NCBI GenBank assembly: GCA_028285415.1
Contig: JANQPF010000022.1
Span: 248,001 to 312,000, forward strand
DNA: 64,000 nucleotides
Direction: 5' to 3'
From: Pseudomonadales bacterium
GTDB taxonomy: Bacteria > Pseudomonadota > Gammaproteobacteria > Pseudomonadales > Azotimanducaceae
This document shows, piece by piece, positions 1-64,000 of the stretch. Numbering within the stretch: position 1 is the first letter of the stretch; every line of letters starts with the position of its first letter. Under the pieces are notes generated by a model, which searched no databases, was not told where the DNA came from, and worked only from the letters and a program-made list of their open reading frames with translations. The position numbers and the translations under genes were made by a program.

Positions 1-1299
1 TCCGTCCTGGCCGTAGTAGCGGCCATAGAACCAGCCCACGTCCTGCCATTCAGGGGCAATGCCTGCGGCATCCTGAGCGCCACCGTCACCAGCCCACATG
101 CAGTAAGCTTCCGGGCACGAGGCGTAGGCGCCATAGGTGGTCGGATACAGCCGCGCCATGTCGACCAGGCCCGGGTTGTTGGCCCGAATGGTCCGGTTTT
201 CGTCCACCAGCCGGTTCGGCGGGTAGGAAGGTGACGTGCCCCATCCGGGCACGTCGCTGTCCGTCATCAGGAATTCCAGGCTGAGAGTGGTCGTATCGTT
301 CAAGTCGAAGCTCGCCTCCGAATACCACTGCCAGCGGTCGGCGTCTTCGATCAGGTTGTCGAAGGCGGTGTACTGGAACCGGCAGAAACCGCCTTCCAGG
401 TTGCCCGCGACACCGACGGAGGTTCGCGCCCCGCCTAGATCTTCGCAGTTGGGGTCGACGATGCCGGATGCCAGGAGGCCAACGAAGCCGCCGGCGGAGG
501 CGGTGATGGGTGCCGCGGCCTCCCAACGATCGAGCGGCACGAAGACCGACGGTCGACCGACCGACGACCAGCCGCCCCGCGTGTTCTCATCGTAGCTCAG
601 CAGGGACCAGTCGCGGTCGGCGATGCGCAGACGGTCGCGACGGATGTAGCTTGCGGAGGTCATGAAGTGAGCCCGCCCGTCCATGAAGGAGGTGCCCCAG
701 ATGGCGCCAAGCTCCTGGTCACCATTGGTGTCATCGATGTCCTTATGGCTGCCGGTGACTTCGAAGCCTTCGAAATCCCCGCGTGTAATGAAGTTCATCA
801 CACCGGCAATGGCGTCGGAACCGTACGTTGCCGCCGCCCCGTCGCGCAGCACCTCGATGCGCTGCACGGCAATCGATGGAACCATGTTGACGTCGACCAG
901 GAGCTGCGCCTGCGCGCCGATGGCAAGCGGCGACCAGGTCGTGCGGCGACCGTTCAAGAGCACGAGCGAGCGGCTCGGCCCCAGGCCGCGGATGTTGACG
1001 GTGGCGCGGTCGGCGCCGGCGCCCGCTTGAAACTGGTCGGTTTCGCCGTCAGCACCCTGTGAGAAAGATAGACTTTTGATCAGGTCGATCGCCGTCGGCG
1101 ATCCTTCGAACTCGAGGTCTTCACGCTGCAGCGTGGTGACCGGCAGTGCGGCATCCTCAGGGGTGCCTTTAATATAGGTGCCGGTGACGACCACCTCTTC
1201 TATTTCGCCCTGCTGGGCAAATACTGCGGAAGTAGTCATCAGGGTACCGAAGAACAGGGCGCAGGCAGGCAGCCCGCGCCAGAGCGTAGTGCGTCTCAT
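1..1299 (-). CDS. TonB-dependent receptor, N-terminal part (cut by window edge)
   Basis: N-terminal 433 residues of an outer-membrane TonB-dependent receptor; the rest lies beyond position 1. A Sec signal peptide (about residues 1-28, ending SAVFA) is followed by a TonB box (EIEEVVVTG, about 32-40) and the plug domain with the family signatures NIRGLG, LLNGRR and YGSDAIAGVMNFIT. Such receptors import large nutrients such as siderophores, glycans or cobalamin using TonB energy; nothing here fixes the substrate. It resembles the next gene (same box, same GSDAIAGV segment, FEGF following), so the two are probably paralogues. The start is the ATG at 1297-1299, just before the signal peptide; an overlapping frame opposite it has no family resemblance. 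A candidate promoter lies about 150 bases upstream. Confidence 0.9.
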   Translation of the reverse strand, partial: MRRTTLWRGLPACALFFGTLMTTSAVFAQQGEIEEVVVTGTYIKGTPEDAALPVTTLQREDLEFEGSPTAIDLIKSLSFSQGADGETDQFQAGAGADRATVNIRGLGPSRSLVLLNGRRTTWSPLAIGAQAQLLVDVNMVPSIAVQRIEVLRDGAAATYGSDAIAGVMNFITRGDFEGFEVTGSHKDIDDTNGDQELGAIWGTSFMDGRAHFMTSASYIRRDRLRIADRDWSLLSYDENTRGGWSSVGRPSVFVPLDRWEAAAPITASAGGFVGLLASGIVDPNCEDLGGARTSVGVAGNLEGGFCRFQYTAFDNLIEDADRWQWYSEASFDLNDTTTLSLEFLMTDSDVPGWGTSPSYPPNRLVDENRTIRANNPGLVDMARLYPTTYGAYASCPEAYCMWAGDGGAQDAAGIAPEWQDVGWFYGRYYGQDG

Positions 1300-1445
1300 A
1301 GCTGTAATTCCCCATTTGATCTCTCAAATCCGCCCTTTCATGCCTTCCTGTCATGCAGGTCCGGCGCAATCGAGCGGCTCTCCCAGAAACAGCTGTTCCC
1401 AACACACGCGCTTCGCGTCTACCCCAGTCGGAGAACAGTCATCCG

Positions 1446-1474
1446 ACCGTAACGTTGCCGCTGTGGACTGTCAA
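1446..1474 (-). promoter_or_regulatory. Candidate sigma-70 promoter for the first TonB-dependent receptor
   Basis: Read on the minus strand there is a perfect -35 hexamer TTGACA (1469-1474), a 17-base spacer and TACGGT (1446-1451) as -10. It points at the receptor starting at 1299, leaving a leader of about 140 bases. The -10 matches consensus at only three positions, so this is a prediction. Confidence 0.45.
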
Positions 1475-1529
1475 ACAATCGAGCCGTCCGGTTTTGGGTG
1501 GTTATGGCCTTCAGGACCGATCAGCAGGC

Positions 1530-1558
1530 AAAAAAAAGCCCCTTCGAATGAAGGGGCT
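1530..1558 (-). terminator. Rho-independent terminator
   Basis: An 8-bp perfect stem (1537-1544 with 1551-1558, arms AGCCCCTT and AAGGGGCT) with a 6-base loop is followed on the minus strand by a run of T residues (1530-1537). It sits about 20 bases past the stop of the second receptor gene and should end that transcript. Confidence 0.9.
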
Positions 1559-1578
1559 CTTTGTTCGAACGCGATCCT

Positions 1579-4524
1579 TTAGATCGACATCAGGTAACGC
1601 ATGTACCAGATGCGACCGCGGGGATCGTGGGTGAACGGGTCATAGGCGCCGTCGTTGTTCAACAGCGGCGGCTCTTCGTTGGTCAGGTTCTTGACCCCAA
1701 GCGTCAGCGTGGAACCTTCGCTCTGGAAGCTGAAGGCGGGCAGCTGCACGCTGTACTGGGCATCAGCCGTCGTGTGCGAATCGATCGTCGGCGCAAAGCC
1801 GATGAACGAGCCACGCAGCGCGCTCTGCGCCAGATCGTCGTCGTACTCGTCGACGTGGTTGATCTGCAGATTCACAGAGTGACGATCCTTCGACCAGTTC
1901 AGCAGCAGGTTCGCCTTGTACTCCGGCAGCGGGTGGCCGACCGTGTTACCGGCGTTGCGGCTGCCGATGCCGTCGATCGTCTGACCACGCGGATCCACCA
2001 GATCGTACTCCAGCATATAGCTGATGTTGAGCCCGGCGCGGAAGGTACCAATGTCCTCCCAGTCCCAGGTGTAGGACGTCACCAGGTCGATGCCCGAAGC
2101 GTCCAGCGACTGGGCGTTCAGGTAAGACGCTGAAGTACGCAGCAGGTTGCCTGACGCATCGCGGATGACCTTGTCGGGCAGACCCGGTCCAATCGAGAGG
2201 ATCGTGCCGTCGGACTGTACGCCGCACACACCGACGATCACACCGTTCGGACAGCGCAAGGCGTTGTCCTGGTTGATCAGGTCCTGGTGCGCTTCCCGGG
2301 TGATGATGTCGTCGTACTCGTAGCTCCAGTAGTCGACGTCGACGGACAAGCCTTCCAGTGCCCCATCGCTGGGTGCCCAGGAGAGCCCGTAGTTCACAAC
2401 CGTGGCTTCCTCGGGCTGAAGCTGGTCGTTACCAAACGTCAGGCTTGGACGGAACGCGAGACCGCCGGTGCCCGAGAACGGGTCGGTGGAGTTCAGCAGG
2501 GTTGTCTGCTGGCCGTAGAGCTGCAGCAGAGAACCGACGCGGAAGGACGTGCCGGCCGATGCCCGCAACGTCAGGTCTTCGGTCGGGGTCAGCAGCAGCG
2601 TGACTTTCGGGTCGATCGTGTCTGCGTCGATCTCCTCGAAATCTTCATAGCGGCCGGCGATGGACAGTTCCGCCCAAGGCGTCATCGGCACGAAAACTTC
2701 CACGAATACCGCGGTTGTGGTCAAGGTGCCTTCCCAGTCCTGAGCGCCGTAAACGAACTTGTAGTTGTTCGCGTTCAGATTCTTGTCGTTGTTGACGCGA
2801 ATCTCGTCGCGACGACGCTGGGCGCCGACGGCCAGGCCAACCGCGCCGTTGTCCGTTTCGAAAACGTCACCGGCCAGCACCACGTCGAGCACGTGCTGCG
2901 TGGACTCGGTATCCGTCTGAATCTCGCCTGCAATCCACTGGTAGAGCTCAGCTGAGTTCTGATAGAGGAGTGCAGCCTCGGCCACCGTCATCGACGGGTC
3001 GGCCGCCCAGGGGCTGGTGTCACTGGTATCCCAGCGTGCGCCGGTCACCGGGTCGAAGCGGGAGGTCTGGAACGGGTTGTAGTAGAAACAGTTGCCTGTC
3101 CCCATGTTGCCGGAACCCGGCGTACCCGTGAGCGGGTTACAGTCGATACCGCCGAGACCCACGTAGGCGGCGTCGGTATTGCTCGTGATGGTGTCCGAGG
3201 GCGTGACGCTGTTTGCGTTGCGTTCCGAGCGCGCCAGGCTCACGTCGAGTGTCCAGCTGTTGTCGCCGAACTGCAAATCCGCAGTCATGCCGGCCGCAAC
3301 TCGATAGAACTGACGGTCAAAGGTGGATTCCGTGTCGACGGGACGATCGGCAAACGGCGTTTCGTCATGGCCACCGAGCAGGCGCTGCAGTGCCAGGTAC
3401 GGCACGGGTTCAACCCCGCGGCGAGCGGCGTCGAGCTGCAGGCCCGGGTTGTCCGCCGGGATGATCGCGAAGCTGACGTCCGGAAACAGCGAGTTGCCAC
3501 GCTTGATTTCGTTGTCGGAATAGCTCGCTTCACCCCAGATTTCGACGGTGTCTGAAATTTGATAGTTCGCTGAGCCGAATACCTTGGTCTGCTCTTGCGG
3601 TGAAACCAGGTGGAAGAAGCTCGAGAAGTCGTAGATGCAGAGCCCGCCGACGTTGCCAAGCACACCTTTTTCGCCGTCGGCGGCAGCGGCCAGATCACAG
3701 TCCGGATCGGCGCCCTGTCCGAAGGCAGTTGCACCGCCGGGCACGAAGAAGCTCCCGGCGTCCGGCGTAATGGCGCCGAGCGGCACGTAGCGGCCGGGCT
3801 GACCAAACGTCGAAAGACCGGAGCGGCCGAACGTGTCGAAACGATCGCCGATCTGCAGACCTTTGCGATCCAGGTAGCTGGCTGACACCATCGCGTTACC
3901 CCGATCGCCGGAAATGCCGAAGATCATGGCAACCTGCGAGTCGTCCTGCACCTTGGTTTCGTCGTCCGTGGCGTATTCGAGCTGAATGTCGAAACCCTCG
4001 AAGTTGTCGCGGGTAATGAAGTTCACCACACCGGCGATGGCGTCGGAGCCGTACAACGCGGACGAACCGTCCTTCACGATTTCCACACGCTCGATGGCGA
4101 TGGTGGGAATCATGCCCGAGAGGTCCACGTAGCCGTTACCGACGTTGTCGAAATCCGTCGCGACGTTGCGGCGACCGTTGAACAGCACCAGCGTTGAGCC
4201 ATTGCCCAGGTTGCGCAGGTTGATACTGACGTTGCCCTGGGAGTTGTCGCCACCATAGAACGGCGTCGAGTTGCTGATGTTGCCGGAGTTGAAGGTGAGG
4301 TTGCTGACGATGTCTTTGATGTCGACGGCGCCAATGTCATCGATGTCCGCTCGTGTCACCACCGACAGGGGTGAGGGCGAATCTGCAGTCGTTTTCTTAA
4401 GGTACGAACCCGTCACCACCACTTCCTCGATCGCTTCATCCTCTTCAGCGACGGCGTTGTGGGTGATCAGGGCAAAAGGCAGGAGTACAAGCAGCCTGAA
4501 AAGGCCGCTCCAATAGACTTTCAT
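1579..4524 (-). CDS. TonB-dependent outer-membrane receptor
   Basis: Complete 981-residue TonB-dependent receptor. It has a signal peptide (residues 1-26, ending NAVA), a TonB box (AIEEVVVTG), a plug with the NLRNLG and LFNGRR motifs and the YGSDAIAGVVNFITRDNFEGF segment, then a long beta-barrel ending in an aromatic-rich strand (RIWYMRYLMSI). The length is typical of the large receptors for plant- or algae-derived oligomers and other bulky substrates, but no substrate can be assigned. Several cysteines (DCDL, GGLCIY, DCNPL, NCFYY) probably form disulfides in extracellular loops. It is transcribed alone from the spacer 4525-4666 and ends at a strong terminator. Confidence 0.93.
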   Translation of the reverse strand: MKVYWSGLFRLLVLLPFALITHNAVAEEDEAIEEVVVTGSYLKKTTADSPSPLSVVTRADIDDIGAVDIKDIVSNLTFNSGNISNSTPFYGGDNSQGNVSINLRNLGNGSTLVLFNGRRNVATDFDNVGNGYVDLSGMIPTIAIERVEIVKDGSSALYGSDAIAGVVNFITRDNFEGFDIQLEYATDDETKVQDDSQVAMIFGISGDRGNAMVSASYLDRKGLQIGDRFDTFGRSGLSTFGQPGRYVPLGAITPDAGSFFVPGGATAFGQGADPDCDLAAAADGEKGVLGNVGGLCIYDFSSFFHLVSPQEQTKVFGSANYQISDTVEIWGEASYSDNEIKRGNSLFPDVSFAIIPADNPGLQLDAARRGVEPVPYLALQRLLGGHDETPFADRPVDTESTFDRQFYRVAAGMTADLQFGDNSWTLDVSLARSERNANSVTPSDTITSNTDAAYVGLGGIDCNPLTGTPGSGNMGTGNCFYYNPFQTSRFDPVTGARWDTSDTSPWAADPSMTVAEAALLYQNSAELYQWIAGEIQTDTESTQHVLDVVLAGDVFETDNGAVGLAVGAQRRRDEIRVNNDKNLNANNYKFVYGAQDWEGTLTTTAVFVEVFVPMTPWAELSIAGRYEDFEEIDADTIDPKVTLLLTPTEDLTLRASAGTSFRVGSLLQLYGQQTTLLNSTDPFSGTGGLAFRPSLTFGNDQLQPEEATVVNYGLSWAPSDGALEGLSVDVDYWSYEYDDIITREAHQDLINQDNALRCPNGVIVGVCGVQSDGTILSIGPGLPDKVIRDASGNLLRTSASYLNAQSLDASGIDLVTSYTWDWEDIGTFRAGLNISYMLEYDLVDPRGQTIDGIGSRNAGNTVGHPLPEYKANLLLNWSKDRHSVNLQINHVDEYDDDLAQSALRGSFIGFAPTIDSHTTADAQYSVQLPAFSFQSEGSTLTLGVKNLTNEEPPLLNNDGAYDPFTHDPRGRIWYMRYLMSI

Positions 4525-4666
4525 AACGTCTCCCCGATTGTTTTACTCTCCAATGCGCACAAGTGCGCAAAAACGCACTCGAGCGCTGCGAAAAGTGGCT
4601 TTATTACACTATTTTGTCAACCCTTGAGGATTAACAGTGGGACAAGTATGAGGTAGATATAGCGCG

Positions 4667-5140
4667 CTATCGCAACCGTTTGACGCGTGTGGATCCGCCA
4701 CGTTCCGTGGTCAGGATGTAGCCACCCATTCTGCCGCGCCTGACGACCACGCCGTCGCCGTTCTTGATGGTGAGGTAGCGAGGCGAAACCTGTCCCCAGA
4801 CCTGGCCGTTGGAGAGATAGACGATCAGCTCGTTGCGCGCACGACGCTTGATGTCCGTGACGCTGGCGTTGATTTCATCGATTTCATCGCGTTCGACGAT
4901 GGGCTTCGCGCGTTCGATCTGCTCGCGGCCGAAGTCTGCTTCGGCGGGCGCCTCGGGTTCTGCGTCAGCGGGTGTGACGGTGGTGCTGGCAACCTCCACC
5001 GCGTCGCGAAAGAGCGTGTCGTAACAGGCCAATCTTTCGACATCGGCATCAATACTCTGGCACGTCGCCACGTCGTCCGCGGCTGCGGGCAGGCTCGTTG
5101 CGGTCAGCAGGAGACAGAGGATGGCGTGCGTACGCTTCAT
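4667..5140 (-). CDS. Small secreted protein of unknown function
   Basis: 157-residue protein with a clear Sec signal peptide (MKRTHAILCLLLTATSLPAAA). The mature start carries the pattern C-x2-I-x6-RL-x-CYD, a two-cysteine motif shared by many small proteobacterial envelope proteins of unknown role. An acidic, proline-rich linker follows, then a basic C-terminal domain rich in beta-type residues (ELIVYLSNGQVWGQV). I chose the ATG at 5138-5140 because it begins the signal peptide; an in-frame start 12 codons upstream would bury it. Divergent from the ureohydrolase gene across 77 bases. No function can be assigned. Confidence 0.75.
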   Translation of the reverse strand: MKRTHAILCLLLTATSLPAAADDVATCQSIDADVERLACYDTLFRDAVEVASTTVTPADAEPEAPAEADFGREQIERAKPIVERDEIDEINASVTDIKRRARNELIVYLSNGQVWGQVSPRYLTIKNGDGVVVRRGRMGGYILTTERGGSTRVKRLR

Positions 5141-5217
5141 GACCAAAGGATACGTTGGAAGTCGCGACACTGGCAATTTAAGATTTCCCGCAAGCCCGGA
5201 GTGTAAAAGGATCGACG

Positions 5218-6168
5218 GTGAGCGACTTCAACCAACCGCTGAGCGGCAACGAGATGCCGCGGTTTGCCGGTCCGGCCAGCATGTTCCGTCTGCCGGTCGC
5301 AACGATCGCGGCAGACCTCGACGTCGGTATCATCGGGGTACCGCTCGACATCGGTACGAGCAACCGGGCCGGCTCGCGCTACGGCCCGCGCGAGATCCGG
5401 GCAGAGTCGGTCCTGGTTCGACCCTACAGCATGGCAACGGGTGCGGCGCCCTTCGACAGCCTGCAGATTGCCGACGTCGGTGATGTGGCACTCAATACCT
5501 ATAACCTGGCAGCGTCGATCGAGCGCATCGAAGCGCATTTCGAGGCGTTCACCGCGGCGGATGTCAAACCCGTGTCGCTCGGCGGTGACCACACCATCAC
5601 GCTGCCTATTCTGCGCGCGCTCGCCCGCAGGCATGGACCCATGGCCGTGGTCCACGTCGACGCTCACGCTGACATGAACGACACCATGTTCGGTGAGCGT
5701 GAGACCCACGGCACCATTTTCCGTCGCGCGATCGAAGAAAACCTGATTGCACCCGAGAAAATGACGCAGATTGGACTGCGCGCCACCGGCTACAGCGCTG
5801 AAGACTTCGACTGGGCGCGCAAGCGGGGGGTACGGGTCGTTCAGGCAGAGGCGTGCTGGTATCAATCCCTTGCGCCGCTGATGGAAGAGGTGCGCTCGAC
5901 CGTCGGGGATACGCCGGTATATCTCTCATTCGACATCGACGGTCTCGATCCTTCCGTGGCGCCGGGCACCGGCACGCCGGAGCCGGCGGGTCTCACGGCG
6001 TCTCAGGGACTGGAGATCATTCGTGGCGTGCACGGGCTCAATCTCATCGGCGCTGACCTCGTTGAGGTTTCACCGCCATACGATACAACCGGAAATACGA
6101 GTCTGCTTGCCGCCAACCTGGTATTCGAAATGCTCTGCAGCCTGCCCGGGGTGCGGCGTCGAGGGTGA
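5218..6168 (+). CDS. gbuA: Guanidinobutyrase/agmatinase-type ureohydrolase
   Basis: 316-residue ureohydrolase of the arginase/agmatinase fold, which hydrolyses a guanidino compound to an amine and urea. The binuclear Mn-binding signatures are complete: GGDHT, HVDAHADMND and SFDIDGLDPSVAPGTG. The N-terminal GNEMPRF segment, the ATGAAPFDSL stretch and the VVQAEACW segment recall Pseudomonas guanidinobutyrase (GbuA) more than enteric SpeB, so 4-guanidinobutyrate is the likeliest substrate; agmatine, guanidinopropionate or free guanidine (Ni-dependent members exist) remain possible. The start is the GTG at 5218, preceded by AAAAGGAT. There is no adjacent regulator or transporter, so the substrate assignment rests on memory of the family only. 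Confidence 0.85.
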   Translation: MSDFNQPLSGNEMPRFAGPASMFRLPVATIAADLDVGIIGVPLDIGTSNRAGSRYGPREIRAESVLVRPYSMATGAAPFDSLQIADVGDVALNTYNLAASIERIEAHFEAFTAADVKPVSLGGDHTITLPILRALARRHGPMAVVHVDAHADMNDTMFGERETHGTIFRRAIEENLIAPEKMTQIGLRATGYSAEDFDWARKRGVRVVQAEACWYQSLAPLMEEVRSTVGDTPVYLSFDIDGLDPSVAPGTGTPEPAGLTASQGLEIIRGVHGLNLIGADLVEVSPPYDTTGNTSLLAANLVFEMLCSLPGVRRRG

Positions 6169-6255
6169 ACGTCCGATTGCTCATTCACATCGAACCCACC
6201 CTTATTACTGCGTGCCAGGTGTGCTAGCCTATGACGGCGTTCCGGCGCACACATA

Positions 6256-7332
6256 ATGTACACACTACTCTTAACCTTCTTTTTTCTGGCACTCATTTTC
6301 TCCTTCCTGTGCTCGATGTGGGAGGCGGTGCTGCTCAGTACCACGCCGAGCTACGCGCGGGTGCAGACGCAGGAAGGCACCAGAATCGGCGCGTACCTCG
6401 AGGATTTCAAAGCCAACATCGACCGCCCCCTCGCGGCAATTCTCACGCTCAACACGATTGCCCACACGGTGGGAGCCATTGGCGTCGGGGAACAGGCGGC
6501 AACCATCTGGGCCGATACGAATCCCTGGGTGACGCTTTTTGCCGTGCCGGTGGGCATGACCATTGCCATCCTGGTCTTCTCTGAAATTGTGCCGAAGACG
6601 ATCGGTGCACTTTACTGGCAGCGCCTTGTCGTCTTTACGGTGCTGTCGCTGCGCATTCTGATCATCGCGCTGGCGCCGTTTGTGTGGATGAGTCAGTACA
6701 TCACCAGACGGCTCAAACGGGACGCCGGCCAGCAGCCGATCCTCACCCGCACCGATTTCCTTGCGATGGCGGAAATGGGAGCGGAAGAAGGTGTCATCGA
6801 AGCCGAAGAGCGCGAGATGATCGGCCATCTCCTGCACTTCAAATCAGTGGAAGTTCGCGACGTGATGACGCCGCGCACGGTCGTGGCCGTGGCGTCTGAG
6901 AAAGAGAGCATCGAAAGCTACTATTCCCAGGGCAAACGTCAGCGCTTCTCGCGCATACCCACCTACAACGAATCCATTGACCACATCACCGGCTACGTGC
7001 TCAAAAATGACGTCCTGACGGCAATGATCGACGGCCGCGGCGCTGAGCCGATTACCAGTCTGAGAAGAGACATTGTGGCCGTAAGCGAGAGCTTTGGGAT
7101 CACCGAACTCTTCCAGACCCTGCGCGATCGGCAGGAGCACATTGCGGTGGTCATGGACGACTTCGGCGGCATGGCGGGGATCGTCACGCTGGAGGACGTC
7201 ATTGAGACGCTCCTCGGGCTGGAAATTGTGGATGAAACGGACGCAACGACGGACATGCGGGTGCTGGCCCGGCGTCACCGATCGCGTCGAGCCAAGGCCC
7301 TCGGTGCGCTCAGCACGCCGGAATCGACATGA
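6256..7332 (+). CDS. CNNM/hemolysin-C-like membrane protein with CBS pair
   Basis: 358-residue protein of the CNNM (DUF21) family. Four hydrophobic segments lie within roughly residues 1-150, including the conserved FSEIVPKTIG motif. A paired CBS domain follows (about 190-320; VMTPRTVV, then RQEHIAVVMDDFGGMAGIVTLEDVIETLLG). Relatives transport or sense Mg2+/Co2+ (CorC, MpfA). Unlike many relatives it stops just after the CBS pair and lacks the C-terminal CorC_HlyC transporter-associated domain, ending instead in a basic tail (RRHRSRRAK). Monocistronic by spacing. Role in divalent-cation efflux is inferred from the family. Confidence 0.88.
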   Translation: MYTLLLTFFFLALIFSFLCSMWEAVLLSTTPSYARVQTQEGTRIGAYLEDFKANIDRPLAAILTLNTIAHTVGAIGVGEQAATIWADTNPWVTLFAVPVGMTIAILVFSEIVPKTIGALYWQRLVVFTVLSLRILIIALAPFVWMSQYITRRLKRDAGQQPILTRTDFLAMAEMGAEEGVIEAEEREMIGHLLHFKSVEVRDVMTPRTVVAVASEKESIESYYSQGKRQRFSRIPTYNESIDHITGYVLKNDVLTAMIDGRGAEPITSLRRDIVAVSESFGITELFQTLRDRQEHIAVVMDDFGGMAGIVTLEDVIETLLGLEIVDETDATTDMRVLARRHRSRRAKALGALSTPEST

Positions 7333-7407
7333 TTGCGTGCTCGTTTGCATAACGAATTGAAACACCCCTGAAATACCCCGGTAGCGCCCGCGGCAGACAA
7401 TGGCGCG

Positions 7408-8070
7408 ATGGGGAGTCGACGCATATGGGTAGCACTGGGCGCAGCGCTTGCCGCGCACGCCGCTTTCCTATGGCTGTGGCCCGCCGCTGAGCGTCCGCTC
7501 CGTCAGCCGCTCGAGGTGACGCTCGCGCACGACACCACGGCGAAGCCACCCGAACCGGAACGGCCTGCACCCGAACTCCAACCCCAACCCCCGCCGGTGG
7601 CCCCCGAAAACCCGCCGCAACCCAGCGCCCAGGTTGCGGAGGCTGCTGTACCTGAGGACGTCGCCCCCGCGCCGGAACCTGCGCCGGTGCTGGACCTGAC
7701 CCGTCCCGAGGTCTGGCCTGAAGATCCGCCGCTGCCAGAGGTCGATGAGCTGGTGTTCGCGTTCCGCCCGGAGCTTTACGAGGGACTGACCGATCGACGC
7801 GAAGCGCAGGCGCGCGCTCAGGTATTGAAAGCGCGACGCGTTGCGGTGGCGGGCCTCACGCCGGAGGAATACAACGCCCAGAAGGTCAATCCTTTTGTCT
7901 ACAAAACCGAACACGGCTGCTTTGAGCAACGCATGGATCTGGACGGTCGTGTAATTGGCGAGCAGCGCTGGTGGCGGGTCAGCTGCAACGAGATTCTCGA
8001 GGACCCGCTGCTGCTGCCTCCGCTCGAGTACGATGCGCTCGGGCGCGCGGTTGGGCTCAGCGACCTTTGA
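7408..8070 (+). CDS. TonB-like N-terminal anchor protein with unrelated C-terminus
   Basis: 220-residue protein with a single N-terminal membrane anchor (about residues 5-25), a proline/glutamate-rich linker (about 45-110, many P-E-P-x repeats) and a C-terminal domain carrying two cysteines (EHGCFEQ and RVSCNEI). The anchor plus rigid Pro-rich linker is the architecture of TonB, but the typical TonB C-terminal motif is absent. It may span the periplasm; the cysteine pair suggests an oxidised periplasmic domain. Its last 14 bases overlap the convergent enoyl-CoA hydratase gene. Not assigned to a family; real coding is supported by composition and by the signal-anchor start. Confidence 0.7.
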   Translation: MGSRRIWVALGAALAAHAAFLWLWPAAERPLRQPLEVTLAHDTTAKPPEPERPAPELQPQPPPVAPENPPQPSAQVAEAAVPEDVAPAPEPAPVLDLTRPEVWPEDPPLPEVDELVFAFRPELYEGLTDRREAQARAQVLKARRVAVAGLTPEEYNAQKVNPFVYKTEHGCFEQRMDLDGRVIGEQRWWRVSCNEILEDPLLLPPLEYDALGRAVGLSDL

Positions 8071-8848
8071 ATTCCGGCGCGCGTTTCTCCATGAACGACG
8101 CCATGCCTTCCTTGAAGTCTTCAGACTGAAAGAGCGGCAGGAGCTGCAGGAACACGTGGTGCACGTGGTCGTTGAAGTTTTCGTTCATGCCCATCCGCAT
8201 CATGCGCTTGGAGGCCTGCACCGCGAGCGGCGCGTTGGCGGCAATCTGTCCGGCCAGCGCTACGGCCTCGGCATGCACCTCGTTGTTGTTGACCACCCGC
8301 GATACGAGACCCATCTCTTCACATTCTGCGGCGGTGAGGGTTTTGCCCGTGAAGATGATCTCGGACGCCTTGGACCAGCCGATCAGTCGCGGCAGGATCC
8401 ACGTGCCGCCGGATTCCGGCACCACACCGCGGGCGGTGAACGCCGCGGCGAGCTTGGCAGTGTCTGCCATGATGCGGATGTCGGCGCCGAGCGCCAGGTC
8501 CATGCCGTAGCCTGCGGCGGACCCGTTGACGGCGGCAATGGTGGGCGTGTCGAGGTTGTGCAGAACGGTGGGCGGCGTATTGCGCAGGTCCAGATTTGCG
8601 GGTGCGGCTTTGCTGTCGGATAAGTTGTTCGTGATGTCGCTGCCACGCAGGTCCAGACCCGCGCAGAAGAATTTGCCGTTACCGGTGATGATGATCGCGC
8701 GGACCTCGGGATCGGCATCGGCGTCTACCAGCATCCTGGTGAGGCTGTCGAGCATCTCCCTGGAGATGGTGTTCTGCTGCTCCGGGCGGTTGAAGGTGAT
8801 CGTGGCAACCTGATCGGTGACGTCATAGAGAACGGCTGCATCGGACAT
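8057..8848 (-). CDS. Enoyl-CoA hydratase/isomerase family protein
   Basis: 263-residue crotonase-fold protein, probably hydrating or isomerising a 2- or 3-enoyl-CoA. Visible signatures are the oxyanion-hole region FFCAGLDL, the NGSAAGYGMDLALGADIRI helix and GVVPESGGTWILPRLIG. The usual first catalytic glutamate (GGGxEL in hydratases) is replaced here by MD in GYGMDL, while an acidic residue sits at the second site (VPES). This pattern is seen in isomerase-type members, so strict hydratase activity is uncertain. The gene stands alone, convergent with the anchor protein and divergent from a small gene over a 233-base spacer. Confidence 0.85.
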   Translation of the reverse strand: MSDAAVLYDVTDQVATITFNRPEQQNTISREMLDSLTRMLVDADADPEVRAIIITGNGKFFCAGLDLRGSDITNNLSDSKAAPANLDLRNTPPTVLHNLDTPTIAAVNGSAAGYGMDLALGADIRIMADTAKLAAAFTARGVVPESGGTWILPRLIGWSKASEIIFTGKTLTAAECEEMGLVSRVVNNNEVHAEAVALAGQIAANAPLAVQASKRMMRMGMNENFNDHVHHVFLQLLPLFQSEDFKEGMASFMEKRAPEFKGR

Positions 8849-9081
8849 TTTGGCTTCCCCTTGAATATCGGATCGATCGATTCGGCTTTTGGAACCGGCT
8901 CCGAATGTGATTAAAACTGCGTACTGCCCCGTCGCCGAAACGGTGTAATTCCGGGACGTAGCAGGGGACCCTACGATTGCAAGTGGGTTCTTGCAACTGA
9001 TGTCTCAGTATCCCGGCCAAATAAATTGGCGAACCCGCGACAGGCCATCTAGATTGTATAAAAGGTCAGGCAACAATCCCG

Positions 9082-9306
9082 ATGGAAGAGAATCAGCAAG
9101 GCTTCGTAGATCTCCTGGAGATATACCACGCGCGACAGCTGCGCGATCAGATCATCTCGCAGCTGCGTCGGCTGCGCGCTTCATCCGATCGTCTTTCTCT
9201 GTCCGAGCAGGCGCGACGCCGCGAAGTGCGCGGCTACTACGAAGCGCTGCTCCTTACCGTTGCCGAATTGCAGCACCACATGGGTGACGAAGAAATCGTT
9301 CACTGA
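9082..9306 (+). CDS. Small conserved-looking hypothetical protein
   Basis: 74-residue, highly charged, entirely helical-looking protein (DLLEIYHARQLRDQI and RRREVRGYYEALLLTV segments) with no membrane segment or metal motif. An AT-rich TATAAA box lies about 25 bases before the ATG. The ribosome site is weak (AGG about 11 bases upstream). It ends 12 bases before the convergent Nudix gene stop. Function unknown; coding is supported by its own position in an otherwise gene-free interval and a sensible amino-acid composition. Confidence 0.6.
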   Translation: MEENQQGFVDLLEIYHARQLRDQIISQLRRLRASSDRLSLSEQARRREVRGYYEALLLTVAELQHHMGDEEIVH

Positions 9307-9317
9307 CCCATCGCGCG

Positions 9318-10112
9318 TTATCCCCGCTCCGGCATCTTCTCTTCGCTCACCGCGTACCCGGCTTCGGGGGGTATGCATAGATAGTTCCCATCCTCGCGAC
9401 GCTCTGTCCACGGCAGCACCGACACCACCGGGTGAGCGTCTGCGCTTTCGATGGCCTCGTCCGCAGTCTTCGCAACCGCGAGCTTCTCGATGTTACGCAG
9501 CGTTGGAAAGATGACCGTGCGCCTGCCGTTCACCGCATCCTCGATTGCCTGTGCGGGTGTGATCCAGATGGAATCCACCGACTCATAGCCGTCGTGCAGC
9601 GCCACGTGATCAGCCGGCGCCACGGCAAGGTAAAAGTGTGTATCAAACCGCTTTGGCATCATCTCCGGAGTGATCCAGTGTGCGAAGTGGATCAGCGTAT
9701 CGCAGGCGAGGATCAGGTTTTCGTCGCGCAGAAAATCGAGCAGCGCAACGTCGCCGGAGTTGAGCTTTTCCCGGTAGTGTTCGAGCGCCGACAGCCGCTC
9801 GGCGGAGACGAGCGCGGGCTCGCCCTTGCTGCGGGCCAGCAGCACGCCACACTCTTCGAATGCTTCACGGATTGCGCTCACCTGGATGGCACGCATGTCG
9901 CGCGCACCGGCCGCGCCCTCTAGATACGGGAGCAGCGCGTCGTCGAAATCCTGCGGATCCGCCTTGCCACCGGGAAAGACGAGGGCCCCGGAGGCGAAGT
10001 CGATCTGATGATGGCGGACCACCATGAAGACTTCGAGGCCCGCAGCACCATCGCGCAGTAAAAGAATAGTGGCAGCGGGCAATGGCGGCGCCACCTCGAC
10101 GGTATCGTTCAT
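9318..10112 (-). CDS. Nudix hydrolase (NUDT19-like)
   Basis: 264-residue Nudix-fold protein. The Nudix helix is recognisable as FPGGKAD then, after an insertion, IREAFEECGVLL, giving the metal-binding REx2EE core. The insertion between the GG and RE parts and the N-terminal PLPAATILLLRD start resemble eukaryotic NUDT19 and RP2-type CoA diphosphatases, so a CoA or acyl-CoA diphosphatase role is plausible. Two genes upstream on the same strand is a flavin-type oxidoreductase that ends 39 bases before this start, and the two may be cotranscribed. Substrate is inferred, not shown. Confidence 0.85.
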   Translation of the reverse strand: MNDTVEVAPPLPAATILLLRDGAAGLEVFMVVRHHQIDFASGALVFPGGKADPQDFDDALLPYLEGAAGARDMRAIQVSAIREAFEECGVLLARSKGEPALVSAERLSALEHYREKLNSGDVALLDFLRDENLILACDTLIHFAHWITPEMMPKRFDTHFYLAVAPADHVALHDGYESVDSIWITPAQAIEDAVNGRRTVIFPTLRNIEKLAVAKTADEAIESADAHPVVSVLPWTERREDGNYLCIPPEAGYAVSEEKMPERG

Positions 10113-10151
10113 GCGTGATTCTCTTGGTTCAGGGCGTTTAGTGGTTTGCGG

Positions 10152-11048
10152 TTAGCGGCCGGCGACCTCTTTGAGGAAGGTATCCATAGTTTTCAGCTTC
10201 TGCTCTTTGGAGCCCAGGGTGAAATCGGGCAGGATGAATTCGTTGACGCCAGCTTCCTCGTATTCCTCGATGATCTCGTGGATTTCAGCCGGCGTGCCGA
10301 CGAGGTGAGGTTGCTGGATGTCGCTGTTCAGCATCTGCTCGAGAAACGCGTTGTCTTCGCTCATGAACAAGAGCGCAACCGCGCTGCGTTGAATGTCGGC
10401 CGGATTCCGGTCGACGTCGGCGCAGTGCGCATCGAGGATTGCCATCTTTTGCCGCAGAATGGTGGGATCACCCCACACGTTCCACTCGTCCGCGTGTTTT
10501 GCGGTGATTTTCAGCGTCACCTTTTCTCCGCCGCCGCCGATCATCAATGGTAGAGGGTGCTGTAAGGGCTTCGGCTCCAGAGTGGCGTCGGTGAGGGTAT
10601 AAAAACGTCCCTCGAAGTGGCTCCGCTGGTCGTGGAACAGGCGCTTGATGACCTCACAGGCCTCATCCAATCGTGCCAGGCGCTCGGGAACGTCATAGAA
10701 GGGCAGGCCGTACTGGCGATGCTCGTTCTCCTGCCAGCCGCTGCCGAGCCCCAGCACAACCCTGCCTTCGGTGATGTGGTCGAGCGTTGCCGCCATTTTC
10801 GCGAGCACCGCGGGGTGACGATAGGTATTGCCTGTCACCAGCGTGCCCAGCCGCACGCGCTTGGTCAGCGCGCCCAGGGCCGACAACGTGGTCCAGGCCT
10901 CAGCCCACGGCGTCGATGTATCCTCTGCGTTCGGCATGAAGTGATCGGCATACCAGACACCGTCCCAGCCCGTGCTGTCGGCGTGCTGAACCAGTTCCAA
11001 CAAGTCGCTGAACGGTTGGGTAGGATTTGGCCAGAAACTGAAGCGCAT
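10152..11048 (-). CDS. LLM-class (luciferase-like) flavin/F420-dependent oxidoreductase
   Basis: 298-residue luciferase-fold TIM-barrel oxidoreductase. Family signatures are WDGVWYADHFMP near the N-terminus, RVRLGTLVTGNTYRHPAVLAK, and GRVVLGLGSGWQENEH around residue 100. Members use FMNH2 or F420H2 to oxidise varied small molecules; the annotation 'F420-dependent' is customary but F420 use is not shown here. The frame stays open upstream through the antisense of a GNAT gene, but the ATG at 11046-11048 (MRFSFWPN) is the usual beginning of this family. Divergent from the acetyltransferase over 75 bases. Confidence 0.87.
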   Translation of the reverse strand: MRFSFWPNPTQPFSDLLELVQHADSTGWDGVWYADHFMPNAEDTSTPWAEAWTTLSALGALTKRVRLGTLVTGNTYRHPAVLAKMAATLDHITEGRVVLGLGSGWQENEHRQYGLPFYDVPERLARLDEACEVIKRLFHDQRSHFEGRFYTLTDATLEPKPLQHPLPLMIGGGGEKVTLKITAKHADEWNVWGDPTILRQKMAILDAHCADVDRNPADIQRSAVALLFMSEDNAFLEQMLNSDIQQPHLVGTPAEIHEIIEEYEEAGVNEFILPDFTLGSKEQKLKTMDTFLKEVAGR

Positions 11049-11123
11049 GCGTCTCTCCCGCGAGCGTTTTTCGGCGAACTCAAGATGTTCGCTTATGTTC
11101 ACGCCTTTTGGCAAACTTCCGGC

Positions 11124-11657
11124 ATGGTTGAGCTTCATACCGAACGTCTCAGGCTCGTACCTTTGGAAGAAAACCATGTTGCGGTAATGCATGAGCTCAG
11201 CGTCGATCCGGAGGTGCGCAGATATCTGTTTGAAGGGCAGATCATCCCGGTCCAGCAGGTCGAGGATATGATTGCTGCCAGCGAACGCTGTTTTGCCGAG
11301 CATGAAACCGGCTTCTTTGCCATGTACATTGATCTCGCTTCCGATCCGCACGATGGCGCATTTGTCGGTTTCTGCGGCCACCGGGTGTTCGAAGGGGGTC
11401 AGGAAATGGAGCTCCTCTTCGGCATGCAGCCACGCTTCTGGGGCCGCGGTTTTGGCCAGGAAGCGGCGCGGGCGGTGCTGAGGCACGGATTTGAGGACTG
11501 CGGCATCGACCGCGTACTGGCGGCCACGGATACTCCGAACCAGCGTTCAGTCCAGGTGCTCCAACGGCTTGGCATGTCATTCCGCGAACGGCGTGAGTGG
11601 CATGGTCTGGATACGGTGTTCTATGACATGAGCGCAGAGGAATTTGCCGATCTATGA
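11124..11657 (+). CDS. GNAT family N-acetyltransferase
   Basis: 177-residue GNAT protein of the RimJ/RimL type. It starts with ELHTERLRLVPLEEN and carries the acetyl-CoA pyrophosphate-binding stretch GRGFGQEAARAVLRHGFE and the TPNQRSVQVLQRLGM segment, both characteristic of protein or small-amine N-acetyltransferases. The start chosen is the ATG at 11124, which begins the recognisable fold; the open frame further upstream is antisense to the neighbouring oxidoreductase. Its stop overlaps the ATG of the DUF503 gene by four bases (ATGA), so the two are translationally coupled. Substrate unknown. Confidence 0.87.
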   Translation: MVELHTERLRLVPLEENHVAVMHELSVDPEVRRYLFEGQIIPVQQVEDMIAASERCFAEHETGFFAMYIDLASDPHDGAFVGFCGHRVFEGGQEMELLFGMQPRFWGRGFGQEAARAVLRHGFEDCGIDRVLAATDTPNQRSVQVLQRLGMSFRERREWHGLDTVFYDMSAEEFADL

Positions 11658-11938
11658 GAGTGGGTTTGTTACGCGCCGGCTTCTACCTGCACGGCTGCGG
11701 ATCACTGAAGGAAAAGCGTCAGCGGCTCAGCCGGCTGAGAGACAAGTTCGGGAAACAGACGGCGCTAGCGGTCTGTGAATCGAATCACGCGGACGAGCTC
11801 AAGCGCGGCGAGTGGACCTTTGTTGCGAGCGCCTCCTCCCACACCGTCGTGCAGCAGGCGCTGGCCGATGTGGAACGATATCTCTCGACTTCGCTCGACG
11901 CGGAAGTTGTGTCCGTCGAACGCGAATGGCTGGTCTGA
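11654..11938 (+). CDS. DUF503 family protein
   Basis: 94-residue protein matching the DUF503 (YlxP-like) family: a short ferredoxin-like fold with the LKEKRQRLSRLRDKFG signature after an initial beta strand, then NHADELKRGEWTFVASAS and a C-terminal helix. In firmicutes YlxP sits beside rbfA and may bind RNA, but the function is not established. It begins inside the acetyltransferase stop codon and ends directly before the next small gene, so three to four genes here probably form one operon. Confidence 0.8.
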   Translation: MRVGLLRAGFYLHGCGSLKEKRQRLSRLRDKFGKQTALAVCESNHADELKRGEWTFVASASSHTVVQQALADVERYLSTSLDAEVVSVEREWLV

Positions 11939-12325
11939 ATGTCTTTTGTCGTGGTGCTCATCGTCGCTGGTGCAGTCTTTCTGTACATGAGGGCAACGCG
12001 ACAGGCGCGTGCTGCCTGGATCGAGCGTATCGATCTTCCCGGACGCTGGCAGTGGCAGGGTGGTGAAGCTGAGCTCGTCATTCACGGCAAAGGCGCGGCC
12101 GGGCAGTTCGAGCTGAACGAAAATGGTCAGACGTGGCGTGGCGCGTGGCGGCTGCGCGGAAACGCTTTGCTGCTGGCAAGCGACGACCGCCAGGAACTGC
12201 TCGATCTGCACTTCGTCAAACCCGGCAGCATCGGTCTCGAGGATACGCGGGGTGTGCGTCGGCTTTTTTCCAAGGTGAGCACCAACGTCGTGCCCCTGCG
12301 CCCTTCGGAGCGGCGCGCGCTTTGA
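11939..12325 (+). CDS. Membrane-anchored hypothetical protein
   Basis: 128-residue protein with one N-terminal transmembrane segment (about residues 2-17) followed by a soluble, strand-rich domain (PGRWQWQGGEAELVIHG, TWRGAWRLRGNALLLASDD) resembling a small beta-barrel or lipocalin-like sheet. It begins on the base after the DUF503 stop and is followed ten bases later by the glycerophosphodiesterase gene, implying cotranscription. No family recognised. Confidence 0.7.
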   Translation: MSFVVVLIVAGAVFLYMRATRQARAAWIERIDLPGRWQWQGGEAELVIHGKGAAGQFELNENGQTWRGAWRLRGNALLLASDDRQELLDLHFVKPGSIGLEDTRGVRRLFSKVSTNVVPLRPSERRAL

Positions 12326-12335
12326 TGAGCGCGGG

Positions 12336-13280
12336 ATGACGGGTAGAGCCGACCGTACGAACGCCGAACGCCGTCGGCGCAACTGGATTCTCATTGCGGT
12401 AGTGCTCGGCATCATGCTGCTGACGAGCTGGCGCTCCATGCCGGAGCGTTTGCCCACACCTTATTTCGACCTTCCGACGCCGCTTGTCATCGCGCATCAG
12501 GGCGGCAACCGGCTGCGCCCGGGCAACACGTTCGCGGCGTTCGATCACGCCGTTGCCCTGGGTGCGGACGTGTTGGAAATGGATCTGCATGCCAGCCGCG
12601 ATGGGCATCTGGTCGTGATACACGATGCCACCCTCGAGCGTACGACTGACGGCCATGGCCCGGTCAACGCCCTGACGCTGGCAGAGCTGAAACGCCTCGA
12701 CGCGGGGTATCACTGGCCGTTTGTGGGCAAAGATGGGCAGCCCGAGTTCGAGCTGCCAGCCGAGTGGCCGGATCGTCATCCGCATCGCGCCGCGGGCCTG
12801 CAGATTCCCGAGTTTGTCGACGTGCTCGATCGTTATCCCGACATGCGCCTGAACGTCGAGATCAAGCAGGCGGATCCGCCCATCACTCAGACACTCTGCG
12901 ACGTGCTCAAACGGACCAGGCGGGGGCACCTGACTCTGGTGGCATCCTTTGACGATTCCACGCTGGCGGGTTTCCGCCAGGACTGTCCTGAGGTTGCCAC
13001 GAGTGCCAGCAGCAGAGAGGTTGGCTGGTTTGCCGCAGTGCGCCAGTTTGGACTCACGCGCCTCTTTACTTCACCCGCGCTGGCGCTGCAGATACCGCAG
13101 GAGCGAGACGGTGAAACGCTGGTGGATGAACGCATTCTTGCCGATGCGCAGGAGCTGCATCTTCACGTGGATTTCTGGACGGTGAACGACAGGGAAGGTC
13201 TGGCACGGGTGCTCGCTGCGGGCGCCGACGGCGTCATCACCGACCGGCCGGATCTACTGCTCGAGATGCTCGAGCGCTAG
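12336..13280 (+). CDS. Glycerophosphodiester phosphodiesterase, membrane-anchored
   Basis: 314-residue GDPD-family enzyme, which releases sn-glycerol 3-phosphate and an alcohol from glycerophosphodiesters. One N-terminal transmembrane segment (about 17-30) anchors a TIM barrel. Catalytic and metal-binding motifs are AHQGGNRLRPGNT, LEMDLHAS (E and D ligands) and VIHDATLERTTDG. The first motif has HQGG and PGNT in place of the commoner HRG and PENT; a subfamily shares this. The C-terminal VNDREGLARVLAAGADGVITDRPDL is canonical. Last gene of the acetyltransferase-DUF503 run; its stop overlaps that of a small convergent gene. Confidence 0.9.
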   Translation: MTGRADRTNAERRRRNWILIAVVLGIMLLTSWRSMPERLPTPYFDLPTPLVIAHQGGNRLRPGNTFAAFDHAVALGADVLEMDLHASRDGHLVVIHDATLERTTDGHGPVNALTLAELKRLDAGYHWPFVGKDGQPEFELPAEWPDRHPHRAAGLQIPEFVDVLDRYPDMRLNVEIKQADPPITQTLCDVLKRTRRGHLTLVASFDDSTLAGFRQDCPEVATSASSREVGWFAAVRQFGLTRLFTSPALALQIPQERDGETLVDERILADAQELHLHVDFWTVNDREGLARVLAAGADGVITDRPDLLLEMLER

Positions 13281-13429
13281 TCCTCCTCGTGCTCGCGCCG
13301 GTCGGGCTGCTCCGGGTTGCGTCTTGGCAGGGGATCCTCGGCAACGCGGTCTTCGTTGCGCCGGTCTTCTTCGGCTTCACGTCGGTCTTTTGTGCCTTTG
13401 CGGCGTTCTGGGCCGGGGTATGCGGACAT
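13277..13429 (-). CDS. Small highly charged protein, convergent with the glycerophosphodiesterase
   Basis: 50-residue frame starting ATG at 13427-13429 (MSAYPGPERRKG...) and ending TAG at 13277-13279. Its composition is striking: about two thirds Arg, Lys, Glu and Asp, with RR pairs recurring every 5-10 residues (ERRK, DRRE, DRRN, PRRN, DRRE). The organised RR/DRR periodicity, the stop placed exactly against the opposing gene's stop and the absence of any other gene in 13281-13542 support real coding. An in-frame TTG five codons upstream could also start it. No clear ribosome site. Function unknown; likely disordered or nucleic-acid or membrane associated. Confidence 0.5.
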   Translation of the reverse strand: MSAYPGPERRKGTKDRREAEEDRRNEDRVAEDPLPRRNPEQPDRREHEED

Positions 13430-13509
13430 GTGCTGCTGGGCCAAAAAGCATTGGTAAAACAGGCGTTAAATCATACCGCAATTGAGCGCATCTCTCATGC
13501 GAAGTTGAG

Positions 13510-13515
13510 TACAAT
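13510..13515 (+). promoter_or_regulatory. Candidate -10 element for the DUF815 gene
   Basis: TACAAT lies 27 bases before the GTG start of the DUF815 ATPase gene. No convincing -35 hexamer stands 16-18 bases upstream, so the call is weak. Confidence 0.3.
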
Positions 13516-13542
13516 GCGCGGCCGAAACCAAGTGGTGAAGAT

Positions 13543-14409
13543 GTGTCGTCGATAGATCAACTTGCAGCCCGGCTGCTTGCGCTGCTGCCGTTACCGTACG
13601 CGGTCGAGTGGCAGCGCGCGCGTGCCGCCATGTGGCGTCGCAGTTGGTGGCACAGCGGCTTTCAGAGTCAGGACAACGTCGACGATCTGGAGCTTGCGGA
13701 TCTTCTGCACATCGACGACCAGCGGGCGAAGCTCGTGGCCAATACCCGACAGTTTCTCGAGGGCCTGCCGGCCAACAACGTGCTCCTCTGGGGCGCTCGT
13801 GGCACCGGGAAGAGCTCGCTGATCCATGCGATTCTGAACGAATACCACAGCCAGGATCTGCGCCTGGTTGAGGTCCACAAAGACGATCTTGCGCAGCTGC
13901 CTGAAATTCTCGGGCGTCTTGCCGCAGAACCCTTCAAGTTCATCGTCTTCTGTGACGACCTCTCTTTCGAGGTGAACGACCCTTCTTATAAGGAGCTCAA
14001 AAGCGCCCTGGAAGGGTCCATTTTCAAAACGGCGCGCAACGTACTCATCTACGCCACCTCCAACCGACGGCATCTGGTACCGGAACACATGAGCGATAAC
14101 CAGCAGGCGCGCATGATCGACGGCGAGCTGCACGAAGGGGAAGCCATCGAAGAGAAGATTTCGCTGTCGGACCGGTTTGGTCTCTGGCTTTCCTTTTACC
14201 CGTTCCGGCAGGACGACTACCTCTCGGTCGTGCGGCACTGGGTGGCGAAACTCGCCGCGCAGCACGGTCTCACGGCTGATCTCGACGACGAAAACATGCG
14301 CGCCGAAGCGCTACGCTGGGCGCTCGCCCGCGGCGTACGCAACGGGCGCACCGCGCAGTACTTTGCGCGCCATTGGATTGGGCAGCAGGCTTTGGACGCC
14401 AGCCCGTAA
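13543..14409 (+). CDS. DUF815 family AAA ATPase
   Basis: 288-residue P-loop protein of the DUF815 family. Walker A GARGTGKSS is at about residues 83-91 and a Walker B-like FIVFCDDLSFE at about 137; an SNRRHLVPEHM segment follows, as in other members. These AAA-type ATPases are widespread in proteobacteria, but no role is established. The start is GTG (MSSIDQLAARLL), preceded by GGTGAAG. It is followed 27 bases later by the DUF481 gene. Confidence 0.88.
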   Translation: MSSIDQLAARLLALLPLPYAVEWQRARAAMWRRSWWHSGFQSQDNVDDLELADLLHIDDQRAKLVANTRQFLEGLPANNVLLWGARGTGKSSLIHAILNEYHSQDLRLVEVHKDDLAQLPEILGRLAAEPFKFIVFCDDLSFEVNDPSYKELKSALEGSIFKTARNVLIYATSNRRHLVPEHMSDNQQARMIDGELHEGEAIEEKISLSDRFGLWLSFYPFRQDDYLSVVRHWVAKLAAQHGLTADLDDENMRAEALRWALARGVRNGRTAQYFARHWIGQQALDASP

Positions 14410-14436
14410 ATCGAAGCACAACAAGGAAATAGATAC

Positions 14437-15441
14437 GTGAAACGCATTGCATTGATTGCTGCCGCGCTCAGCTTGTGGGCGGGAACCGCCGTGGCGGATA
14501 CGGTGGTATTGAAGAACGGCGACCGCCTGACCGGTACTGTCGACAGCATTGCCGGTGGGCGGCTGCTGTTGGTGACTGAATATGCCGGCAACGTGCCCAT
14601 CAAGCTCGACCAGGTGGCGGAGGTTGTGTCTGAAGCCGCGTTTGACGTACGCACCAGCGACGGGGCCGTCAGCGGCACGTTTGGCGTGGCCGACGGTGCG
14701 CAGCAGATTGTCACCGACACCGGTGCAGTTGCGCTCGACCTAGGCACCGTGAGAAGTGCGGGGCAGGACAAGCTCGCACTGGCGTCGCTCGGCACTGACT
14801 GGTCGTCGCGCGCCGATCTGTCCGCCATCATCTCCAACGGCAACTCGGACACCGAAAGCTACAACACGCTCATCGAGTCGGTGCTGAAGCGCGAGACGGT
14901 TGAGCACGCGTTGTCACTCCTGGTCAGCAACGAAAAGGCAGAGGAAGAGCGAACCAAAGATCAGCTGGACATCGACTATGGTTACAAGCGGTTTGTCTCC
15001 GAGAAGTGGTTTGCCTCGGGCAACGCCGAGTACTTTCAGGACCGTCTCAAAGACATCGATCAGCGGATTACGCTCGGTGCCGGTATGGGTTATCAGTTCT
15101 GGGACGACAGCTTCGGCGCCTTCTCGACGGACGTGACGGTCAACTACGTGCAGGAAGAGTTGGATGGTGAGGATGAAACCAACCCTGCCGTGCGCTGGGG
15201 GCTCGACTACAACCGCTGGCTCCTGGCCAAGAAGCTCGAATTCTTCCATAACCAGTCGGTGCTGTTCATTCCGGACGGCGACCGCGGGGAAGTGATCGAG
15301 TCGTCCACCGGCCTGCGCTACGCGCTCAACGATCGCATAGACGCCGCCGCGCGAGTGGATGTGAACCATGAGACGGAGCCGCCCCCCGGCACGAGCAAAA
15401 CGGACGTCACCTATACCCTCGGTATTGGCATCAAGTTCTAG
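14437..15441 (+). CDS. DUF481 outer-membrane beta-barrel protein
   Basis: 334-residue exported protein with a Sec signal peptide (MKRIALIAAALSLWAGTAVA). A small N-terminal domain begins DTVVLKNGDRLTGTVDSI, an Sm-like or SH3-like motif often fused to DUF481. The C-terminal DUF481 domain of alternating strands starts around SSRADLSAIISNGNSDTESYN and ends in a typical outer-membrane closing strand, VTYTLGIGIKF. DUF481 proteins (YdiY type) are predicted porin-like barrels; one is acid-induced in E. coli. Starts at a GTG behind ACAAGGAAAT. Convergent with the next gene over 8 bases. Confidence 0.85.
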   Translation: MKRIALIAAALSLWAGTAVADTVVLKNGDRLTGTVDSIAGGRLLLVTEYAGNVPIKLDQVAEVVSEAAFDVRTSDGAVSGTFGVADGAQQIVTDTGAVALDLGTVRSAGQDKLALASLGTDWSSRADLSAIISNGNSDTESYNTLIESVLKRETVEHALSLLVSNEKAEEERTKDQLDIDYGYKRFVSEKWFASGNAEYFQDRLKDIDQRITLGAGMGYQFWDDSFGAFSTDVTVNYVQEELDGEDETNPAVRWGLDYNRWLLAKKLEFFHNQSVLFIPDGDRGEVIESSTGLRYALNDRIDAAARVDVNHETEPPPGTSKTDVTYTLGIGIKF

Positions 15442-15449
15442 GCAGCCGC

Positions 15450-16118
15450 TCAGGCCGCGCGCCGTGCGAGGTTCTCCAGGCGCTCGATGTCCTGACCAAC
15501 CGCGTCGGTCAGCGCCTTGCTCATGAGCGGCGGCAGCTTCCTGCAGAGTGCCTGTGCCTGATAGGCGAAGTTGAGCGCCTGCGGATAAGCGCGCACGTTT
15601 TCCGCATCTTTGGCGGATTGACGCGCGTTTTCCACGGCAATCTGCTGCGCGGTGAACTGCGCTGACGCGTGCGCCAGGGCACCGTCGTGCTGATCGATAA
15701 GCTTCTGCGACATGCCGGTTTTCAAGAGGACGGCAAGCTCCTCCAGGGCAAGCGTGGCATGGCGGCGCGCCCGTTTGCTGCGCAGGCTCGCGCGCTGCAT
15801 GCCCGACGGAATACGGTTGAGCTTCAACACCCGCTGGCGCAGCGCCTGCAGATGTGGATGCAGCGCATTGTGCTTCTCGAGGGTGTCGAGATGGGCGGTG
15901 AGCAGCAGCACCAGACCGCGACGCAGGTCGCGATGGATCAAGCCGTCGGGGACGTGCTCGAGCGCGGTAAATACGGCATGGGAGGCCGACAGTGAACGGC
16001 TCAAATGGGCCGCTTCGCGCCGCGCCAGTCGGCTTTTAATGACGTGGTAAATGGGTACCGTCACCACGAGCGCAAGCGTGATGATGAATGTCCAGGCAGG
16101 CAGATTCAGGGACGTCAC
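15450..16118 (-). CDS. Membrane-anchored helical hypothetical protein
   Basis: 222-residue protein with one N-terminal transmembrane helix (NLPAWTFIITLALVVTVPIY) and a long, almost wholly alpha-helical cytoplasmic region rich in Ala, Leu, Arg and His, probably coiled-coil. The start is GTG at 16116-16118, because AGGAG stands seven bases upstream; an in-frame ATG 28 codons earlier at 16202 would overlap the tRNA promoter region and has no ribosome site. Not recognised as a known family. Divergent from tRNA-Glu. Confidence 0.68.
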   Translation of the reverse strand: MTSLNLPAWTFIITLALVVTVPIYHVIKSRLARREAAHLSRSLSASHAVFTALEHVPDGLIHRDLRRGLVLLLTAHLDTLEKHNALHPHLQALRQRVLKLNRIPSGMQRASLRSKRARRHATLALEELAVLLKTGMSQKLIDQHDGALAHASAQFTAQQIAVENARQSAKDAENVRAYPQALNFAYQAQALCRKLPPLMSKALTDAVGQDIERLENLARRAA

Positions 16119-16182
16119 GTGCAAGCTCCTATGTATGGTAGACGAAGTGTAGTTGTGATTTTCGATCTTGCCTGGAAGCTGC

Positions 16183-16211
16183 TTGACTGTGTCATACGAC
16201 ATTCATAGAAT
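16183..16211 (+). promoter_or_regulatory. Promoter of tRNA-Glu
   Basis: TTGACT (16183-16188), a 17-base spacer and TAGAAT (16206-16211): a near-consensus sigma-70 promoter about 20 bases before the mature tRNA 5' end. Confidence 0.8.
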
Positions 16212-16230
16212 GCGCCGCTCTCAAGGTTCT

Positions 16231-16306
<76 letters not shown>

Positions 16307-16612
16307 TCTTTTTCCTAATGCCGAACGCTATTCCAGCCCGCGACGCCGGGATGAATCGGCGCCTGTGGCGCCGACCCCGGCAATCAGGGGGCGCGGCGTA
16401 TGCGCCGCGCGGCCGAGCAGCGAGCGGCATACCGGCCGCTCGCGGTGACGCGAGGCCTGGGGTTTGAGCGAACTGAGGCTGTCGCGCCAGGGACGGGATG
16501 AAAGTAGCCCAAGTCGAAGGCCCTCGACGGGACGCCACATTCCAGACCGGTTAACCTCCACATCAGTCCCGCTCAGCCCGAAGGTCCATCCAACCTAGTT
16601 CGACCAACCCAC
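16307..16612. other. 306-base non-coding spacer with three strong hairpins
   Basis: No credible gene on either strand; the open frames here lack start context and have tRNA-derived or low-complexity sequence. The first half carries three successive perfect inverted repeats (listed separately). The rest shows no feature I can name. It separates tRNA-Glu from the convergent lipid A acyltransferase gene. Confidence 0.6.
16356..16443. repeat. Cluster of three GC-rich hairpins
   Basis: Three perfect inverted repeats stand in a row: an 8-bp stem with loop TGT (16356-16363/16367-16374); an 8-bp stem GCGCGGCG/CGCCGCGC with loop TATG (16391-16398/16403-16410); an 8-bp stem GCGAGCGG/CCGCTCGC with an 8-base loop (16420-16427/16436-16443). 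None is followed by a T-run on either strand, so they do not look like ordinary intrinsic terminators. They could form a structured RNA or an extragenic palindrome element. Confidence 0.6.
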
Positions 16613-17593
16613 TCACCCCTCCCTTCGCGACGACACCGACGGTGGATAAACCCTGGCCGCCCCCACAGCCTCTTTGCGAAAACGCTTGTACTCCCACTGA
16701 TACTGCGCAAGCTCAGTCCGAACCAGTTGTTCAATCGCACGATTCATACTCGTCGCCGACGCCACCGCATCACTCGAATGTATCTCATCGTCAACCGGTG
16801 AAAACGTGATGTCGAATCCACCCGGAACCCGGCGGGCGCCCGCCACGAAGACAACGGGATTGGTTCTCTGAATCAATCGGTGCACGAACGTCATTGTCAA
16901 TGCGCTGCGACCAAAAAATGGGGCGTAAACCCCGGCAGAACGTTGCGGGACCTGATCAGGAAGGATGGCGGCAACCTCACCGTCGCCCAGCATCTGATAG
17001 ATGGTCCGCAGGCCGCCGCGGTCGATCGGTAACAGCCGCATGCCGGCGCGACTACGGGCGTTTCTGATGGGTGCGTCGAGCGCGCTGATGCGCGGCGGAT
17101 TGTAGAGCGCCACGGCGTCGAATTTACCCAGGTACAGACTCAGAAACTCCCAGTTGCCGAAATGAGGCACCAGCAGCAGAACCCCTCGGCCCGACTCACC
17201 CGCGGCGATCACGTCCTCCTCACCGACGACGTTCATCACACAGTCCTGCCAGCGTTCTCGCGGCCAGTGCCAGACGAGGCCCGATTCGGCAACGATACGT
17301 GCCGTTTCCTGCAGGCTCTGTCTGCTGAACGCGTTGAGCTGGGTATGATCCAGGTCAGGGCAGCAGTACTGAAGGTTGATTCTGGTGATGCGCGCCATGC
17401 GCGTGTCGATGGCCCAGATGAACGTGCCCAGCCAGCCGCCAATCGCGCGCGCGGCACTCAGCGGTAGGACGCTCAGGAAGCGCGTCGCTGCCGCCAGCAA
17501 CGTTGCCGTAAGGCGTTGTGAAAACGTACGGCTCTGGACGCGCGTCGATTGCACGGTCTGGTCTGGTTGTTCATCGTGTGGCGGCTTTTTCAT
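16613..17593 (-). CDS. LpxL/HtrB-family lipid A acyltransferase
   Basis: 326-residue inner-membrane acyltransferase of the LpxL/LpxM/WaaM family, which transfers an acyl chain to a lipid A precursor. A hydrophobic segment near the N-terminus (about 30-60) precedes the catalytic HFGNWE motif (the H-x4-E type, in LLLVPHFGNWEFLSLYL), followed by VALYNPPRI, LLPIDRGGLRTIYQML and LPDQVPQRSAGVYAPFFG, all typical of the family. The ATG at 17593 is chosen; an upstream in-frame TTG at 17689 would add 32 weakly supported residues. Divergent from the kinase-fusion gene, which also points to LPS modification. Confidence 0.88.
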   Translation of the reverse strand: MKKPPHDEQPDQTVQSTRVQSRTFSQRLTATLLAAATRFLSVLPLSAARAIGGWLGTFIWAIDTRMARITRINLQYCCPDLDHTQLNAFSRQSLQETARIVAESGLVWHWPRERWQDCVMNVVGEEDVIAAGESGRGVLLLVPHFGNWEFLSLYLGKFDAVALYNPPRISALDAPIRNARSRAGMRLLPIDRGGLRTIYQMLGDGEVAAILPDQVPQRSAGVYAPFFGRSALTMTFVHRLIQRTNPVVFVAGARRVPGGFDITFSPVDDEIHSSDAVASATSMNRAIEQLVRTELAQYQWEYKRFRKEAVGAARVYPPSVSSRREG

Positions 17594-17809
17594 ACCTGTC
17601 AGCGGGTCTGCAATGCGTGATTCCGTGCCGGATGGTAGAGGTTTCACCCATTGGATTCGAGAAAACCGGCCTGTCGTGTTATACAGCAACCACGGATCCG
17701 GATTGATCGTTTGCTAGGAAAACAACCTGAACACAAAGCGGCACGCTGACACTTCTGCGCACCTTCGGACAATCGCTGATAACCAACGCTTACCGATCGG
17801 GCGCCATAG

Positions 17810-20089
17810 ATGCTGACACCTGTATTGAACAGGGCAACCCCACCGGACAATTCTACGCTTCACACATGGTCATGCTGGCTCCGCGCAGCCGGGTACATCG
17901 TCGGCGCCGTCGGGAAGCTTCCGGCGTGGGCGATGGTCTCCCACGAAATTGATAGCAGGCACCAGCTGGCCTCGGACTTCATCGGCGTGAACGTTGGAAC
18001 GTCCTCGGATCCGAAGTGTGACGACTACGTGGTCGCGGCACTGCGCGATCTGCAATTGCAGCAGGTCCGCATGGACTACAGCTACTGTTCGGACGGGGGG
18101 GATGCGCAACGGCTGCTGGATCGCCTTCTGGATGAAGGCTTCGACGTGGTGTTGGATGTCCTGCCTCCGGCGCCGGAAGCGGCGAGCCTGTCACGAGACT
18201 CAGCCGCCAGCCAGCGATGGAGAGCGTTTGTCGCCTCGGTGTTTCGCAACTATGGCGACAGAGTCAGCACCTTCGAGATAGGCGCCACGCCCAACCGCGG
18301 ACGCTGGAGCGGTTTCAGCGCCACGAGCTACCTCGAGGCCTGGCGGGTTGCCGCCACCGAAGCGGAGCAGTATTCGGTTGAGCTTGCGGGCCCGAACGTT
18401 TCCGACTTTGAGCCGTTTTACAGCATGGGTTTCCTGAAAGCCATGTCGTGGCTGCACTCGACACCGACCGTCCATACCAACAACCTTTTCGCCGAGCGTG
18501 CCGTTCAACCGGAGGCGTATGACCATCGGGCGTTAGGCTCGTGGGCGGGCAAGATACTCAAGCTCAATCTCGTTAAAAAAGCCCGGGTTATTGCTTCGAT
18601 CAGCCGCGAACTCGATATCAAGAAAACGTACTGCACGTACACATGCTGGACGCGCACGAGACTGGCCCGCTGGAATTCCAATCCGGAACAGGCGCACGCA
18701 AACTATCTCGTCCGCTATCTTGTCATGGCGGCCGCGAGCGGTGCGCTGGATCGCGTCTACTGGGGACCGCTCATCTGCAGTCGTGACGGATTGATCCACT
18801 GCGGTGCTGACGATTACCCGAAAATCGACAACGTCAGTTTTTATCGAAGCGTTCGCGGCGCGGTCGAGGATTTCAAACCGACGCTTGCGTACAAAGCGTT
18901 CAAGCACGCCGTCGGACTGTTGAAGAACGTGACCTGCCTGGGCGGTGTGAGCGCGGAAAATGGGATCAGCCACTACATGTTCGAGACCGCGCTCGGTGGC
19001 GAATTTCACGTGGTCTGGTGTCTCGACCGGTACGTGCTGCCGCTCGAGGACATCTATCCTGCCGGAGCGCTGGACGGCGCAGAGTTTTTCGACACGCTGG
19101 GTGAGCCGTTCAACGCCCCACCGTTCGTGATCACCGAACGGCCGGTGGTCATCCGCTGGCCGGTTGCGGACGGTGTCTACCGTCCCGGCGCAGCCGAATT
19201 GACGGCGATCGAAGACGTTTCCGCGGACGGTGTGGTCTATCGACCGAGCAGCACCCGCCAGCCGATGAAAGTGGCAACGAACGAGTGGCGTGGCACGGTT
19301 GCCGTCGCCCGTGGCGGCGATCCGGCTGGGTCGCTCGAGCGATACATGCCGGACAACATCAACCGCGCCGGGACTGAGCAGGTCCTGCGCGATAAACGCA
19401 ACCGATTGTGGAATGTGAAGCTGGAGGGTTCGGAGGCACTCCAAACGGTCAAACTCAATCGCACGAAGGGCATCAAAAAACTCTCGTATCGTTTCAGGCC
19501 AAGCAAAGGCAAACGCCACTGGAACAACGCGGTCGAAATGTTGCGCCGGGGTGTGAAGACGCCAGAGCCAATTGCGTTTTTCGAACGCCCCTGGAACAGC
19601 GGTGTTGAAGACAACTACTACGTGGCATCGTTTCTGGAGGATGCTTTCTCGTGTCGAGACGTGTTCACGGCATTCGCCAGCGGCGATACCGAGTACCGGG
19701 GCAGGGAAAAACGGTTCTGGCTCGAGCGTATTGCGGCGTTTGTTTCGCACATGCACAAACGCCGCGTCATCCACAATGACCTGTCGTCGGGAAACATCCT
19801 CATGACGGACGTCGATGGACAGGTCGAGTTGTATGTCATCGACATCGGACGTGCAGTGATTTATGCGCCCACTCCAGACCGGATGAAAACCCGCCACAGG
19901 ATGTCCGACGTCAGACGCATCTGCTACAAGTTATCACCGGCCGATCGGGAAACCTTCGTCGTCGCGTATCGCGACTTTGCGAACTGGTACTTACCGCCCT
20001 GGTGGCGCAACTCGCTCGGCTCGTATGATCTGAAGCAGAAAGCAAAGAAAGTCCTCCTGCGCAGATTCAGAAAGGCTGGACGCCGCTGA
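17810..20089 (+). CDS. Fusion: glycosidase-fold N-domain plus LPS-kinase-like (WaaP/RIO) C-domain
   Basis: 759-residue two-domain protein. Residues about 55-400 look like a TIM-barrel glycoside-hydrolase module (FIGVNVG start, QQVRMDY strand, FEIGATPNRGRW at 155-166). In clan-A hydrolases the acid/base lies in a GNEPN-like motif; here the sequence is GATPN, so the glutamate seems lost. The C-terminal part (about 500-759) is a WaaP/Kdo-kinase-type kinase: the lysine-bearing strand may be LWNVKLEG, the catalytic loop is HNDLSSGNIL (D657), and the metal motif is DIGRA (D678). Together with the divergent lipid A acyltransferase this suggests phosphorylation of a surface glycan or LPS core. The first 50 residues are poorly supported, and a later start is possible. 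Confidence 0.7.
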   Translation: MLTPVLNRATPPDNSTLHTWSCWLRAAGYIVGAVGKLPAWAMVSHEIDSRHQLASDFIGVNVGTSSDPKCDDYVVAALRDLQLQQVRMDYSYCSDGGDAQRLLDRLLDEGFDVVLDVLPPAPEAASLSRDSAASQRWRAFVASVFRNYGDRVSTFEIGATPNRGRWSGFSATSYLEAWRVAATEAEQYSVELAGPNVSDFEPFYSMGFLKAMSWLHSTPTVHTNNLFAERAVQPEAYDHRALGSWAGKILKLNLVKKARVIASISRELDIKKTYCTYTCWTRTRLARWNSNPEQAHANYLVRYLVMAAASGALDRVYWGPLICSRDGLIHCGADDYPKIDNVSFYRSVRGAVEDFKPTLAYKAFKHAVGLLKNVTCLGGVSAENGISHYMFETALGGEFHVVWCLDRYVLPLEDIYPAGALDGAEFFDTLGEPFNAPPFVITERPVVIRWPVADGVYRPGAAELTAIEDVSADGVVYRPSSTRQPMKVATNEWRGTVAVARGGDPAGSLERYMPDNINRAGTEQVLRDKRNRLWNVKLEGSEALQTVKLNRTKGIKKLSYRFRPSKGKRHWNNAVEMLRRGVKTPEPIAFFERPWNSGVEDNYYVASFLEDAFSCRDVFTAFASGDTEYRGREKRFWLERIAAFVSHMHKRRVIHNDLSSGNILMTDVDGQVELYVIDIGRAVIYAPTPDRMKTRHRMSDVRRICYKLSPADRETFVVAYRDFANWYLPPWWRNSLGSYDLKQKAKKVLLRRFRKAGRR

Positions 20090-20240
20090 AACCAAAGCAG
20101 CCGAAACAGGACGGCACGAAAGGGGCACCGTGAACGTCCCCCGAATCGGACTTGGTCCCGCAGGCTCTGCAAACGCACCATACGTTGTTCACGACCACTA
20201 CCAATGCAAAACTAACTCGTCCGATCTCAAGGGAAGTGCA

Positions 20241-21767
20241 ATGAAGGACGCACCAGACTCCGTTCTACCAGAAGATCAGAATCCGACTTCAGCGCTAGAC
20301 GCAGCCGGACAATCTCGCCGCCGCTGGTTAGGCGCCCTGATGATGGCCGGTTCTCTGGCTGCCTGCCAGACGAGCGGCAGCGTTGCTGGTAACTCATCGA
20401 AACGCACGGCGGAATCCTCGGCGCGCGTGAGGCTCCCGGCCTCCGACGCGCGCTCCTGCACCGACCAGATTCGCAGTGCATCAATCGCGACCGATCAGGC
20501 TCGATTTGCCGCGTGGAACAAAACGCTTCGGCGACAGGCGGCAGGGCGAGAAACAGCCTTCGTTGATCTGGACGCGGTCGATCACAACTTGAAACTCGTT
20601 GGCGAAACGCTCGGTTCTGGTATCGATCTTCGCCTGGTAGCGAAGAGCCTGCCAAGTCTGGAGCTCCTGGAGTACATGATGAACACCGCCTGCACCAATC
20701 GGATCATGGCGTTTGCCGAAGGTATGGTGCGTGATCTCCTGATACGGTTTGGTAGCGATGTGGACATCCTGCTCGGACGTCCGGCTGCCGTGGACGCTGC
20801 GCGACGGATATTCGGGGCGTTGGAAAGACGAGGTCAACGCGTTAATCCTGCGAGTGGTGTTCGTTGGCTTGTCGACACTGCGGAACGGATGGCGGAGTTC
20901 GCTCAACTCGCGAGAGAGCGAAACGAGCCGATTACCGTGGCCGTGGAACTTGACGTGGGTTTGCGCCGCGGCGGCGCGAGAAACGGTCATGAGCTACTCG
21001 CGATGCTCAAAGAGATCGACGTGTCTGAGCACCTGCGGTTTGCAGGTTTCATGGGATACGAGGGACACATTCCGTTTGCAGCGATGGGCGGACTGACTCC
21101 GGATGCCGAGTTCGACGCCGTGCAGAAGCGTTATCACAGGTTCCTGCAGATCGGGCGGGAACACTATCCAGGCCTCTTCGCGGAGCCTTTGGTGCTCAAT
21201 AGCGGCGGCAGTCGTACCTATCAGTTTTACGCGGAAGGGGTGGATACGCCGGTAAACGAAGTGGCTATGGGTTCCGCCTTCTTTTATCCAAGCAACTTCC
21301 ATGACATCCCCGAGAAAAACCTGCGTGCGGCGACCTTTTTTGCAACTCCGGTGTTAAAGCGAATTGATCCCGCCGAAGCTCCTTTCGATCAGCAATTTTT
21401 GCCAGGCCTGGCGGCAGACAACCCAAGCCTTGCGGTGGCGAACTTCATGACAACGGGTGACTTCCCGGGCTCCCTTGTTTACCCGGACGGTTTGATCAAG
21501 AACCCGCTTGCAGTCGACGACACATCGCCGCCGCGTCTGGTAAACATGCTGCCTAACCAAGGCCGGTGGCTGGGGTCGCGGCAGGCGCCGCTTGGGGTGG
21601 GGGATTTCGTTTTCTACCAACCGTGGGAGGCAGATGCCATCCGGTGGCTACGATATCTGGATGTCTTCCGCGCCGAAAAGCTGGTGGATCAATGGTCAAC
21701 TTTTCAGCCCGGCAGCGCTTTGAACCAAAATAGCGAAAGCGCATTGCGGCCAGGCGCCCCCGTCTGA
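20241..21767 (+). CDS. Tat-exported lipoprotein of the alanine racemase/D-threonine aldolase fold
   Basis: 508-residue protein. Its N-terminus has a twin-arginine signal (SRRRWLGALMMAGSLAAC) that also ends in a lipobox (LAAC), so the mature protein is predicted to be a folded, lipid-anchored periplasmic enzyme. The body is a fold-type III PLP barrel: FVDLDAVDHNL, then RLVAKSLPS with the likely PLP lysine, ELDVGLRRGGARN, and NSGGSRTYQFYAEG for phosphate binding. Relatives racemise amino acids or cleave D-3-hydroxyamino acids. Start chosen at 20241 behind GGGAAG. It lies 22 bases before the next PLP enzyme, so the two may work together. Confidence 0.8.
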   Translation: MKDAPDSVLPEDQNPTSALDAAGQSRRRWLGALMMAGSLAACQTSGSVAGNSSKRTAESSARVRLPASDARSCTDQIRSASIATDQARFAAWNKTLRRQAAGRETAFVDLDAVDHNLKLVGETLGSGIDLRLVAKSLPSLELLEYMMNTACTNRIMAFAEGMVRDLLIRFGSDVDILLGRPAAVDAARRIFGALERRGQRVNPASGVRWLVDTAERMAEFAQLARERNEPITVAVELDVGLRRGGARNGHELLAMLKEIDVSEHLRFAGFMGYEGHIPFAAMGGLTPDAEFDAVQKRYHRFLQIGREHYPGLFAEPLVLNSGGSRTYQFYAEGVDTPVNEVAMGSAFFYPSNFHDIPEKNLRAATFFATPVLKRIDPAEAPFDQQFLPGLAADNPSLAVANFMTTGDFPGSLVYPDGLIKNPLAVDDTSPPRLVNMLPNQGRWLGSRQAPLGVGDFVFYQPWEADAIRWLRYLDVFRAEKLVDQWSTFQPGSALNQNSESALRPGAPV

Positions 21768-21789
21768 TAAGAAGGCACAATCAACCACA

Positions 21790-23037
21790 GTGGAAAACGA
21801 TCACATGCACAAGATGCCGGAGAAAGGCCGGGCCTGGTCGGACCTGCGCGACGAGATGATCGATCGCGGCAGCGGAGATGCAAAATGGCGTGACGGCAAA
21901 ACCGCCGTCTACGTCTTCAACGCCGGCGAGGATGTCGCCGCGGTGCAGAAAGAAGCGTATACCCTCTACATGTCGGAAAACGGACTTGGGCCGTTGGCCT
22001 TTCCAAGCCTCAAGCAGATGGAAGAAGAGGTTGTCGGCATGGGGCTCAGTCTCCTGCACGCTCCGGAGGGTGCGCATGGCACGATCACCTCCGGCGGCAC
22101 GGACTCGATCACGATGGCGGTGAAGGCCGCCCGCGACTTCGCACGTGCGGAGCGTGGCCTCGATGGTCCGGCGAACCTGGTTGCGCCTTTTTCGGCGCAC
22201 CCGGCATTCGACAAAGCGGCTGCGCTCATGGACATCGAGATGCGGCGGGTTCCGGTTGGCACCGATCTTCTCAGCGACGTCGACGCCATGGCGGAGGCGA
22301 CTGACGAGCGAACCATCATGCTCGTCGGCTCAGCGCCGAGCTTTCCGTACGGTCTGATCGATCACATCGAGGCGCTGGGAGATCTGGCCGGGAAACGTAA
22401 TCTCTGGCTGCACGTGGATGCCTGTGTCGGTGGCTATATTGCGCCCTTCGTGCGTATGAACGGCGCCCCGATACCGCCTTTCGACTTCGAAGTAGTGGGT
22501 GTTCAATCCATGTCGGCTGATCTGCACAAGTACGGCTACTGCGCAAAAGGAGCATCCACGGTGCTGTTTCGCAGTGAAGACCTGCACCGGTATATGGTGT
22601 TCGACTGCAGCGACTGGCCCGGCGGGCGGATGATCACGCCGACGCTCGCCGGAACGCGCCCCGGAGGGGCAATTTCCGCCGCCTGGGCGGTGATGAACTT
22701 CCTCGGGATTGAGGGTTATCGACATAAACACGGCCTCGTCACGAAGGCCCGTTCAGCCGTCGAGGAAGGCGTCAGCAAGCTGGGTTTCGAGGTGCTGGGA
22801 GAGCCTCAGCTTGGCATTGTTGCGTTCACGCACAAGGAGGCCGACGTCTACACCGTCTACCGCAATATGTACCGCAAAGGTTGGTTTACCAGCCTGACGA
22901 CGGATCCGCCCGCATTGCATTTGATGCTGTCGCCATTTCATCACGAGGTGGTCGATGTGTATCTGGCGGACCTGCAGGCGAGTCTGGCAGAAGCAGGCAG
23001 CGAGAAGACGGAGGGATTCGAGGCGCGCTACAGCTGA
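21790..23037 (+). CDS. Sphingosine-1-phosphate lyase-like PLP enzyme
   Basis: 415-residue fold-type I PLP enzyme of the group II decarboxylase/sphingosine-1-phosphate lyase branch. Signatures are TSGGTDSITMAVKAARD, the cofactor aspartate in WLHVDACVGGYIAPF, and the PLP lysine in SADLHKYGYCAKG. Bacterial members cleave long-chain base phosphates or act on other amino substrates; no sphingolipid gene is in the window, so the substrate is open. The frame starts at GTG 21790; ATG 21805 is an equal alternative. Likely in an operon with the preceding exported PLP protein. Confidence 0.82.
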   Translation: MENDHMHKMPEKGRAWSDLRDEMIDRGSGDAKWRDGKTAVYVFNAGEDVAAVQKEAYTLYMSENGLGPLAFPSLKQMEEEVVGMGLSLLHAPEGAHGTITSGGTDSITMAVKAARDFARAERGLDGPANLVAPFSAHPAFDKAAALMDIEMRRVPVGTDLLSDVDAMAEATDERTIMLVGSAPSFPYGLIDHIEALGDLAGKRNLWLHVDACVGGYIAPFVRMNGAPIPPFDFEVVGVQSMSADLHKYGYCAKGASTVLFRSEDLHRYMVFDCSDWPGGRMITPTLAGTRPGGAISAAWAVMNFLGIEGYRHKHGLVTKARSAVEEGVSKLGFEVLGEPQLGIVAFTHKEADVYTVYRNMYRKGWFTSLTTDPPALHLMLSPFHHEVVDVYLADLQASLAEAGSEKTEGFEARYS

Positions 23038-23058
23038 TCATGGCGTCGGAACGTAGGA

Positions 23059-24309
23059 TCAGGGGGCTTCCGCGGGGTTTCGTTCCAGGAGGCGCAGGAA
23101 GGCCTCCCTGATCTCCGTCTCCACGCGCGCAAAGTCGCTGAAGGTCTTGCCGTGGGTGTTGATGTTCACCGCAATGCTCATCCCGTGCTCCGGGTAAACG
23201 ACGAGCCAGCTCATCGCCCCCTTGGAGACGCCGCCGTGGTGAGCGTATGACAGCGTTCGACCGTTTGTTTCGCGATTGGGATTGAAACGCCAGCCCAACG
23301 CGTAGCTCTGTTCGTTCACTTCGCCGTTGGCGAGCACCTGCGGCGTCCACATTGCGTCACGAGTGTCCCTGCTGATAAACGCGTCGTTGAGCCAGGCGTT
23401 GCCGATCAGGGCCAGCTCTGCGGACGTGGAGACCAATCCGCCGCCTGGCCAGCGCTGGGACAGATCAAAGTCCGGCCAGCGTCCCGCTGCGCCGTCTCTG
23501 ATCTCGTAGAACGAGGCGAGGTTCGGACGTTCGGTTCCATCCTGGTCCAGACCGCTGGCGGTGAGTCCCAATGGGTCGAACACGTTCTTTTCGAGGAGGT
23601 CCTGGTACGAGACGCCTTGCTGATGGGCGACTACCGCGCCAATCAGGTTGGTGTCGAAACTCGAGTAGTGAAAGTCGGTGCCCGGCGGGAAGAGGAGGTC
23701 GCTGCCGTCAAATATCTCGAGGCTATCGCGCACTGATTCGTAGTGGCGGCAGCCGCACAATGTAAGAAACAGGCCCTCGTAGTCGGTGTTCTCGCGATAT
23801 CCGGTCAACCCAGCGGTGTGCGAAAACAGTTGGCGCAGCGTCAGCTGCCGCCACGCCGGGTTGGGGAGATCAGGCATGTAAGTTTCGATGGCGGTATCAA
23901 GCGTGACGGCGGCGTTGTCGATCAGCCGCGCCACGGCCGTGGCGGTAACCGCTTTGGAAGTTGAGCCGATGCGCAGCTGGGTTTGCGCCGATGCGGGCTG
24001 GAGCGGATCGAGACTCTGCCAGCCTGCGCCGCCCTGCCAGATCAGGCGGCCGTTGTGCGCCACCGCGCTCGTGATTGCGGGGAAACCCTGTTCCTCGCGG
24101 TGGCTGTTGAGCGCTTCGATGGCCTCCAGGGCGGCTTCTTCGAACGCGGGATCGAACACCTGGCTGTAGGTTGGCGCGTCCACCGGTACCGGATGCCACG
24201 GACCTGCGGCAAACCATGACTCATAGGCGGACCACGCTGAGACAGCTAGAGCAGCCAGCAGCAGTAAGAAGAAGGTGGCGATGGGGTGTTTGCGTATCCA
24301 GGCGGGCAC
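23059..24309 (-). CDS. Membrane-anchored serine hydrolase, class C beta-lactamase fold
   Basis: 416-residue protein with an N-terminal signal anchor (about 9-28) and a penicillin-binding/class C beta-lactamase-like domain. The nucleophile motif SxxK is STSK (S116-K119, in RIGSTSKAVTATAV), the second motif is Tyr-based (FHYSSFDTN), and the third resembles HxG (YAHHGGVSKG). Such proteins are more often esterases, D-amino peptidases or transpeptidase-like enzymes than true beta-lactamases. It is the third gene of a run with a DUF350 protein and a transglutaminase-like protein, suggesting a joint role at the cell envelope. Confidence 0.85.
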   Translation of the reverse strand: MPAWIRKHPIATFFLLLLAALAVSAWSAYESWFAAGPWHPVPVDAPTYSQVFDPAFEEAALEAIEALNSHREEQGFPAITSAVAHNGRLIWQGGAGWQSLDPLQPASAQTQLRIGSTSKAVTATAVARLIDNAAVTLDTAIETYMPDLPNPAWRQLTLRQLFSHTAGLTGYRENTDYEGLFLTLCGCRHYESVRDSLEIFDGSDLLFPPGTDFHYSSFDTNLIGAVVAHQQGVSYQDLLEKNVFDPLGLTASGLDQDGTERPNLASFYEIRDGAAGRWPDFDLSQRWPGGGLVSTSAELALIGNAWLNDAFISRDTRDAMWTPQVLANGEVNEQSYALGWRFNPNRETNGRTLSYAHHGGVSKGAMSWLVVYPEHGMSIAVNINTHGKTFSDFARVETEIREAFLRLLERNPAEAP

Positions 24310-24361
24310 GGCTTCCTCCGGCGGGTTGAATGTCAGTTGCGTCTGGGCCCGGGAGCGCTTG

Positions 24362-25141
24362 TCACCGTACCGCCTTCACCTGCCAGTCGTTGGGTCTCAG
24401 CATGTCCGGTGAAATCCAGCCAATCGGCGCGTCCGCCGTTGTCTCCGCCCAGGCGTAGGTGCGGCCGCGGTAGGTAAACGTATCCCCCGACGTCGGCACG
24501 AAGATACCTACCATGGCATGTTCGTGGATGCGCGAAACGGAGATTTGTGCATCGATGCCCACGTAGCGCAGAAGGTGCAACAGCAGCAGAGATTTGGAAT
24601 CGCAGTCCCCCCAGTTCTGCGAAGCCACCAGCGCGGGCGGCAGCACCCCGAACGCGTGATCCTCGGGTATCCGGTATGGGATGTTCTGCACGAAGCGCAG
24701 CATCCAGCGGCTCGCGTCCATTGCGCTCCAACGCTGTTCTTCGAGCCCGCGCGCGATACGCTTCAGCAGCGGCTCCAGATCCTGCGCATTGCGGTTGAAG
24801 ACTTCCGTATAGACGCAGCTCCATGGCTCGCGGTCACATCCCATGTTGCGCAGATGGTTGCCGTAAAACGCGCGTTCCATGCGGCGCCCGTAAGCGTGGT
24901 GGTCGAATTCGAGATCTTCAATGGCTGCATGTCCATGGTCGTAGACGACCCGGGTTGTGGCGAGTCCGCCGGTCCGCCAGACGTGCTCGGCGGAGTCGTA
25001 GCTGCGGGGGTAGTCCGGGTACTGTACCGCGCCAAGGTCCAGATCGACGGTATTGCTCGGATTGATCAGCCGGGCTACGACGACGAACATGACAACGCCC
25101 CAGAACCAGCTCCTTGATCCGCGGCGTTTCCGCTTCGGCAT
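24362..25141 (-). CDS. Membrane-anchored transglutaminase-like cysteine protease family protein
   Basis: 259-residue protein with one N-terminal transmembrane segment (about 12-24) and a papain-like transglutaminase core. The catalytic cysteine is in QNWGDCDSKSLLLLHLL (C180), the histidine in SRIHEHAMVG (H206 or H208), with an aspartate or asparagine expected after the TYRGRTYAWAETT strand. Bacterial relatives are proteases or peptide-modifying enzymes of the periplasm. Its start lies three bases after the DUF350 stop, so they are cotranscribed; the beta-lactamase-fold gene follows 52 bases on. Confidence 0.8.
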   Translation of the reverse strand: MPKRKRRGSRSWFWGVVMFVVVARLINPSNTVDLDLGAVQYPDYPRSYDSAEHVWRTGGLATTRVVYDHGHAAIEDLEFDHHAYGRRMERAFYGNHLRNMGCDREPWSCVYTEVFNRNAQDLEPLLKRIARGLEEQRWSAMDASRWMLRFVQNIPYRIPEDHAFGVLPPALVASQNWGDCDSKSLLLLHLLRYVGIDAQISVSRIHEHAMVGIFVPTSGDTFTYRGRTYAWAETTADAPIGWISPDMLRPNDWQVKAVR

Positions 25142-25144
25142 CAG

Positions 25145-25678
25145 CTAGCTCGGTCCGATCTGGTCCAGCACCGGCAGGGGTAGAAAACCGGTCAGCAACG
25201 TATCCAGGCCTTCCCTGACGAGCAGTGCCAGCACCACAATGATTGCCACCAGGATGACGGCGCAGGCGATGTTACCCGTGACAATTTCTTCGATTTCGTC
25301 GAGGTCGGGGGTCAGCTGGATAGCGGCGCGTACGCCGATGATGATGACGGCTGCGCCGATCAGCAGGGCGCCCAGGGATAGCCCGAGGGCGTAGACAATG
25401 ACCCAGAGGATATCGATCCAGCTTTCAGCAGAATGTTGCAGGAGATCCAGCGCATTGAAGGTGCGGGCGATGGCGGGTTCGATGAGAATGCCCATGGCCA
25501 CGATGGCGGCAGCCAGTGACAAGCCGACGGCGGCGTTCTTGGCTTTGATGGCGGCGTCTATGTCCGCCAGGCCAATGGCACGCTTGATCAAGCGCGCGCT
25601 CGTGGTGATGCCAACGATGCCGACGAGCAGGCCGAAGCCGAGCTTAGCGGCGCCGATGACAATCATCGACAGGTCCAT
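25145..25678 (-). CDS. DUF350 family integral membrane protein
   Basis: 177-residue, very hydrophobic protein with about five to six transmembrane helices arranged as two repeats, each combining a glycine-rich membrane helix with a short polar loop (IKAKNAAVGLSLAAAIVAMG; VTGNIACAVILVAIIVVL). The NxAxxLxxAxxxxG-type motif in each half marks DUF350 (UPF0719). The ATG at 25676-25678 is preferred because GGAG stands seven bases upstream; a GTG two codons earlier is possible. First gene of the three-gene envelope run. Function of the family is unknown. Confidence 0.8.
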   Translation of the reverse strand: MDLSMIVIGAAKLGFGLLVGIVGITTSARLIKRAIGLADIDAAIKAKNAAVGLSLAAAIVAMGILIEPAIARTFNALDLLQHSAESWIDILWVIVYALGLSLGALLIGAAVIIIGVRAAIQLTPDLDEIEEIVTGNIACAVILVAIIVVLALLVREGLDTLLTGFLPLPVLDQIGPS

Positions 25679-25832
25679 GGTCACTCTCCGACCCTCTTCT
25701 TATTTGTTAGTGAAGCGCTTCCAGTTTAAGACTTTTTAGCATTTTGTAACCAGCCATGCAGGTGTGATCCGTGCCGCGTTTCCTGATCCTACATTTGGCA
25801 AGCTGTTGATCTCTTGATGTGGCGGAATCGTC

Positions 25833-26030
25833 GTGCGACTCAGCTCGAGCAGAAAATCAGCGCTTTATGCGGCAATCAGCGATCCTATCTTCGCACTGCG
25901 GTTGCGTGTTGCGCAGGAAGGGGTTGACGAGCGCCGGCGTATTGACCGGGAGCTTTACCTTCTGAAGCGGGAGATTCTCGAAGGCATCTGGTCTGCGCTC
26001 AACCTGGAAGGCGAGCCGCCCGCGGACTAA
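25833..26030 (+). CDS. Small hypothetical protein
   Basis: 65-residue frame with a basic N-terminus and a charged amphipathic helical middle (QEGVDERRRIDRELYLLKREILEGI) read from a GTG at 25833. No ribosome site is obvious, and a second short frame overlaps it from ATG 25817. Coding is suggested only by composition and isolation between other genes. Confidence 0.4.
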   Translation: MRLSSSRKSALYAAISDPIFALRLRVAQEGVDERRRIDRELYLLKREILEGIWSALNLEGEPPAD

Positions 26031-26214
26031 GCGTTGATCGTCAGTCTGCCATGGAGAAGCTTCTAAAATTCGCCATGAGTACTAACCACCGCGTTTTTGT
26101 CAACGGCAACAAGACAGTCATACTCTAGGCGGATCCGAGCTTACAAATTCTTTACCCGCGCGCGACAAGTCTTACGCTAGGATGCAAGGCGTCTGGGGGA
26201 CACAAGGTGGCGGG

Positions 26215-26439
26215 ATGCGTGCCATCGCATACAGTTTGAATCGCATCTCGGAGCGCTTTCCCGAGCTTTCTGAGGAGGAACTTGCGTTCTTCGAGGAGTG
26301 CCTGGAGGATTGCTTTGAGATTGGCCGCACCTGGGATTCCATTCCCATCCTGGTACAGGAAGCAAAACCGCCTGCGCCTCAACCTGCCCGATCTTCGAGC
26401 CGCAAAAACCGTAAGAAAAGAAATTCCAGGCGCAAATAA
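26215..26439 (+). CDS. Small acidic/basic hypothetical protein
   Basis: 74-residue protein from ATG 26215 (MRAIAYSLNRI). An acidic, cysteine-containing helical middle (ELSEEELAFFEECLEDCFEIG) is followed by a proline stretch and a very basic tail (SSSRKNRKKRNSRRK). The asymmetric acidic core plus basic tail could suit a small nucleic-acid-associated protein. A short hairpin with three T residues follows the stop. An earlier in-frame ATG at 26182 would add 11 residues. No family recognised. Confidence 0.55.
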   Translation: MRAIAYSLNRISERFPELSEEELAFFEECLEDCFEIGRTWDSIPILVQEAKPPAPQPARSSSRKNRKKRNSRRK

Positions 26440-26441
26440 AC

Positions 26442-26461
26442 CGGGCTGGTCGAGCCCGTTT
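26442..26461 (+). terminator. Weak intrinsic terminator
   Basis: A 6-bp stem CGGGCT/AGCCCG (26442-26447 with 26453-26458) is followed by TTT on the plus strand, right after the stop of the small gene at 26439. Confidence 0.5.
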
Positions 26462-26483
26462 GAAAAAACGTTACAGAAAGTGG

Positions 26484-26517
26484 AAAAACACCTGCCGGCC
26501 CGGACGGGCCGGCAGGT
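26484..26517 (-). terminator. Strong rho-independent terminator
   Basis: A perfect 12-bp stem (26490-26501 with 26506-26517) with a 4-base loop is followed on the minus strand by GTTTTT. It stands ten bases beyond the stop of the siderophore-type receptor gene. Confidence 0.92.
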
Positions 26518-26526
26518 CTGTCACGT

Positions 26527-29046
26527 TTAGAACGTGTACTGCAGCGTGGCAGCATAGTGCCGCGGCAGTTCCGGCAGAACAATTGTGCCGCCGAAGAGGT
26601 TCGGGAAGTTCGAACGGAAGTATTCTTCGTCCGTGATGTTCTTCGCGTTGACGCCAAGCAACCAGCGATCGGTCTGGTAGACAAAACCCAGATTGACCAG
26701 CGTGTAGTCGGGCAGCTCAACCGAACCGGAGTAACCTGAATCCACCTCGTCCGCCTTGATCACGCTGAAGTGACCGGCAAAGTTCTCGGTGAAGTCATAG
26801 GTGCCGGTGACGGAGAAGATGTTCTCCGGCATACCTGCGCGTCGCGGATCAGAAGCAACGTTGCCACCCAGGGTGCCGCCGTACAGCACTTCAGGCGCAA
26901 TGTTCGGCAGATCGTCTGCGCCAATGAAGCTGAAGCGGAATCCGCTGCTTTCGCTCGCCAGGTTCGTCACCTCGATGTTCGACCAGCCGGCCGTCATGAG
27001 CAGACGATCCGTCACTGCCCAGCGCAGCTCGAACTCGTAGCCTTCAGTTTCCGTGGTCTGGTTCGTCACAATGGACTGCGTCGACAGGTCCGTGCGCTCC
27101 TGCTCGTAGTAGCTGAGCGCGAAGTACAGGTTGTCTTCCAGGAGGCTGCCTTTGACACCAAATTCCAGAAGCTCGGAAGTATCGAAGATGGAGTCGTCGC
27201 GAATGTTGTTGGTCACAAGCTCTGCGCCCTGACCGGCAATCAGCGTGGACTGCTCCGACGCCGTGACGTACGGACGAATGCCAATCGGCGTTTCCCAGCT
27301 GACGCTGATCGTCCAGGACTCGCCGTCGACGGTGTCGTCAGCCTCGAGCGCGTTGCCGCAATCAGCTTCGTAATCGGCGGCGGTCGCCGGGTTACAGAAG
27401 TTGTTGGAGCTCGCGAACAGCAGCTTTTCGAACGGCTGCTCGGACTCCATGTCGATGGTGTCCCAGCGCAGGCCCGCAACGATGTTTAGACCAAAATCGA
27501 ACGTGACGTCGACCATGCCGGCGATGCCGAGGTTGGTGTACTCACCGGTGTAGTACTCGGTGTAGTCGTCGTCGATGCGCGTCGCAAGGAGGCGACGATC
27601 GAGGGCCGTGGACGGACCTGTCAAATCGCGACGGTCGAAATACTCGTTGGTGTAGTCATCGCCGTGGTCGAAGTCCGTGTGACGGATCGACGGTGAAAGC
27701 TGCCACTGCGTCACGACGCCGTCGGCTTCCCACTTGCCGGACAATACGAGTTTGTCTTCGACGACCCAGGTCTCGTGGAACTGCGAGAAGCCGTAGGCGT
27801 TCTCGTTCAGGTTGTCGTAGCTTTCGTAGTAGAGCTGGTTCTTGAGTTCCATGCCGTTGTCGAACGTCCAGATGATGTCGAAGTAGAAGACGTAGTCCTC
27901 GTTTTCGAGCGTATCATCGGGTGCAACGAGCACGTCGCTGCCGTCGATTTTGGCAGTGCCGACGGTGGCGGGGTCGAGGTTGAGGAGCGCAGTCGATCCG
28001 ATCAGCACCTCGAGATCAGCCAGGCTTTCGGTGCTGCCGGGTGTCAGAGCGCCGCCGGGCGCGCCGGAGATGAAGTCGAAACGGAAGGGATTCAAGTTGG
28101 TGAATCCGTCGCCGTCGGTATCAAATTCCTGATGCGAGATGGAGCCGTCACCGTTGGTATCCAGTGGCGTGGGATTGCCCGTCACATAGGTGCCGTGGTC
28201 GATGAGATCCTGGGTCACCCGGTTCCAGCCGGCAATCTGATTGCCCTTGAAGTCGTGGTATTGACCGCCGAACTGGATGCGGAGCTGGTCGTTCACGTCC
28301 ATATCGAAAGACGCCTGGAACAGGGTCTGCTCGGTGGCAGAGTTGTCGTAGTAGCTGCCTGAGTCTTCGACCTCACCGTAAATGTAGAAGCCGAAGTCTT
28401 TCCCGGCGATCTCACCGGGACCGCCGACTTCGGCGGTGATGATGGATTTGTCCCAGCTGCCTGTCGTGAACGAGATGGCACCTTCGTTCTCAGCCAGATA
28501 TTGACCGCTGTCAGCGCGGGCCGACTTTGGTGTGAAGTTCAGGTAGCCGCCGATCTTGGACGGTCCGAAAATCGGGGACGCCGGGCCGCGGACGATGTCG
28601 ATGCGGTCAGCAGCGCCGATAGGCGTCGGGTAGTTACCCGGGTTGTCGAGGCGGCGGATACCGCGGAAGTAGGTCTCGCCGGGCGTACCGCGAACGTCCA
28701 GAGCACCGGCAACGCCGAAGAAGGACTGCGTAAACGTGCCCGGTGCCAGTGCAACCAGCTCGTCGATGTCCTTGATGTTGAAACGTTCGATCTGTTCCCA
28801 GGAAACCGTCGATGCCGAGCGGGGTAGTTCCAGGAGAGACTTCTGGAAACCAAACACGGACTCTACGTTTTCCCCGGGCAGCGAGCGAAGGTCGCCGGTT
28901 ACGACGAGCTCTTCGATGTACTCTTCATCGTCGTCTTCAGATTCCTCGGCGTACGCGCGGTGCGCCGCGGTAAAGAGCAGCGCAATCGACACGAGCAGTG
29001 TCACAACGCTGCGAAGGCTTGTGAGATTGGTTTTCACCACTATCAA
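26527..29046 (-). CDS. TonB-dependent siderophore-type receptor with EF-hand-like loop
   Basis: 839-residue outer-membrane receptor. It has a signal peptide (to about residue 33, AYA), an acidic stretch, a TonB box (YIEELVVTG, about 43-51), a plug with DRIDIVRGPASPIFGPSKIGG (the siderophore-receptor pattern) and a barrel ending in HYAATLQYTF. Ferric siderophores are the likely cargo. Between barrel strands, at residues 296-307, DTNGDGSISHQE is a textbook EF-hand loop, followed at 309-320 by a second Asp-rich loop (DTDGDG), implying calcium binding at an extracellular loop. No Fur box or biosynthesis gene was seen. Single gene ending at a strong terminator. Confidence 0.92.
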   Translation of the reverse strand: MIVVKTNLTSLRSVVTLLVSIALLFTAAHRAYAEESEDDDEEYIEELVVTGDLRSLPGENVESVFGFQKSLLELPRSASTVSWEQIERFNIKDIDELVALAPGTFTQSFFGVAGALDVRGTPGETYFRGIRRLDNPGNYPTPIGAADRIDIVRGPASPIFGPSKIGGYLNFTPKSARADSGQYLAENEGAISFTTGSWDKSIITAEVGGPGEIAGKDFGFYIYGEVEDSGSYYDNSATEQTLFQASFDMDVNDQLRIQFGGQYHDFKGNQIAGWNRVTQDLIDHGTYVTGNPTPLDTNGDGSISHQEFDTDGDGFTNLNPFRFDFISGAPGGALTPGSTESLADLEVLIGSTALLNLDPATVGTAKIDGSDVLVAPDDTLENEDYVFYFDIIWTFDNGMELKNQLYYESYDNLNENAYGFSQFHETWVVEDKLVLSGKWEADGVVTQWQLSPSIRHTDFDHGDDYTNEYFDRRDLTGPSTALDRRLLATRIDDDYTEYYTGEYTNLGIAGMVDVTFDFGLNIVAGLRWDTIDMESEQPFEKLLFASSNNFCNPATAADYEADCGNALEADDTVDGESWTISVSWETPIGIRPYVTASEQSTLIAGQGAELVTNNIRDDSIFDTSELLEFGVKGSLLEDNLYFALSYYEQERTDLSTQSIVTNQTTETEGYEFELRWAVTDRLLMTAGWSNIEVTNLASESSGFRFSFIGADDLPNIAPEVLYGGTLGGNVASDPRRAGMPENIFSVTGTYDFTENFAGHFSVIKADEVDSGYSGSVELPDYTLVNLGFVYQTDRWLLGVNAKNITDEEYFRSNFPNLFGGTIVLPELPRHYAATLQYTF

Positions 29047-29393
29047 TTCCCCCAGTTTTTGTTATCTGCCCACCTTGCGGTGAGCTCATGCTGGCCTGCG
29101 AGCGCCGGCCTCGTGGCTTACAGGCAAACGGCGTGCCATTTCCTGCCATTGCCGCTCTTACCACTGTAATGCGGCGCTCGCGCACCAAAAGGGAACAAAG
29201 GCGGGGCGCAAATGCCAGAAAGCGGTGCATCGCCATGACGCATAGCGTCCGGGCGAGTCAGTTCCGGTTGTGTTGCCTTCGTTTGTCCCCAGTCAGAGCA
29301 CGCACATGGATCGTTTCTGATCCGTCGTGCGCAATCAGGGTGCGATTCTATACCATCCCGGGCAAACGTCGAGCGCCGGATGAGGTTTTGCGC
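29047..29393. other. 347-base non-coding spacer
   Basis: Lies between the siderophore-type receptor start and the soxR stop (both minus strand), so it should hold the receptor promoter. I see no convincing -35/-10 pair, Fur-type palindrome or terminator. A plus-strand open frame crosses it into the antisense of soxR, but its Arg/Ala/Pro-rich translation looks like a shadow. Confidence 0.5.
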
Positions 29394-29837
29394 CTAGTCG
29401 GGGTCACCGAGAAGGTAGCGGGGCCCGGCACCGCGCCGCCAGGCGCGATCTTCGGGATTGTAGAGGGTGCAGTTTTTCAAACTCAGGCAGCCGCAGCCAA
29501 TGCAGCCGTCCAGTCGCTCGCGCATGCGCTGCATCATGGCAATCCGGGCGTCCAGCTCGCGGCGAAAACCGCGGCTGATTTTCGCCCAGTCGGCCTTTGT
29601 CGGCGTGCGCTCATCCGGCAGAGATGCCAGACATTCGTGAATGTCTTTCATGCTGAAGCCGAGCTGCTGTGCGATGAGCACAAACGACAGCCGTCTGATG
29701 TCCGATCGTAGATAGCGTCGCTGACCGCCGGCGTTGCGTGCCGGGTGGACAAGTCCCTGGGTTTCGTAAAAGCGGATCGCGGAGATGGAAAGCCCCGTGC
29801 GCTCCGCCACCTGTCCAATGGAAATACGTTCGCTCAT
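29394..29837 (-). CDS. soxR: Redox-sensing transcriptional activator SoxR
   Basis: 147-residue MerR-family regulator. The winged helix-turn-helix (ISIGQVAERTGLSISAIRFYE) is followed by a dimerisation helix and the [2Fe-2S] cysteine cluster CIGCGCLSLKNC (C-x2-C-x-C-x5-C), which is diagnostic of SoxR. Redox cycling compounds or nitric oxide oxidise the cluster, and the protein then remodels a promoter with an overlong spacer. No soxS is present; the divergent VOC-family gene has a matching operator, as in non-enteric bacteria where SoxR directly drives a few defence genes. Confidence 0.95.
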   Translation of the reverse strand: MSERISIGQVAERTGLSISAIRFYETQGLVHPARNAGGQRRYLRSDIRRLSFVLIAQQLGFSMKDIHECLASLPDERTPTKADWAKISRGFRRELDARIAMMQRMRERLDGCIGCGCLSLKNCTLYNPEDRAWRRGAGPRYLLGDPD

Positions 29838-29864
29838 AGATGAATGCTCTTCATGACCAATACC

Positions 29865-29895
29865 TTGACCTAAAGTAAGGTTGAGGTATTAGAGT
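29865..29895 (+). promoter_or_regulatory. SoxR box within a 19-bp-spacer promoter
   Basis: TTGACC (29865-29870), a 19-base spacer containing a partly dyad CCTaAAGTaAGGTTGAGG-type sequence, and TAGAGT (29890-29895). It aligns with the E. coli soxS promoter, which also has a 19-bp spacer with CCTCAAG...CTTGAGG. It reads toward the VOC gene and lies in the short spacer to soxR, so it may regulate both. Confidence 0.75.
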
Positions 29896-29928
29896 GTTGG
29901 CGTCAATCACTGAGATGAGGAGATAACG

Positions 29929-30309
29929 ATGAGTTCAGGCATGTTGGAACACGTCAACGTCACGGTCAGCGACCCCGCGAAGACGGCCGCAATGATGTGC
30001 GAGCTCTTCGACTGGCATGTACGCTGGCAGGGGCCTTCCAAAATGGGCGGGCATACGTTTCACGTCGGCACTGACGATGCTTACGTTGCGGTTTATACCA
30101 CCGCGCAGCCGGTAGACGGCCATAGCGACAGCCACAGGCTGGGTGGCCTCAATCACATCGGCGTGCAGGTGGAAGATCTCGACGCCGTCGAGCAGAGAGT
30201 TGTTGACGCAGGTTTCAAACCCTTCAATCACGAAGATTACGAACCGGGTCGGCGCTTCTACTTTCTCGACGGTGATGACATCGAGTTCGAAGTTGTGAGC
30301 TACGCCTGA
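29929..30309 (+). CDS. VOC/glyoxalase-fold protein, predicted SoxR target
   Basis: 126-residue vicinal-oxygen-chelate fold protein. Two beta-alpha-beta-beta-beta modules are visible; likely metal ligands are the His in EHVNVTV, the His in LNHIGVQVEDLDA and the Glu in DIEFEVVSY. Family members include glyoxalase I, dioxygenases and antibiotic-binding or -modifying resistance proteins. A strong ribosome site (GAGGAG) precedes ATG 29929. The SoxR-type promoter directly upstream suggests it detoxifies a redox-active compound or its products. Its last ten bases overlap the convergent hipA gene. Confidence 0.85.
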   Translation: MSSGMLEHVNVTVSDPAKTAAMMCELFDWHVRWQGPSKMGGHTFHVGTDDAYVAVYTTAQPVDGHSDSHRLGGLNHIGVQVEDLDAVEQRVVDAGFKPFNHEDYEPGRRFYFLDGDDIEFEVVSYA

Positions 30310-31535
30310 GAGCTTTCCCGCCAGCGCGTCACGACATCGCGAAACGCAAAGCAGCGTTCAAGCAGGGCAACGTCGCTTGCCAGCACGCCGGCATCATGCA
30401 TGGCTTCGCGCCAGCCGGCGGTTGCTGCAAGCACCTCGTCGGCGATGGTGCGACCGCGTTCCCCGGTCAGGCCGAGACGCTCTACGGCGGCGTTGAAGTT
30501 GTCGATGCTGGGGGTGTTGCCGAACGCACCGAGGGCAATCGCGTGTGAACCCTGCAGACCCGTGTTGGGCACGATGTCGTAGCCGGGGGTCAGCAGATAC
30601 TGGGATTCTTTCGCCTTTTTGTAGAACGCGTGATTGCGCAGATGATCGTCGGTATTGCCGATGGCCACGTTGAACAGCATACGGCGGAAGATGTCCCCGC
30701 CGAGGTCGAGCGTCGCGGTGCCAATCCGATTGCCGAGCTGAAAGATACCCGGATACGACATGGCTGCTTCGTCGTACTGGGTGATATCGAACTTGTTGAT
30801 GAGACTCGCCACGGAGATGAGGTGGTGCTGGTCTTTGCCGTCGATATCGAAGCGCTCGACGAGGAGCACGGGTCCTCTGGCGGTTTCGGTCAGCTCGACG
30901 TCGGGTACTTCAATGTCTGCGGCGCGCGCCATGCGCATGCTGACGTACTCGACCTTACACATGTCGACCAGATCGGATTCCCTGGCAAACTTGGCGATCC
31001 AGCTGCCGCCGTCGTAGTCGATGAGGGTTTTGGGTCGCGCACCGCCAAGGCCGCTGCCGTGAAAGAAATACGGTTCGAGGCTTCGGTCGACTTCACGGCC
31101 GGCCTCGATGTCATCGGCAATCTGCTGCAGATGCACCAGGTTTTCAAAGGGCCGCGCGGGTACGGGTCGCAGCGCGTCGCGCAGTTCCCCCGTGAAATGC
31201 AGAGCGCCGACACCCTCACCGGATGCTGCGAGCAGAAATTCGATGGCGGTGATCGGCGGCGGCTGTCGGGTTTTGGCGAGCTGGCGTCTGCCCCACTCGT
31301 CGGGCCCGGCATCAATCATGACGCCGAATACGCCGGGCGCCTCCCGCGTCCGCGGATTATCGTGAATGTCCTCGATGAGCGGCAGGTTGACCGGATCCAG
31401 TGCGAACGCGCGGGGGTGCTCCAGATAGCCGCGGGCATACTTGAAGCGACCGCGCGTATCGTCGACCAGCAGCTGACCGGTCAGGACTTTGTTGCCGTCA
31501 CCGAGATCCACGTGCACAAAGAGCTTTTCGCTCAT
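30300..31535 (-). CDS. hipA: HipA-type serine/threonine kinase toxin
   Basis: 411-residue HipA-family kinase. In E. coli HipA phosphorylates glutamyl-tRNA synthetase and induces persistence. Visible elements are the N-terminal subdomain (GVFGVMIDAGPDEWGRR), the glycine-rich loop GSGLGGARPKTLI, the lysine strand WIAKFA, VLLVERFD, the catalytic loop GNTDDHLRNHAFYK and the metal motif TPGYDIVPN. The start is ATG 31533-31535, sharing one base with the stop of the upstream antitoxin (TAATG), so translation is coupled. All catalytic motifs look intact. Confidence 0.9.
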   Translation of the reverse strand: MSEKLFVHVDLGDGNKVLTGQLLVDDTRGRFKYARGYLEHPRAFALDPVNLPLIEDIHDNPRTREAPGVFGVMIDAGPDEWGRRQLAKTRQPPPITAIEFLLAASGEGVGALHFTGELRDALRPVPARPFENLVHLQQIADDIEAGREVDRSLEPYFFHGSGLGGARPKTLIDYDGGSWIAKFARESDLVDMCKVEYVSMRMARAADIEVPDVELTETARGPVLLVERFDIDGKDQHHLISVASLINKFDITQYDEAAMSYPGIFQLGNRIGTATLDLGGDIFRRMLFNVAIGNTDDHLRNHAFYKKAKESQYLLTPGYDIVPNTGLQGSHAIALGAFGNTPSIDNFNAAVERLGLTGERGRTIADEVLAATAGWREAMHDAGVLASDVALLERCFAFRDVVTRWRESSQA

Positions 31536-31882
31536 TACAGCTCCCACTCGTCGGCGCTGACACGGGGTTCGCGGGCGCGCTGGCGCAGGTCACCGCGCGC
31601 CAGCGCCTCGCCCAGGGTGTCGGACCCGGGTGCGAGCACCCGATCCAGCACGGTCGGCAGGCCGTAAACGTCAAAGAGCGCAAGATAGGCGGCGACGGAA
31701 ACGTGGGGTGAGCCGCTTTCCACTTTCTTGACCGAGCTTTCCGACAGACCTGCTTTCTCGGCGGTCAGGGCCTGGGTCCAGTTGCGGCGCAGGCGGGCCT
31801 CTTTCAGGCGTCCGCCGAGCTGCAGCAGGCTGCCGAGTGCGGCATCGCTGAGGACGCTGTAGGCTTTGGATTTTCGCGGCAT
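31535..31882 (-). CDS. hipB: HipB-type helix-turn-helix antitoxin
   Basis: 115-residue XRE-type DNA-binding protein immediately upstream of hipA. The helix-turn-helix is GGRLKEARLRRNWTQALTAEKAGLSESSVKKVESG, a pattern shared with HipB antitoxins that neutralise HipA and repress the operon. ATG 31880-31882 is preferred (MPRKSKAYS); a TTG four codons earlier is possible. Its upstream spacer is noticeably AT-rich and carries inverted CCTATT/AATAGG repeats (31919-31924 and 31967-31972) that could be operators. Confidence 0.88.
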   Translation of the reverse strand: MPRKSKAYSVLSDAALGSLLQLGGRLKEARLRRNWTQALTAEKAGLSESSVKKVESGSPHVSVAAYLALFDVYGLPTVLDRVLAPGSDTLGEALARGDLRQRAREPRVSADEWEL

Positions 31883-32074
31883 ATAAAACTGCAAACATCG
31901 TATTTGGGTTTATTAAAACCTATTCGAACGAAGAACAGTAGTGCACGCGTCACAGCTGCGATCGAAAATAGGATTCGTATGGATTTATATACACCTGTTA
32001 AAAAGAAATAGAGATCTATAAAGATCTGTTCAGTTCCCGGGCAGACGTTGCCTCAAGCGTCTACCCTTAACAGG
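31883..32074. promoter_or_regulatory. AT-rich control region between hipB and the c-di-GMP operon
   Basis: A 192-base divergent spacer much richer in A and T than its surroundings. It holds inverted CCTATT (31919-31924) and AATAGG (31967-31972), GGTTT-ATTA-AAACC next to hipB, and a repeated AGATCT around 32010-32030. These may be HipB operators and promoters, but exact sites cannot be fixed by eye. Confidence 0.4.
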
Positions 32075-33277
32075 ATGAGCGGCGAACCTGAGAACCTGGC
32101 GAACCTGATTGAAGTGCCCGTGGCGGGATTGCGTCCGGGCATGTACGTCGCGGCGCTCGACCGGCCGTGGCTCGATACACCCTTTGCCATGCAGGGCTTC
32201 GAGATCAAAGATCAGGATGATGCCGACTATGTCTCACGACACTGCGACTACGTGTTCGTCGATCCCCGTCGCAAGGTCTCCGGACGCTACCTGCCGCGGC
32301 GCAACGCCGCCAGCCGCAAAGACCCGGTCTCACTGAAGTCGGAATTCAAGCGGATGGATGCGGAGTTCGAATCCGCTGCGACCGCGATCGAGAAAGTGTT
32401 CGACGAGGTCCGCCGCAATCGCCGTCTCGAGCTCGCCGCCATGCAGAGCGCCATCAATCCGCTGATCGACAGCGTGCTGCGCAACCGTGACGCGCTGGCA
32501 GCGCTGATGCGTCTGCGACGCAAAGGGAACTACCTCTTCAATCACTCGATGGCCTGTGTTGTCTGGGCGGCCATCCTGGGGCGTCATCTTGGCCTCGACG
32601 GCCAGGCGCTGCAGGAGGTTGCGCTCGGTGTGTCCGTCATGGACGTCGGGATGACTGATTTGCCGGACAGCGTGCTCAACAAGAACGGTCCGCTCAGTCC
32701 GCCGGAGCTGGACCTTTTACGTGCTCACGTGAAAGGCAGTCTCGATATCGTACAGGCCGCCGGTGAAGTTGCGCCCAGCGTGCTCAACCTCATTGCGTGC
32801 CACCATGAGCGCCACGACGGCTCCGGCTATCCGCAGGGCCTGCAGGATCAGGACATCCCGATGCTCGCGCGCATTGCCGGTCTCGTCGACAGCTACGACG
32901 CCATGATCAGTGAACGGCCCCACGCCCCTGCGCGCAGTTCGTTCACCGCGATCCAGGAACTCGTGGACAGCAAAGACCAGCTCTTTCAGGGGGCGCTCGT
33001 CGAGCAATTCGTGCAGGCGGTTGGTCTCTTTCCGACCGGCACGGTCGTAGAGCTCAACTCCGGGGAGGTAGGGGTGGTCGTGCAGCAGAACGACACGCGG
33101 CGCCTGCGTCCGAAACTGGTGCTCATCCTCGACGCAAACAAGCAACAGCGCGCGGACTTCCCGCTGATTGACCTCAGCAAGTACACACCCGACAGTCAGG
33201 GACAGGCCGTGGTCTGGATTGCCCGGGATCTGGAAGCGGGTGCATACGGGATCGCGCCTGATGACTACTTCCTCTAA
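32075..33277 (+). CDS. DUF3391/HD-GYP domain protein with degenerate HD motif
   Basis: 400-residue protein. An N-terminal DUF3391 domain (VPVAGLRPGMYVAALDRPWLDTPF) precedes an HD-GYP domain, normally a c-di-GMP phosphodiesterase. The HHERHDGSGYP signature (243-253) is intact, and the first conserved His (FNHSMACVVW) is present. The metal-binding HDIGK motif instead reads MDVGM (189-193), losing the His and the Lys. Catalysis may be impaired, and the protein could be a sensor or adaptor. ATG 32075 is used; an upstream TTG at 32048 is possible. Its end overlaps the EAL gene by 17 bases. Confidence 0.85.
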   Translation: MSGEPENLANLIEVPVAGLRPGMYVAALDRPWLDTPFAMQGFEIKDQDDADYVSRHCDYVFVDPRRKVSGRYLPRRNAASRKDPVSLKSEFKRMDAEFESAATAIEKVFDEVRRNRRLELAAMQSAINPLIDSVLRNRDALAALMRLRRKGNYLFNHSMACVVWAAILGRHLGLDGQALQEVALGVSVMDVGMTDLPDSVLNKNGPLSPPELDLLRAHVKGSLDIVQAAGEVAPSVLNLIACHHERHDGSGYPQGLQDQDIPMLARIAGLVDSYDAMISERPHAPARSSFTAIQELVDSKDQLFQGALVEQFVQAVGLFPTGTVVELNSGEVGVVVQQNDTRRLRPKLVLILDANKQQRADFPLIDLSKYTPDSQGQAVVWIARDLEAGAYGIAPDDYFL

Positions 33278-34490
33278 CCTGCATTGCCACGCCGCCGTGC
33301 GGCTGACCGGTCTCGACCGAATCCGCCAGCACATCGGTCCAGAAACGACGCGTCTGTATATCGAAGCGTTCGAAGCACGGCTGAAAGCGGTGCTGCGCCC
33401 GGTCGACAAGCTGATCAAGCTCGAGGAGGGCAGCTATTGCCTGGTGCTGCGCGAAGTCACCGCACACAACCTGGTGGTGCTGGCCGCGGCCAAAATGGAA
33501 CGACTCCTCGAAGCGCCCGAAGACGTTGTGGGGGAGCGGCTCTTTTTCAACTATCACGCCGGATTTGCTCCGCCTCCCGACGATGCCACGGCGAACACAG
33601 ACGTGCTGCGGGCTGCGCAGGGTGCGCTGCAGGAGGCAATTGCAGCCGGGCGCGCCGTTCTTGTTCTGTCCGGACAGGAGCCGACGCCGGAGGAGCCGGA
33701 CGAGATGTTGCTGCCGCGCATCGAGCAGGGTCTGCAGCGTGGTGAGTTTACGCTGTACTACCAGCCGAAAGTCAGCGCCGCGTTCGGTAACGTCGTCGGC
33801 GCTGAGGGGCTGGTGCGCTGGATCGACACGGAGACGCAGAAAGTCATCCCTCCGGGCGTGTTCATTGAGCTGGCTGAGCGCTCGGGACTGATCAAACCGC
33901 TGACAGAGCATCTCATCCGGGAAGCGGCGTCCAGGTGCTCACGCTGGGCTTCATCGGTCTCGGTTGCCGTGAACGTACCGCCGGTGATGCTGGAGCAGGC
34001 GGGTCTCCCGGCGGTCGTCGAAGACGCGCTTGGGGTGTTTCATCTGGACCCCGCCCGCCTCACGCTCGAGATTACCGAACGCGGACGCTTACCTGTGGTC
34101 GCGCTCGAACGATTGAATCAGCTGCGCGCGCTCGGGGTGAAGGTTGCCATTGACGATTTCGGGACCGGGCAGAGTTCGCTCAGCTATCTGCGTGATCTGC
34201 CGGCCGATCAAATCAAAGTTGACCGTTCCTTTGTCAGCGCAATGGCCGAGTCGGTCAAGGATCGTTCGATCGTGCAGGGCTGCATTGATCTGGCCCATCA
34301 CTGCGGCATGGAAGCAGTTGCCGAGGGTGTCGAAGACGAAGCCACCGCCGAGCGATTGAAAGAGATGAGCTGCGATGTCCTGCAGGGCTACTGGTTCGGC
34401 AAACCCGTACCGGGACAGACATTCGAAAAGGAACATCTCGCCGGCAACCTTGCCGCCGCCGAACCGGACCGCTACAGCGCGCTTCGCTGA
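33261..34490 (+). CDS. EAL-domain c-di-GMP phosphodiesterase with degenerate GGDEF-like N-domain
   Basis: 409-residue protein. Residues about 1-140 have the outline of a GGDEF domain, but the signature is replaced by LEEGSYCLVL, so no cyclase activity is expected. Residues 155-405 are an EAL phosphodiesterase domain that opens the c-di-GMP ring. The signature is EGL (182-184) instead of EAL, with the catalytic Glu kept; ITERG, IDDFGTGQSSLSYL, IKVDRSFV, AEGVED and LQGYWFGKP are all present. Start at ATG 33261, inside the HD-GYP gene, so both are made together and probably act in one c-di-GMP circuit. Confidence 0.88.
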   Translation: MTTSSNLHCHAAVRLTGLDRIRQHIGPETTRLYIEAFEARLKAVLRPVDKLIKLEEGSYCLVLREVTAHNLVVLAAAKMERLLEAPEDVVGERLFFNYHAGFAPPPDDATANTDVLRAAQGALQEAIAAGRAVLVLSGQEPTPEEPDEMLLPRIEQGLQRGEFTLYYQPKVSAAFGNVVGAEGLVRWIDTETQKVIPPGVFIELAERSGLIKPLTEHLIREAASRCSRWASSVSVAVNVPPVMLEQAGLPAVVEDALGVFHLDPARLTLEITERGRLPVVALERLNQLRALGVKVAIDDFGTGQSSLSYLRDLPADQIKVDRSFVSAMAESVKDRSIVQGCIDLAHHCGMEAVAEGVEDEATAERLKEMSCDVLQGYWFGKPVPGQTFEKEHLAGNLAAAEPDRYSALR

Positions 34491-34523
34491 GCCCTGACCC
34501 TACTCGGGCTGGATTGCAGCGAC

Positions 34524-34529
34524 TATACT
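34524..34529 (+). promoter_or_regulatory. Candidate -10 element for the phosphoribosyltransferase gene
   Basis: TATACT about 36 bases before the ATG at 34565. The hexamer 17 bases upstream (TACTCG) is not a good -35, so confidence is low. Confidence 0.35.
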
Positions 34530-34564
34530 ACGCCGCCTTCTGAGAGAGCGTGCCAATTCCGTCT

Positions 34565-35149
34565 ATGTCCAAACACGAAGAAAAGATCTACATCACCGCT
34601 GAGGAACTGCTGCGTGACTCGTTTGCGCTGGGCCTGCAGGTCATCGAGAGCGGCTTTCAGCCGGATTTCATTGTCGCGGTCTGGCGCGGCGGCACCCCGG
34701 TGGGTATTGCGGTTCAGGAGCTTCTGAAATACGCGGCGGTGGACACCGATCACATTGCCATTCGCACGTCCTATTACCACGGCATCGACAAAACCCATAG
34801 CCAGGTGCAGGTCCACAACCTCGGCTATCTGCTGGAAAACCTAAACTACGATCATTCGCTGCTGATCGTCGACGACGTTTTCGACCGGGGCCGCAGCATC
34901 GAGGCAATCATCAAGGAGCTGAAACGCCTGACGCGGCGTAACATGCCGAAAGACATACGCGTCGCCACGGTCTGGTTCAAGCCCGAGAAGAACGTGACGG
35001 ATCTGGTGCCCGATTACTTCGTGAACGAAACCAACCGCTGGCTCGTGTTTCCCCACGAGCTTGACGGTTTGAGTGAAGACGAAGTCAACGAAGGCAAGCC
35101 GGTGATCGCCGATCTGGTCATGCGTGCCAAGGCGCTGCAGAACGCGTGA
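34565..35149 (+). CDS. Hypoxanthine/xanthine-type purine phosphoribosyltransferase
   Basis: 194-residue type I phosphoribosyltransferase. The PRPP-binding motif is LLIVDDVFDRGRSIEAI, preceded by FIVAVWRGGTPVGI and the flexible-loop region TSYYHG. It converts hypoxanthine, guanine or xanthine plus PRPP to the nucleotide, the salvage counterpart of the degradation genes that follow. ATG 34565 (MSKHEEK) is chosen over one five codons upstream. It is the first gene of the purine island and is followed 37 bases later by allantoinase on the same strand. Confidence 0.85.
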   Translation: MSKHEEKIYITAEELLRDSFALGLQVIESGFQPDFIVAVWRGGTPVGIAVQELLKYAAVDTDHIAIRTSYYHGIDKTHSQVQVHNLGYLLENLNYDHSLLIVDDVFDRGRSIEAIIKELKRLTRRNMPKDIRVATVWFKPEKNVTDLVPDYFVNETNRWLVFPHELDGLSEDEVNEGKPVIADLVMRAKALQNA

Positions 35150-35186
35150 GCCTTGCAGCGAGGTGCGGTCGCCTTGATGGAGAAAT

Positions 35187-36101
35187 GTGGTGAGTGACGG
35201 CTATCCCCGGGACATGATTGGCTATGGTGCGACGCCGCCGGATCCGCAGTGGCCCGGTGGTGCGCGCCTTGCGCTGCAGTTTGTCCTCAACTACGAAGAG
35301 GGCGCGGAAAACAGCGTGCTGCACGGGGACGACGGTTCGGAGACCTTCCTTTCCGAGATCATTGGCGCGAAAGCTTATCCCGCTCGGCACATGAGCATGG
35401 AAAGTCTCTACGAATACGGCTCTCGCGCCGGATTCTGGAGGCTGCATGCGCTATTCGACGAATACCAGATTCCCGTGACGGTCTTTGGCGTCGCCATGGC
35501 GCTGGCGCGGAACCCGGCCGCGGTGGACGCCATGCAGGCTGCAGACTGGGAGATTGCGAGTCATGCATACCGGTGGATCGACCACCAGTTCATGTCGGAA
35601 GACGAGGAACGGGAGCAGATCCGCCGCGCGATAGAGGTGCACACGGAAGTGACGGGTGAACGCCCGCTTGGTTGGTACACGGGGCGCGACAGTCCGAATA
35701 CCCGGCGACTCGTGATCGAGGCGGGGGGCTTTCTGTACGACTCGGATTCATATGCTGACGACCTGCCGTACTGGCACGAACATAGTGGCGCCCATCATCT
35801 TGTCGTGCCGTATACGCTGGACGCCAACGACATGCGCTTCGCCACGGCGCAGGGCTTCAACGCGCCGTCGCAGTTTGTCGACTATCTGCGCTCAGCCTTC
35901 GACGAGCTCTATCGCGAAGGCGCGAATGCGCCGAAGATGATGAGCGTGGGACTGCACTGTCGCATTGTCGGCCGGCCGGGCAGGGCGGCTGCGCTCCGCC
36001 AGTTTCTCGACTATGTGCGGGGATTCGACGACGTCTGGATCTGCCGCCGCATCGACATCGCGCGCCACTGGCACGCTACCCACGCGCCGTCGTCTGCATA
36101 G
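35187..36101 (+). CDS. puuE: Allantoinase PuuE (polysaccharide-deacetylase type)
   Basis: 304-residue NodB-fold protein matching the PuuE allantoinase family, which hydrolyses allantoin to allantoate without the amidohydrolase metal centre. Typical features are the PRDMIGYGATPPDPQWPGGARLALQFVLNYEEG opening region (shown here only by position, about residues 8-40), SMESLYEYGSRAGFWRL, EIASHAYRWIDHQ and GWYTGRDSPNTRRL. Length fits the family. The start is one of two adjacent GTG codons at 35187/35190 behind a GGAG. It completes the pathway begun by XdhABC, PuuD, UraH and UraD on the opposite strand. Confidence 0.92.
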   Translation: MVSDGYPRDMIGYGATPPDPQWPGGARLALQFVLNYEEGAENSVLHGDDGSETFLSEIIGAKAYPARHMSMESLYEYGSRAGFWRLHALFDEYQIPVTVFGVAMALARNPAAVDAMQAADWEIASHAYRWIDHQFMSEDEEREQIRRAIEVHTEVTGERPLGWYTGRDSPNTRRLVIEAGGFLYDSDSYADDLPYWHEHSGAHHLVVPYTLDANDMRFATAQGFNAPSQFVDYLRSAFDELYREGANAPKMMSVGLHCRIVGRPGRAAALRQFLDYVRGFDDVWICRRIDIARHWHATHAPSSA

Positions 36102-36131
36102 GGCCTCGACGGTTCTTTAATTTCCGGCTTC

Positions 36132-36170
36132 ATTCGCCAGCTTCATTCACCAGCTTCATTCGCCAGCTTC
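36132..36170 (-). repeat. Three tandem 13-bp repeats over the puuD stop codon
   Basis: Minus-strand unit GAAGCTGGCGAAT occurs three times in tandem (36158-36170, 36145-36157 with one change, 36132-36144) and a fourth degenerate copy follows. The puuD TGA stop (36156-36158) is made at the junction of the first two units, so copy-number change would not alter the protein end. Confidence 0.85.
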
Positions 36171-37334
36171 GGCGAGGTACCCCAGGAGCTGGCTGCGCTC
36201 CTCGTCGCTCATCTGGGTCAGATTTGCGAGCGGCATGTAGCGCGTCTGCACCGCGGTGTTGATCTGGCTGGCATGCGGCAGCATTTCCTCCGCCTGCGTG
36301 AGAATCATTCCGGCGGGCGGCGCGATGTAGCCTGCTGTGGTGGGCTCCTCCGCATGGCAGCCGGCGCAATGTTTCTGCACGATGGCGGTCACGGTCGCGG
36401 TGTCCGCACTTCGATCCACGTCTGCTGCCGACAGGTGCATGCCATACTGAGCTACACCCACCAGAGCGACAAACGCGGCGGCTGCGGTGATGAGGATCTG
36501 TGGTTTGTGCTCGCCTCGATGTTTCAGGTTGAAATAGTGCCGGCAGTAAGCCGTCACCAGGGCAAGCGCAATGAGTAACAACCAACTCCACGACTGGCCG
36601 TACAGGAACGGGTAGTGATTGCCCAGCATGCAGAGGATGACAGGCAGGGTGAAGTAGTTGTTGTGGGTGGATCTTCGTTTGGCTGCGGCCGCCAGATCCG
36701 CGTCCGGCTCGCCGCCGCTTTCGATGGCAGCCACCAGCGACTTCTGCGCTGGAATGATGCCTAGAAACACGTTGCCCGCCATCACCGAGCCGAGAATGGC
36801 GCCGACGTGGATCATGGCGGCGCGTCCTGAGAAAAGCTGGAAGGCAAGCCAGCAAAGAAAGCTCACCCAGACGACAATGATGACGGCAAGAATCCCGTCT
36901 GAGCCGACGCGCCGCACCAGGAGCTCATAGCCGCCGACCCCGGCAGCCAGGAGTCCGAGACTTGCCAGCACGGCAGGTCCCGGGGATGTGACCCAACCGT
37001 CGGCGCCGAGCAGGTAAGTCTGCGCCTGCACGTAGTACATGAGCGCGAGCAGCGCAGTACCCGTCAGCCAGGTGCTGTATGCCTCCCATTTGAACCAGTG
37101 CAGCGTCGCGGGCATCTGCGGGGGGGCAAGTTCGTACTTGCCCACTTCGTATATCCCTCCGCCGTGAATCGACCAGAGTTCACCTTTGAGGCCGCGCTCT
37201 GCTTTGTCCTTGCCGGCGGGTTCGAGACTCAGGTCTAGCCAGATAAAATAGAACGACGCGCCTACCCAAGCGATCCCGGTGATGACATGGGTCCACCGCA
37301 GGACCAGATTCAGCCATTCGATGAGCCAGTCCAT
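36156..37334 (-). CDS. puuD: Membrane urate hydroxylase PuuD with C-terminal cytochrome c domain
   Basis: 392-residue integral membrane urate oxidase. About eight transmembrane helices begin with LVLRWTHVITGIAWVGASFYFIWLD, carrying conserved histidines, and continue with GELWSIHGGGIYEVGKY and PATLHWFKWEAYSTWLTG. The C-terminal ~80 residues are a c-type cytochrome (haem motif CAGCH), which passes electrons from urate to the respiratory chain rather than making H2O2. Product is 5-hydroxyisourate, substrate of UraH. Last gene of the seven-gene minus-strand operon xdhABC-uraD-uraH-guaD-puuD; its stop lies in a tandem repeat. Confidence 0.94.
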   Translation of the reverse strand: MDWLIEWLNLVLRWTHVITGIAWVGASFYFIWLDLSLEPAGKDKAERGLKGELWSIHGGGIYEVGKYELAPPQMPATLHWFKWEAYSTWLTGTALLALMYYVQAQTYLLGADGWVTSPGPAVLASLGLLAAGVGGYELLVRRVGSDGILAVIIVVWVSFLCWLAFQLFSGRAAMIHVGAILGSVMAGNVFLGIIPAQKSLVAAIESGGEPDADLAAAAKRRSTHNNYFTLPVILCMLGNHYPFLYGQSWSWLLLIALALVTAYCRHYFNLKHRGEHKPQILITAAAAFVALVGVAQYGMHLSAADVDRSADTATVTAIVQKHCAGCHAEEPTTAGYIAPPAGMILTQAEEMLPHASQINTAVQTRYMPLANLTQMSDEERSQLLGYLAEAGE

Positions 37335-37335
37335 C

Positions 37336-38616
37336 TCAGCGCTCCATCACAACGTTGCCATTCACCCAGGTCCGCGCCACGCACCGTTCATCACCCAGCA
37401 TGATGCAGGCGAAAAGCTCTTCCTCGAGCGATGAGGCGTGGGCCACGCGATTGTCTAGCACCGGGATGGTGTCGGTCTTCAGCGCGATGAGATCCGCTTC
37501 GTAGCCCGGCGCGATCCTGCCGATGACGTCGCCGAGGTCGAGCGCTCGCGCGTTGCCGAGGGTCGCCGCATAGAGCGCGGCAAACGGTGACCAGCTCAAG
37601 CCGTTCAGCTGACAGACTTTGTAGCCTTCCGCGAGGGTCGTCAGCAGACTGTAACTCGTGCCGCCGCCAACGTCGGTGGCAACGGCGAGTTTCTGGTTCT
37701 GGAAGCGGTTGATCTCTAGCAGACCGCTGCCGAGAAACAGATTCGACGTCGGGCAGAACACGACGGTACTGCCCCGCTCGGCGAGCAGATTGCGCTCCTC
37801 GTCTGACAGGTGAATGCCGTGGGCATACAGGCTCCTGGGCGTGAGGAGGCCGAAGCGGTCGTAGACGTCTGCGTAACTGCTCGCGTCCGGAAAGAGCTTG
37901 GCAACCTCGGCAATTTCTCCCGGGTTTTCCGACAGATGGCTGTGCACATAGACGCCCGGGAAGTCGACCGCAAGCTGCCCTGCGCCGGCCAGTTGTTGCG
38001 GCGTCGACGTGACGGCAAATCTCGGCGTTACCGCATACTGCAGCCTGCCGCTGCCGTGCCAGCGTTCGATCAGCTGGCGACTGGCGGGCAGGCCGAGGTC
38101 TTTTCCATCGAGGAGCTCCGGCGGGGCGTGCCGGTTCATCAGTACCTTACCCGCAATCAACCGCATGCCGGACGCGTGTGCCGCCTGCATGAGAACGTCC
38201 GTCGAATGCGGGTGCACGCTGGTGAACGCTGCGGCGCAGGTTGTACCGGCGGCAAACATCGCCTGTAGAAACGGTTCCGCTTGGGCCTCGGCGTAGTCCC
38301 GGTCGGCAAATTTCGTCTCAGCAGGGAAGGCGTAACTGTCGAGCCAGTCCATCAGCTGGGTACCGAAGCTCGCGAGGATGTGCAGCTGCGGAAAGTGAAT
38401 GTGGGCATCGATGAAACCGGGCAGCAGCAGGCAGTCTCTGAGATCCTCGCAGTGATCGAGGTTGTGACCGGCGGTGCTGAAGTCGGCAGCGCTCTGCACT
38501 GACGTAATGAAGCCGTCACGTATCTCGACGACGGCGTCGGGCAGGTAGTCAGGCGCGTGTGTTTCTGGCGGTCCTGAGAAGCTCAGGCACCGGCTGCGCA
38601 AAAGTTTCGGTGCCAA
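37336..38616 (-). CDS. guaD: Guanine deaminase
   Basis: 426-residue amidohydrolase converting guanine to xanthine. Zinc-binding and catalytic motifs are FIDAHIHFPQ (HxH), VHSHLSENPGEI, YAHGIHLSDEE and VATDVGGGTSYS, and the KVLMNRHAP stretch is typical of guanine deaminases. The start is a TTG at 38616, directly following the uraH stop (TGATTG). Supplies xanthine to XdhAB and lies between uraH and puuD in the same operon. Confidence 0.93.
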   Translation of the reverse strand: MAPKLLRSRCLSFSGPPETHAPDYLPDAVVEIRDGFITSVQSAADFSTAGHNLDHCEDLRDCLLLPGFIDAHIHFPQLHILASFGTQLMDWLDSYAFPAETKFADRDYAEAQAEPFLQAMFAAGTTCAAAFTSVHPHSTDVLMQAAHASGMRLIAGKVLMNRHAPPELLDGKDLGLPASRQLIERWHGSGRLQYAVTPRFAVTSTPQQLAGAGQLAVDFPGVYVHSHLSENPGEIAEVAKLFPDASSYADVYDRFGLLTPRSLYAHGIHLSDEERNLLAERGSTVVFCPTSNLFLGSGLLEINRFQNQKLAVATDVGGGTSYSLLTTLAEGYKVCQLNGLSWSPFAALYAATLGNARALDLGDVIGRIAPGYEADLIALKTDTIPVLDNRVAHASSLEEELFACIMLGDERCVARTWVNGNVVMER

Positions 38617-38943
38617 TCAACTTCCCCGGTAGGTGCTGTAGCCGTAGCGGTTGAGCAGGAGCGGCACGTGATAGTGCGGGCGGTCACCGTCGACTTTGAA
38701 TGCCACGGTGACCGCCGGATAAAAACAGTCGTGCCCGCGTGCCGCAAACCAGGACTCAACCTCGAAGCGCAGGAAGAACGTGCCGCTGTCGATCTCCGGA
38801 AAGCCGCTCACGCGCCCGTCGTCGTCCGTGACGGACTCGCGCAAAACGTCGCCGTCTGCGTTCAGGAGTGCAACGGCAAGCCCTGCTGCCGGCTGGCCAT
38901 TCTCGAGATCGAGTACGTGAGTCGATAGGGTCGCTTTGCTCAT
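38617..38943 (-). CDS. uraH: 5-hydroxyisourate hydrolase
   Basis: 108-residue transthyretin-like HIU hydrolase. It hydrolyses the PuuD product to OHCU. Signatures are the N-terminal LSTHVLDLENGQPAAG with the active-site His, a conserved arginine region, and the C-terminal tetrapeptide YRGS that distinguishes the enzyme from transthyretin. The ATG overlaps the uraD stop by four bases (ATGA). Confidence 0.95.
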   Translation of the reverse strand: MSKATLSTHVLDLENGQPAAGLAVALLNADGDVLRESVTDDDGRVSGFPEIDSGTFFLRFEVESWFAARGHDCFYPAVTVAFKVDGDRPHYHVPLLLNRYGYSTYRGS

Positions 38944-39446
38944 GATGGCTCTTCTGTGATTGCCTGTGCCAGGCGCAGCGCTGTGATCTGCGCCTGCTCC
39001 CGAGCCGCGTTTGCAATCTCCTCCGCGCGGCTGTTGTCTATCCGTGCGCGAAGGTGTTGCAGCATCTCGTCCGCGGACTTTCCCGTCGCACAGATGATAA
39101 AAATGAATCCGAACTTGTCCAGATACGCCTGATTGAGCTCAGCGAGCGCCTGCAGCGTCGATTCGCTCGCCGCAAGCACCTGGCCCTGCTCACTCTGCGC
39201 CTGTCTCGCGAACTTCTGGCGCAGGTGCTCAACGTCGCCGATGAGCGGATGTGCGGCAAATGCCACCAGCCGTTCGGTGTCATCAACTGCCTGCCAGTGC
39301 AGCGCCACGCTGTCTGCGAGCTCGGTGAATCCCGCGTACGGTCGCGCTGCGGATACCGCGTCTGCCCATACTGGACTGTGACAAAGCGTGAGCAGCAGCT
39401 CATGGGCCGCCGCATCGGCGAGGGCGTTGAACTCACTGAGCGTCAT
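38940..39446 (-). CDS. uraD: OHCU decarboxylase
   Basis: 168-residue 2-oxo-4-hydroxy-4-carboxy-5-ureidoimidazoline decarboxylase, giving S-allantoin. Hallmarks are LAAFAAHPLIGD-like sequence here AFAAHPLIGDVEHLRQKF (catalytic His), LAELNQAYLDKFGFIFIICATGKSADEML and the E-A-x2-E-x2-A helix after it. ATG 39444-39446 (MTLSEFN) gives the family's usual length; an in-frame ATG 11 codons upstream would overlap xdhC by 47 bases. Even this start overlaps xdhC by 14 bases, showing tight coupling. Confidence 0.92.
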   Translation of the reverse strand: MTLSEFNALADAAAHELLLTLCHSPVWADAVSAARPYAGFTELADSVALHWQAVDDTERLVAFAAHPLIGDVEHLRQKFARQAQSEQGQVLAASESTLQALAELNQAYLDKFGFIFIICATGKSADEMLQHLRARIDNSRAEEIANAAREQAQITALRLAQAITEEPS

Positions 39447-40233
39447 GGCGGGCTCTGGTGCGTTGTTTGGGGACGGCATTTTCGGGATCGAATGTCTGCA
39501 GGAGCTGAGCCACCACTGATACGGCCACGGCCATCGGCAACTTTCCCGGAATCTCAGGGAGTCCGATGGGGCAGGTCACCCGGTCGAGTTCTACCTCGCT
39601 GAACCCGTCGCGCTCGAGTCGTCGGCGGAAGTTCTGCCACTTGGTTTTCGAACCTATCAGTCCCAGCATTGCCAGATCGTCGCGGTGGAGCAGCGCGCTC
39701 ATGATTTGGTAGTCGATGAGATGGTCGTGTGTCATTACGAGGAGAACTTCCCCGGACGGGATGTCGTCGCAGGCGGAGACCGCCTCACCCGAAACGATTC
39801 GATCTGCCGCTATGCCGTCCAGAAGTTCGTCCCGCGCATCGACCACGGTAGTGAACGCGTCGAGTTCACGCAGGAGCGTGCAGACATTTGCCGCCACGTG
39901 TCCAGCGCCGAAGAGGGTGACGCTCAGGCGGCTGAGGTTGAAACTCTCGTACAGCACGGTCACCGCCCCACCGCAGCACTGCATGGCGGCGGCGGCAAGC
40001 GGGTACTTTTCGATCTTCTGGCCATCCGCGGGCTCCTCGAGCATGCGACGAGCCGTCTCCATGACCAGGAACTCGAGCTGACCGCCGCCGATCGTATCGT
40101 AGGTGTGCGTCGCTGTGACCACCATTTTGCCGCTTGCGCGCGGCGTTGAGCCGCTCGTCTCCACGATCGTTGCCAGCACGCAGGGGGTGTTCTCGATGCT
40201 GCACTCGTGCAGGGCACGTTGCCACGGATTCAT
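39433..40233 (-). CDS. xdhC: Xanthine dehydrogenase accessory protein XdhC
   Basis: 266-residue XdhC/CoxI family chaperone, which binds the molybdenum cofactor, promotes its sulfuration and inserts it into XdhB. The N-terminal domain has CVLATIVETSGSTPRASGKMVV and the GGGQLE motif; the C-terminal NAD(P)-like domain has LFGAGHVAANV and DHLIDYQIMSALL, ending in CPIGLPEIPGK. Start and stop codons overlap both neighbours (xdhB by four bases, uraD by 14). Confidence 0.94.
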   Translation of the reverse strand: MNPWQRALHECSIENTPCVLATIVETSGSTPRASGKMVVTATHTYDTIGGGQLEFLVMETARRMLEEPADGQKIEKYPLAAAAMQCCGGAVTVLYESFNLSRLSVTLFGAGHVAANVCTLLRELDAFTTVVDARDELLDGIAADRIVSGEAVSACDDIPSGEVLLVMTHDHLIDYQIMSALLHRDDLAMLGLIGSKTKWQNFRRRLERDGFSEVELDRVTCPIGLPEIPGKLPMAVAVSVVAQLLQTFDPENAVPKQRTRARHDAQ

Positions 40234-42533
40234 GTGCTTGCTCCCTTGAAGTCGCGTGACGCACGCGCCGCGAAGTAGACCTGCTCGGCGGTCGCCGGAA
40301 CGGCAAGCGGAGGCAGATGGCGGTAGTCACTCAGGCTTGCGCAGGCGTCCCGGAGTGCACACCACACGGAAATGGCCAACATCAGGGGAGGCTCTCCCAC
40401 GGCTTTGGAGCGATGGATGGTCGGCGCGGGATTCGGCGCGTCGTAGAGGGATACGTTGAACTCGGCCGGGCAGTCCGCCGCGACCGGAATTTTGTAGTTC
40501 GCTGGACTGTCGGAGATGATCCGTCCGTCGTCGTCCCAGAGCAGCTCCTCCGTGGTCAGCCAGCCCATGCCCTGAACGAAGCCGCCTTCGATTTGTCCCC
40601 GGTCGATGGCCGGATTCAATGAGTCGCCGACGTCATGCAGGATGTCAACGCGGTTGACGCGATAAGCGCCCGAGGTGATGTCGATTTCCACCTCCGAGAC
40701 GGCGGCACCGTGTGCGAAGTAATAGAACGGCCGACCTTTGCCCGCCACCTTGTCGAAGTGAATGTCCGGCGTCGCGTAGAAGCCGGTTGCCGACAGCGGC
40801 GTGCGCGCCATGTAGGCCGCCTTGACGAAATCGGCGAACGGTTCACGCCAGCTGCCGTCGGGGGCGCTGACGTATCCGTCGGCAAAGTGGAGCTCACCCT
40901 GATGGTTGCGGTAGTCGGCGGCGTAAGCCGTCAGCGCGGACTTGATGCGATTGCAGGCGTCTGCGGCTGCAAAGCCGTTCATATCGGCCGCCGCGGAGGC
41001 GGCTGTGGGTGAAGTGTTGGGAACCTTGTCCGTCCGAGTGGCGGTATTGCGCACGCTTTCGCGCGATACGCCAAACGCTCTGGCCACCACCTGCGCAACC
41101 TTCGTGTATAGCCCCTGGCCCATTTCCGTACCACCGTGGCTGACCTCGATGCTGCCATCGGTGTACACGTGGACCAGCGCACCTGCCTGGTTGAGATGAG
41201 TTGTCGTAAACGAGATGCCGAACTTCACTGGGGTGAGGGCAATACCGCGTCGCAGAGATCCGGTGGTCTGGTTCGCGGCTTTGTTTGCTGCCTCGATCGC
41301 GGCCCTTCGGGCTGCGTAATCCGCGCGGTTTTCGAGCGCTTCGATGAGGTCCGGCAGAATGAGCTGTTCAACCTTCTGTCCGTACGGGGTGCGGTCGGCG
41401 CCGGGACGGTACAGATTGCGCTTGCGCAGCGTCAGCGGGTCGATCCCGAGCGCGTAGGCGGCCTCATCCATGGCCGCCTCGATGGCAAGCATGCCCTGCG
41501 GGCCGCCGAAGCCGCGAAACGCCGTGTTGGACACCGTGTGGGTTTTGCAGGGATACCCGCGCAGGCGGCTGGCCGGCAGGAAATACGCGTTGTCGATGTG
41601 AAACATCGCCCGGTCGACGATGCCCTCGGAGAGATCCGGCGAGTATCCGCATTTGCCCGCGATGTCGAAGCGACCCGCGGTGATGCGCCCGTCCGCGGCA
41701 AAGCCGAGCTCGGAGCGGATGGCAAAGTCGTGCCGCTTACCCGTCTGGACCATGTCGTCGCGACGCGGCATCCGGTATTTCGCCGCCCGCCCGTTGCGCT
41801 CGGCAAACAGGGCCGCCAGGCAGGCAAGCGGAGCCGCCTGGCTCTCTTTGCCGCCGAACGCGCCGCCCATGCGCCGGCACTCGATCTGTATCCGGTGCAG
41901 CGGCTGGTCCAGCACGCGCGCCACAAGTTTCTGTACTTCGCTCGGGTGTTGCGTCGATGTGCAGACGTAGATCCCGTCATCCTGGGGCAGCGCAAAGGCC
42001 ACCTGGCCTTCCAGATAGAAGTGTTCCTGGCCACGGACGTAGAGTTCGCTGGTGAGCGTATGGGCGGCATCTGCCAGCGCCGCGTCGGCGTCGTTCTGCT
42101 GCCAGTCCCGCGTCGGCAGCACGAACAGTTCTGCATCGAGCGCTGCCGCAACGCTGAGGACAGCCGCGCGTGGTTCATACTCGACGTCAGCCAGTGCGGC
42201 CGCGCGCAGCGCTTGCGTTTGGGTTTCGGCGGCAACGGCGAATATCGGCTGGCCGATGAATTCGACGCAGCCGTCGGCGAGCAGAGGATCGCCGGGAAAC
42301 ACTGGACCAACGTCCAGCTCGCCCGGAATATCCGCCGCGGTGATGACATCGACAACCCCGGGTGCGGCCCTGACGGCCGCAAGATCGAGACGCTTGATGT
42401 CCCCGTGAGCGCAGCCCGCGAGACCCGTGGCGATGTGCAGCGTATTGGCCGGCATCGGGACGTCGTCCACATAAAGCGCGCTGCCGGTGACGTGCTGTCT
42501 CGCGGAATCGTGGGGCAGGGCGTGCTCGTTCAT
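40230..42533 (-). CDS. xdhB: Xanthine dehydrogenase, molybdopterin-binding subunit
   Basis: 767-residue large subunit that binds the molybdenum cofactor and oxidises hypoxanthine to xanthine and urate. Signatures include ARQHVTGSALYVDDVP at the start, FYLEGQVAFALPQDDGIYV, GGAFGGKESQAAPLACL, the substrate-binding AFRGFGGPQGM region and the catalytic glutamate near the C-terminus in KAVGEPPLMLAIS. ATG 42533 overlaps the xdhA stop (ATGA); the frame upstream of it is internal to xdhA. Heterodimer partner of the next gene. Confidence 0.95.
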   Translation of the reverse strand: MNEHALPHDSARQHVTGSALYVDDVPMPANTLHIATGLAGCAHGDIKRLDLAAVRAAPGVVDVITAADIPGELDVGPVFPGDPLLADGCVEFIGQPIFAVAAETQTQALRAAALADVEYEPRAAVLSVAAALDAELFVLPTRDWQQNDADAALADAAHTLTSELYVRGQEHFYLEGQVAFALPQDDGIYVCTSTQHPSEVQKLVARVLDQPLHRIQIECRRMGGAFGGKESQAAPLACLAALFAERNGRAAKYRMPRRDDMVQTGKRHDFAIRSELGFAADGRITAGRFDIAGKCGYSPDLSEGIVDRAMFHIDNAYFLPASRLRGYPCKTHTVSNTAFRGFGGPQGMLAIEAAMDEAAYALGIDPLTLRKRNLYRPGADRTPYGQKVEQLILPDLIEALENRADYAARRAAIEAANKAANQTTGSLRRGIALTPVKFGISFTTTHLNQAGALVHVYTDGSIEVSHGGTEMGQGLYTKVAQVVARAFGVSRESVRNTATRTDKVPNTSPTAASAAADMNGFAAADACNRIKSALTAYAADYRNHQGELHFADGYVSAPDGSWREPFADFVKAAYMARTPLSATGFYATPDIHFDKVAGKGRPFYYFAHGAAVSEVEIDITSGAYRVNRVDILHDVGDSLNPAIDRGQIEGGFVQGMGWLTTEELLWDDDGRIISDSPANYKIPVAADCPAEFNVSLYDAPNPAPTIHRSKAVGEPPLMLAISVWCALRDACASLSDYRHLPPLAVPATAEQVYFAARASRDFKGAST

Positions 42534-43927
42534 GAGAGCGCCGCCTCGAGGCTTTTGCGCAGCATGTTCTGTGCCATGGCCAGTCGATATCGCGCGCTTG
42601 CGCGCACGTCGCTGATGGGTGCGAGATTTGCGGCCAGCCATTCATCCATAGCATCGAGATCGACGTTGTCGCGGCGCTGACCCTGCAGCTGCGGTTCCAG
42701 CGACGTCAGGCGCAGTGGGGTTGCGGCCATCCCGCCGTAGGCAATCCGCGCGCTCTGGATGACGCCATCCTGAACGGTGAATAGAAACGCGCCGGCAACG
42801 CTCGATATGTCGTCCTCGATACGTTTGGACACCTTGTGGAAATGCAGCGACCGCCAGTCGACGGGTCCGGGGATGCGAATTCGACTGATGAACTCCCCGG
42901 GAGCAAGCTCAGTCTGCCGGTACCCGGTGTAGAACGACAACAGCGGCAGGTGCCGCGTGTTTGCGCCGTGGCGGAGCTCGAGCTCCGCCTCCAGGCAGAG
43001 GAGCAACGGCGGCCAGTCTGCAATCGGTGATGCGTTGCCGAGGTTTCCGCCGATGGTCCCGCGGTTGCGCACCTGGGGCGATCCGAACCGAGACAGAAGC
43101 TCGGCAATGGCACCGCAGCTGAGCTGACTGAAATATGCCTGCAGCTGGGCGTGACTCACCCCCGCGCCAATGATCAGGTCGTCGCCGTCGGATTCAATGG
43201 CGCGCAGATCGGTAATGCCGGAGAGATCAATGATGTGATTGAAGGCCGCCTGGCGCTGCGTGGCTTCGAGCCAGAGATCGGTTGCCCCGGCGACAAGGCG
43301 GGCACCGGGAGCCGCGGCATAGAGATCGGCCAGAGCGCCGAGATCCGATGGGCGATCGTATTGCGCCTTTGGCTCGGCGCTGACGCGCGTTTGCTCGCCC
43401 GCCGCCACCAGCGCGTCAGCCTGACGATCTTTCTCCGGCTCAAGCCAGTCCGGATCGGCTGCCGCGCAGCCCCGCATGCCCGCTGCGATGATGGGTTTGT
43501 AACCGGTGCAGCGGCACAAGTTGCCGCCGATTGCCTCGACGATGCTGTTGCGATCCGTAGCCGCGTCAGGGGTAAGGCTGTGTCCGATCAGTGACATCAC
43601 AAATCCCGGCGTGCAGAAGCCGCATTGGGAGCCGTGCGCTTCGATCATCGCCGCCTGCACGGGATGGAGCGTGTCGTCCTTCTGCATCGCTTCCACGGTG
43701 TAGACGCGCCCGCCCTGCAGCGCGCCCAGGGGCGTGATGCAGGCGTTGAGGCTTGTCACCTCGCCGCCGTGGCCGACGAGCACGGTGCAGGCGCCGCAGT
43801 CGCCGGAAGCACAACCCTCCTTGGTGCCGGTAAGGCTGAGGTTACCACGCAGAAAATCGAGCAGAGTTTGCTCCGGCGGAAATGCGTCGAGCGTGTGCAA
43901 CTGATTGTTAACCTGAATGGTGAGCAT
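42530..43927 (-). CDS. xdhA: Xanthine dehydrogenase, Fe-S/FAD subunit
   Basis: 465-residue small subunit. The N-terminal plant-type [2Fe-2S] motif is GCASGDCGACTV, followed by the second cluster motif CGFCTPGF...CRCTGYKPI. The FAD domain (about 190-460) has RLVAGATDLWLEATQR, the FAD-binding RNRGTIGGNLGNASPIAD, and a C-terminal CO-dehydrogenase-flavoprotein-like tail. It carries electrons from the Mo centre to NAD. ATG 43925-43927 (MLTIQVNN) is the natural start. First gene of the operon, divergent from the rutR-like regulator. Confidence 0.94.
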   Translation of the reverse strand: MLTIQVNNQLHTLDAFPPEQTLLDFLRGNLSLTGTKEGCASGDCGACTVLVGHGGEVTSLNACITPLGALQGGRVYTVEAMQKDDTLHPVQAAMIEAHGSQCGFCTPGFVMSLIGHSLTPDAATDRNSIVEAIGGNLCRCTGYKPIIAAGMRGCAAADPDWLEPEKDRQADALVAAGEQTRVSAEPKAQYDRPSDLGALADLYAAAPGARLVAGATDLWLEATQRQAAFNHIIDLSGITDLRAIESDGDDLIIGAGVSHAQLQAYFSQLSCGAIAELLSRFGSPQVRNRGTIGGNLGNASPIADWPPLLLCLEAELELRHGANTRHLPLLSFYTGYRQTELAPGEFISRIRIPGPVDWRSLHFHKVSKRIEDDISSVAGAFLFTVQDGVIQSARIAYGGMAATPLRLTSLEPQLQGQRRDNVDLDAMDEWLAANLAPISDVRASARYRLAMAQNMLRKSLEAALS

Positions 43928-43980
43928 GCTGGTCTGGCGCTGAGCGATGTCGCCATCATAAACCCATTTTTCGTAAAAAT

Positions 43981-43996
43981 CTGGCCGTTTGGTCGA
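43981..43996. promoter_or_regulatory. RutR-like operator candidate
   Basis: In the xdhA/regulator spacer, the minus-strand sequence TCGACCA-AA-CGGCCAG fits the RutR box TTGACCA-N2-TGGTCAA at 10 of 14 fixed positions. It lies 54 bases from the xdhA start and 62 from the regulator start, a sensible place for divergent control. Confidence 0.4.
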
Positions 43997-44057
43997 GATT
44001 TGGTGGCGCCGGGCGCATCGCGCTCGTATGATGGTCATTCGCCACGTTCGAGTTCCC

Positions 44058-44726
44058 ATGTCGGTTTCCAGCTTCGACCCCCGCGCAACCCCCACCGGCG
44101 CTTACCGGCCCGGCAGGATTCGCGATGAAAACTTGAACACAATCATGAGCGCGGCTGCCGCGGAGTTCGTGCAGCACGGCTACCGGGGGGCGTCGATACA
44201 GCGGATAGCTGACCGCGCGGGGCTTCCCAAGGCCAACGTCCACTACTACTTTCCACGCAAAACCCATCTCTATCAGTCCGTGCTGAAGGAAATTGTTGCG
44301 CTGTGGAATTCTGAGCTCGACGAGCTGCAGGTTGATGACGACCCCGCGCAGGCGTTGGCGCGCTTTATTCGCAGCAAGGTCCGCCTGTCGTTCCTGCACC
44401 CCACCGCGTCGAAGCTCTTTGCGCTGGAAATCATCAGCGGCGCGCCGAATTTGCAGGCGTATCTCAGCGGTGAGCTTCGTGAGTGGGTTGCGGCCCGCGC
44501 CGGGGTAGTGCAGGCATGGATCGACGCCGGGCGCATGCGGCCGGTTGATCCGCTGCAGCTCATCGTCTCAATCTGGGCGACGACTCAGCACTACGCCGAC
44601 TTCGATGAGCAGGTGCTTAAGCTCATGGGCAAACGCCGCTACGATGCGGCGGCAATGGAGCAGATTGCCGACTTTCTGACCGACCTGATCCTCACCGGCT
44701 GCGGTCTGGAACCGCCGGTCTCGTGA
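44058..44726 (+). CDS. TetR-family regulator, RutR-like
   Basis: 222-residue TetR-type regulator. The DNA-binding domain reads AAAEFVQHGYRGASIQRIADRAGLPKANVHYYFPRKTHLYQSVL, close to E. coli RutR, and the C-terminal domain (LFALEIISGAPNLQAYL, IWATTQHYADF) also follows RutR. RutR senses uracil and thymine and controls pyrimidine and purine catabolism genes. Placement between xdhA (divergent) and the 8-oxoguanine deaminase gene argues it controls this island, with a purine or pyrimidine ligand. Its stop overlaps the next gene's GTG start. ATG 44058 is chosen because the family fold begins soon after. Confidence 0.88.
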   Translation: MSVSSFDPRATPTGAYRPGRIRDENLNTIMSAAAAEFVQHGYRGASIQRIADRAGLPKANVHYYFPRKTHLYQSVLKEIVALWNSELDELQVDDDPAQALARFIRSKVRLSFLHPTASKLFALEIISGAPNLQAYLSGELREWVAARAGVVQAWIDAGRMRPVDPLQLIVSIWATTQHYADFDEQVLKLMGKRRYDAAAMEQIADFLTDLILTGCGLEPPVS

Positions 44727-46060
44727 GCCTGTATCTGCGCAATCCGCTTGCCGCGCTCTGTGACGAGCCCATTGGCGGGATTGTCGTCGCCGACGGGCAG
44801 ATTGTGGAGTTGGTGGCGCCGGGCGGTTCGCCTGCGACGGCGATCACCGACACCTTCGACGCCAGCGGGCTGGTGCTGCTGCCGGGACTGATCAACACCC
44901 ATCATCACTTCTATCAAACGTTGACCCGCGCGATGCGGCGGGCGATCAATCAGCCGCTGTTTCCCTGGCTCGAGTCGCTGTATCCAGTCTGGGCAGGTCT
45001 CACGGAGCCGATGGTGGCAAGCGCCACGGAGCTTGCGTTGTGTGAGCTGCTCCTCTCGGGCTGTACGACAACAACTGATCACCACTACGTGTTCAACGAC
45101 GCGCTCGGTACCGCGATTGAGGTGCAGGCAGACGTTGCGGCTCGGCTGGGCGTGCGCGTGGTGCTCACACGTGGGTCGATGAGCCTCGGGGCAAGCGAAG
45201 GTGGACTGCCGCCCGACACCGTCGTTCAGCAGAGCGACGCCATCGTTGTAGACAGCGAGCGGCTGCTGAAGAAACTCCACGATTCGAATCCTCATGCGAT
45301 GTGCCAGCTGGCGCTTGCGCCGTGTTCTCCGTTTTCCGTCACAACGGAGCTCATGCGCGACACGGCGGCGCTTGCAGAAGCCCACGACGTGCTCCTGCAC
45401 ACTCATCTGGCGGAGACTGAGGATGAAACCGAATTCTGCCTCGCAACCTACGGTCAGCGTCCTGTGGACCTTCTCGCGTCCGTCGGCTGGTTGTCGCCGC
45501 GAACCTGGTTTGCCCACGGCATTCACTTCGCCGACGGTGAAATTGCCCGGCTGGGCGAACACGGCTGCGGCGTGACGCATTGCCCGTCGTCCAACATGGT
45601 CCTCTCGTCCGGTATCTGCCAGGTGCGTACCCTGGAGCAGGCCGGGGTCCGCGTTGGGCTCGGTGTGGACGGTTCAGCCTCCAACGATCATTCGAATCTC
45701 ATGCAGGAAGTGCGTCAGGCGTACCTGCTGCAGCGCCTGCACGACCCGTCGGTCACGCATCTGGACGCGCTGCGCTGGGCAACTGCCGGAGGTGCGGACG
45801 TGCTGCATCGTCCTGAGCTCGGACGCATTGAGGTGGGTGCGGCAGCGGATCTTGCGCTCTTCGATCTCGACGAGCTCAGGTTCAGCGGCACTGAAGATCC
45901 GCTGGCTGCGCTCGTCTTCAGCGGCGCCAGTCGCGCCCGCCACGTGATGGTCGCTGGCAGCTGGCGGGTTCAGGACTACCAGATCCCGGACCTGGACCTG
46001 GCTGATCTCAAGGCGCGCCATGGTGAACTTGCGCGCACTCTGCAGGCTACAGCAACGTAA
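44723..46060 (+). CDS. 8-oxoguanine deaminase-type amidohydrolase
   Basis: 445-residue amidohydrolase of the 8-oxoguanine deaminase/hydroxyatrazine hydrolase branch. Metal and catalytic motifs are LINTHHHFYQT (HxH), LLHTHLAETEDE, FAHGIHFADGEI and GLGVDGSASNDHSN. The HHHFYQTLTRA pattern and the FPWLESLYPVW segment are typical of the PA0142-type enzymes that turn 8-oxoguanine into urate. Feeding urate into PuuD would let the cell use oxidised guanine. GTG start overlaps the regulator stop (GTGA), so the two are co-translated. Confidence 0.88.
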   Translation: MSLYLRNPLAALCDEPIGGIVVADGQIVELVAPGGSPATAITDTFDASGLVLLPGLINTHHHFYQTLTRAMRRAINQPLFPWLESLYPVWAGLTEPMVASATELALCELLLSGCTTTTDHHYVFNDALGTAIEVQADVAARLGVRVVLTRGSMSLGASEGGLPPDTVVQQSDAIVVDSERLLKKLHDSNPHAMCQLALAPCSPFSVTTELMRDTAALAEAHDVLLHTHLAETEDETEFCLATYGQRPVDLLASVGWLSPRTWFAHGIHFADGEIARLGEHGCGVTHCPSSNMVLSSGICQVRTLEQAGVRVGLGVDGSASNDHSNLMQEVRQAYLLQRLHDPSVTHLDALRWATAGGADVLHRPELGRIEVGAAADLALFDLDELRFSGTEDPLAALVFSGASRARHVMVAGSWRVQDYQIPDLDLADLKARHGELARTLQATAT

Positions 46061-47348
46061 ATTTCAGCAGGAACACAACGGCCACCAGGGCGACTGCCGG
46101 TGGGCATTCCCGCGGCCTGCCGACCATGAGTTTGATGACCGCGTAGCTGATGAAGCCAATGCCGATCCCGTCGGCAATCGAAAAGCTGAGCGGCATGGCA
46201 ATTGCAGTCAAAACGGCAGGCGCGCTCTCGGTCAAATCGTCCCAGGCGAGATCCACCAGCGAGCGGGCCATGCTGGCGGCCACAAAGAGGAGCGCCGCGG
46301 CGGATGCATAAGGAGGAATGCTTTGTGCCAGTGGGGCAAAAAGAAGACACAGAACGAACAATGCAGCGATGACAACGGCCGTCAGGCCGGTGCGACCGCC
46401 ACTTTCCACACCGGCGGCGCTTTCGATATAGCTGGTCGTCGAAGATGTGCCAAGCACCGCTCCGGCGGCCGTTGCACCAGAATCGGCCAGGAGTGCACCA
46501 CGAAGGCGCGGCAGTTTGCCGTCGGGTCCGATCAGTTTGCCACGCGTGGCAACGCCGACCAGCGTCCCTGCGGTGTCGAAGATGTCGACCAGCAGCAGCG
46601 TGAAAACGACGCTGATCATTGCAACGTCAAATGCCGCGACCAGATCGAGCTCGAGGAAGACGGGTGCAATCGACGGCGGCGCGGACACCACGCCGTTGAA
46701 GCTGGCCTGCCCGCTCAGCCAGCCCACGGCGCTCAAGGCCAGCATCCCGATGATGACCGCTCCGCCCACGCCACGGCTCATCAGCGCGGTGATCAGAAAG
46801 AAGCCGAGGAGCGCCGCCGCCGGCGCAAAGCTCGTCAAGTCTCCCAACGCCACGAACGTTGCGGGATTGCTCACGATAACGCCCGCGTTCTTCATGGCGA
46901 TGAACGCGAGGAAAAGCCCGATGCCGGCGCACATGCCGAGCTTGAGGTTGCGGGGTATGGAATTGATCAGCCACTCGCGAATTGGCAGCACGCTCAATAC
47001 GATGAAAATGATGCCGGATATCAGCACCGCGCCCAGCGCAGCTTCCCAGGTGTGCCCCATGCCGAGCACAATGCCGTACGTGAAGAAAGCGTTCTGTCCC
47101 ATGCCGGGAGCCAGCCCGATCGGATAGTTCGCCGCGAGTCCCATGATGAGCGTACCCACCGCCGCCGCCAGGCAGGTCGCTACGAACACCGCGCCGAAGT
47201 CCATACCAGTATTGGACAGCATGTCCGGGTTCACCACCGTGATGTAAGCCATGGCCAGAAAGGTCGTCACGCCAGCAGTGACTTCTCGGCGCACGTTGGT
47301 CTCGTTCTCGCGCAGGTGGAACGTGCGCTCCAGCAAATTGGTGATCAT
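46047..47348 (-). CDS. NCS2 family purine-base permease, AzgA/PbuG type
   Basis: 433-residue integral membrane protein with about 13-14 transmembrane helices. It opens with FHLRENETNVRREVTAGVTTFLAMAYI, the AzgA-branch signature, and has GLAPGMGQNAFFTYG and SSTTSYIESAAGVESGGRTGLTA. AzgA-type carriers take up hypoxanthine, guanine and adenine by proton symport. It converges on the 8-oxoguanine deaminase gene (14-base overlap) and is divergent from a second NCS2 carrier over 68 bases. Confidence 0.92.
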   Translation of the reverse strand: MITNLLERTFHLRENETNVRREVTAGVTTFLAMAYITVVNPDMLSNTGMDFGAVFVATCLAAAVGTLIMGLAANYPIGLAPGMGQNAFFTYGIVLGMGHTWEAALGAVLISGIIFIVLSVLPIREWLINSIPRNLKLGMCAGIGLFLAFIAMKNAGVIVSNPATFVALGDLTSFAPAAALLGFFLITALMSRGVGGAVIIGMLALSAVGWLSGQASFNGVVSAPPSIAPVFLELDLVAAFDVAMISVVFTLLLVDIFDTAGTLVGVATRGKLIGPDGKLPRLRGALLADSGATAAGAVLGTSSTTSYIESAAGVESGGRTGLTAVVIAALFVLCLLFAPLAQSIPPYASAAALLFVAASMARSLVDLAWDDLTESAPAVLTAIAMPLSFSIADGIGIGFISYAVIKLMVGRPRECPPAVALVAVVFLLKFTLL

Positions 47349-47416
47349 CTATTTGGCCGGTGGTGTTGTTATGACATTATGGCGCAAGCATACAAAATCT
47401 GAGGGGCGCAGGCTCT

Positions 47417-48802
47417 TTGAGTCAAACTGAAAACGAGACTGGGGTTGCTGACCGGCCGCTGCTATATGCGCTCGAGGATCGCCCGCCGCTCGGGCGCGGA
47501 CTGATCAGTGCGTTGGCTCACTTGTTGGCGATTGTCGCCAGCATCATCGCTGCGCCGCTGCTCATTGCCAACGCGCTTCAGTTGCCACCTGCTGACGTGT
47601 TCTACGTTGTGAACGCCTCGCTTGTCGTCAGCGGTATCGCGACGTTCATACAGGTGTACCGTTTCGGCTGGGTGGGCTCGGGGCTCCTGGCGGTGCAGGG
47701 CACGAGCTTCACGTTCATCGGGCCCATGGCATTCGCGGCTTCTTACCTCGCCCTTGGCGACGACCACGAGACGCTCATGGGAATTCTACTCGGCACCGCA
47801 GCGGTTGGCGCTGCGTTCACGGCGGTTCTGAGCTTCTTTCTCGCACACCTGCAGCGTGTGATCACGCCGGCGGTCACCGGCACCACCATTTTCCTGCTTG
47901 GCCTGACGCTCGTTGCCACGGCGTACAGCAACCTGCAGCTGACCGTCACGCAGGCGGAGGCAGCGGGGCGTCACGTCGGCTGGGTCTGGGCTCAAGCGGC
48001 CGTTGTGATTGCGGCCATTGCCTGGCTTGCCACCCGGGCAAATCCCTGGGTGCGTCTGGCAAGCATCTGTGTCGGACTCCTGGTTGGTTTCGTTTTTGCC
48101 GCGCTGACGGGATGGGTGGAGTCGCCCGAGACGCCGGCAACGGCGCTCTTCGTGCTCGAGCCGGGCCGTTACGAGCTCGGTTTCGACGCCGTTGTGCTGT
48201 TGCTCTTTTTACCCATATTTCTCGTCAGCGTTACCGAATCCATTGGTGATATCACGGCCACCAGCATGCTCTCGAAGCAGCCCATACAAGGGCCGCAGTA
48301 CCTCAAGCGCCTGCGCGGTGGAATTCTTGCTGACGGCCTGAATACCATGCTCGCGGCGGCGTGCGGTTCGTTCCCCAACACGACGTTCAGTCAAAACAAT
48401 GCGGTCATACAGATCACCGGTGTGGCCAGCCGCTTTGTTGGCCTCCTACTTGCCGCGCTGCTGGTGCTCCTCGGCGTTGTGCCGTGGGTCAGCACGTGGT
48501 TTGTGATGCTTCCCGGCGGGGTCTTGAACGGCGCCACCGGATTTCTGTTTGCGCTCATTGCGTTTGCCGGCTGGCGCATCATTCGCCTGCAGGCTGGCGC
48601 GCAGGGACTCCGGGTTCTGCTTACGGCCAGCGCGGTAGCGCTCCTGCTGACCCAGCTGCCCACGGCGCTGGGCCTGGTTGGCGTTTCGCTGCCGCGTTAT
48701 GCGGAGATCCTGCTCGCATTTCCCGTCGCAACCGGTGCGGTTGCGGCCATGCTCATCGACAGCGGCCTGCGTCTGGCGCGGCCTGGAGAGGTAATCACGT
48801 GA
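47417..48802 (+). CDS. NCS2 family xanthine/uracil-type permease
   Basis: 461-residue permease with about 14 transmembrane helices, belonging to the nucleobase-ascorbate (UraA/XanQ) branch rather than AzgA. Key motifs are VQGTSFTFIGPM, the substrate-site VSVTESIGDITAT and NTTFSQNNAVIQITGVASR. Likely cargo is xanthine, urate or uracil. The start is TTG at 47417, an inference from the frame. It opens a five-gene plus-strand run; its stop overlaps the first NUP gene by four bases, so base import is tied to the exported nucleoside enzymes. Confidence 0.9.
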   Translation: MSQTENETGVADRPLLYALEDRPPLGRGLISALAHLLAIVASIIAAPLLIANALQLPPADVFYVVNASLVVSGIATFIQVYRFGWVGSGLLAVQGTSFTFIGPMAFAASYLALGDDHETLMGILLGTAAVGAAFTAVLSFFLAHLQRVITPAVTGTTIFLLGLTLVATAYSNLQLTVTQAEAAGRHVGWVWAQAAVVIAAIAWLATRANPWVRLASICVGLLVGFVFAALTGWVESPETPATALFVLEPGRYELGFDAVVLLLFLPIFLVSVTESIGDITATSMLSKQPIQGPQYLKRLRGGILADGLNTMLAAACGSFPNTTFSQNNAVIQITGVASRFVGLLLAALLVLLGVVPWVSTWFVMLPGGVLNGATGFLFALIAFAGWRIIRLQAGAQGLRVLLTASAVALLLTQLPTALGLVGVSLPRYAEILLAFPVATGAVAAMLIDSGLRLARPGEVIT

Positions 48803-49875
48803 ATAACTGCTGGAAACGATATGCCCTTGTCTGGGGATTACTCCTGGGTCTACCCGTCGCTGCATGGGCGGAAGGGCAGCCGGCTGCAACACCGCTCGAC
48901 GTCAAAGTTGTGGTGGTTGCCATGTTCGAGCACGGGGAAATCACCGGAGATCGTCCGGGTGAGTTCCAGTTCTGGGTAGAGCGCATGCCGCTTGACCGTG
49001 AGCTCGAGTTTCCGGGCGGACCCTATCCGTTGCGCTACCGCCAAGACGGCGTGCTCGGTATCTGCGTGGGCGGCGGCATTGCCAATGCGACGGCATCGAT
49101 CATGGCGCTTGGACTCGACGATCGGTTCGACCTCAGCCGCGCCTACTGGCTGATCGCCGGTATTGCCGGGGGCGATCCTGAGGATACGAGCATCGGTTCC
49201 GCGGTGTGGGCGAAACACGTGGTCGACGGGGATCTGCTGTATGAGCTCGACGCGCGTGAGATACCGGATGACTGGCCGTACGGCATGATTCCGCTGGGTG
49301 GCGAACGACCGGTGCAGTGGCCCGCAGATGTGACGACCGGCTGGACCGTTGATACCAGCCACTTTGCGTTGAACGAAACGCTGGTCGACTGGGCTTATGA
49401 GACCACGCGCGGTGTGACGATTCCCGACACGTCGGAGCTCGTCGAGTATCGGAAAGCGTTCGAAGGTTTTCCGCAGGCGCAGAAGCGCCCCCGGGTACAA
49501 ATTGGCGATACGCTTGCTTCGAGCACATACTGGCACGGTGAGCTGCTCAACCGCTGGGCAAATGATTGGGTAAAACTCTACGCCGGCCAGGAAGCCGAGT
49601 TTGTCACGACAAATATGGAGGATAGTGGAACGCTGGCCGCGCTCGGGCGACTTGACGCCATGGGCAAAGCCGACTTCAACCGCGCGCTGGTGCTGCGCAC
49701 CGTGAGTAACTTTTCGACACCGCCACCCGGCAAAACGGCTGCGTGGAGCGCTACGGCCGAGTACCCTGGTAACAGCAGACCTGCGCTCGAGTCGGCGTAC
49801 CAGATTGGCAGGGTCGTTGTCGAAGAACTCCTGGCAAAATGGTCTTTGATGGGCAAGCAGGTACCAGGAGAATAG
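48799..49875 (+). CDS. Exported NUP-family ('purine nucleoside permease') protein
   Basis: 358-residue protein with a Sec signal peptide (to about residue 23, PVAAWA) and no further membrane segment, so the name 'permease' is doubtful. Inside are DPxxFxFW-type opening DRPGEFQFWVERMPL, IAGIAGGDPEDTSIGSAVW, and MEDSGT (M273-T278) followed by LRTVSNF (299-305). The last two parallel the ME-x-A and R-x-IS-D motifs that bind the sugar and base in MTAN and nucleoside phosphorylases. I infer a periplasmic nucleoside-cleaving or -binding protein. GTG start behind GGAGAGG, inside the permease stop. Paralogue of the gene at 51314, same length. Confidence 0.8.
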   Translation: MNNCWKRYALVWGLLLGLPVAAWAEGQPAATPLDVKVVVVAMFEHGEITGDRPGEFQFWVERMPLDRELEFPGGPYPLRYRQDGVLGICVGGGIANATASIMALGLDDRFDLSRAYWLIAGIAGGDPEDTSIGSAVWAKHVVDGDLLYELDAREIPDDWPYGMIPLGGERPVQWPADVTTGWTVDTSHFALNETLVDWAYETTRGVTIPDTSELVEYRKAFEGFPQAQKRPRVQIGDTLASSTYWHGELLNRWANDWVKLYAGQEAEFVTTNMEDSGTLAALGRLDAMGKADFNRALVLRTVSNFSTPPPGKTAAWSATAEYPGNSRPALESAYQIGRVVVEELLAKWSLMGKQVPGE

Positions 49876-49886
49876 GAAAAAGTGGA

Positions 49887-51317
49887 ATGAAAAAAATAAC
49901 AAAAGGGCCTGTGTTAATCGCGTGCTTCTGTTTGTTTTCGAGTGTCCATGCCGCTGCGGATTGGTTCGAAGACTTCAAAGACAGTGCCAGTCCGGCTGAA
50001 CTGCACGCGTTTCTCTACGCCATGCCGAAAGGCGGAGATCTGCACCTTCATCTCAGTGGTTCGATCCTGTCCGAGTGGTTTTATGAGCACGCGCTCGCGC
50101 AGAAGGCTCGCGGCTACAGCTACTATGCCAAGGTCAGGATCGAGAACTGTGCGTCGGGCATCGACAGCGCGGATCGGACGAACTACCTGCTCCTCTATAA
50201 AACGATCGATCACCTGTCTTACGCGGAGCTGGGTGAGTGTCAGCGCAATGAGTACGAACCCCTCGAATCGCTCACAGGTATCGACAAAGAGCGGTGGCTC
50301 GATGGTCTGCGTCTCGACGAGCCTTTTGAGGGTCGCAACGAGTTCTTCGAGCGGAACTGGGCGCGTATGGGCGACCTGTCGCGAAATCCTTACCTCGTGG
50401 CCGACGTTTTTGCCGAGCACGTGCTCGCGATGGGCGAAGAGGGACTCCTCTACATGGAGCCACAGGTGCCCATCGGTTTCGGCATGGTGCGCAGCGACGG
50501 TGAGGCTGTACATCCCGATGAGGCCGTTGCGCTCTATCGGGCACGTCTCGCGCAGCCCGACGTTCGCAAAGCGGGGGTCACCGTGCGCATGCAGGTGTCG
50601 TTGCTGCGCTTCCTGCCCCAGGCGGAGGAGGCGTTGAAGCTGCTGTACCGGTTTGCGCACAAGCACGATGACGTCGTGGCGGTAAACATGGTGGGACGTG
50701 AAGATAACGACAAAGGTTATCCGCTGCGCTTCCTGCCGACGCTGCGTGAGCTGCGACGGCAGTATTCCGGCGTGCGTCTGTCGATCCACGCCGGTGAGGT
50801 CGATGAGCCCAACCATCACGTTCGCGACACCCTGCTGCTTGGTGCTGAGCGGATCGGCCACGGTGTCAATCTCATCACGGATCCGGAAACCCTCACCGCC
50901 ATGCGCTACGGCCCTTATCTGGTCGAAATCAACCTCGTGTCGAACCTTTTGTTAGAGTATGTGAGCGACTATAGTCAGCATCCCTTTCCGGAGTATCTTC
51001 GCCTTGGCGTGCCGGTGGCACTATCGACCGACGATCGTGGTATGTGGGACTCCACCATGACCGATGAGTTTTTTGTTGCGGTCACGGAATTTGATCTCAG
51101 CTGGCAGGAAGTCAAAACGTTGAGTCGAAACTCATTGGCATACGGATTTGTGGAGGAGGACGTCAAACGAGGGCTCCTTGCCGAATATGACACGCGGATA
51201 CGTGATTTCGAGCGCCGCTTCCAGCGCAAAGGAGCGGACATGCTGAGCGATGTTGCGCCACTGCGTCTCGGCTTCATCTGCCGCTACTACCAGCTTTGTC
51301 CGGAGGAAAACCAGTGA
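49887..51317 (+). CDS. Exported ADGF-type adenosine deaminase
   Basis: 476-residue adenosine deaminase with a Sec signal peptide (MKKITKGPVLIACFCLFSSVHAA) placing it outside the cytoplasm. All active-site motifs are present: GDLHLHLSGS (H53, H55), HAGE (301-304, catalytic Glu), IGHGVN and STDDRGMW (zinc Asp). The long N-terminal part and the NYLLLYKTID helix region are reminiscent of secreted ADGF/CECR1 enzymes rather than cytoplasmic Add. It should turn extracellular adenosine or deoxyadenosine into inosine. Flanked tightly by two NUP genes (11 bases and a 4-base overlap). Confidence 0.88.
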   Translation: MKKITKGPVLIACFCLFSSVHAAADWFEDFKDSASPAELHAFLYAMPKGGDLHLHLSGSILSEWFYEHALAQKARGYSYYAKVRIENCASGIDSADRTNYLLLYKTIDHLSYAELGECQRNEYEPLESLTGIDKERWLDGLRLDEPFEGRNEFFERNWARMGDLSRNPYLVADVFAEHVLAMGEEGLLYMEPQVPIGFGMVRSDGEAVHPDEAVALYRARLAQPDVRKAGVTVRMQVSLLRFLPQAEEALKLLYRFAHKHDDVVAVNMVGREDNDKGYPLRFLPTLRELRRQYSGVRLSIHAGEVDEPNHHVRDTLLLGAERIGHGVNLITDPETLTAMRYGPYLVEINLVSNLLLEYVSDYSQHPFPEYLRLGVPVALSTDDRGMWDSTMTDEFFVAVTEFDLSWQEVKTLSRNSLAYGFVEEDVKRGLLAEYDTRIRDFERRFQRKGADMLSDVAPLRLGFICRYYQLCPEENQ

Positions 51318-52390
51318 AACAAGCCATCACGCTGATTGTATTGAGCCTGCTGATCGGTTGCGCGACCCAGCCGCCGGCAGCCCCGATGGACGGAAAGCTG
51401 CCGGTCAAGATTGTGCTCGTAACGATGTTCGAGCGCGGCGCTGACGAAGGTGACGATCCCGGTGAGTTTCAATTCTGGAAAGAGCGCCGCCAGCTTGACC
51501 AGCGCCTGGCCTTCCCCCACGCGCACCATGACCTCTACTACAACGCCGAATCGCAGATACTCGGCCTTGTCACCGGCGTTGGCACCGCAAAAGCGGCCGC
51601 GTCCACCATGGCGCTGGGTCTCGATCCACGCTTTGATCTGACGAAAGCGTACTGGCTCGTTGCCGGGATTGCCGGGATCGACCCCGAGGATGCCTCGATC
51701 GGGTCAGCGGCCTGGTCCACCTATCTCGTGGACGGTGATCTGGGTCACGAGATTGATGTCCGGGAAGTGCCGGAGGAGTGGCCTTTCGGCTACTTTGCGC
51801 GCCGCACGCAGTTCCCTTTCGACCCGAATCGTCCGGAGCCAAGCGGTGGTGAGATGTACATGGTCAACAACGAGCTGCGCGATTGGGCTTACGGTTTGAC
51901 GAAAGATCTCGCGCTGCCCGATCCGCCGGGTCTGAAAGAAGTGCGTGAGCGATACACCAAACATCCAAACGCACGTAAGCCGCCGTTTGTACTCAAGGGC
52001 GGGCACATTGCTGCTCTGACTTTCTGGCACGGTGCAATCATGAATGACTGGGCGAACCGCTGGGTGCACTACTGGTCGGACGGCAATACCGATATGGTGA
52101 CCTCGGCGATGGAGGAGACCGGGACCTTCCTTTCGGTGAAGTGGCTGCATGAGAGTGGCTACGTCGATAAAAACCGTTTCATGGTGCTGCGGGCGGGTAG
52201 CAACTTCACGATGCCGCCTCCAGGCGTCGGTGCGGCGGAGAATCTGCTGCAGGAGAACGAAGGTTATGCGGGCATGGGTGCGGCGCTCGAGTCGCTCTAT
52301 CTGGTCGGTTCGGTTGTGATCGACGAGTTGCTCGAAGGCTGGGCCACCTATGAGAAGACCATACCCACACCGCAGATGCTCGACCGCTAG
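51314..52390 (+). CDS. NUP-family lipoprotein, second copy
   Basis: 358-residue paralogue of the gene at 48799, here with a lipoprotein signal (VKQAITLIVLSLLIGCATQ, lipobox LIGC), so membrane-anchored but exported. Shared blocks are DDPGEFQFWKERRQL, VAGIAGIDPEDASIGSAAW, WHGAIMNDWANRW and SAMEETGT (M266 onward) with LRAGSNF (292-298). As in the first copy these recall nucleoside-phosphorylase-superfamily sites. GTG start at 51314 behind a strong GGAGG, overlapping the deaminase stop. The two copies differ enough that substrates may differ (for example ribo- versus deoxyribonucleosides). Confidence 0.8.
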   Translation: MKQAITLIVLSLLIGCATQPPAAPMDGKLPVKIVLVTMFERGADEGDDPGEFQFWKERRQLDQRLAFPHAHHDLYYNAESQILGLVTGVGTAKAAASTMALGLDPRFDLTKAYWLVAGIAGIDPEDASIGSAAWSTYLVDGDLGHEIDVREVPEEWPFGYFARRTQFPFDPNRPEPSGGEMYMVNNELRDWAYGLTKDLALPDPPGLKEVRERYTKHPNARKPPFVLKGGHIAALTFWHGAIMNDWANRWVHYWSDGNTDMVTSAMEETGTFLSVKWLHESGYVDKNRFMVLRAGSNFTMPPPGVGAAENLLQENEGYAGMGAALESLYLVGSVVIDELLEGWATYEKTIPTPQMLDR

Positions 52391-52401
52391 GGGAGGGGCG
52401 C

Positions 52402-53409
52402 ATGCAGACATTCATCGAAAATCTTCCGAAGGCTGAGCTCCACGTTCACCTGGAGGGTACGCTCGAACCCGAGCTCATGTTCGAGCTTGCGCAGCGCAAC
52501 AAGATAGATCTGCCGTACGCCACGCCTGAGGAAGTGGTAGCCGCATATGATTTCCACGACCTGCCCTCTTTCCTGGCCATCTACTATCCCGCCATGGGGG
52601 TGCTCCAGACCGAGGCCGACTTCTATGACCTGGCGATGGCGTATTTCGAGAAAGCGGCGGCACAGAACGTGGTCTACGTGGAACCCTTTTTCGACCCGCA
52701 AGGACACACCACCCGAGGCGTCTCCTTCGACACCGTCATTCGAGGGATCCACGCGGCACAGGTGGATGCAGAGGCAAAGCTCGGCGTGCGTTCCCAGCTC
52801 ATCATGTGTTTCCTGCGCGACATGGACGCTGCGTCAGCCGCGGCCCACCTCGAGATGGCGGAACCGTATCTCGACTGGCTGGTGGGCGTGGGCCTCGACA
52901 GCGACGAAAAAGACAATCCGCCCGCCAAGTTTGCCGACGTGTTTGGGCGGGCGCGGGAGCTTGGCCTCAGGCTCACCATGCATTGTGACGTCAATCAGAA
53001 AGACATTGTCCCGCACATGTGGGAGTGTCTCGACCTCATCGGTGTGGATCGGATCGATCACGGCATCAATGCCCTGGACGACGAGGCCCTGGTTGATGCG
53101 ATCCAGGCCCGGGATCTGGGGCTGACCATCTGTCCAATTTCCAACCGCTTCGTGGTGCAGGATCTCACTGGCGAGCAGATACGCCAGTTTCTGGGCCGTG
53201 GCATCAAGGCCACGGTCAACTCCGACGATCCGGGCTACTTTCGCGGCTACATGAACGAGAACCTGCTGGCGCTGGCCGAGGAAGCGGCGTTTTCGCGGGA
53301 GGAAATTGCGCAGCTGACCAGGAACGCGTTTTCGATTGCCTGGGTGAGTGACGGTGACAAGGCGCAATACCTGGCTGATCTCGACGCCTATCTGGCGCGG
53401 GCGGAGTAG
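52402..53409 (+). CDS. Adenosine/adenine deaminase-family protein lacking the HxGE motif
   Basis: 335-residue cytoplasmic (no signal peptide) amidohydrolase similar overall to bacterial adenine and adenosine deaminases. It keeps HVHLEGT (H14, H16), the FFDPQGHTTRG region, RIDHGIN, CPISNRFV and NSDDPGYF. The catalytic HAGE of the family is replaced by HCDVNQ (194-199), removing the usual proton-donating Glu at that place, so the substrate or mechanism probably differs. I recall similar HCDV-type members elsewhere, so it is likely a subfamily rather than a decayed gene. Starts 11 bases after the lipoprotein NUP gene with GGGGAGG upstream. Confidence 0.8.
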   Translation: MQTFIENLPKAELHVHLEGTLEPELMFELAQRNKIDLPYATPEEVVAAYDFHDLPSFLAIYYPAMGVLQTEADFYDLAMAYFEKAAAQNVVYVEPFFDPQGHTTRGVSFDTVIRGIHAAQVDAEAKLGVRSQLIMCFLRDMDAASAAAHLEMAEPYLDWLVGVGLDSDEKDNPPAKFADVFGRARELGLRLTMHCDVNQKDIVPHMWECLDLIGVDRIDHGINALDDEALVDAIQARDLGLTICPISNRFVVQDLTGEQIRQFLGRGIKATVNSDDPGYFRGYMNENLLALAEEAAFSREEIAQLTRNAFSIAWVSDGDKAQYLADLDAYLARAE

Positions 53410-53420
53410 CGCGCGCCGTA

Positions 53421-54218
53421 CTAGAACCCTCTGATATTGCGCACCACCCCGGTTTTCAACGCCGCAAATCCGCCCGGTTGATAGGTTGCAATCAGCGCGC
53501 GGCGTGGCCTGGCGGAGCGGTTCGGACCGGAGCCGTGCACACAGTGCGGATGGAAGAAGATCAGAGATCCGGCCGGCACCTCGAAGTGGATTGCCGTCGC
53601 GGCATTAAAAGTTGACGGATCGGTGAAGAATCCACCCAGCTGCGAGCCGTCCGTGGTGCCGGGCAGGATGCCGAGTTTGTGACTGCCGGGCACAATGGCG
53701 AAGCAGCCGTTGTTTTTATCCTGATCATCGAGCGCAACCATCACGTTCGGCAGCCGTTCCACATGGTTGCAATCATGCATCCAGTACGGTGAATCCTGGT
53801 GCCAGCCAAAACCCGATCCTTCGAACGCGCGCTTGGTATTCAGTTTTACGGTCCAAAGCGCCAATCCCGTCTCGCCAACCAGCGCCTGCATCGGCTTCGC
53901 CAGGCGTGGGTCGTCCAGAAGGTCGTCGATCGAGGGATCGTGCAGATGTACGGGTTCGAGCACGCGAATGGTGCGCGAGCCGCTCTCGTGTTCGAACTGC
54001 AGCGTGCTGGGACCGCAGTCGACGAACTGTTTGCCGTCGAGATAGTAGACTTTGCCCACGGCGGCAGTGTCTGCGGCATGATCAATGGCACGTTCTGCCG
54101 CGCCGCGCAGGCTGGTTAGCTCCGCCGCGCTGAACTGCTGGCGGCGGACAAAATAGCCGTGTGCCTCGTAGGCGCGTCGTTCAGTGGGCGTAAGCGTTGA
54201 TTTCGGGGCTGCGGTCAT
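53421..54218 (-). CDS. PhyH-family Fe(II)/2-oxoglutarate dioxygenase
   Basis: 265-residue phytanoyl-CoA dioxygenase-like protein, which hydroxylates a small substrate using iron and 2-oxoglutarate. Metal-binding HxD is in GWHQDSPYW, the distal His in HCVHGSGPN, and the 2-oxoglutarate arginine in RRALIATYQPGG. Bacterial members act on ectoine, secondary metabolites or lipids; nothing nearby fixes the substrate. The gene is convergent with the deaminase gene (11 bases between stops). Confidence 0.88.
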   Translation of the reverse strand: MTAAPKSTLTPTERRAYEAHGYFVRRQQFSAAELTSLRGAAERAIDHAADTAAVGKVYYLDGKQFVDCGPSTLQFEHESGSRTIRVLEPVHLHDPSIDDLLDDPRLAKPMQALVGETGLALWTVKLNTKRAFEGSGFGWHQDSPYWMHDCNHVERLPNVMVALDDQDKNNGCFAIVPGSHKLGILPGTTDGSQLGGFFTDPSTFNAATAIHFEVPAGSLIFFHPHCVHGSGPNRSARPRRALIATYQPGGFAALKTGVVRNIRGF

Positions 54219-54339
54219 GAGCTGGTGCGTGCCGATTTCACGCTGATGCTACTAGATTGTTCTCTTTGAAGCCTGTCACCAATCTTTAACACGCAGTTTT
54301 TACCGTGGTGACACTGTGTTGCCTTCAGAGCGTGAGTCC

Positions 54340-55599
54340 ATGCGTGAATCCTTGAACGACGAACAATCGCCTGCAACGCCAGAGTCTCTGCCGGGTTGGC
54401 TGACATGGCTGTTCGCCATTTCGCTCGTCTACGCGCTGCTCGTTGGCGTGGGGGTCGTTGGTGCCGGTTTCAAGTGGATATCGGGTGGCGCGGACGGCGC
54501 TCAGGCCATTTTCGAGTTTGCCGGTAATCCAATTGCCGGCGTGATCCTGGGCACGCTGGCAACGGCCCTGGTGCAATCGTCGAGCACGGTGACGTCGGTC
54601 ATCGTCGGCCTGGTGGCCGGGGGCGTGCCCGTATCTCTGGCGGTGCCGATGATCATGGGCGCCAACATGGGCACCACAATCACCAATACGATCGTGAGCC
54701 TCGGCAACCTGCGAGAAAGCGGCGCGTTCAATAAGTCTTTTCAGGCAGCAACCGTCCACGACTTTTTCAACCTTTACAGCATTCTGATCTTTCTGCCCAT
54801 CGAGATCATGTTTCAACCGCTCGAGAAAATGGGTGGCGTCGCGGCGGGCTGGCTCGTCGGTGGTGAAGGCGCATCGATGAAAAGCGCCAATTTCGTCGGC
54901 GCGGCCACCAAGCCGGTCTCCGCGGCGATTGTCGATGCCTTTCGCGCGCTGCCGGACAGCGTAGGTGCAACGCTTGCGATTGTCGCCGGTATCAGCCTGA
55001 TCATGTTTTCGGTGATCTACCTCGGGCGGATCTTGCGCGGCGCGCTGACCGGTCGCGCCCGGGAGCTTCTCGAGCGTGCGGTGGGGCGACGGGCTGAGAC
55101 CGGTGTTCTGTCGGGTACAGTGGTGACCGTGCTCGTGCAGTCGTCGTCGACCACTACCAGTTTGATTGTGCCGCTGGCAGGCGCCGGTGTGCTCACGACG
55201 CGGCAGGTCTTTCCCTTCACGATGGGTGCAAACATCGGCACCTGCATCACGGCGCTGCTTGCCGCTACATCCATCTCGGGGGCCAACGAAGTTTTTGCAC
55301 TGCAGATTGCGCTGGTGCACCTGATCTATAACGTCATTGGCGTATTGGTGTTTCTTTATACGCCTTGGATCAGGGATCTGCCGATTCGCACCGCCGTGTG
55401 GCTTGCCAACCGTGCGGGCCAAAACCGCGGCTGGGCTTTCGGCTACATTTTTTCGGTGTTTTTCATGCTTCCCGGAGGCGTGTTTGGCGGCGAGTTCATG
55501 TTCCAGTCGCGGGAACCCCTGGTCATCGAGGCAGGCGAATCCGAGCGCATGCTCGAATGCGAGGCGGAAATCGAAGCCTGTGAGATGGCTATCGAATAG
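54340..55599 (+). CDS. Na/Pi cotransporter family protein
   Basis: 419-residue NptA-type sodium/phosphate symporter. Two inverted halves each carry the QSSS motif (LATALVQSSSTVTSVIVG and VTVLVQSSSTTTSLIVPL) with the GANMGTTITN and GANIGTCITALLA helices. About ten transmembrane segments are visible, and no C-terminal PhoU domain is present. ATG 54340 (MRESLNDEQ) is used; a GTG eight codons upstream at 54316 is possible. Monocistronic by spacing; folE follows after 104 bases. Confidence 0.88.
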   Translation: MRESLNDEQSPATPESLPGWLTWLFAISLVYALLVGVGVVGAGFKWISGGADGAQAIFEFAGNPIAGVILGTLATALVQSSSTVTSVIVGLVAGGVPVSLAVPMIMGANMGTTITNTIVSLGNLRESGAFNKSFQAATVHDFFNLYSILIFLPIEIMFQPLEKMGGVAAGWLVGGEGASMKSANFVGAATKPVSAAIVDAFRALPDSVGATLAIVAGISLIMFSVIYLGRILRGALTGRARELLERAVGRRAETGVLSGTVVTVLVQSSSTTTSLIVPLAGAGVLTTRQVFPFTMGANIGTCITALLAATSISGANEVFALQIALVHLIYNVIGVLVFLYTPWIRDLPIRTAVWLANRAGQNRGWAFGYIFSVFFMLPGGVFGGEFMFQSREPLVIEAGESERMLECEAEIEACEMAIE

Positions 55600-55633
55600 C
55601 AGAGAAGCTGAGCTTCCAGCTCGATAACATTCT

Positions 55634-55651
55634 CGTGAACGCCTGTTCACG
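55634..55651. promoter_or_regulatory. Palindromic operator candidate upstream of folE
   Basis: CGTGAAC-GCCT-GTTCACG is a perfect 7-bp inverted repeat with a 4-base spacer, 53 bases before the folE start. The same half-site recurs upstream of the desaturase operon (56515-56564). Confidence 0.55.
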
Positions 55652-55703
55652 CACTCTTCACGAGCCCGATTCTAGAGTGAAGTTCAATTACTTGGAGGCT
55701 CCC

Positions 55704-56411
55704 ATGAGCTCTATATCTCAGCCCGTTTATGTCCCTGCCGCGGAACCGAAGCCGGTTTCCGAAAGAATACGCCGCCGTCTCGAAGCCGCCGGTGAGCGTT
55801 ACTTTGCCAACGACAACATCGTCGACTACATCCAGCCTGCCGAGCTCGACGAGTTGCAGGAGGAGGTCAGCGACAAGCTGCGGGAAGTGCTGCGCTCGCT
55901 CGTGATCGACATCGAGAACGACCACAACACCCAGGACACCGCGAAGCGCGTTGCCAAGATGTTCGTGCGCGAAGTATTCGGCGGCCGTTACAAGGAACAG
56001 CCCGCGGTCACCGAATTTCCCAACGTATCGCAGCTCGATGAGCTCATGATTGTGGGTCCGATTACCGTCCGCAGCGCCTGCTCGCACCATCTTGCGCCGA
56101 TCATCGGCAAGATCTGGATAGGCGTTCTGCCGAACGAAGACTCTGCGTTGATTGGCTTGTCAAAGTACGCCCGTCTCGTCGAGTGGGTCATGTCTCGACC
56201 GCAGATTCAGGAAGAGGCCATCAACCAGCTGGCCGACATCCTCGAAGAGCGTATGAATCCCGACGGCCTCGCCATTGTCATGGAAGCCGACCATTCGTGC
56301 ATGCAGTGGCGCGGGGTCAAAGACATGGATTCCAAGATGGTCAATTCGGTCATGCGTGGTGCGTTTCTGAAAGACGCAAGCCTGCGCAGGGAATTCCTTG
56401 CTCTGAAGTGA
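55704..56411 (+). CDS. folE: GTP cyclohydrolase I
   Basis: 235-residue FolE, which turns GTP into 7,8-dihydroneopterin triphosphate, the first step of folate and pterin synthesis. Zinc ligands and active site are in VRSACSHHLAPIIGK (C and H) and ADHSCMQWRGVKD (C), with GLSKYARLVEW and FGGRYKE also conserved. Strong ribosome site TTGGAGG precedes ATG 55704. A palindromic operator and a terminator show it is separately controlled. A folE beside lipid-remodelling genes also occurs in light-inducible regulons, where it may serve photolyase or cryptochrome pterin cofactors (inference). Confidence 0.95.
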   Translation: MSSISQPVYVPAAEPKPVSERIRRRLEAAGERYFANDNIVDYIQPAELDELQEEVSDKLREVLRSLVIDIENDHNTQDTAKRVAKMFVREVFGGRYKEQPAVTEFPNVSQLDELMIVGPITVRSACSHHLAPIIGKIWIGVLPNEDSALIGLSKYARLVEWVMSRPQIQEEAINQLADILEERMNPDGLAIVMEADHSCMQWRGVKDMDSKMVNSVMRGAFLKDASLRREFLALK

Positions 56412-56428
56412 GCCGCTCAGGTTGGGCT

Positions 56429-56477
56429 AGCGTCCCGTGGCATGGTGAAGTTTACCGACGCTGCGGGGCGCTTTTTT
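56429..56477 (+). terminator. Terminator of folE
   Basis: AGCGTCCCGT (56429-56438) can pair with GCGGGGCGCT (56463-56472), ten pairs with two G-T wobbles, enclosing a small inner hairpin; TTTTTT follows directly (56472-56477). Confidence 0.6.
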
Positions 56478-56514
56478 ATGCCTGCGGCAATGAGCATTCG
56501 CACGGCGCATGGCG

Positions 56515-56564
56515 GTGAACAACTCGTGAACTGCGACATGACGTGAATTGACATCCAGTTCACG
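56515..56564. promoter_or_regulatory. Repeated GTGAAC half-sites upstream of the desaturase operon
   Basis: GTGAAC at 56515-56520, CGTGAAC at 56525-56531, CGTGAAT at 56542-56548 and GTTCACG at 56558-56564. A TTGACA hexamer (56548-56553) overlaps the third copy. Same half-site as the folE palindrome, 46-95 bases before the desaturase start. Confidence 0.5.
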
Positions 56565-56609
56565 ATTGCCTGGCGACACTGTCGTCATTGTCATGCATAG
56601 GGAAGGGCC

Positions 56610-57524
56610 ATGTGGGCAAACGTACTTGCCTGGATCGATTCCTACCAACTTCAGGAACCTGACGACAGCGAAGCGATCGCTTGGGGACGCGTGCTGCCGC
56701 TGATTGCGTTACACGTCATCGGGCTGGTGGGCCTCTTCCTCTTCCCGCTGTCGGTCGTCGATCTGTCCGTAGCCGTTCTGCTTTACCTGATCCGCATGTT
56801 TGCTATCACCGGATTCTTTCACCGCTACTTTTCGCACAAGGCGTTTGCAACAGCGCGCTGGCATCAGTTTCTGTGGGCTTTCCTTGGTACGACGGCGACG
56901 CAGCGTGGACCGCTGTGGTGGGCTGCACACCACAGACATCATCATCAGCACACGGAAACCGAGCGTGACCCGCACAACGCCCGGCGTGGCTTCTGGTGGT
57001 CGCACATGGGCTGGTTTCTATCTCCAAGACACTTTGCGACTGACAAGCACGCCGTGCGCGACTTCGCCCGCTTTCCCGAGTTGGTGTGGCTGGATCGTTT
57101 CGACGTTGTGCCGCCCATCGTGCTTGCGGCGCTGCTGTATCTCATCGGCGTGATGCTCGAGCACTTTGCCCCGGCAAGCGGAACAACCGGTCTGCAGCTG
57201 GTTTTCTGGGGGTATCTCGTTTCCACGCTCGTGCTGATGCACGTGACGCTGATGATCAACTCCCTGGCCCACAAGGTTGGCAGTCGTCCATATGACAACG
57301 ATGACGACAGTCGTAACTCCTGGTGGCTCGCGTTGCTGACGCTCGGCGAGGGCTGGCACAACAATCATCATCGGTATTGCGGGTCTGCGCGCCAGGGTTT
57401 TCTCTGGTGGGAAGTGGACGTCAGTTATTACGTTCTGCGCGGTCTGGCGCGTCTGGGTCTCGTCTGGGATCTGCGTGAGGTACCCGCTCCGGTGCTCGCC
57501 GAGCGTTCGGGGCGGCAGTCGTGA
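56610..57524 (+). CDS. Acyl-CoA/phospholipid fatty-acid desaturase
   Basis: 304-residue membrane di-iron desaturase of the delta-9 type. The three histidine boxes are HRYFSHKAF, HHRHHHQHTETERD and HNNHHRYCGSARQGF, arranged around four hydrophobic segments. It introduces a cis double bond into an acyl chain using O2. Its stop overlaps the GTG of the amine-oxidase-like gene (GTGA), making it the first gene of a lipid-modification operon; the double bond would be a substrate for the CFA-type methyltransferases downstream. Confidence 0.93.
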   Translation: MWANVLAWIDSYQLQEPDDSEAIAWGRVLPLIALHVIGLVGLFLFPLSVVDLSVAVLLYLIRMFAITGFFHRYFSHKAFATARWHQFLWAFLGTTATQRGPLWWAAHHRHHHQHTETERDPHNARRGFWWSHMGWFLSPRHFATDKHAVRDFARFPELVWLDRFDVVPPIVLAALLYLIGVMLEHFAPASGTTGLQLVFWGYLVSTLVLMHVTLMINSLAHKVGSRPYDNDDDSRNSWWLALLTLGEGWHNNHHRYCGSARQGFLWWEVDVSYYVLRGLARLGLVWDLREVPAPVLAERSGRQS

Positions 57525-58765
57525 GCACCATGCAGAGAGTGGCGGTGATCGGCGGGGGCATTGCGGGTATCTCTTCCGCCTGGCATCTGCAGAACGCAGG
57601 GCTCGAAGTCGACCTCTACGAGGCGGACGTGCGTCTTGGTGGACATACCCACACGCACCTCCTGGACAGTTCGGACGGTGAGGTGGCAGTGGATACGGGA
57701 TTTATCGTCTTCAACCAGCGCCACTATCCTGAATTCGACGCCTGGCTGACTGCGCTGGACGTGGCTTCTCAAGCTTCCGACATGAGCTTTGCGGTCAGCG
57801 ATACCAGACTCGGCCTCGAATACGGAACCGGTGGCCTGCGCGCAATTGCGGCGCATCCCGGTCAGCTTGCACGGCCGGGGTACTGGCGGCTCTGGCGGGA
57901 CCTCAAGCGGTTCTATCGCGCCAATGGCTCCGGCGCGACGGCAGCGCTCAGCCTCGGAAGCTACCTGGAAAGGCATGGGTATTCGCGCGAGTTCACGGAC
58001 GCGCACATTGTCCCGATGTGTGCTGCGCTCTGGTCGCAGCCGGCGGACGCCAGCCTCAATCTGTCCATGCACCACGTGGTCGACTTCATGCGCAACCACG
58101 ACATGCTCAAAATCAGCGGCCGTCCCGAATGGCGGGTGCTGCAGGGTGGGTCGAGCAGCTATCTGCAGGCGTTTCTGAACCACTTCAACGGCGAGATTCA
58201 CCTCAGGGCACCTGTGCAGCTGACGGTGCGCGAAGACGGCTTGGCGGTCCACGGCCCGCGAGGCGTGGAGATGGTGGACGCAGCAGTGGTTGCCTGTCAC
58301 AGCGACCAGGCCCTCTCCGCGCTGCGCAATCCGAGCAGGCTGCAGGTGCAGGTACTTTCGCGAATGCCCTACCGCGCGAACTCGGTCTATCTGCACAGCG
58401 ACCCGAGTTTCATGCCGAAGCGCAAATCCTGCTGGTCGAGCTGGAACGTGCAGCGCAATCAGGTAGGTGAGCTTACGATCACCTACTGGATGAACCGCCT
58501 GCAGTCACTCCCGGGCTCAACCCACTACTTTGTGACTCTGAATCCATCGCGGGAACCGCGACAAATTGCCTGGCAAGGTAACTATCAGCATCCCCATTTC
58601 ACCCGAGATGCGGAGGAGGCGAAAACCCGCCGCTGGGACATCAGCGGAGATCGAATTGCGTTTGCGGGCGCTTACTGGGGACACGGATTTCACGAAGATG
58701 GGTTCGTCAGCGGTCGTCAGGCAGTCGAGCACATCCTTCAGAAGGGCCTGGCTCATGCTGCGTGA
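57521..58765 (+). CDS. FAD-dependent amine-oxidase-like oxidoreductase
   Basis: 414-residue flavoprotein. The N-terminal FAD dinucleotide fold is VAVIGGGIAGISSAWHLQNAG with the distal acidic residue in VDLYEADVRLGGHTHT, and the C-terminal FAD site is IAFAGAYWGHGFHEDGFVSGRQAVEHI. Proteins of this type sit beside DUF1365 and CFA-like genes in many proteobacteria; some are linked to furan or otherwise modified fatty acids. Function as a lipid desaturase is an inference. GTG start overlaps the desaturase stop; the next gene begins 11 bases before its own stop. Confidence 0.85.
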   Translation: MSTMQRVAVIGGGIAGISSAWHLQNAGLEVDLYEADVRLGGHTHTHLLDSSDGEVAVDTGFIVFNQRHYPEFDAWLTALDVASQASDMSFAVSDTRLGLEYGTGGLRAIAAHPGQLARPGYWRLWRDLKRFYRANGSGATAALSLGSYLERHGYSREFTDAHIVPMCAALWSQPADASLNLSMHHVVDFMRNHDMLKISGRPEWRVLQGGSSSYLQAFLNHFNGEIHLRAPVQLTVREDGLAVHGPRGVEMVDAAVVACHSDQALSALRNPSRLQVQVLSRMPYRANSVYLHSDPSFMPKRKSCWSSWNVQRNQVGELTITYWMNRLQSLPGSTHYFVTLNPSREPRQIAWQGNYQHPHFTRDAEEAKTRRWDISGDRIAFAGAYWGHGFHEDGFVSGRQAVEHILQKGLAHAA

Positions 58766-59468
58766 CGGCACCACCCGGGTGGTTGAGAACGCGTTCGAAG
58801 GTACGGTCAGTCACAGCCGTCAGTACGACGTTCGCCACCAATTCCGTTATCGGCTCTGGATGGCGCTTGCGCGGCTCGACAACTCGGAGCTGCCCAGGCT
58901 GCTGCGGCCCAACTTCAACCGGTACCTGTCGAGCTCGGAGGCACTGTCCTTGTTCAGCGCTGACGTTGCCGACAGCGAGGTCTGGCTGCTTACGCAGCCG
59001 AGCCTCTTCGGACGCTCTTTCAACCCCGTGTCGTTCTACTTTCTCGTCAGGGACGGGCAGCTCATCGGCGTTCTCGGTCACATTACCAATACCCCCTGGG
59101 ACGAGACCCATTGTTACGCGCTCGAACAATCTACAGACAACGTCTGGATCTTTGACAAAGAATTCCACGTGTCACCGTTCATGCCGATGGCGCTGCGATA
59201 CGTGTGGCGTTTCGAGGTGGAGGGCGATCGCATTCTGATCACCATGCAGCTGCTCGACAATGGCGAGCGGATTTTTGCCGCCGCCCTGAACCTGAAGGCT
59301 GCGGGATGCTCGTGGTCGCAAGCCTGCCGCCTGCGGCTGCGCTACCCCTGCCAGAATTTACTTACGCTCAGCCGGATCTACTGGCAGGCGTTGCTACTCA
59401 AAATCAAAGGAGCACGTTTCCATGCTCACCCAGACCAGTCTGCAACCGCATCAACAACCATTCACTGA
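58755..59468 (+). CDS. DUF1365 family protein
   Basis: 237-residue protein of the DUF1365 family, recognised by the FEGTVSHSRQYDVRHQFRYRLWM opening, the FNPVSFYFLVRDG block, ETHCYAL and FHVSPFMPM. The family is nearly always adjacent to an FAD amine-oxidase-like gene and a CFA-type methyltransferase, as here, but its activity is not established. ATG 58755 (MLRDGTTRVVENAFEG) is chosen over the longer upstream frame, which is antisense-free but overlaps the flavoprotein. Overlaps the next gene by 47 bases. Confidence 0.85.
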   Translation: MLRDGTTRVVENAFEGTVSHSRQYDVRHQFRYRLWMALARLDNSELPRLLRPNFNRYLSSSEALSLFSADVADSEVWLLTQPSLFGRSFNPVSFYFLVRDGQLIGVLGHITNTPWDETHCYALEQSTDNVWIFDKEFHVSPFMPMALRYVWRFEVEGDRILITMQLLDNGERIFAAALNLKAAGCSWSQACRLRLRYPCQNLLTLSRIYWQALLLKIKGARFHAHPDQSATASTTIH

Positions 59469-60687
59469 GGCGCCGCTGTCACTCTTGCAGCGCCTTGCGC
59501 GCTCGCTCGTGTTTCGTGCGCTCAATGACCTGAACCACGGCAGCATTGAGCTCAGGGATGCGACCGGAACCCGGGTATTCGGCGACGATCCGCGATTTCG
59601 CGTCGCCGTCACAGTGCACAACCCGCGTTTTTATCTGCGCCTCTTGTTCGGCGGCACTATCGGTGCCGGTGAGTCGTATGCGGACGGGGATTGGAGCACG
59701 TGTGATCTCACCAGGGTGGTTCGGGTGTTTGCCGCAAACGAAGCCGCGCTGAGCGGCCTCGACAACACGGCCCTGCGTTGGACCAAACAGGTGCGCGAGA
59801 AATTTACCCATCTGCGGCGGGCAAATACGCTCGCCGGCAGTCGCCGCAACATTGCCGCGCACTACGATCTCAGCAACGACTTTTTCCGACTCTGGCTCGA
59901 TAGCAAAATGATGTACTCGAGCGCTGTCTTCGATACCACCGATGCGGATCTTGAGGTCGCCGCTACGCGTAAGCTCGAGCGCCTCTGCGAACTCCTGGAG
60001 CTTCGCTCCGGAGACCGCGTGCTCGAAATTGGCACGGGCTGGGGCGGCCTCGCGGTCTACATTGCCTCGCACTATGACGTCCGTGTGACGACCACAACCA
60101 TTTCCCAGGCGCAGTTTGACGAAGCCACGAGCCGGGTGCAGGCAGCGGGTCTCGAGGACCGCGTGACGGTTTTGCTAGAGGACTATCGTAATCTCGACGG
60201 TCAGTTCGACAGGATAGTGTCCGTCGAAATGGTGGAAGCCGTAGGCGATGAGTTTGTCGATCGCTACTTTCAGCAGGTTGATGAACTTCTTGCTCCGGGC
60301 GGACGTTTTGTGATTCAGGCGATTACCATTCAAGACCAACGCTACGCGGCTGCCCTCGAGGAGGTTGACTTCATCAAGAAGCACATCTTCCCGGGCAGCT
60401 TCATTCCGAGCGTGACTCGCCTTGTCAGCGCAGCCTCGTCCAGCGCAGGCCTGCGCCTGACCGCGCTCCACGACATTGGCATCGACTACGCCAAGACGCT
60501 CGCCTGCTGGTCGAGCGGCTTTGCCGCACACGCGGATGCGCTCGCCGGCATGGGCTTCGATACGCGATTCCAGCGTCTCTGGCAGTTCTATTTTTCGTAC
60601 TGTGAAGGCGGCTTCCGCGAGCGCGCGATCAGCGACGTTCAGGCAGTTTTTTCGAACAAGCCCCAACCCCTTGAAGGAGGCACCTAA
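59422..60687 (+). CDS. Cyclopropane-fatty-acyl-phospholipid synthase family methyltransferase
   Basis: 421-residue SAM-dependent methyltransferase acting on unsaturated acyl chains of phospholipids. The N-terminal domain is followed by the substrate loop NIAAHYDLSNDFFRLWLDSKMMYSSAVF, SAM-binding VLEIGTGWGGLAVYIA, the MVEAVG segment with active-site Glu, and the C-terminal YFSYCEGGFRERAI motif. Full length for a CFA synthase. Whether it makes a cyclopropane or a methylated (furan-precursor) chain cannot be read from sequence. Directly followed by the DUF2878 gene. Confidence 0.92.
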   Translation: MLTQTSLQPHQQPFTEAPLSLLQRLARSLVFRALNDLNHGSIELRDATGTRVFGDDPRFRVAVTVHNPRFYLRLLFGGTIGAGESYADGDWSTCDLTRVVRVFAANEAALSGLDNTALRWTKQVREKFTHLRRANTLAGSRRNIAAHYDLSNDFFRLWLDSKMMYSSAVFDTTDADLEVAATRKLERLCELLELRSGDRVLEIGTGWGGLAVYIASHYDVRVTTTTISQAQFDEATSRVQAAGLEDRVTVLLEDYRNLDGQFDRIVSVEMVEAVGDEFVDRYFQQVDELLAPGGRFVIQAITIQDQRYAAALEEVDFIKKHIFPGSFIPSVTRLVSAASSSAGLRLTALHDIGIDYAKTLACWSSGFAAHADALAGMGFDTRFQRLWQFYFSYCEGGFRERAISDVQAVFSNKPQPLEGGT

Positions 60688-61227
60688 GTGGGTATTTTCA
60701 CGATTCTCAACTTCGGCTTTTTCCAGATGCTCTGGTTCAGCTGCGTGCTGGGTGCCGGTGGCTATGGCCTGCACTGGCTGGCGCTGGGCGCGCTCATCCC
60801 GATCAGTGTGCTGACCTGGTTCAGCGCAAGCCGCTCAGCGGACGTGACGGTGGCGATAGTTGCGCTATCGCTGGGTCTGATCATCGACAATCTCTGGATA
60901 AATCTCGGCATTCTGAGTTACCCGCAGTCCACGTTTGCGCCGTATTGGATTGCGCTCCTCTGGATTGGGCTGGGGCTCACCGTCAATCACTCCATGAGCT
61001 GGTTTCGCGACAGGCCGCTGGTCGGTTCGCTGATTGTCGGCGCGTTTGCTCCGGTGACCTACCTCACCGGTCAGCGCTTCGGTGCGGTTGTGGTCGAGGA
61101 CTTGTACCTGACGGCCGCCATATCGCTTTCTTGGTTCCTGCTTTTTTACGGCCTTGCGCGCTTTTCCCTGTGGATGCTCAACGCCGATGAGACACAACTG
61201 GCTTCGACAAAAGGAGATATCGCATGA
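60688..61227 (+). CDS. DUF2878 family membrane protein
   Basis: 179-residue hydrophobic protein with about five transmembrane segments and the DUF2878 pattern (GLIIDNLWINLGILSYP, PYWIALLWIGLGLTVNHSMSWF). It begins with GTG on the base after the CFA gene stop and overlaps the next methyltransferase by four bases (ATGA). The family keeps company with CFA, DUF1365 and amine-oxidase-like genes; a role in membrane-lipid adaptation is inferred only from that. Confidence 0.83.
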   Translation: MGIFTILNFGFFQMLWFSCVLGAGGYGLHWLALGALIPISVLTWFSASRSADVTVAIVALSLGLIIDNLWINLGILSYPQSTFAPYWIALLWIGLGLTVNHSMSWFRDRPLVGSLIVGAFAPVTYLTGQRFGAVVVEDLYLTAAISLSWFLLFYGLARFSLWMLNADETQLASTKGDIA

Positions 61228-62258
61228 GTTCACTCATAGGACTCGCAGAGGCGGGCTGGGTCCCTGACCCGCTGATCCGCGTGGGCATCCGGCAGCTTGT
61301 AAAGCAGCGCCTGCGTGAGGAGCGGCGTCAGCCGCAGGGTACGAAGGTCGCGCGTACGGAGGCGTTGCGTGAAAGTGCCGTTGCGCTCCACACGGACGCC
61401 GCCAATGAGCAGCACTACGAGCTGCCGACCACGTTTTTCGAGAACGTGCTGGGGCCGCGTCTGAAATACTCTGCCTGCGTGTTCCCTCACGACAATGCAA
61501 GCCTCGCCGAGGCAGAGCTGCACACGCTCGAGATGTACCGCGAGCGCCTTGCCATCGAGGCTGGTGACACGGTGCTGGACCTGGGCTGTGGTTGGGGCTC
61601 GTTCTCGCTCTGGCTTGCCGAGCGGGAACCGCTGGTGGACATTACCGCGGTATCGAACTCGACGACGCAGCGGGAATACATCGAGACGCGTGCGCGCGCT
61701 TTGGGGCTCGAGAACCTGCGGGTGATCACCCAGGACGTCAACCGGCTGGATCTGCCGGCGGATACGTTTACCAAGATCATTTCCGTCGAGATGTTCGAGC
61801 ACGTGCGGAACTACGCAGAGCTCATGCGGCGCATCAGCCGCTGGCTGCGCCCGGGGGGCAGCCTGTTTACCCACATTTTCTGCCACAAAGACCTCATCTA
61901 TCCTTTCGAGACGGAAGGGGAGAGTAATTGGATGGGCCGCTACTTCTTCACGGGGGGACTCATGCCGGCTGCAGACACGCTGCTCGCCTTCCAGGAGGAT
62001 CTATCGCTGCAGCATCGCTGGCTGCACGACGGCACGCACTACGAACGGACCGCGCGTGCCTGGCTCGAAAACATGGACGAGCGCGTCGAAGACCTGCGTC
62101 CGAGCCTCGAGAACACGTATGGCGCTGGTGACGTCAACGTCTGGCAGCAGCGCTGGCGGATGTTCTTTATGGCCTGCGAAGAGATGTTTGCGTACGATCG
62201 CGGTAACCAGTGGCAGGTAGCCCACTACCTGTTCACTAAGGCAAAGTCAGGCGGTTAG
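61224..62258 (+). CDS. Second CFA-like SAM-dependent methyltransferase
   Basis: 344-residue methyltransferase of the CFA/coclaurine N-methyltransferase-like branch. It differs from the upstream CFA enzyme in lacking the N-terminal CFA domain and the YCEGGF motif. SAM motif: VLDLGCGWGSFSLWLAE; then QDVNRLDLPADTFTKIISVEMFEHVRNYAEL and FTHIFCHKDLIYPFE. The C-terminal WQQRWRMFFMACEEMFAYDRGNQWQVAHYLF stretch is typical. A second methylation of lipid chains or of an amine headgroup are both possible. The histidine kinase gene follows after 19 bases. Confidence 0.88.
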   Translation: MSSLIGLAEAGWVPDPLIRVGIRQLVKQRLREERRQPQGTKVARTEALRESAVALHTDAANEQHYELPTTFFENVLGPRLKYSACVFPHDNASLAEAELHTLEMYRERLAIEAGDTVLDLGCGWGSFSLWLAEREPLVDITAVSNSTTQREYIETRARALGLENLRVITQDVNRLDLPADTFTKIISVEMFEHVRNYAELMRRISRWLRPGGSLFTHIFCHKDLIYPFETEGESNWMGRYFFTGGLMPAADTLLAFQEDLSLQHRWLHDGTHYERTARAWLENMDERVEDLRPSLENTYGAGDVNVWQQRWRMFFMACEEMFAYDRGNQWQVAHYLFTKAKSGG

Positions 62259-62277
62259 CGAGAACGTCATCAGCGAA

Positions 62278-63567
62278 GTGTCGGCGCAGAGCGCCAAGCT
62301 TGGTCTGCGTGCCAAGCTGGTTCGGGTATATGCCCTGCAGGTGCTGCTCATCAGCGTCGCCGCGCTGGTGGGTGTCTACATCACGTATCTCATTGTCGAG
62401 AACGTGTTGACCAGGCAGGCCCTCGTTACCGAAACCGACTACTACTGGGAGCAGCTCCAGGAAAACCCGGCGCACCCGCTGCCGAATGTCCGCAATCTCC
62501 TCGGCTACAAGGCTGTGGGCGACGATTACAGCACCGTGCCGGAAGCGTTGCACGACCTGCCGCTCGGCTTCGGCAAGGCGGACGCCCTGCCGGGAGACAA
62601 CCTGATCTTCGTCAGCCAGCGTAACAACATGCGCCTGTATCTGGTGTTCGCGGACGCGCAGGTGGCGGACCTGGTCTTCTACTTCGGTCTTGCCCCGCTG
62701 GCGGCGGTCCTCCTCACCGTCTACATCGTCTTCTTTCTGACCTATCGGCTGTCCCATGCGGCGATCTCGCCGATGCTGAACCTGGCTCAGGCCATTGAAG
62801 ACTTCGACTTCCGCTCGACCGACAAACTCGAGGTGCCGGTGACACCGGACGATGTGGACCGGGAGACGCGGCTCATGGTCGAAGCGTTGCAGGAGTTCAG
62901 CTCACGTCTTGCGCAGTTCATCGAACGTGAGCGCACGTTCACCAGAAACGCCGGGCATGAGCTGCGCACGCCGATTGCCGTCATGAAAGGCTCGCTCGAT
63001 CTGCTCGAAGCGGATGCGAGCCGGCCCGACAAGGACAAGCGGATATTTGAGCGCATGCGGCGCGTGGTCAACGACATGGAAACGCTGCTCGAGACGCTGC
63101 TGACGCTCGCCCGGGAAGAGGACGTGTTTGCGGACGGCAGGACGACGAGCGTCAATCAGGTCATTGCGGAGGAAATTGAGCTCCTTACGGAATTTGCCGA
63201 TGAAAAAGGCAATCAGATCGAGTTTCTCGAAGACGTGGAGGCGCTCTGCAGCGCCAAACCGCGAGTGCTCGCCATCATGCTGAGTAACCTCGTGCGCAAC
63301 GCGCTGACCTATACGACGGACGGCGTCGTCACGATCCAGATCACACCTTCGTGCGTCATCGTCAAAGACACCGGGATCGGGATGTCCGAAGAGGACATGG
63401 ACAATGCGTTCACAGCCTTCTTCCGCGGCGATACCGCGTCCCGCACAACGCGCGGTCAGGGGCTGGGTCTGGCGCTCGTGAGACGCCTGGCGCAGCAGCT
63501 CGGCTGGCGGGTGGAACTCGACAGCAAGCTGGGTAGCGGCACGGAATTTAAGGTCTGGTTCAGCTGA
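62278..63567 (+). CDS. Sensor histidine kinase
   Basis: 429-residue membrane histidine kinase. Two transmembrane helices (about 15-43 and 135-160) bracket a ~90-residue periplasmic sensor domain, followed by a HAMP-like linker. The phospho-accepting H box is RNAGHELRTPIAVMKG, with the N box NLVRNALTYT, G1 VKDTGIGMS, F box FTAFFRGD and G2 RGQGLGLALVRR. The GTG start at 62278 is inferred. Cotranscription with the lipid operon (19-base gap) suggests it monitors the membrane or the same stress. The only nearby response regulator is convergent. Confidence 0.88.
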   Translation: MSAQSAKLGLRAKLVRVYALQVLLISVAALVGVYITYLIVENVLTRQALVTETDYYWEQLQENPAHPLPNVRNLLGYKAVGDDYSTVPEALHDLPLGFGKADALPGDNLIFVSQRNNMRLYLVFADAQVADLVFYFGLAPLAAVLLTVYIVFFLTYRLSHAAISPMLNLAQAIEDFDFRSTDKLEVPVTPDDVDRETRLMVEALQEFSSRLAQFIERERTFTRNAGHELRTPIAVMKGSLDLLEADASRPDKDKRIFERMRRVVNDMETLLETLLTLAREEDVFADGRTTSVNQVIAEEIELLTEFADEKGNQIEFLEDVEALCSAKPRVLAIMLSNLVRNALTYTTDGVVTIQITPSCVIVKDTGIGMSEEDMDNAFTAFFRGDTASRTTRGQGLGLALVRRLAQQLGWRVELDSKLGSGTEFKVWFS

Positions 63568-63576
63568 TCTGCCGGT

Positions 63577-64000
63577 TCAGTCTTCCGCCATGCGGAAGCC
63601 GCGTCCGGCCACCGTCTCGATGAGGGGACGCTCGAAAGGTTTGTCGACGATGCGGCGCAGGTTGTACACGTGGCTGCGCAACGCATCCGAATCCGGAACT
63701 TCGTCACCCCAGATTTCCTTCTCAAGCTCCCGTCTCGACACAACGGCGGGGGCGCGACGCATCAGCACGCGCAGGATTTCGTAGCTGCGCGGAGACAGGC
63801 TCAGGCGCTTACCCGCGCGGATGGCAATTTCGCGCTCGGTGTCGAGCTCGAGATCGGCGATCCGGTAGGTCGTCTCGGATACATCACCTTTGTCTCGGCG
63901 GATCAGCGCTTCGACGCGTACGGCAAGCTCCGGCATTTCGAACGGCTTGACGAGATAGTCGTCAGCGCCGACGTCGAAACCCGTCAGTTTGTCATCGAGC
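63577..64000 (-). CDS. OmpR-family response regulator, C-terminal part (cut by window edge)
   Basis: The last 141 residues of an OmpR/PhoB-type regulator. The visible receiver end reads FDVGADDYLVKPFEMPELAVRVEALIRR, with the conserved Lys and Pro of the receiver domain. A winged-helix DNA-binding domain follows (LSLSPRSYEILRVLMRRAPAVVSRRELEKEIWG, SHVYNLRRIVDKPF, VAGRGFRM). The phospho-accepting Asp and start codon lie past position 64000. Its stop is nine bases from that of the convergent histidine kinase; they are plausible partners but not in one operon. Confidence 0.92.
   Translation of the reverse strand, partial: LDDKLTGFDVGADDYLVKPFEMPELAVRVEALIRRDKGDVSETTYRIADLELDTEREIAIRAGKRLSLSPRSYEILRVLMRRAPAVVSRRELEKEIWGDEVPDSDALRSHVYNLRRIVDKPFERPLIETVAGRGFRMAED

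Follow-up and report, generated by a model that had tools for sequence, protein, structure and literature searches.

A probable purine-nucleoside utilisation locus acting outside the inner membrane in a Pseudomonadales bacterium

We analysed a 64,000-nucleotide stretch of a Pseudomonadales genome (the window, to which all coordinates refer). At 47417-53409 it contains a core of five plus-strand genes that encode an NCS2 permease, the NUP protein NUP1, an exported deaminase, a second NUP protein (NUP2) and a cytoplasmic deaminase. The core and its surroundings include the following features.

26527..29046, minus strand: TonB-dependent receptor (TBDR2), putative outer-membrane nucleoside importer (Pfam Plug 2.4e-11; homology to the L036 receptor; linkage in relatives)
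34550..35149, plus strand: purine phosphoribosyltransferase-like protein (Pfam Pribosyltran 2.8e-13; NCBIfam xanthine/hypoxanthine phosphoribosyltransferase models below cut-off)
35187..36101, plus strand: PuuE allantoinase (TIGR03212, 531 bits, above cut-off)
36156..37334, minus strand: PuuD-type urate oxidase with a C-terminal cytochrome-like domain (Pfam Urate_ox_N 2.3e-116; Cytochrome_CBB3 9.6e-5, below cut-off)
37336..38616, minus strand: guanine deaminase (TIGR02967, 492 bits, above cut-off)
38617..38943, minus strand: hydroxyisourate hydrolase, UraH (TIGR02962, above cut-off)
38940..39479, minus strand: OHCU decarboxylase, UraD (TIGR03180, above cut-off)
39433..40233, minus strand: XdhC accessory protein (TIGR02964, above cut-off)
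40230..42641 (ORF limits; true start uncertain), minus strand: xanthine dehydrogenase molybdopterin subunit, XdhB (TIGR02965, 1101 bits, above cut-off)
42530..44095 (ORF limits; true start uncertain), minus strand: xanthine dehydrogenase FeS/FAD subunit, XdhA (Pfam FAD_binding_5, Fer2_2, CO_deh_flav_C, Fer2)
43989..44726 (ORF limits; true start uncertain), plus strand: TetR-family regulator with a YcdC (RutR)-type C-terminal domain (Pfam TetR_C_3 2.7e-49, TetR_N 4.3e-14)
44723..46060, plus strand: 8-oxoguanine deaminase-type amidohydrolase (NF006055, 619 bits, above cut-off)
46047..47348, minus strand: AzgA-like base permease, putative hypoxanthine/adenine/guanine importer (Pfam Xan_ur_permease 3.1e-50; 11 hydrophobic windows)
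47417..48802, plus strand: NCS2 permease, xanthine-permease-like (Pfam Xan_ur_permease 1.5e-65; 11 hydrophobic windows)
48799..49875, plus strand: NUP1, exported periplasmic NUP protein, putative purine nucleosidase (Pfam NUP 9.7e-107; signal peptide; GTGA overlap)
49887..51317, plus strand: exported adenosine-deaminase-like protein (Pfam A_deaminase 6.4e-33; signal peptide; model closest to ADGF, Helix pomatia AMP deaminase and human ADA2)
51314..52390, plus strand: NUP2, lipoprotein NUP protein, putative purine nucleosidase (Pfam NUP 2.8e-107; lipobox LLIGC; AF2 pLDDT 91.8; MTA/SAH nucleosidase fold)
52402..53409, plus strand: cytoplasmic adenosine deaminase (Pfam A_deaminase 2e-77; NF006850 at cut-off; TIGR01430 above cut-off)

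Coordinates and Pfam families confirm the description, given in a first-pass annotation of this DNA, of five plus-strand genes that overlap or nearly touch. The GTGA overlaps listed there are also present: the GTG start of NUP1 (48799) lies within a GTGA that overlaps the NCS2 stop, and the GTG start of NUP2 (51314) lies in another. The same holds for the signal peptides on three of the proteins. Read off the sequence, the N termini are MNNCWKRYALVWGLLLGLPVAAWA for NUP1, MKKITKGPVLIACFCLFSSVHA for the exported deaminase and MKQAITLIVLSLLIGC for NUP2, which carries the lipobox LLIGC. When 47000-54400 was scanned for promoters and terminators, the counts did not exceed those of shuffled sequence (2 versus 2.0 and 4 versus 5.9).

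A crude, home-made signal-peptide rule was applied to sequences of the window and related loci; it was positive in 116 of 122 NUP proteins and 59 of 66 exported deaminases, and in 2 of 145 cytoplasmic control proteins, after exclusion of truncated or unplaceable rows (3 NUP, 2 deaminase and 24 control). By the same home-made rule, none of the 39 members examined of the cytoplasmic deaminase family has an export signal. These signals support the earlier view that both NUP proteins and the first deaminase are probably exported.

Seven motif residues of the exported deaminase (H53, H55, H301, E304, H325, D382 and D383, presumably the zinc/catalytic residues) are invariant in 25 of 25 aligned sequences, in keeping with motifs previously judged intact. 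The protein resembles the extracellular ADGF/ADA2 deaminases in its signal peptide, deaminase motifs and fold, and carries an ADGF/ADA2-like insert after the first motif with two invariant cysteines (C88 and C118). The first structural matches of its model include ADGF, Helix pomatia AMP deaminase and human ADA2. The label ADGF-like is thus upheld by fold (PDB accessions 9ntk, E 2.3e-17, and 3lgd, E 3.4e-16) but not by the curated ADGF model TIGR01431, against which the protein scores 94 bits (cut-off 315). Only model positions 57-474 are matched; unlike ADGF/ADA2, the protein has no counterpart of the model's first 56 positions, the N-terminal dimerisation domain. For the product of the fifth gene, the score with NCBIfam adenosine deaminase NF006850 is 419 bits (cut-off 419), which, with the lack of export signals in its family, agrees with its earlier description as cytoplasmic and deaminase-like.

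The two NUP proteins score 357 and 359 bits against Pfam NUP (Pfam accession PF06516, curated cut-off 27 bits). Downstream of the signal, NUP2 has no hydrophobic window and NUP1 has one borderline window (1.616, cut 1.6), compared with 11 in each of the NCS2 and AzgA-like permeases. The AlphaFold (AF2) model of NUP2 is globular alpha/beta (pLDDT 91.8), and the best 50 of its 640 PDB matches (E <=0.001) are all MTA/SAH nucleosidases (MTAN) or futalosine hydrolases. The top match, 1z5o (E 1.3e-11), has a TM score of 0.72 when scaled by target and 0.49 when scaled by query length. Among the matches listed is 5b7q, by its title a periplasmic MTAN from Aeromonas, whose location resembles the one predicted for NUP. 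The superfamily landmarks GxG, AGxAG, ME and RxxS-N occur in order in an hhalign alignment of NUP with E. coli MTAN, and the landmark residues E266, R292 and N296 are kept in 55, 55 and 52 of 55 NUPs, respectively. NUP2 thus shares fold and landmark order with the PNP_UDP_1 superfamily enzymes MTAN and futalosine hydrolase, but most NUPs have no significant sequence match to that superfamily. Pfam PNP_UDP_1 matches just 3 of 55 NUPs (best 7.6e-6), the futalosine hydrolase model matches NUP2 under its cut-off (1.6e-6) and does not match NUP1, and hhalign of the NUP profile gave no significant E-value with E. coli MTAN (0.27), E. coli DeoD (0.064) or the genome's own PNP (0.4). A search of the NUP profile against PDB chains returned no meaningful match. 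Judged by the modelled fold of NUP2, NUP probably belongs to the PNP/MTAN nucleosidase superfamily.

NUP differs from MTAN in being exported, in being about 100 residues longer and in the position of Asp197, which we take to be the catalytic residue of MTAN. That Asp is not kept: the position is Asn in 52 of 55 aligned NUPs, Asp in 2 and Ser in 1. According to their PDB titles, D197N and D198N mutants contain uncleaved adenine nucleosides. The presence of N296 at this site therefore suggests that NUP prefers 6-oxopurine nucleosides, which the exported deaminase would supply.

NUP, deaminase and NUP genes stand side by side in 8 of the 34 related genomes that were examined, so that this part of the gene order put forward at first pass (NCS2-NUP-ADGF-NUP) is conserved in relatives, contrary to the outcome that would have refuted the first-pass proposal (an order kept in no relative). 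In the maps of related loci, NCS2 directly before NUP was seen nowhere but in the window. We identified 56 long NUP loci, which contain a receptor (48 loci), a deaminase-like gene (37 loci), a base permease (32 loci) and a guanine or 8-oxoguanine deaminase (27 loci). Control genes from the window (another TonB receptor, FolE, PhyH, Na/Pi and agmatinase-like) occur in 0 or 1 of these loci. Eight long loci lack the receptor, and six lack receptor, deaminase and permease alike. The loci sample consists of the best-scoring 80 of 573 candidates and is therefore biased toward close kin. On four annotated plasmids outside the group, the neighbour of NUP is an NCS2 permease in one case (Granulicella); in the other three, no nucleoside gene adjoins it. 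Single loci of the NUP/receptor type also encode an exported CpdB-type nucleotidase (L107), a 5'-nucleotidase-like protein (L093) or a signal-bearing IU nucleoside hydrolase (L135).

The gene set proposed at first pass stands, but its extent does not: it omits TBDR2, the gene most consistently found with NUP in related loci. TBDR2 lies 20 kb from NUP in the source genome and is that genome's sole close homologue of the receptor encoded in NUP operon L036 (73% versus 28% for the next). Related receptors are found no more than about 10 kb from NUP in the 48 receptor-containing long loci, which span Gamma- and Alphaproteobacteria. Among 200 genomes of the family, 64 have both NUP and receptor, 10 have NUP only, 30 have the receptor only and 96 have neither (Fisher 1.8e-18, in a test that ignores relatedness), and the two lie <=10 kb apart in 48. 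NUP is absent from 30 of the 94 receptor-bearing genomes, and just 2 of 15 receptor loci without NUP that were looked at have a purine-related neighbour. ExbB, ExbD and TonB genes sit between receptor and NUP2 in Microbulbifer (L103). The beta-barrel family (Pfam accession PF00593) was not listed for TBDR2 at E 0.001; either the barrel has diverged beyond the reach of the model or the match was filtered out. A TonB-box pattern occurs in 47 of 88 receptor rows under a loose rule applied to the aligned parts alone, and for that reason the count is not used as evidence. On the basis of linkage, we propose that TBDR2 imports nucleosides.

A full hypoxanthine-to-allantoin gene set adjoins the core, and this gene content supports the earlier suggestion that base permeases and XdhABC-PuuD-UraHD-PuuE would complete the route. 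The NCS2 permease scores 275 bits against TIGR03173 pbuX, below the cut-off of 414; the permease at 46047..47348 is presumably AzgA, and we assume a link between the TetR-family regulator and RutR. A common operator sought upstream of the receptor, AzgA/NCS2, PuuE, phosphoribosyltransferase and TetR/Xdh genes yielded just overlapping stretches and weak, chance-like matches. The genome has intracellular routes too, with two CNT nucleoside transporters and two each of PNP_UDP_1 proteins and IU nucleoside hydrolases, and these make an exported route unnecessary for nucleoside use.

These observations indicate that the region is probably a purine-nucleoside utilisation locus acting outside the inner membrane. 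The receptor would carry purine nucleosides, or small nucleotides yielding them, across the outer membrane, and the exported deaminase would convert adenosine to inosine in the periplasm. Soluble NUP1 and lipid-anchored NUP2 would then split the N-glycosidic bond. Hydrolysis is the most likely mechanism and 6-oxopurine nucleosides are the most likely substrates, the products being ribose and hypoxanthine, guanine or xanthine. Passage of the bases through the inner membrane would fall to the NCS2 and AzgA-like permeases, and guanine deaminase, XdhABC, PuuD, UraH, UraD and PuuE would convert them to allantoin and beyond. The pathway sketched in the first-pass annotation is thus retained in its exported placement, base permeases and NUP-deaminase-NUP order, and revised in its missing receptor and its NCS2-first order.

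In the E. coli Tsx-UshA/CpdB-NupC/NupG route, cleavage takes place in the cytoplasm, after intact nucleosides have crossed the inner membrane. Periplasmic nucleotidases supply nucleosides there, and such enzymes are seen in some loci here, but here it is bases that the linked permeases carry, and the cleavage enzymes have export signals. The clustering logic resembles that of polysaccharide utilisation loci, in which a TonB-dependent receptor, exported hydrolases, an inner-membrane carrier and catabolic enzymes are clustered; here the proposed substrate is nucleosides, and no SusD partner was noticed. A Bacteroides thetaiotaomicron locus reportedly scavenges ribose and nucleosides by outer-membrane import, IU-type hydrolases and inner-membrane sugar transport, whereas the present locus has NUP and an exported deaminase and is linked with the import of purine bases and the breakdown of uric acid.

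It is possible, though rather doubtful, that the locus serves nucleotides or oligonucleotides, with the receptor taking up larger nucleic-acid fragments and the deaminase acting on AMP or modified nucleosides rather than adenosine. Helix pomatia AMP deaminase is among the first matches of the deaminase model, some loci encode an exported CpdB-type phosphodiesterase/nucleotidase or a 5'-nucleotidase, and nucleosides fit through porins, so that an active receptor suggests a larger or very dilute substrate. However, nucleotidases were found just in the few fully annotated loci, and the nucleosidase fold of NUP needs no phosphate handling. This alternative departs from the purine-nucleoside reading just in the first substrate.

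NUP proteins that act as exported phosphorylases, turning nucleoside and phosphate into ribose 1-phosphate and base, are unlikely. Purine nucleoside phosphorylases have the same fold superfamily as NUP, and the lowest of the three hhalign E-values is the one with E. coli DeoD. The best 50 structural matches, however, are hydrolases, the site of E. coli PNP Ser90 (presumably phosphate-binding) is Ile/Val in all 55 NUPs if the alignment is anchored on the AGxAG landmark, and we know of no importer for periplasmic ribose 1-phosphate. Destruction of toxic or signalling nucleosides (nucleoside antibiotics, methylthioadenosine, deoxyadenosine) as the chief role, in place of feeding, is highly improbable: MTA/SAH nucleosidases and secreted ADA2, which clears signalling adenosine, are among the nearest folds, but linkage with base permeases, xanthine dehydrogenase, urate/allantoin enzymes and a TonB-type receptor points to nutrition.

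We give very little credence to NUP proteins as nucleoside permeases or a permease's accessory binding proteins, despite the Pfam family name, 'purine nucleoside permease'; without a membrane-helix bundle, and with a globular high-confidence model of nucleosidase fold, NUP was rejected as a transporter, while a binding-protein role may be compatible with the helix, model and toyocamycin data. In a study of Candida NUP, the protein enables adenosine use by S. cerevisiae, which the authors term transport, and an adenine-requiring yeast carrying it grows on adenosine; the study also reports no sensitivity to the 7-deaza nucleoside toyocamycin, which Candida NUP thus does not transfer (PMC9431476). 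Adenine freed outside the cell would explain both the growth and the absent sensitivity, a reading that is not the authors'.

No description of such a locus was found in open-licence PubMed Central papers, where absence is weak evidence. Tentatively, and at close to even chances, we suggest an undescribed kind of nutrient locus in which TonB-driven purine-nucleoside capture is combined with deamination and base release by exported enzymes. It would be ancestral to a set of Gamma- and Alphaproteobacteria, and all NUP proteins of bacteria, archaea and fungi, including the Candida 'permease', would be secreted purine nucleosidases. If so, a family called permease in these three groups would be one of secreted enzymes, and the NUP name would have led to wrong genome annotations and wrong counts of transporters. 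The NUP profile also occurs in fungal NLR immune proteins, according to one report (PMC9815663), and there a nucleosidase, rather than a permease, would be a sensible effector. TBDR2 would provide a concrete nucleoside outer-membrane receptor for marine and soil bacteria that use dissolved organic nitrogen as their food. Purine use would begin with two steps outside the cell, leaving the bases accessible to neighbours.

We identified five plus-strand genes at 47417-53409 encoding an NCS2 permease, NUP1, an exported deaminase, NUP2 and a cytoplasmic deaminase, in that order. The genes discussed here are as follows.

26527-29046, minus strand: TonB-dependent receptor
36156-37334: PuuD-type urate oxidase, whose C terminus matches cytochrome CBB3 weakly, with a score under that model's cut-off
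43989-44726: TetR regulator whose C-terminal domain is of the YcdC (RutR) type; its gene is flanked by those for Xdh and 8-oxoguanine deaminase
47417-48802, plus strand: NCS2 permease
48799-49875, plus strand: NUP1
49887-51317, plus strand: exported deaminase
51314-52390, plus strand: NUP2
52402-53409, plus strand: cytoplasmic deaminase

Gene calls and Pfam, which confirmed the family of each of the five genes, bear out the first-pass annotation's description of this set, with GTGA overlaps at 48799 (NUP1 start) and 51314 (NUP2 start). The three signal peptides it had noted are also present, of the ordinary type in NUP1 and the exported deaminase and with a lipobox (LLIGC) in NUP2. Genes upstream on the same contig encode an AzgA-like permease, an 8-oxoguanine deaminase, the TetR regulator, XdhA, XdhB, XdhC, UraD, UraH, guanine deaminase, PuuD, PuuE and a phosphoribosyltransferase. 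The TetR protein is a candidate regulator of these genes, and similar genes occupy the same place in three loci from other genomes (L055, L056 and L058). A 13-bp unit is present in 3.4 copies at 36127-36170, between PuuE and PuuD and into their ends.

These genes likely encode an exported pathway from nucleosides to bases that is entered through the receptor; we infer each of its catalytic and transport steps. The receptor would bring nucleosides in across the outer membrane, and exported proteins would convert them to bases. The original outline of exported nucleoside degradation with base import was right in kind and incomplete, as it missed the receptor.

NUP proteins, named ‘purine nucleoside permease’ in Pfam, are probably not permeases. 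Counts of hydrophobic windows after the signal argue against a permease role: none in NUP2 and one, borderline, in NUP1, versus 11 in each of two real permeases. An AlphaFold2 model of NUP2 (55 relatives as input) is globular alpha/beta (pLDDT 91.8). Foldseek matched it to 640 PDB chains (E 0.001 or better), of which the 50 listed are all MTA/SAH nucleosidases or futalosine hydrolases, including a periplasmic Aeromonas protein. The sequence link to the nucleosidase superfamily is weak. The NCBIfam futalosine hydrolase model matched NUP2 (E 1.6e-6, below its cut-off) and did not match NUP1, PNP_UDP_1 matched 3 of 55 NUP relatives, and searches with NUP found no useful PDB sequence match. Hhalign comparisons with single superfamily members gave non-significant scores; such an alignment of NUP with E. 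coli MTAN nevertheless places landmarks in register (GVGTAKAAA/GIGKVAAAL, AGIAG/TGSAGG, ME/ME and RAGSN/RAISD).

In one study, expression of Candida NUP allowed yeast to grow on adenosine without making the cells sensitive to 70 uM toyocamycin, an effect that a true transporter did have; the authors concluded that toyocamycin is not carried by NUP (PMC9431476). A secreted nucleosidase that frees adenine and is unable to split the 7-deaza nucleoside predicts the same results, a reading that is ours and not the authors'. In two other papers, a NUP protein is tabulated beside lumenal PsbV in work on labelling the thylakoid lumen of Synechococcus 7002 (PMC7880944), and another appears in a table on Aspergillus conidial surface assembly (PMC7389560).

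Export was assessed across the window and related loci with a crude, home-made rule (positive N region, 10-residue hydrophobic core, and a cleavage or lipobox pattern), after dropping 29 rows with truncated or unplaceable sequences. Signals were found in 116 of 122 NUP proteins (42 of the 116 lipoprotein-like) and 59 of 66 exported deaminases, versus 2 of 145 cytoplasmic controls from eight families treated alike. This contrast is large, though the rule is crude. An earlier version of the rule gave 62/70 NUPs, 32/34 deaminases (some loci repeated) and 0/23 cytoplasmic deaminases.

E266 and R292 are invariant in 55 aligned NUPs, and position 296, the counterpart of MTAN Asp197, is Asn in 52. 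Trimeric purine nucleoside phosphorylases preferring 6-oxopurines have Asn at this position, and PDB titles among the listed Foldseek matches describe MTAN D197N and D198N mutants crystallised with uncut adenine nucleosides. These observations suggest a preference of NUP for inosine, guanosine or xanthosine. Such a preference would account for the exported adenosine deaminase that accompanies NUP. The growth on adenosine supported by Candida NUP counts against too sharp a 6-oxopurine reading. At the position of E. coli PNP Ser90, which holds phosphate, NUPs have Ile (50/55) or Val (5/55), residues that would favour hydrolysis.

The exported deaminase has intact motifs, as first described, with zinc and catalytic residues kept in all 25 aligned sequences; two further cysteines, C88 and C118, are invariant (25/25). 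The nearest structures to its model (pLDDT 86.4) are those of a chimeric ADGF, Helix pomatia AMP deaminase and human ADA2. The initial assignment to ADGF therefore holds for fold and fails for membership: the protein scores below the curated ADGF cut-off and has no counterpart of the first 56 ADGF-model positions, so it resembles ADGF in fold without being a member of that family. Loci from the same GTDB genus (L043, L044, L045, L046, L047, L049, L050 and L052) encode a different exported deaminase-like protein (28-34% identity to the window's) beside or near NUP2, as though another protein had come to fill the deaminase slot.

Relatives frequently show the order receptor-NUP1-deaminase-NUP2 (L034, L035, L036, L038 and L070). 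Among the proteins of the window's genome, the L036 receptor has a single close homologue, the one encoded at 26527-29046 (73% identity; next best 28%). Among 200 genomes of the same family, 74 encode NUP and 94 the receptor (50% identity or more): 64 have both, 10 NUP only, 30 the receptor only and 96 neither (Fisher 1.8e-18, relatedness ignored). Both lie on one contig in 50 family genomes, no more than 10 kb apart in 48; in the window's genome 20 kb separates them, and the purine degradation genes lie in between. We also surveyed 56 relative loci, each 17 kb or longer, drawn from 80 fetched as the best 80 of 573 candidates. The receptor occurs in 48, comprising all 26 classed as alphaproteobacterial by their titles (including L139, whose title states no taxon) and 22 of 30 others. 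These loci also encode deaminase-like proteins (37 loci), base permeases (32), guanine or 8-oxoguanine deaminases (27) and Xdh (14), and five control genes of the window occur in 0 or 1 of them. In Microbulbifer rhizosphaerae (L103), genes for DUF3450, two ExbB-like proteins, ExbD, TonB and TPR proteins lie between the receptor and NUP2, and an allantoate amidohydrolase gene follows. A Vreelandella locus (L107) resembles L103 by position and N termini, with families checked for its CpdB and amidase genes only.

Among 15 receptor loci from 14 genomes without NUP, only one has an AzgA neighbour and one an IU hydrolase. Neighbours at these loci (L169-L183) are mostly unrelated. These receptors may have changed substrate. 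In a tree of 88 receptors (quick method, midpoint root), unlinked receptors fall into two well-supported groups nested among the linked ones, and linked alphaproteobacterial receptors form one group. The tree fits ancient linkage followed by two losses or changes of role, and does not bear on the substrate.

The NCS2-NUP-ADGF-NUP order proposed at first was recovered in part. Its NUP-deaminase-NUP portion is contiguous in 8 of 34 mapped genomes (chosen, not random, from 73 others with NUP) and interrupted by the receptor in two more. As for the NCS2-first portion, none of the mapped relative loci has an NCS2 gene immediately preceding NUP on the same strand, as the window does. NUP occurs in 5 of 369 genomes of the wider class, the window's own counted, and in 47 plasmid records from Sphingobium to haloarchaea; an NCS2 permease lies beside NUP in one of four annotated plasmid neighbourhoods. 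Given this order and distribution, the module represents a use, specific to one lineage, of a family that extends more widely. NUP homologues on plasmids of haloarchaea, Azospirillum, the Burkholderia group and Acidithiobacillus show 21-60% identity. In alphaproteobacterial NUP loci, IU nucleoside hydrolases or PNP_UDP_1 proteins whose N termini are signal- or lipobox-like are encoded as well (L135:1906-3024, L082:13322-14272 and L093:10981-11898).

The window's genome encodes two CNT nucleoside transporters, two IU nucleoside hydrolases, two PNP_UDP_1 proteins and three A_deaminase proteins, and no Nuc_H_symport was found in it. The exported route would therefore be an additional one. A ribokinase-like protein (33% to E. 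coli RbsK) is also encoded. The locus is of the nutrient-utilisation type, with all catalytic and transport steps inferred, and its reading probably corrects the ‘permease’ name of the NUP family.
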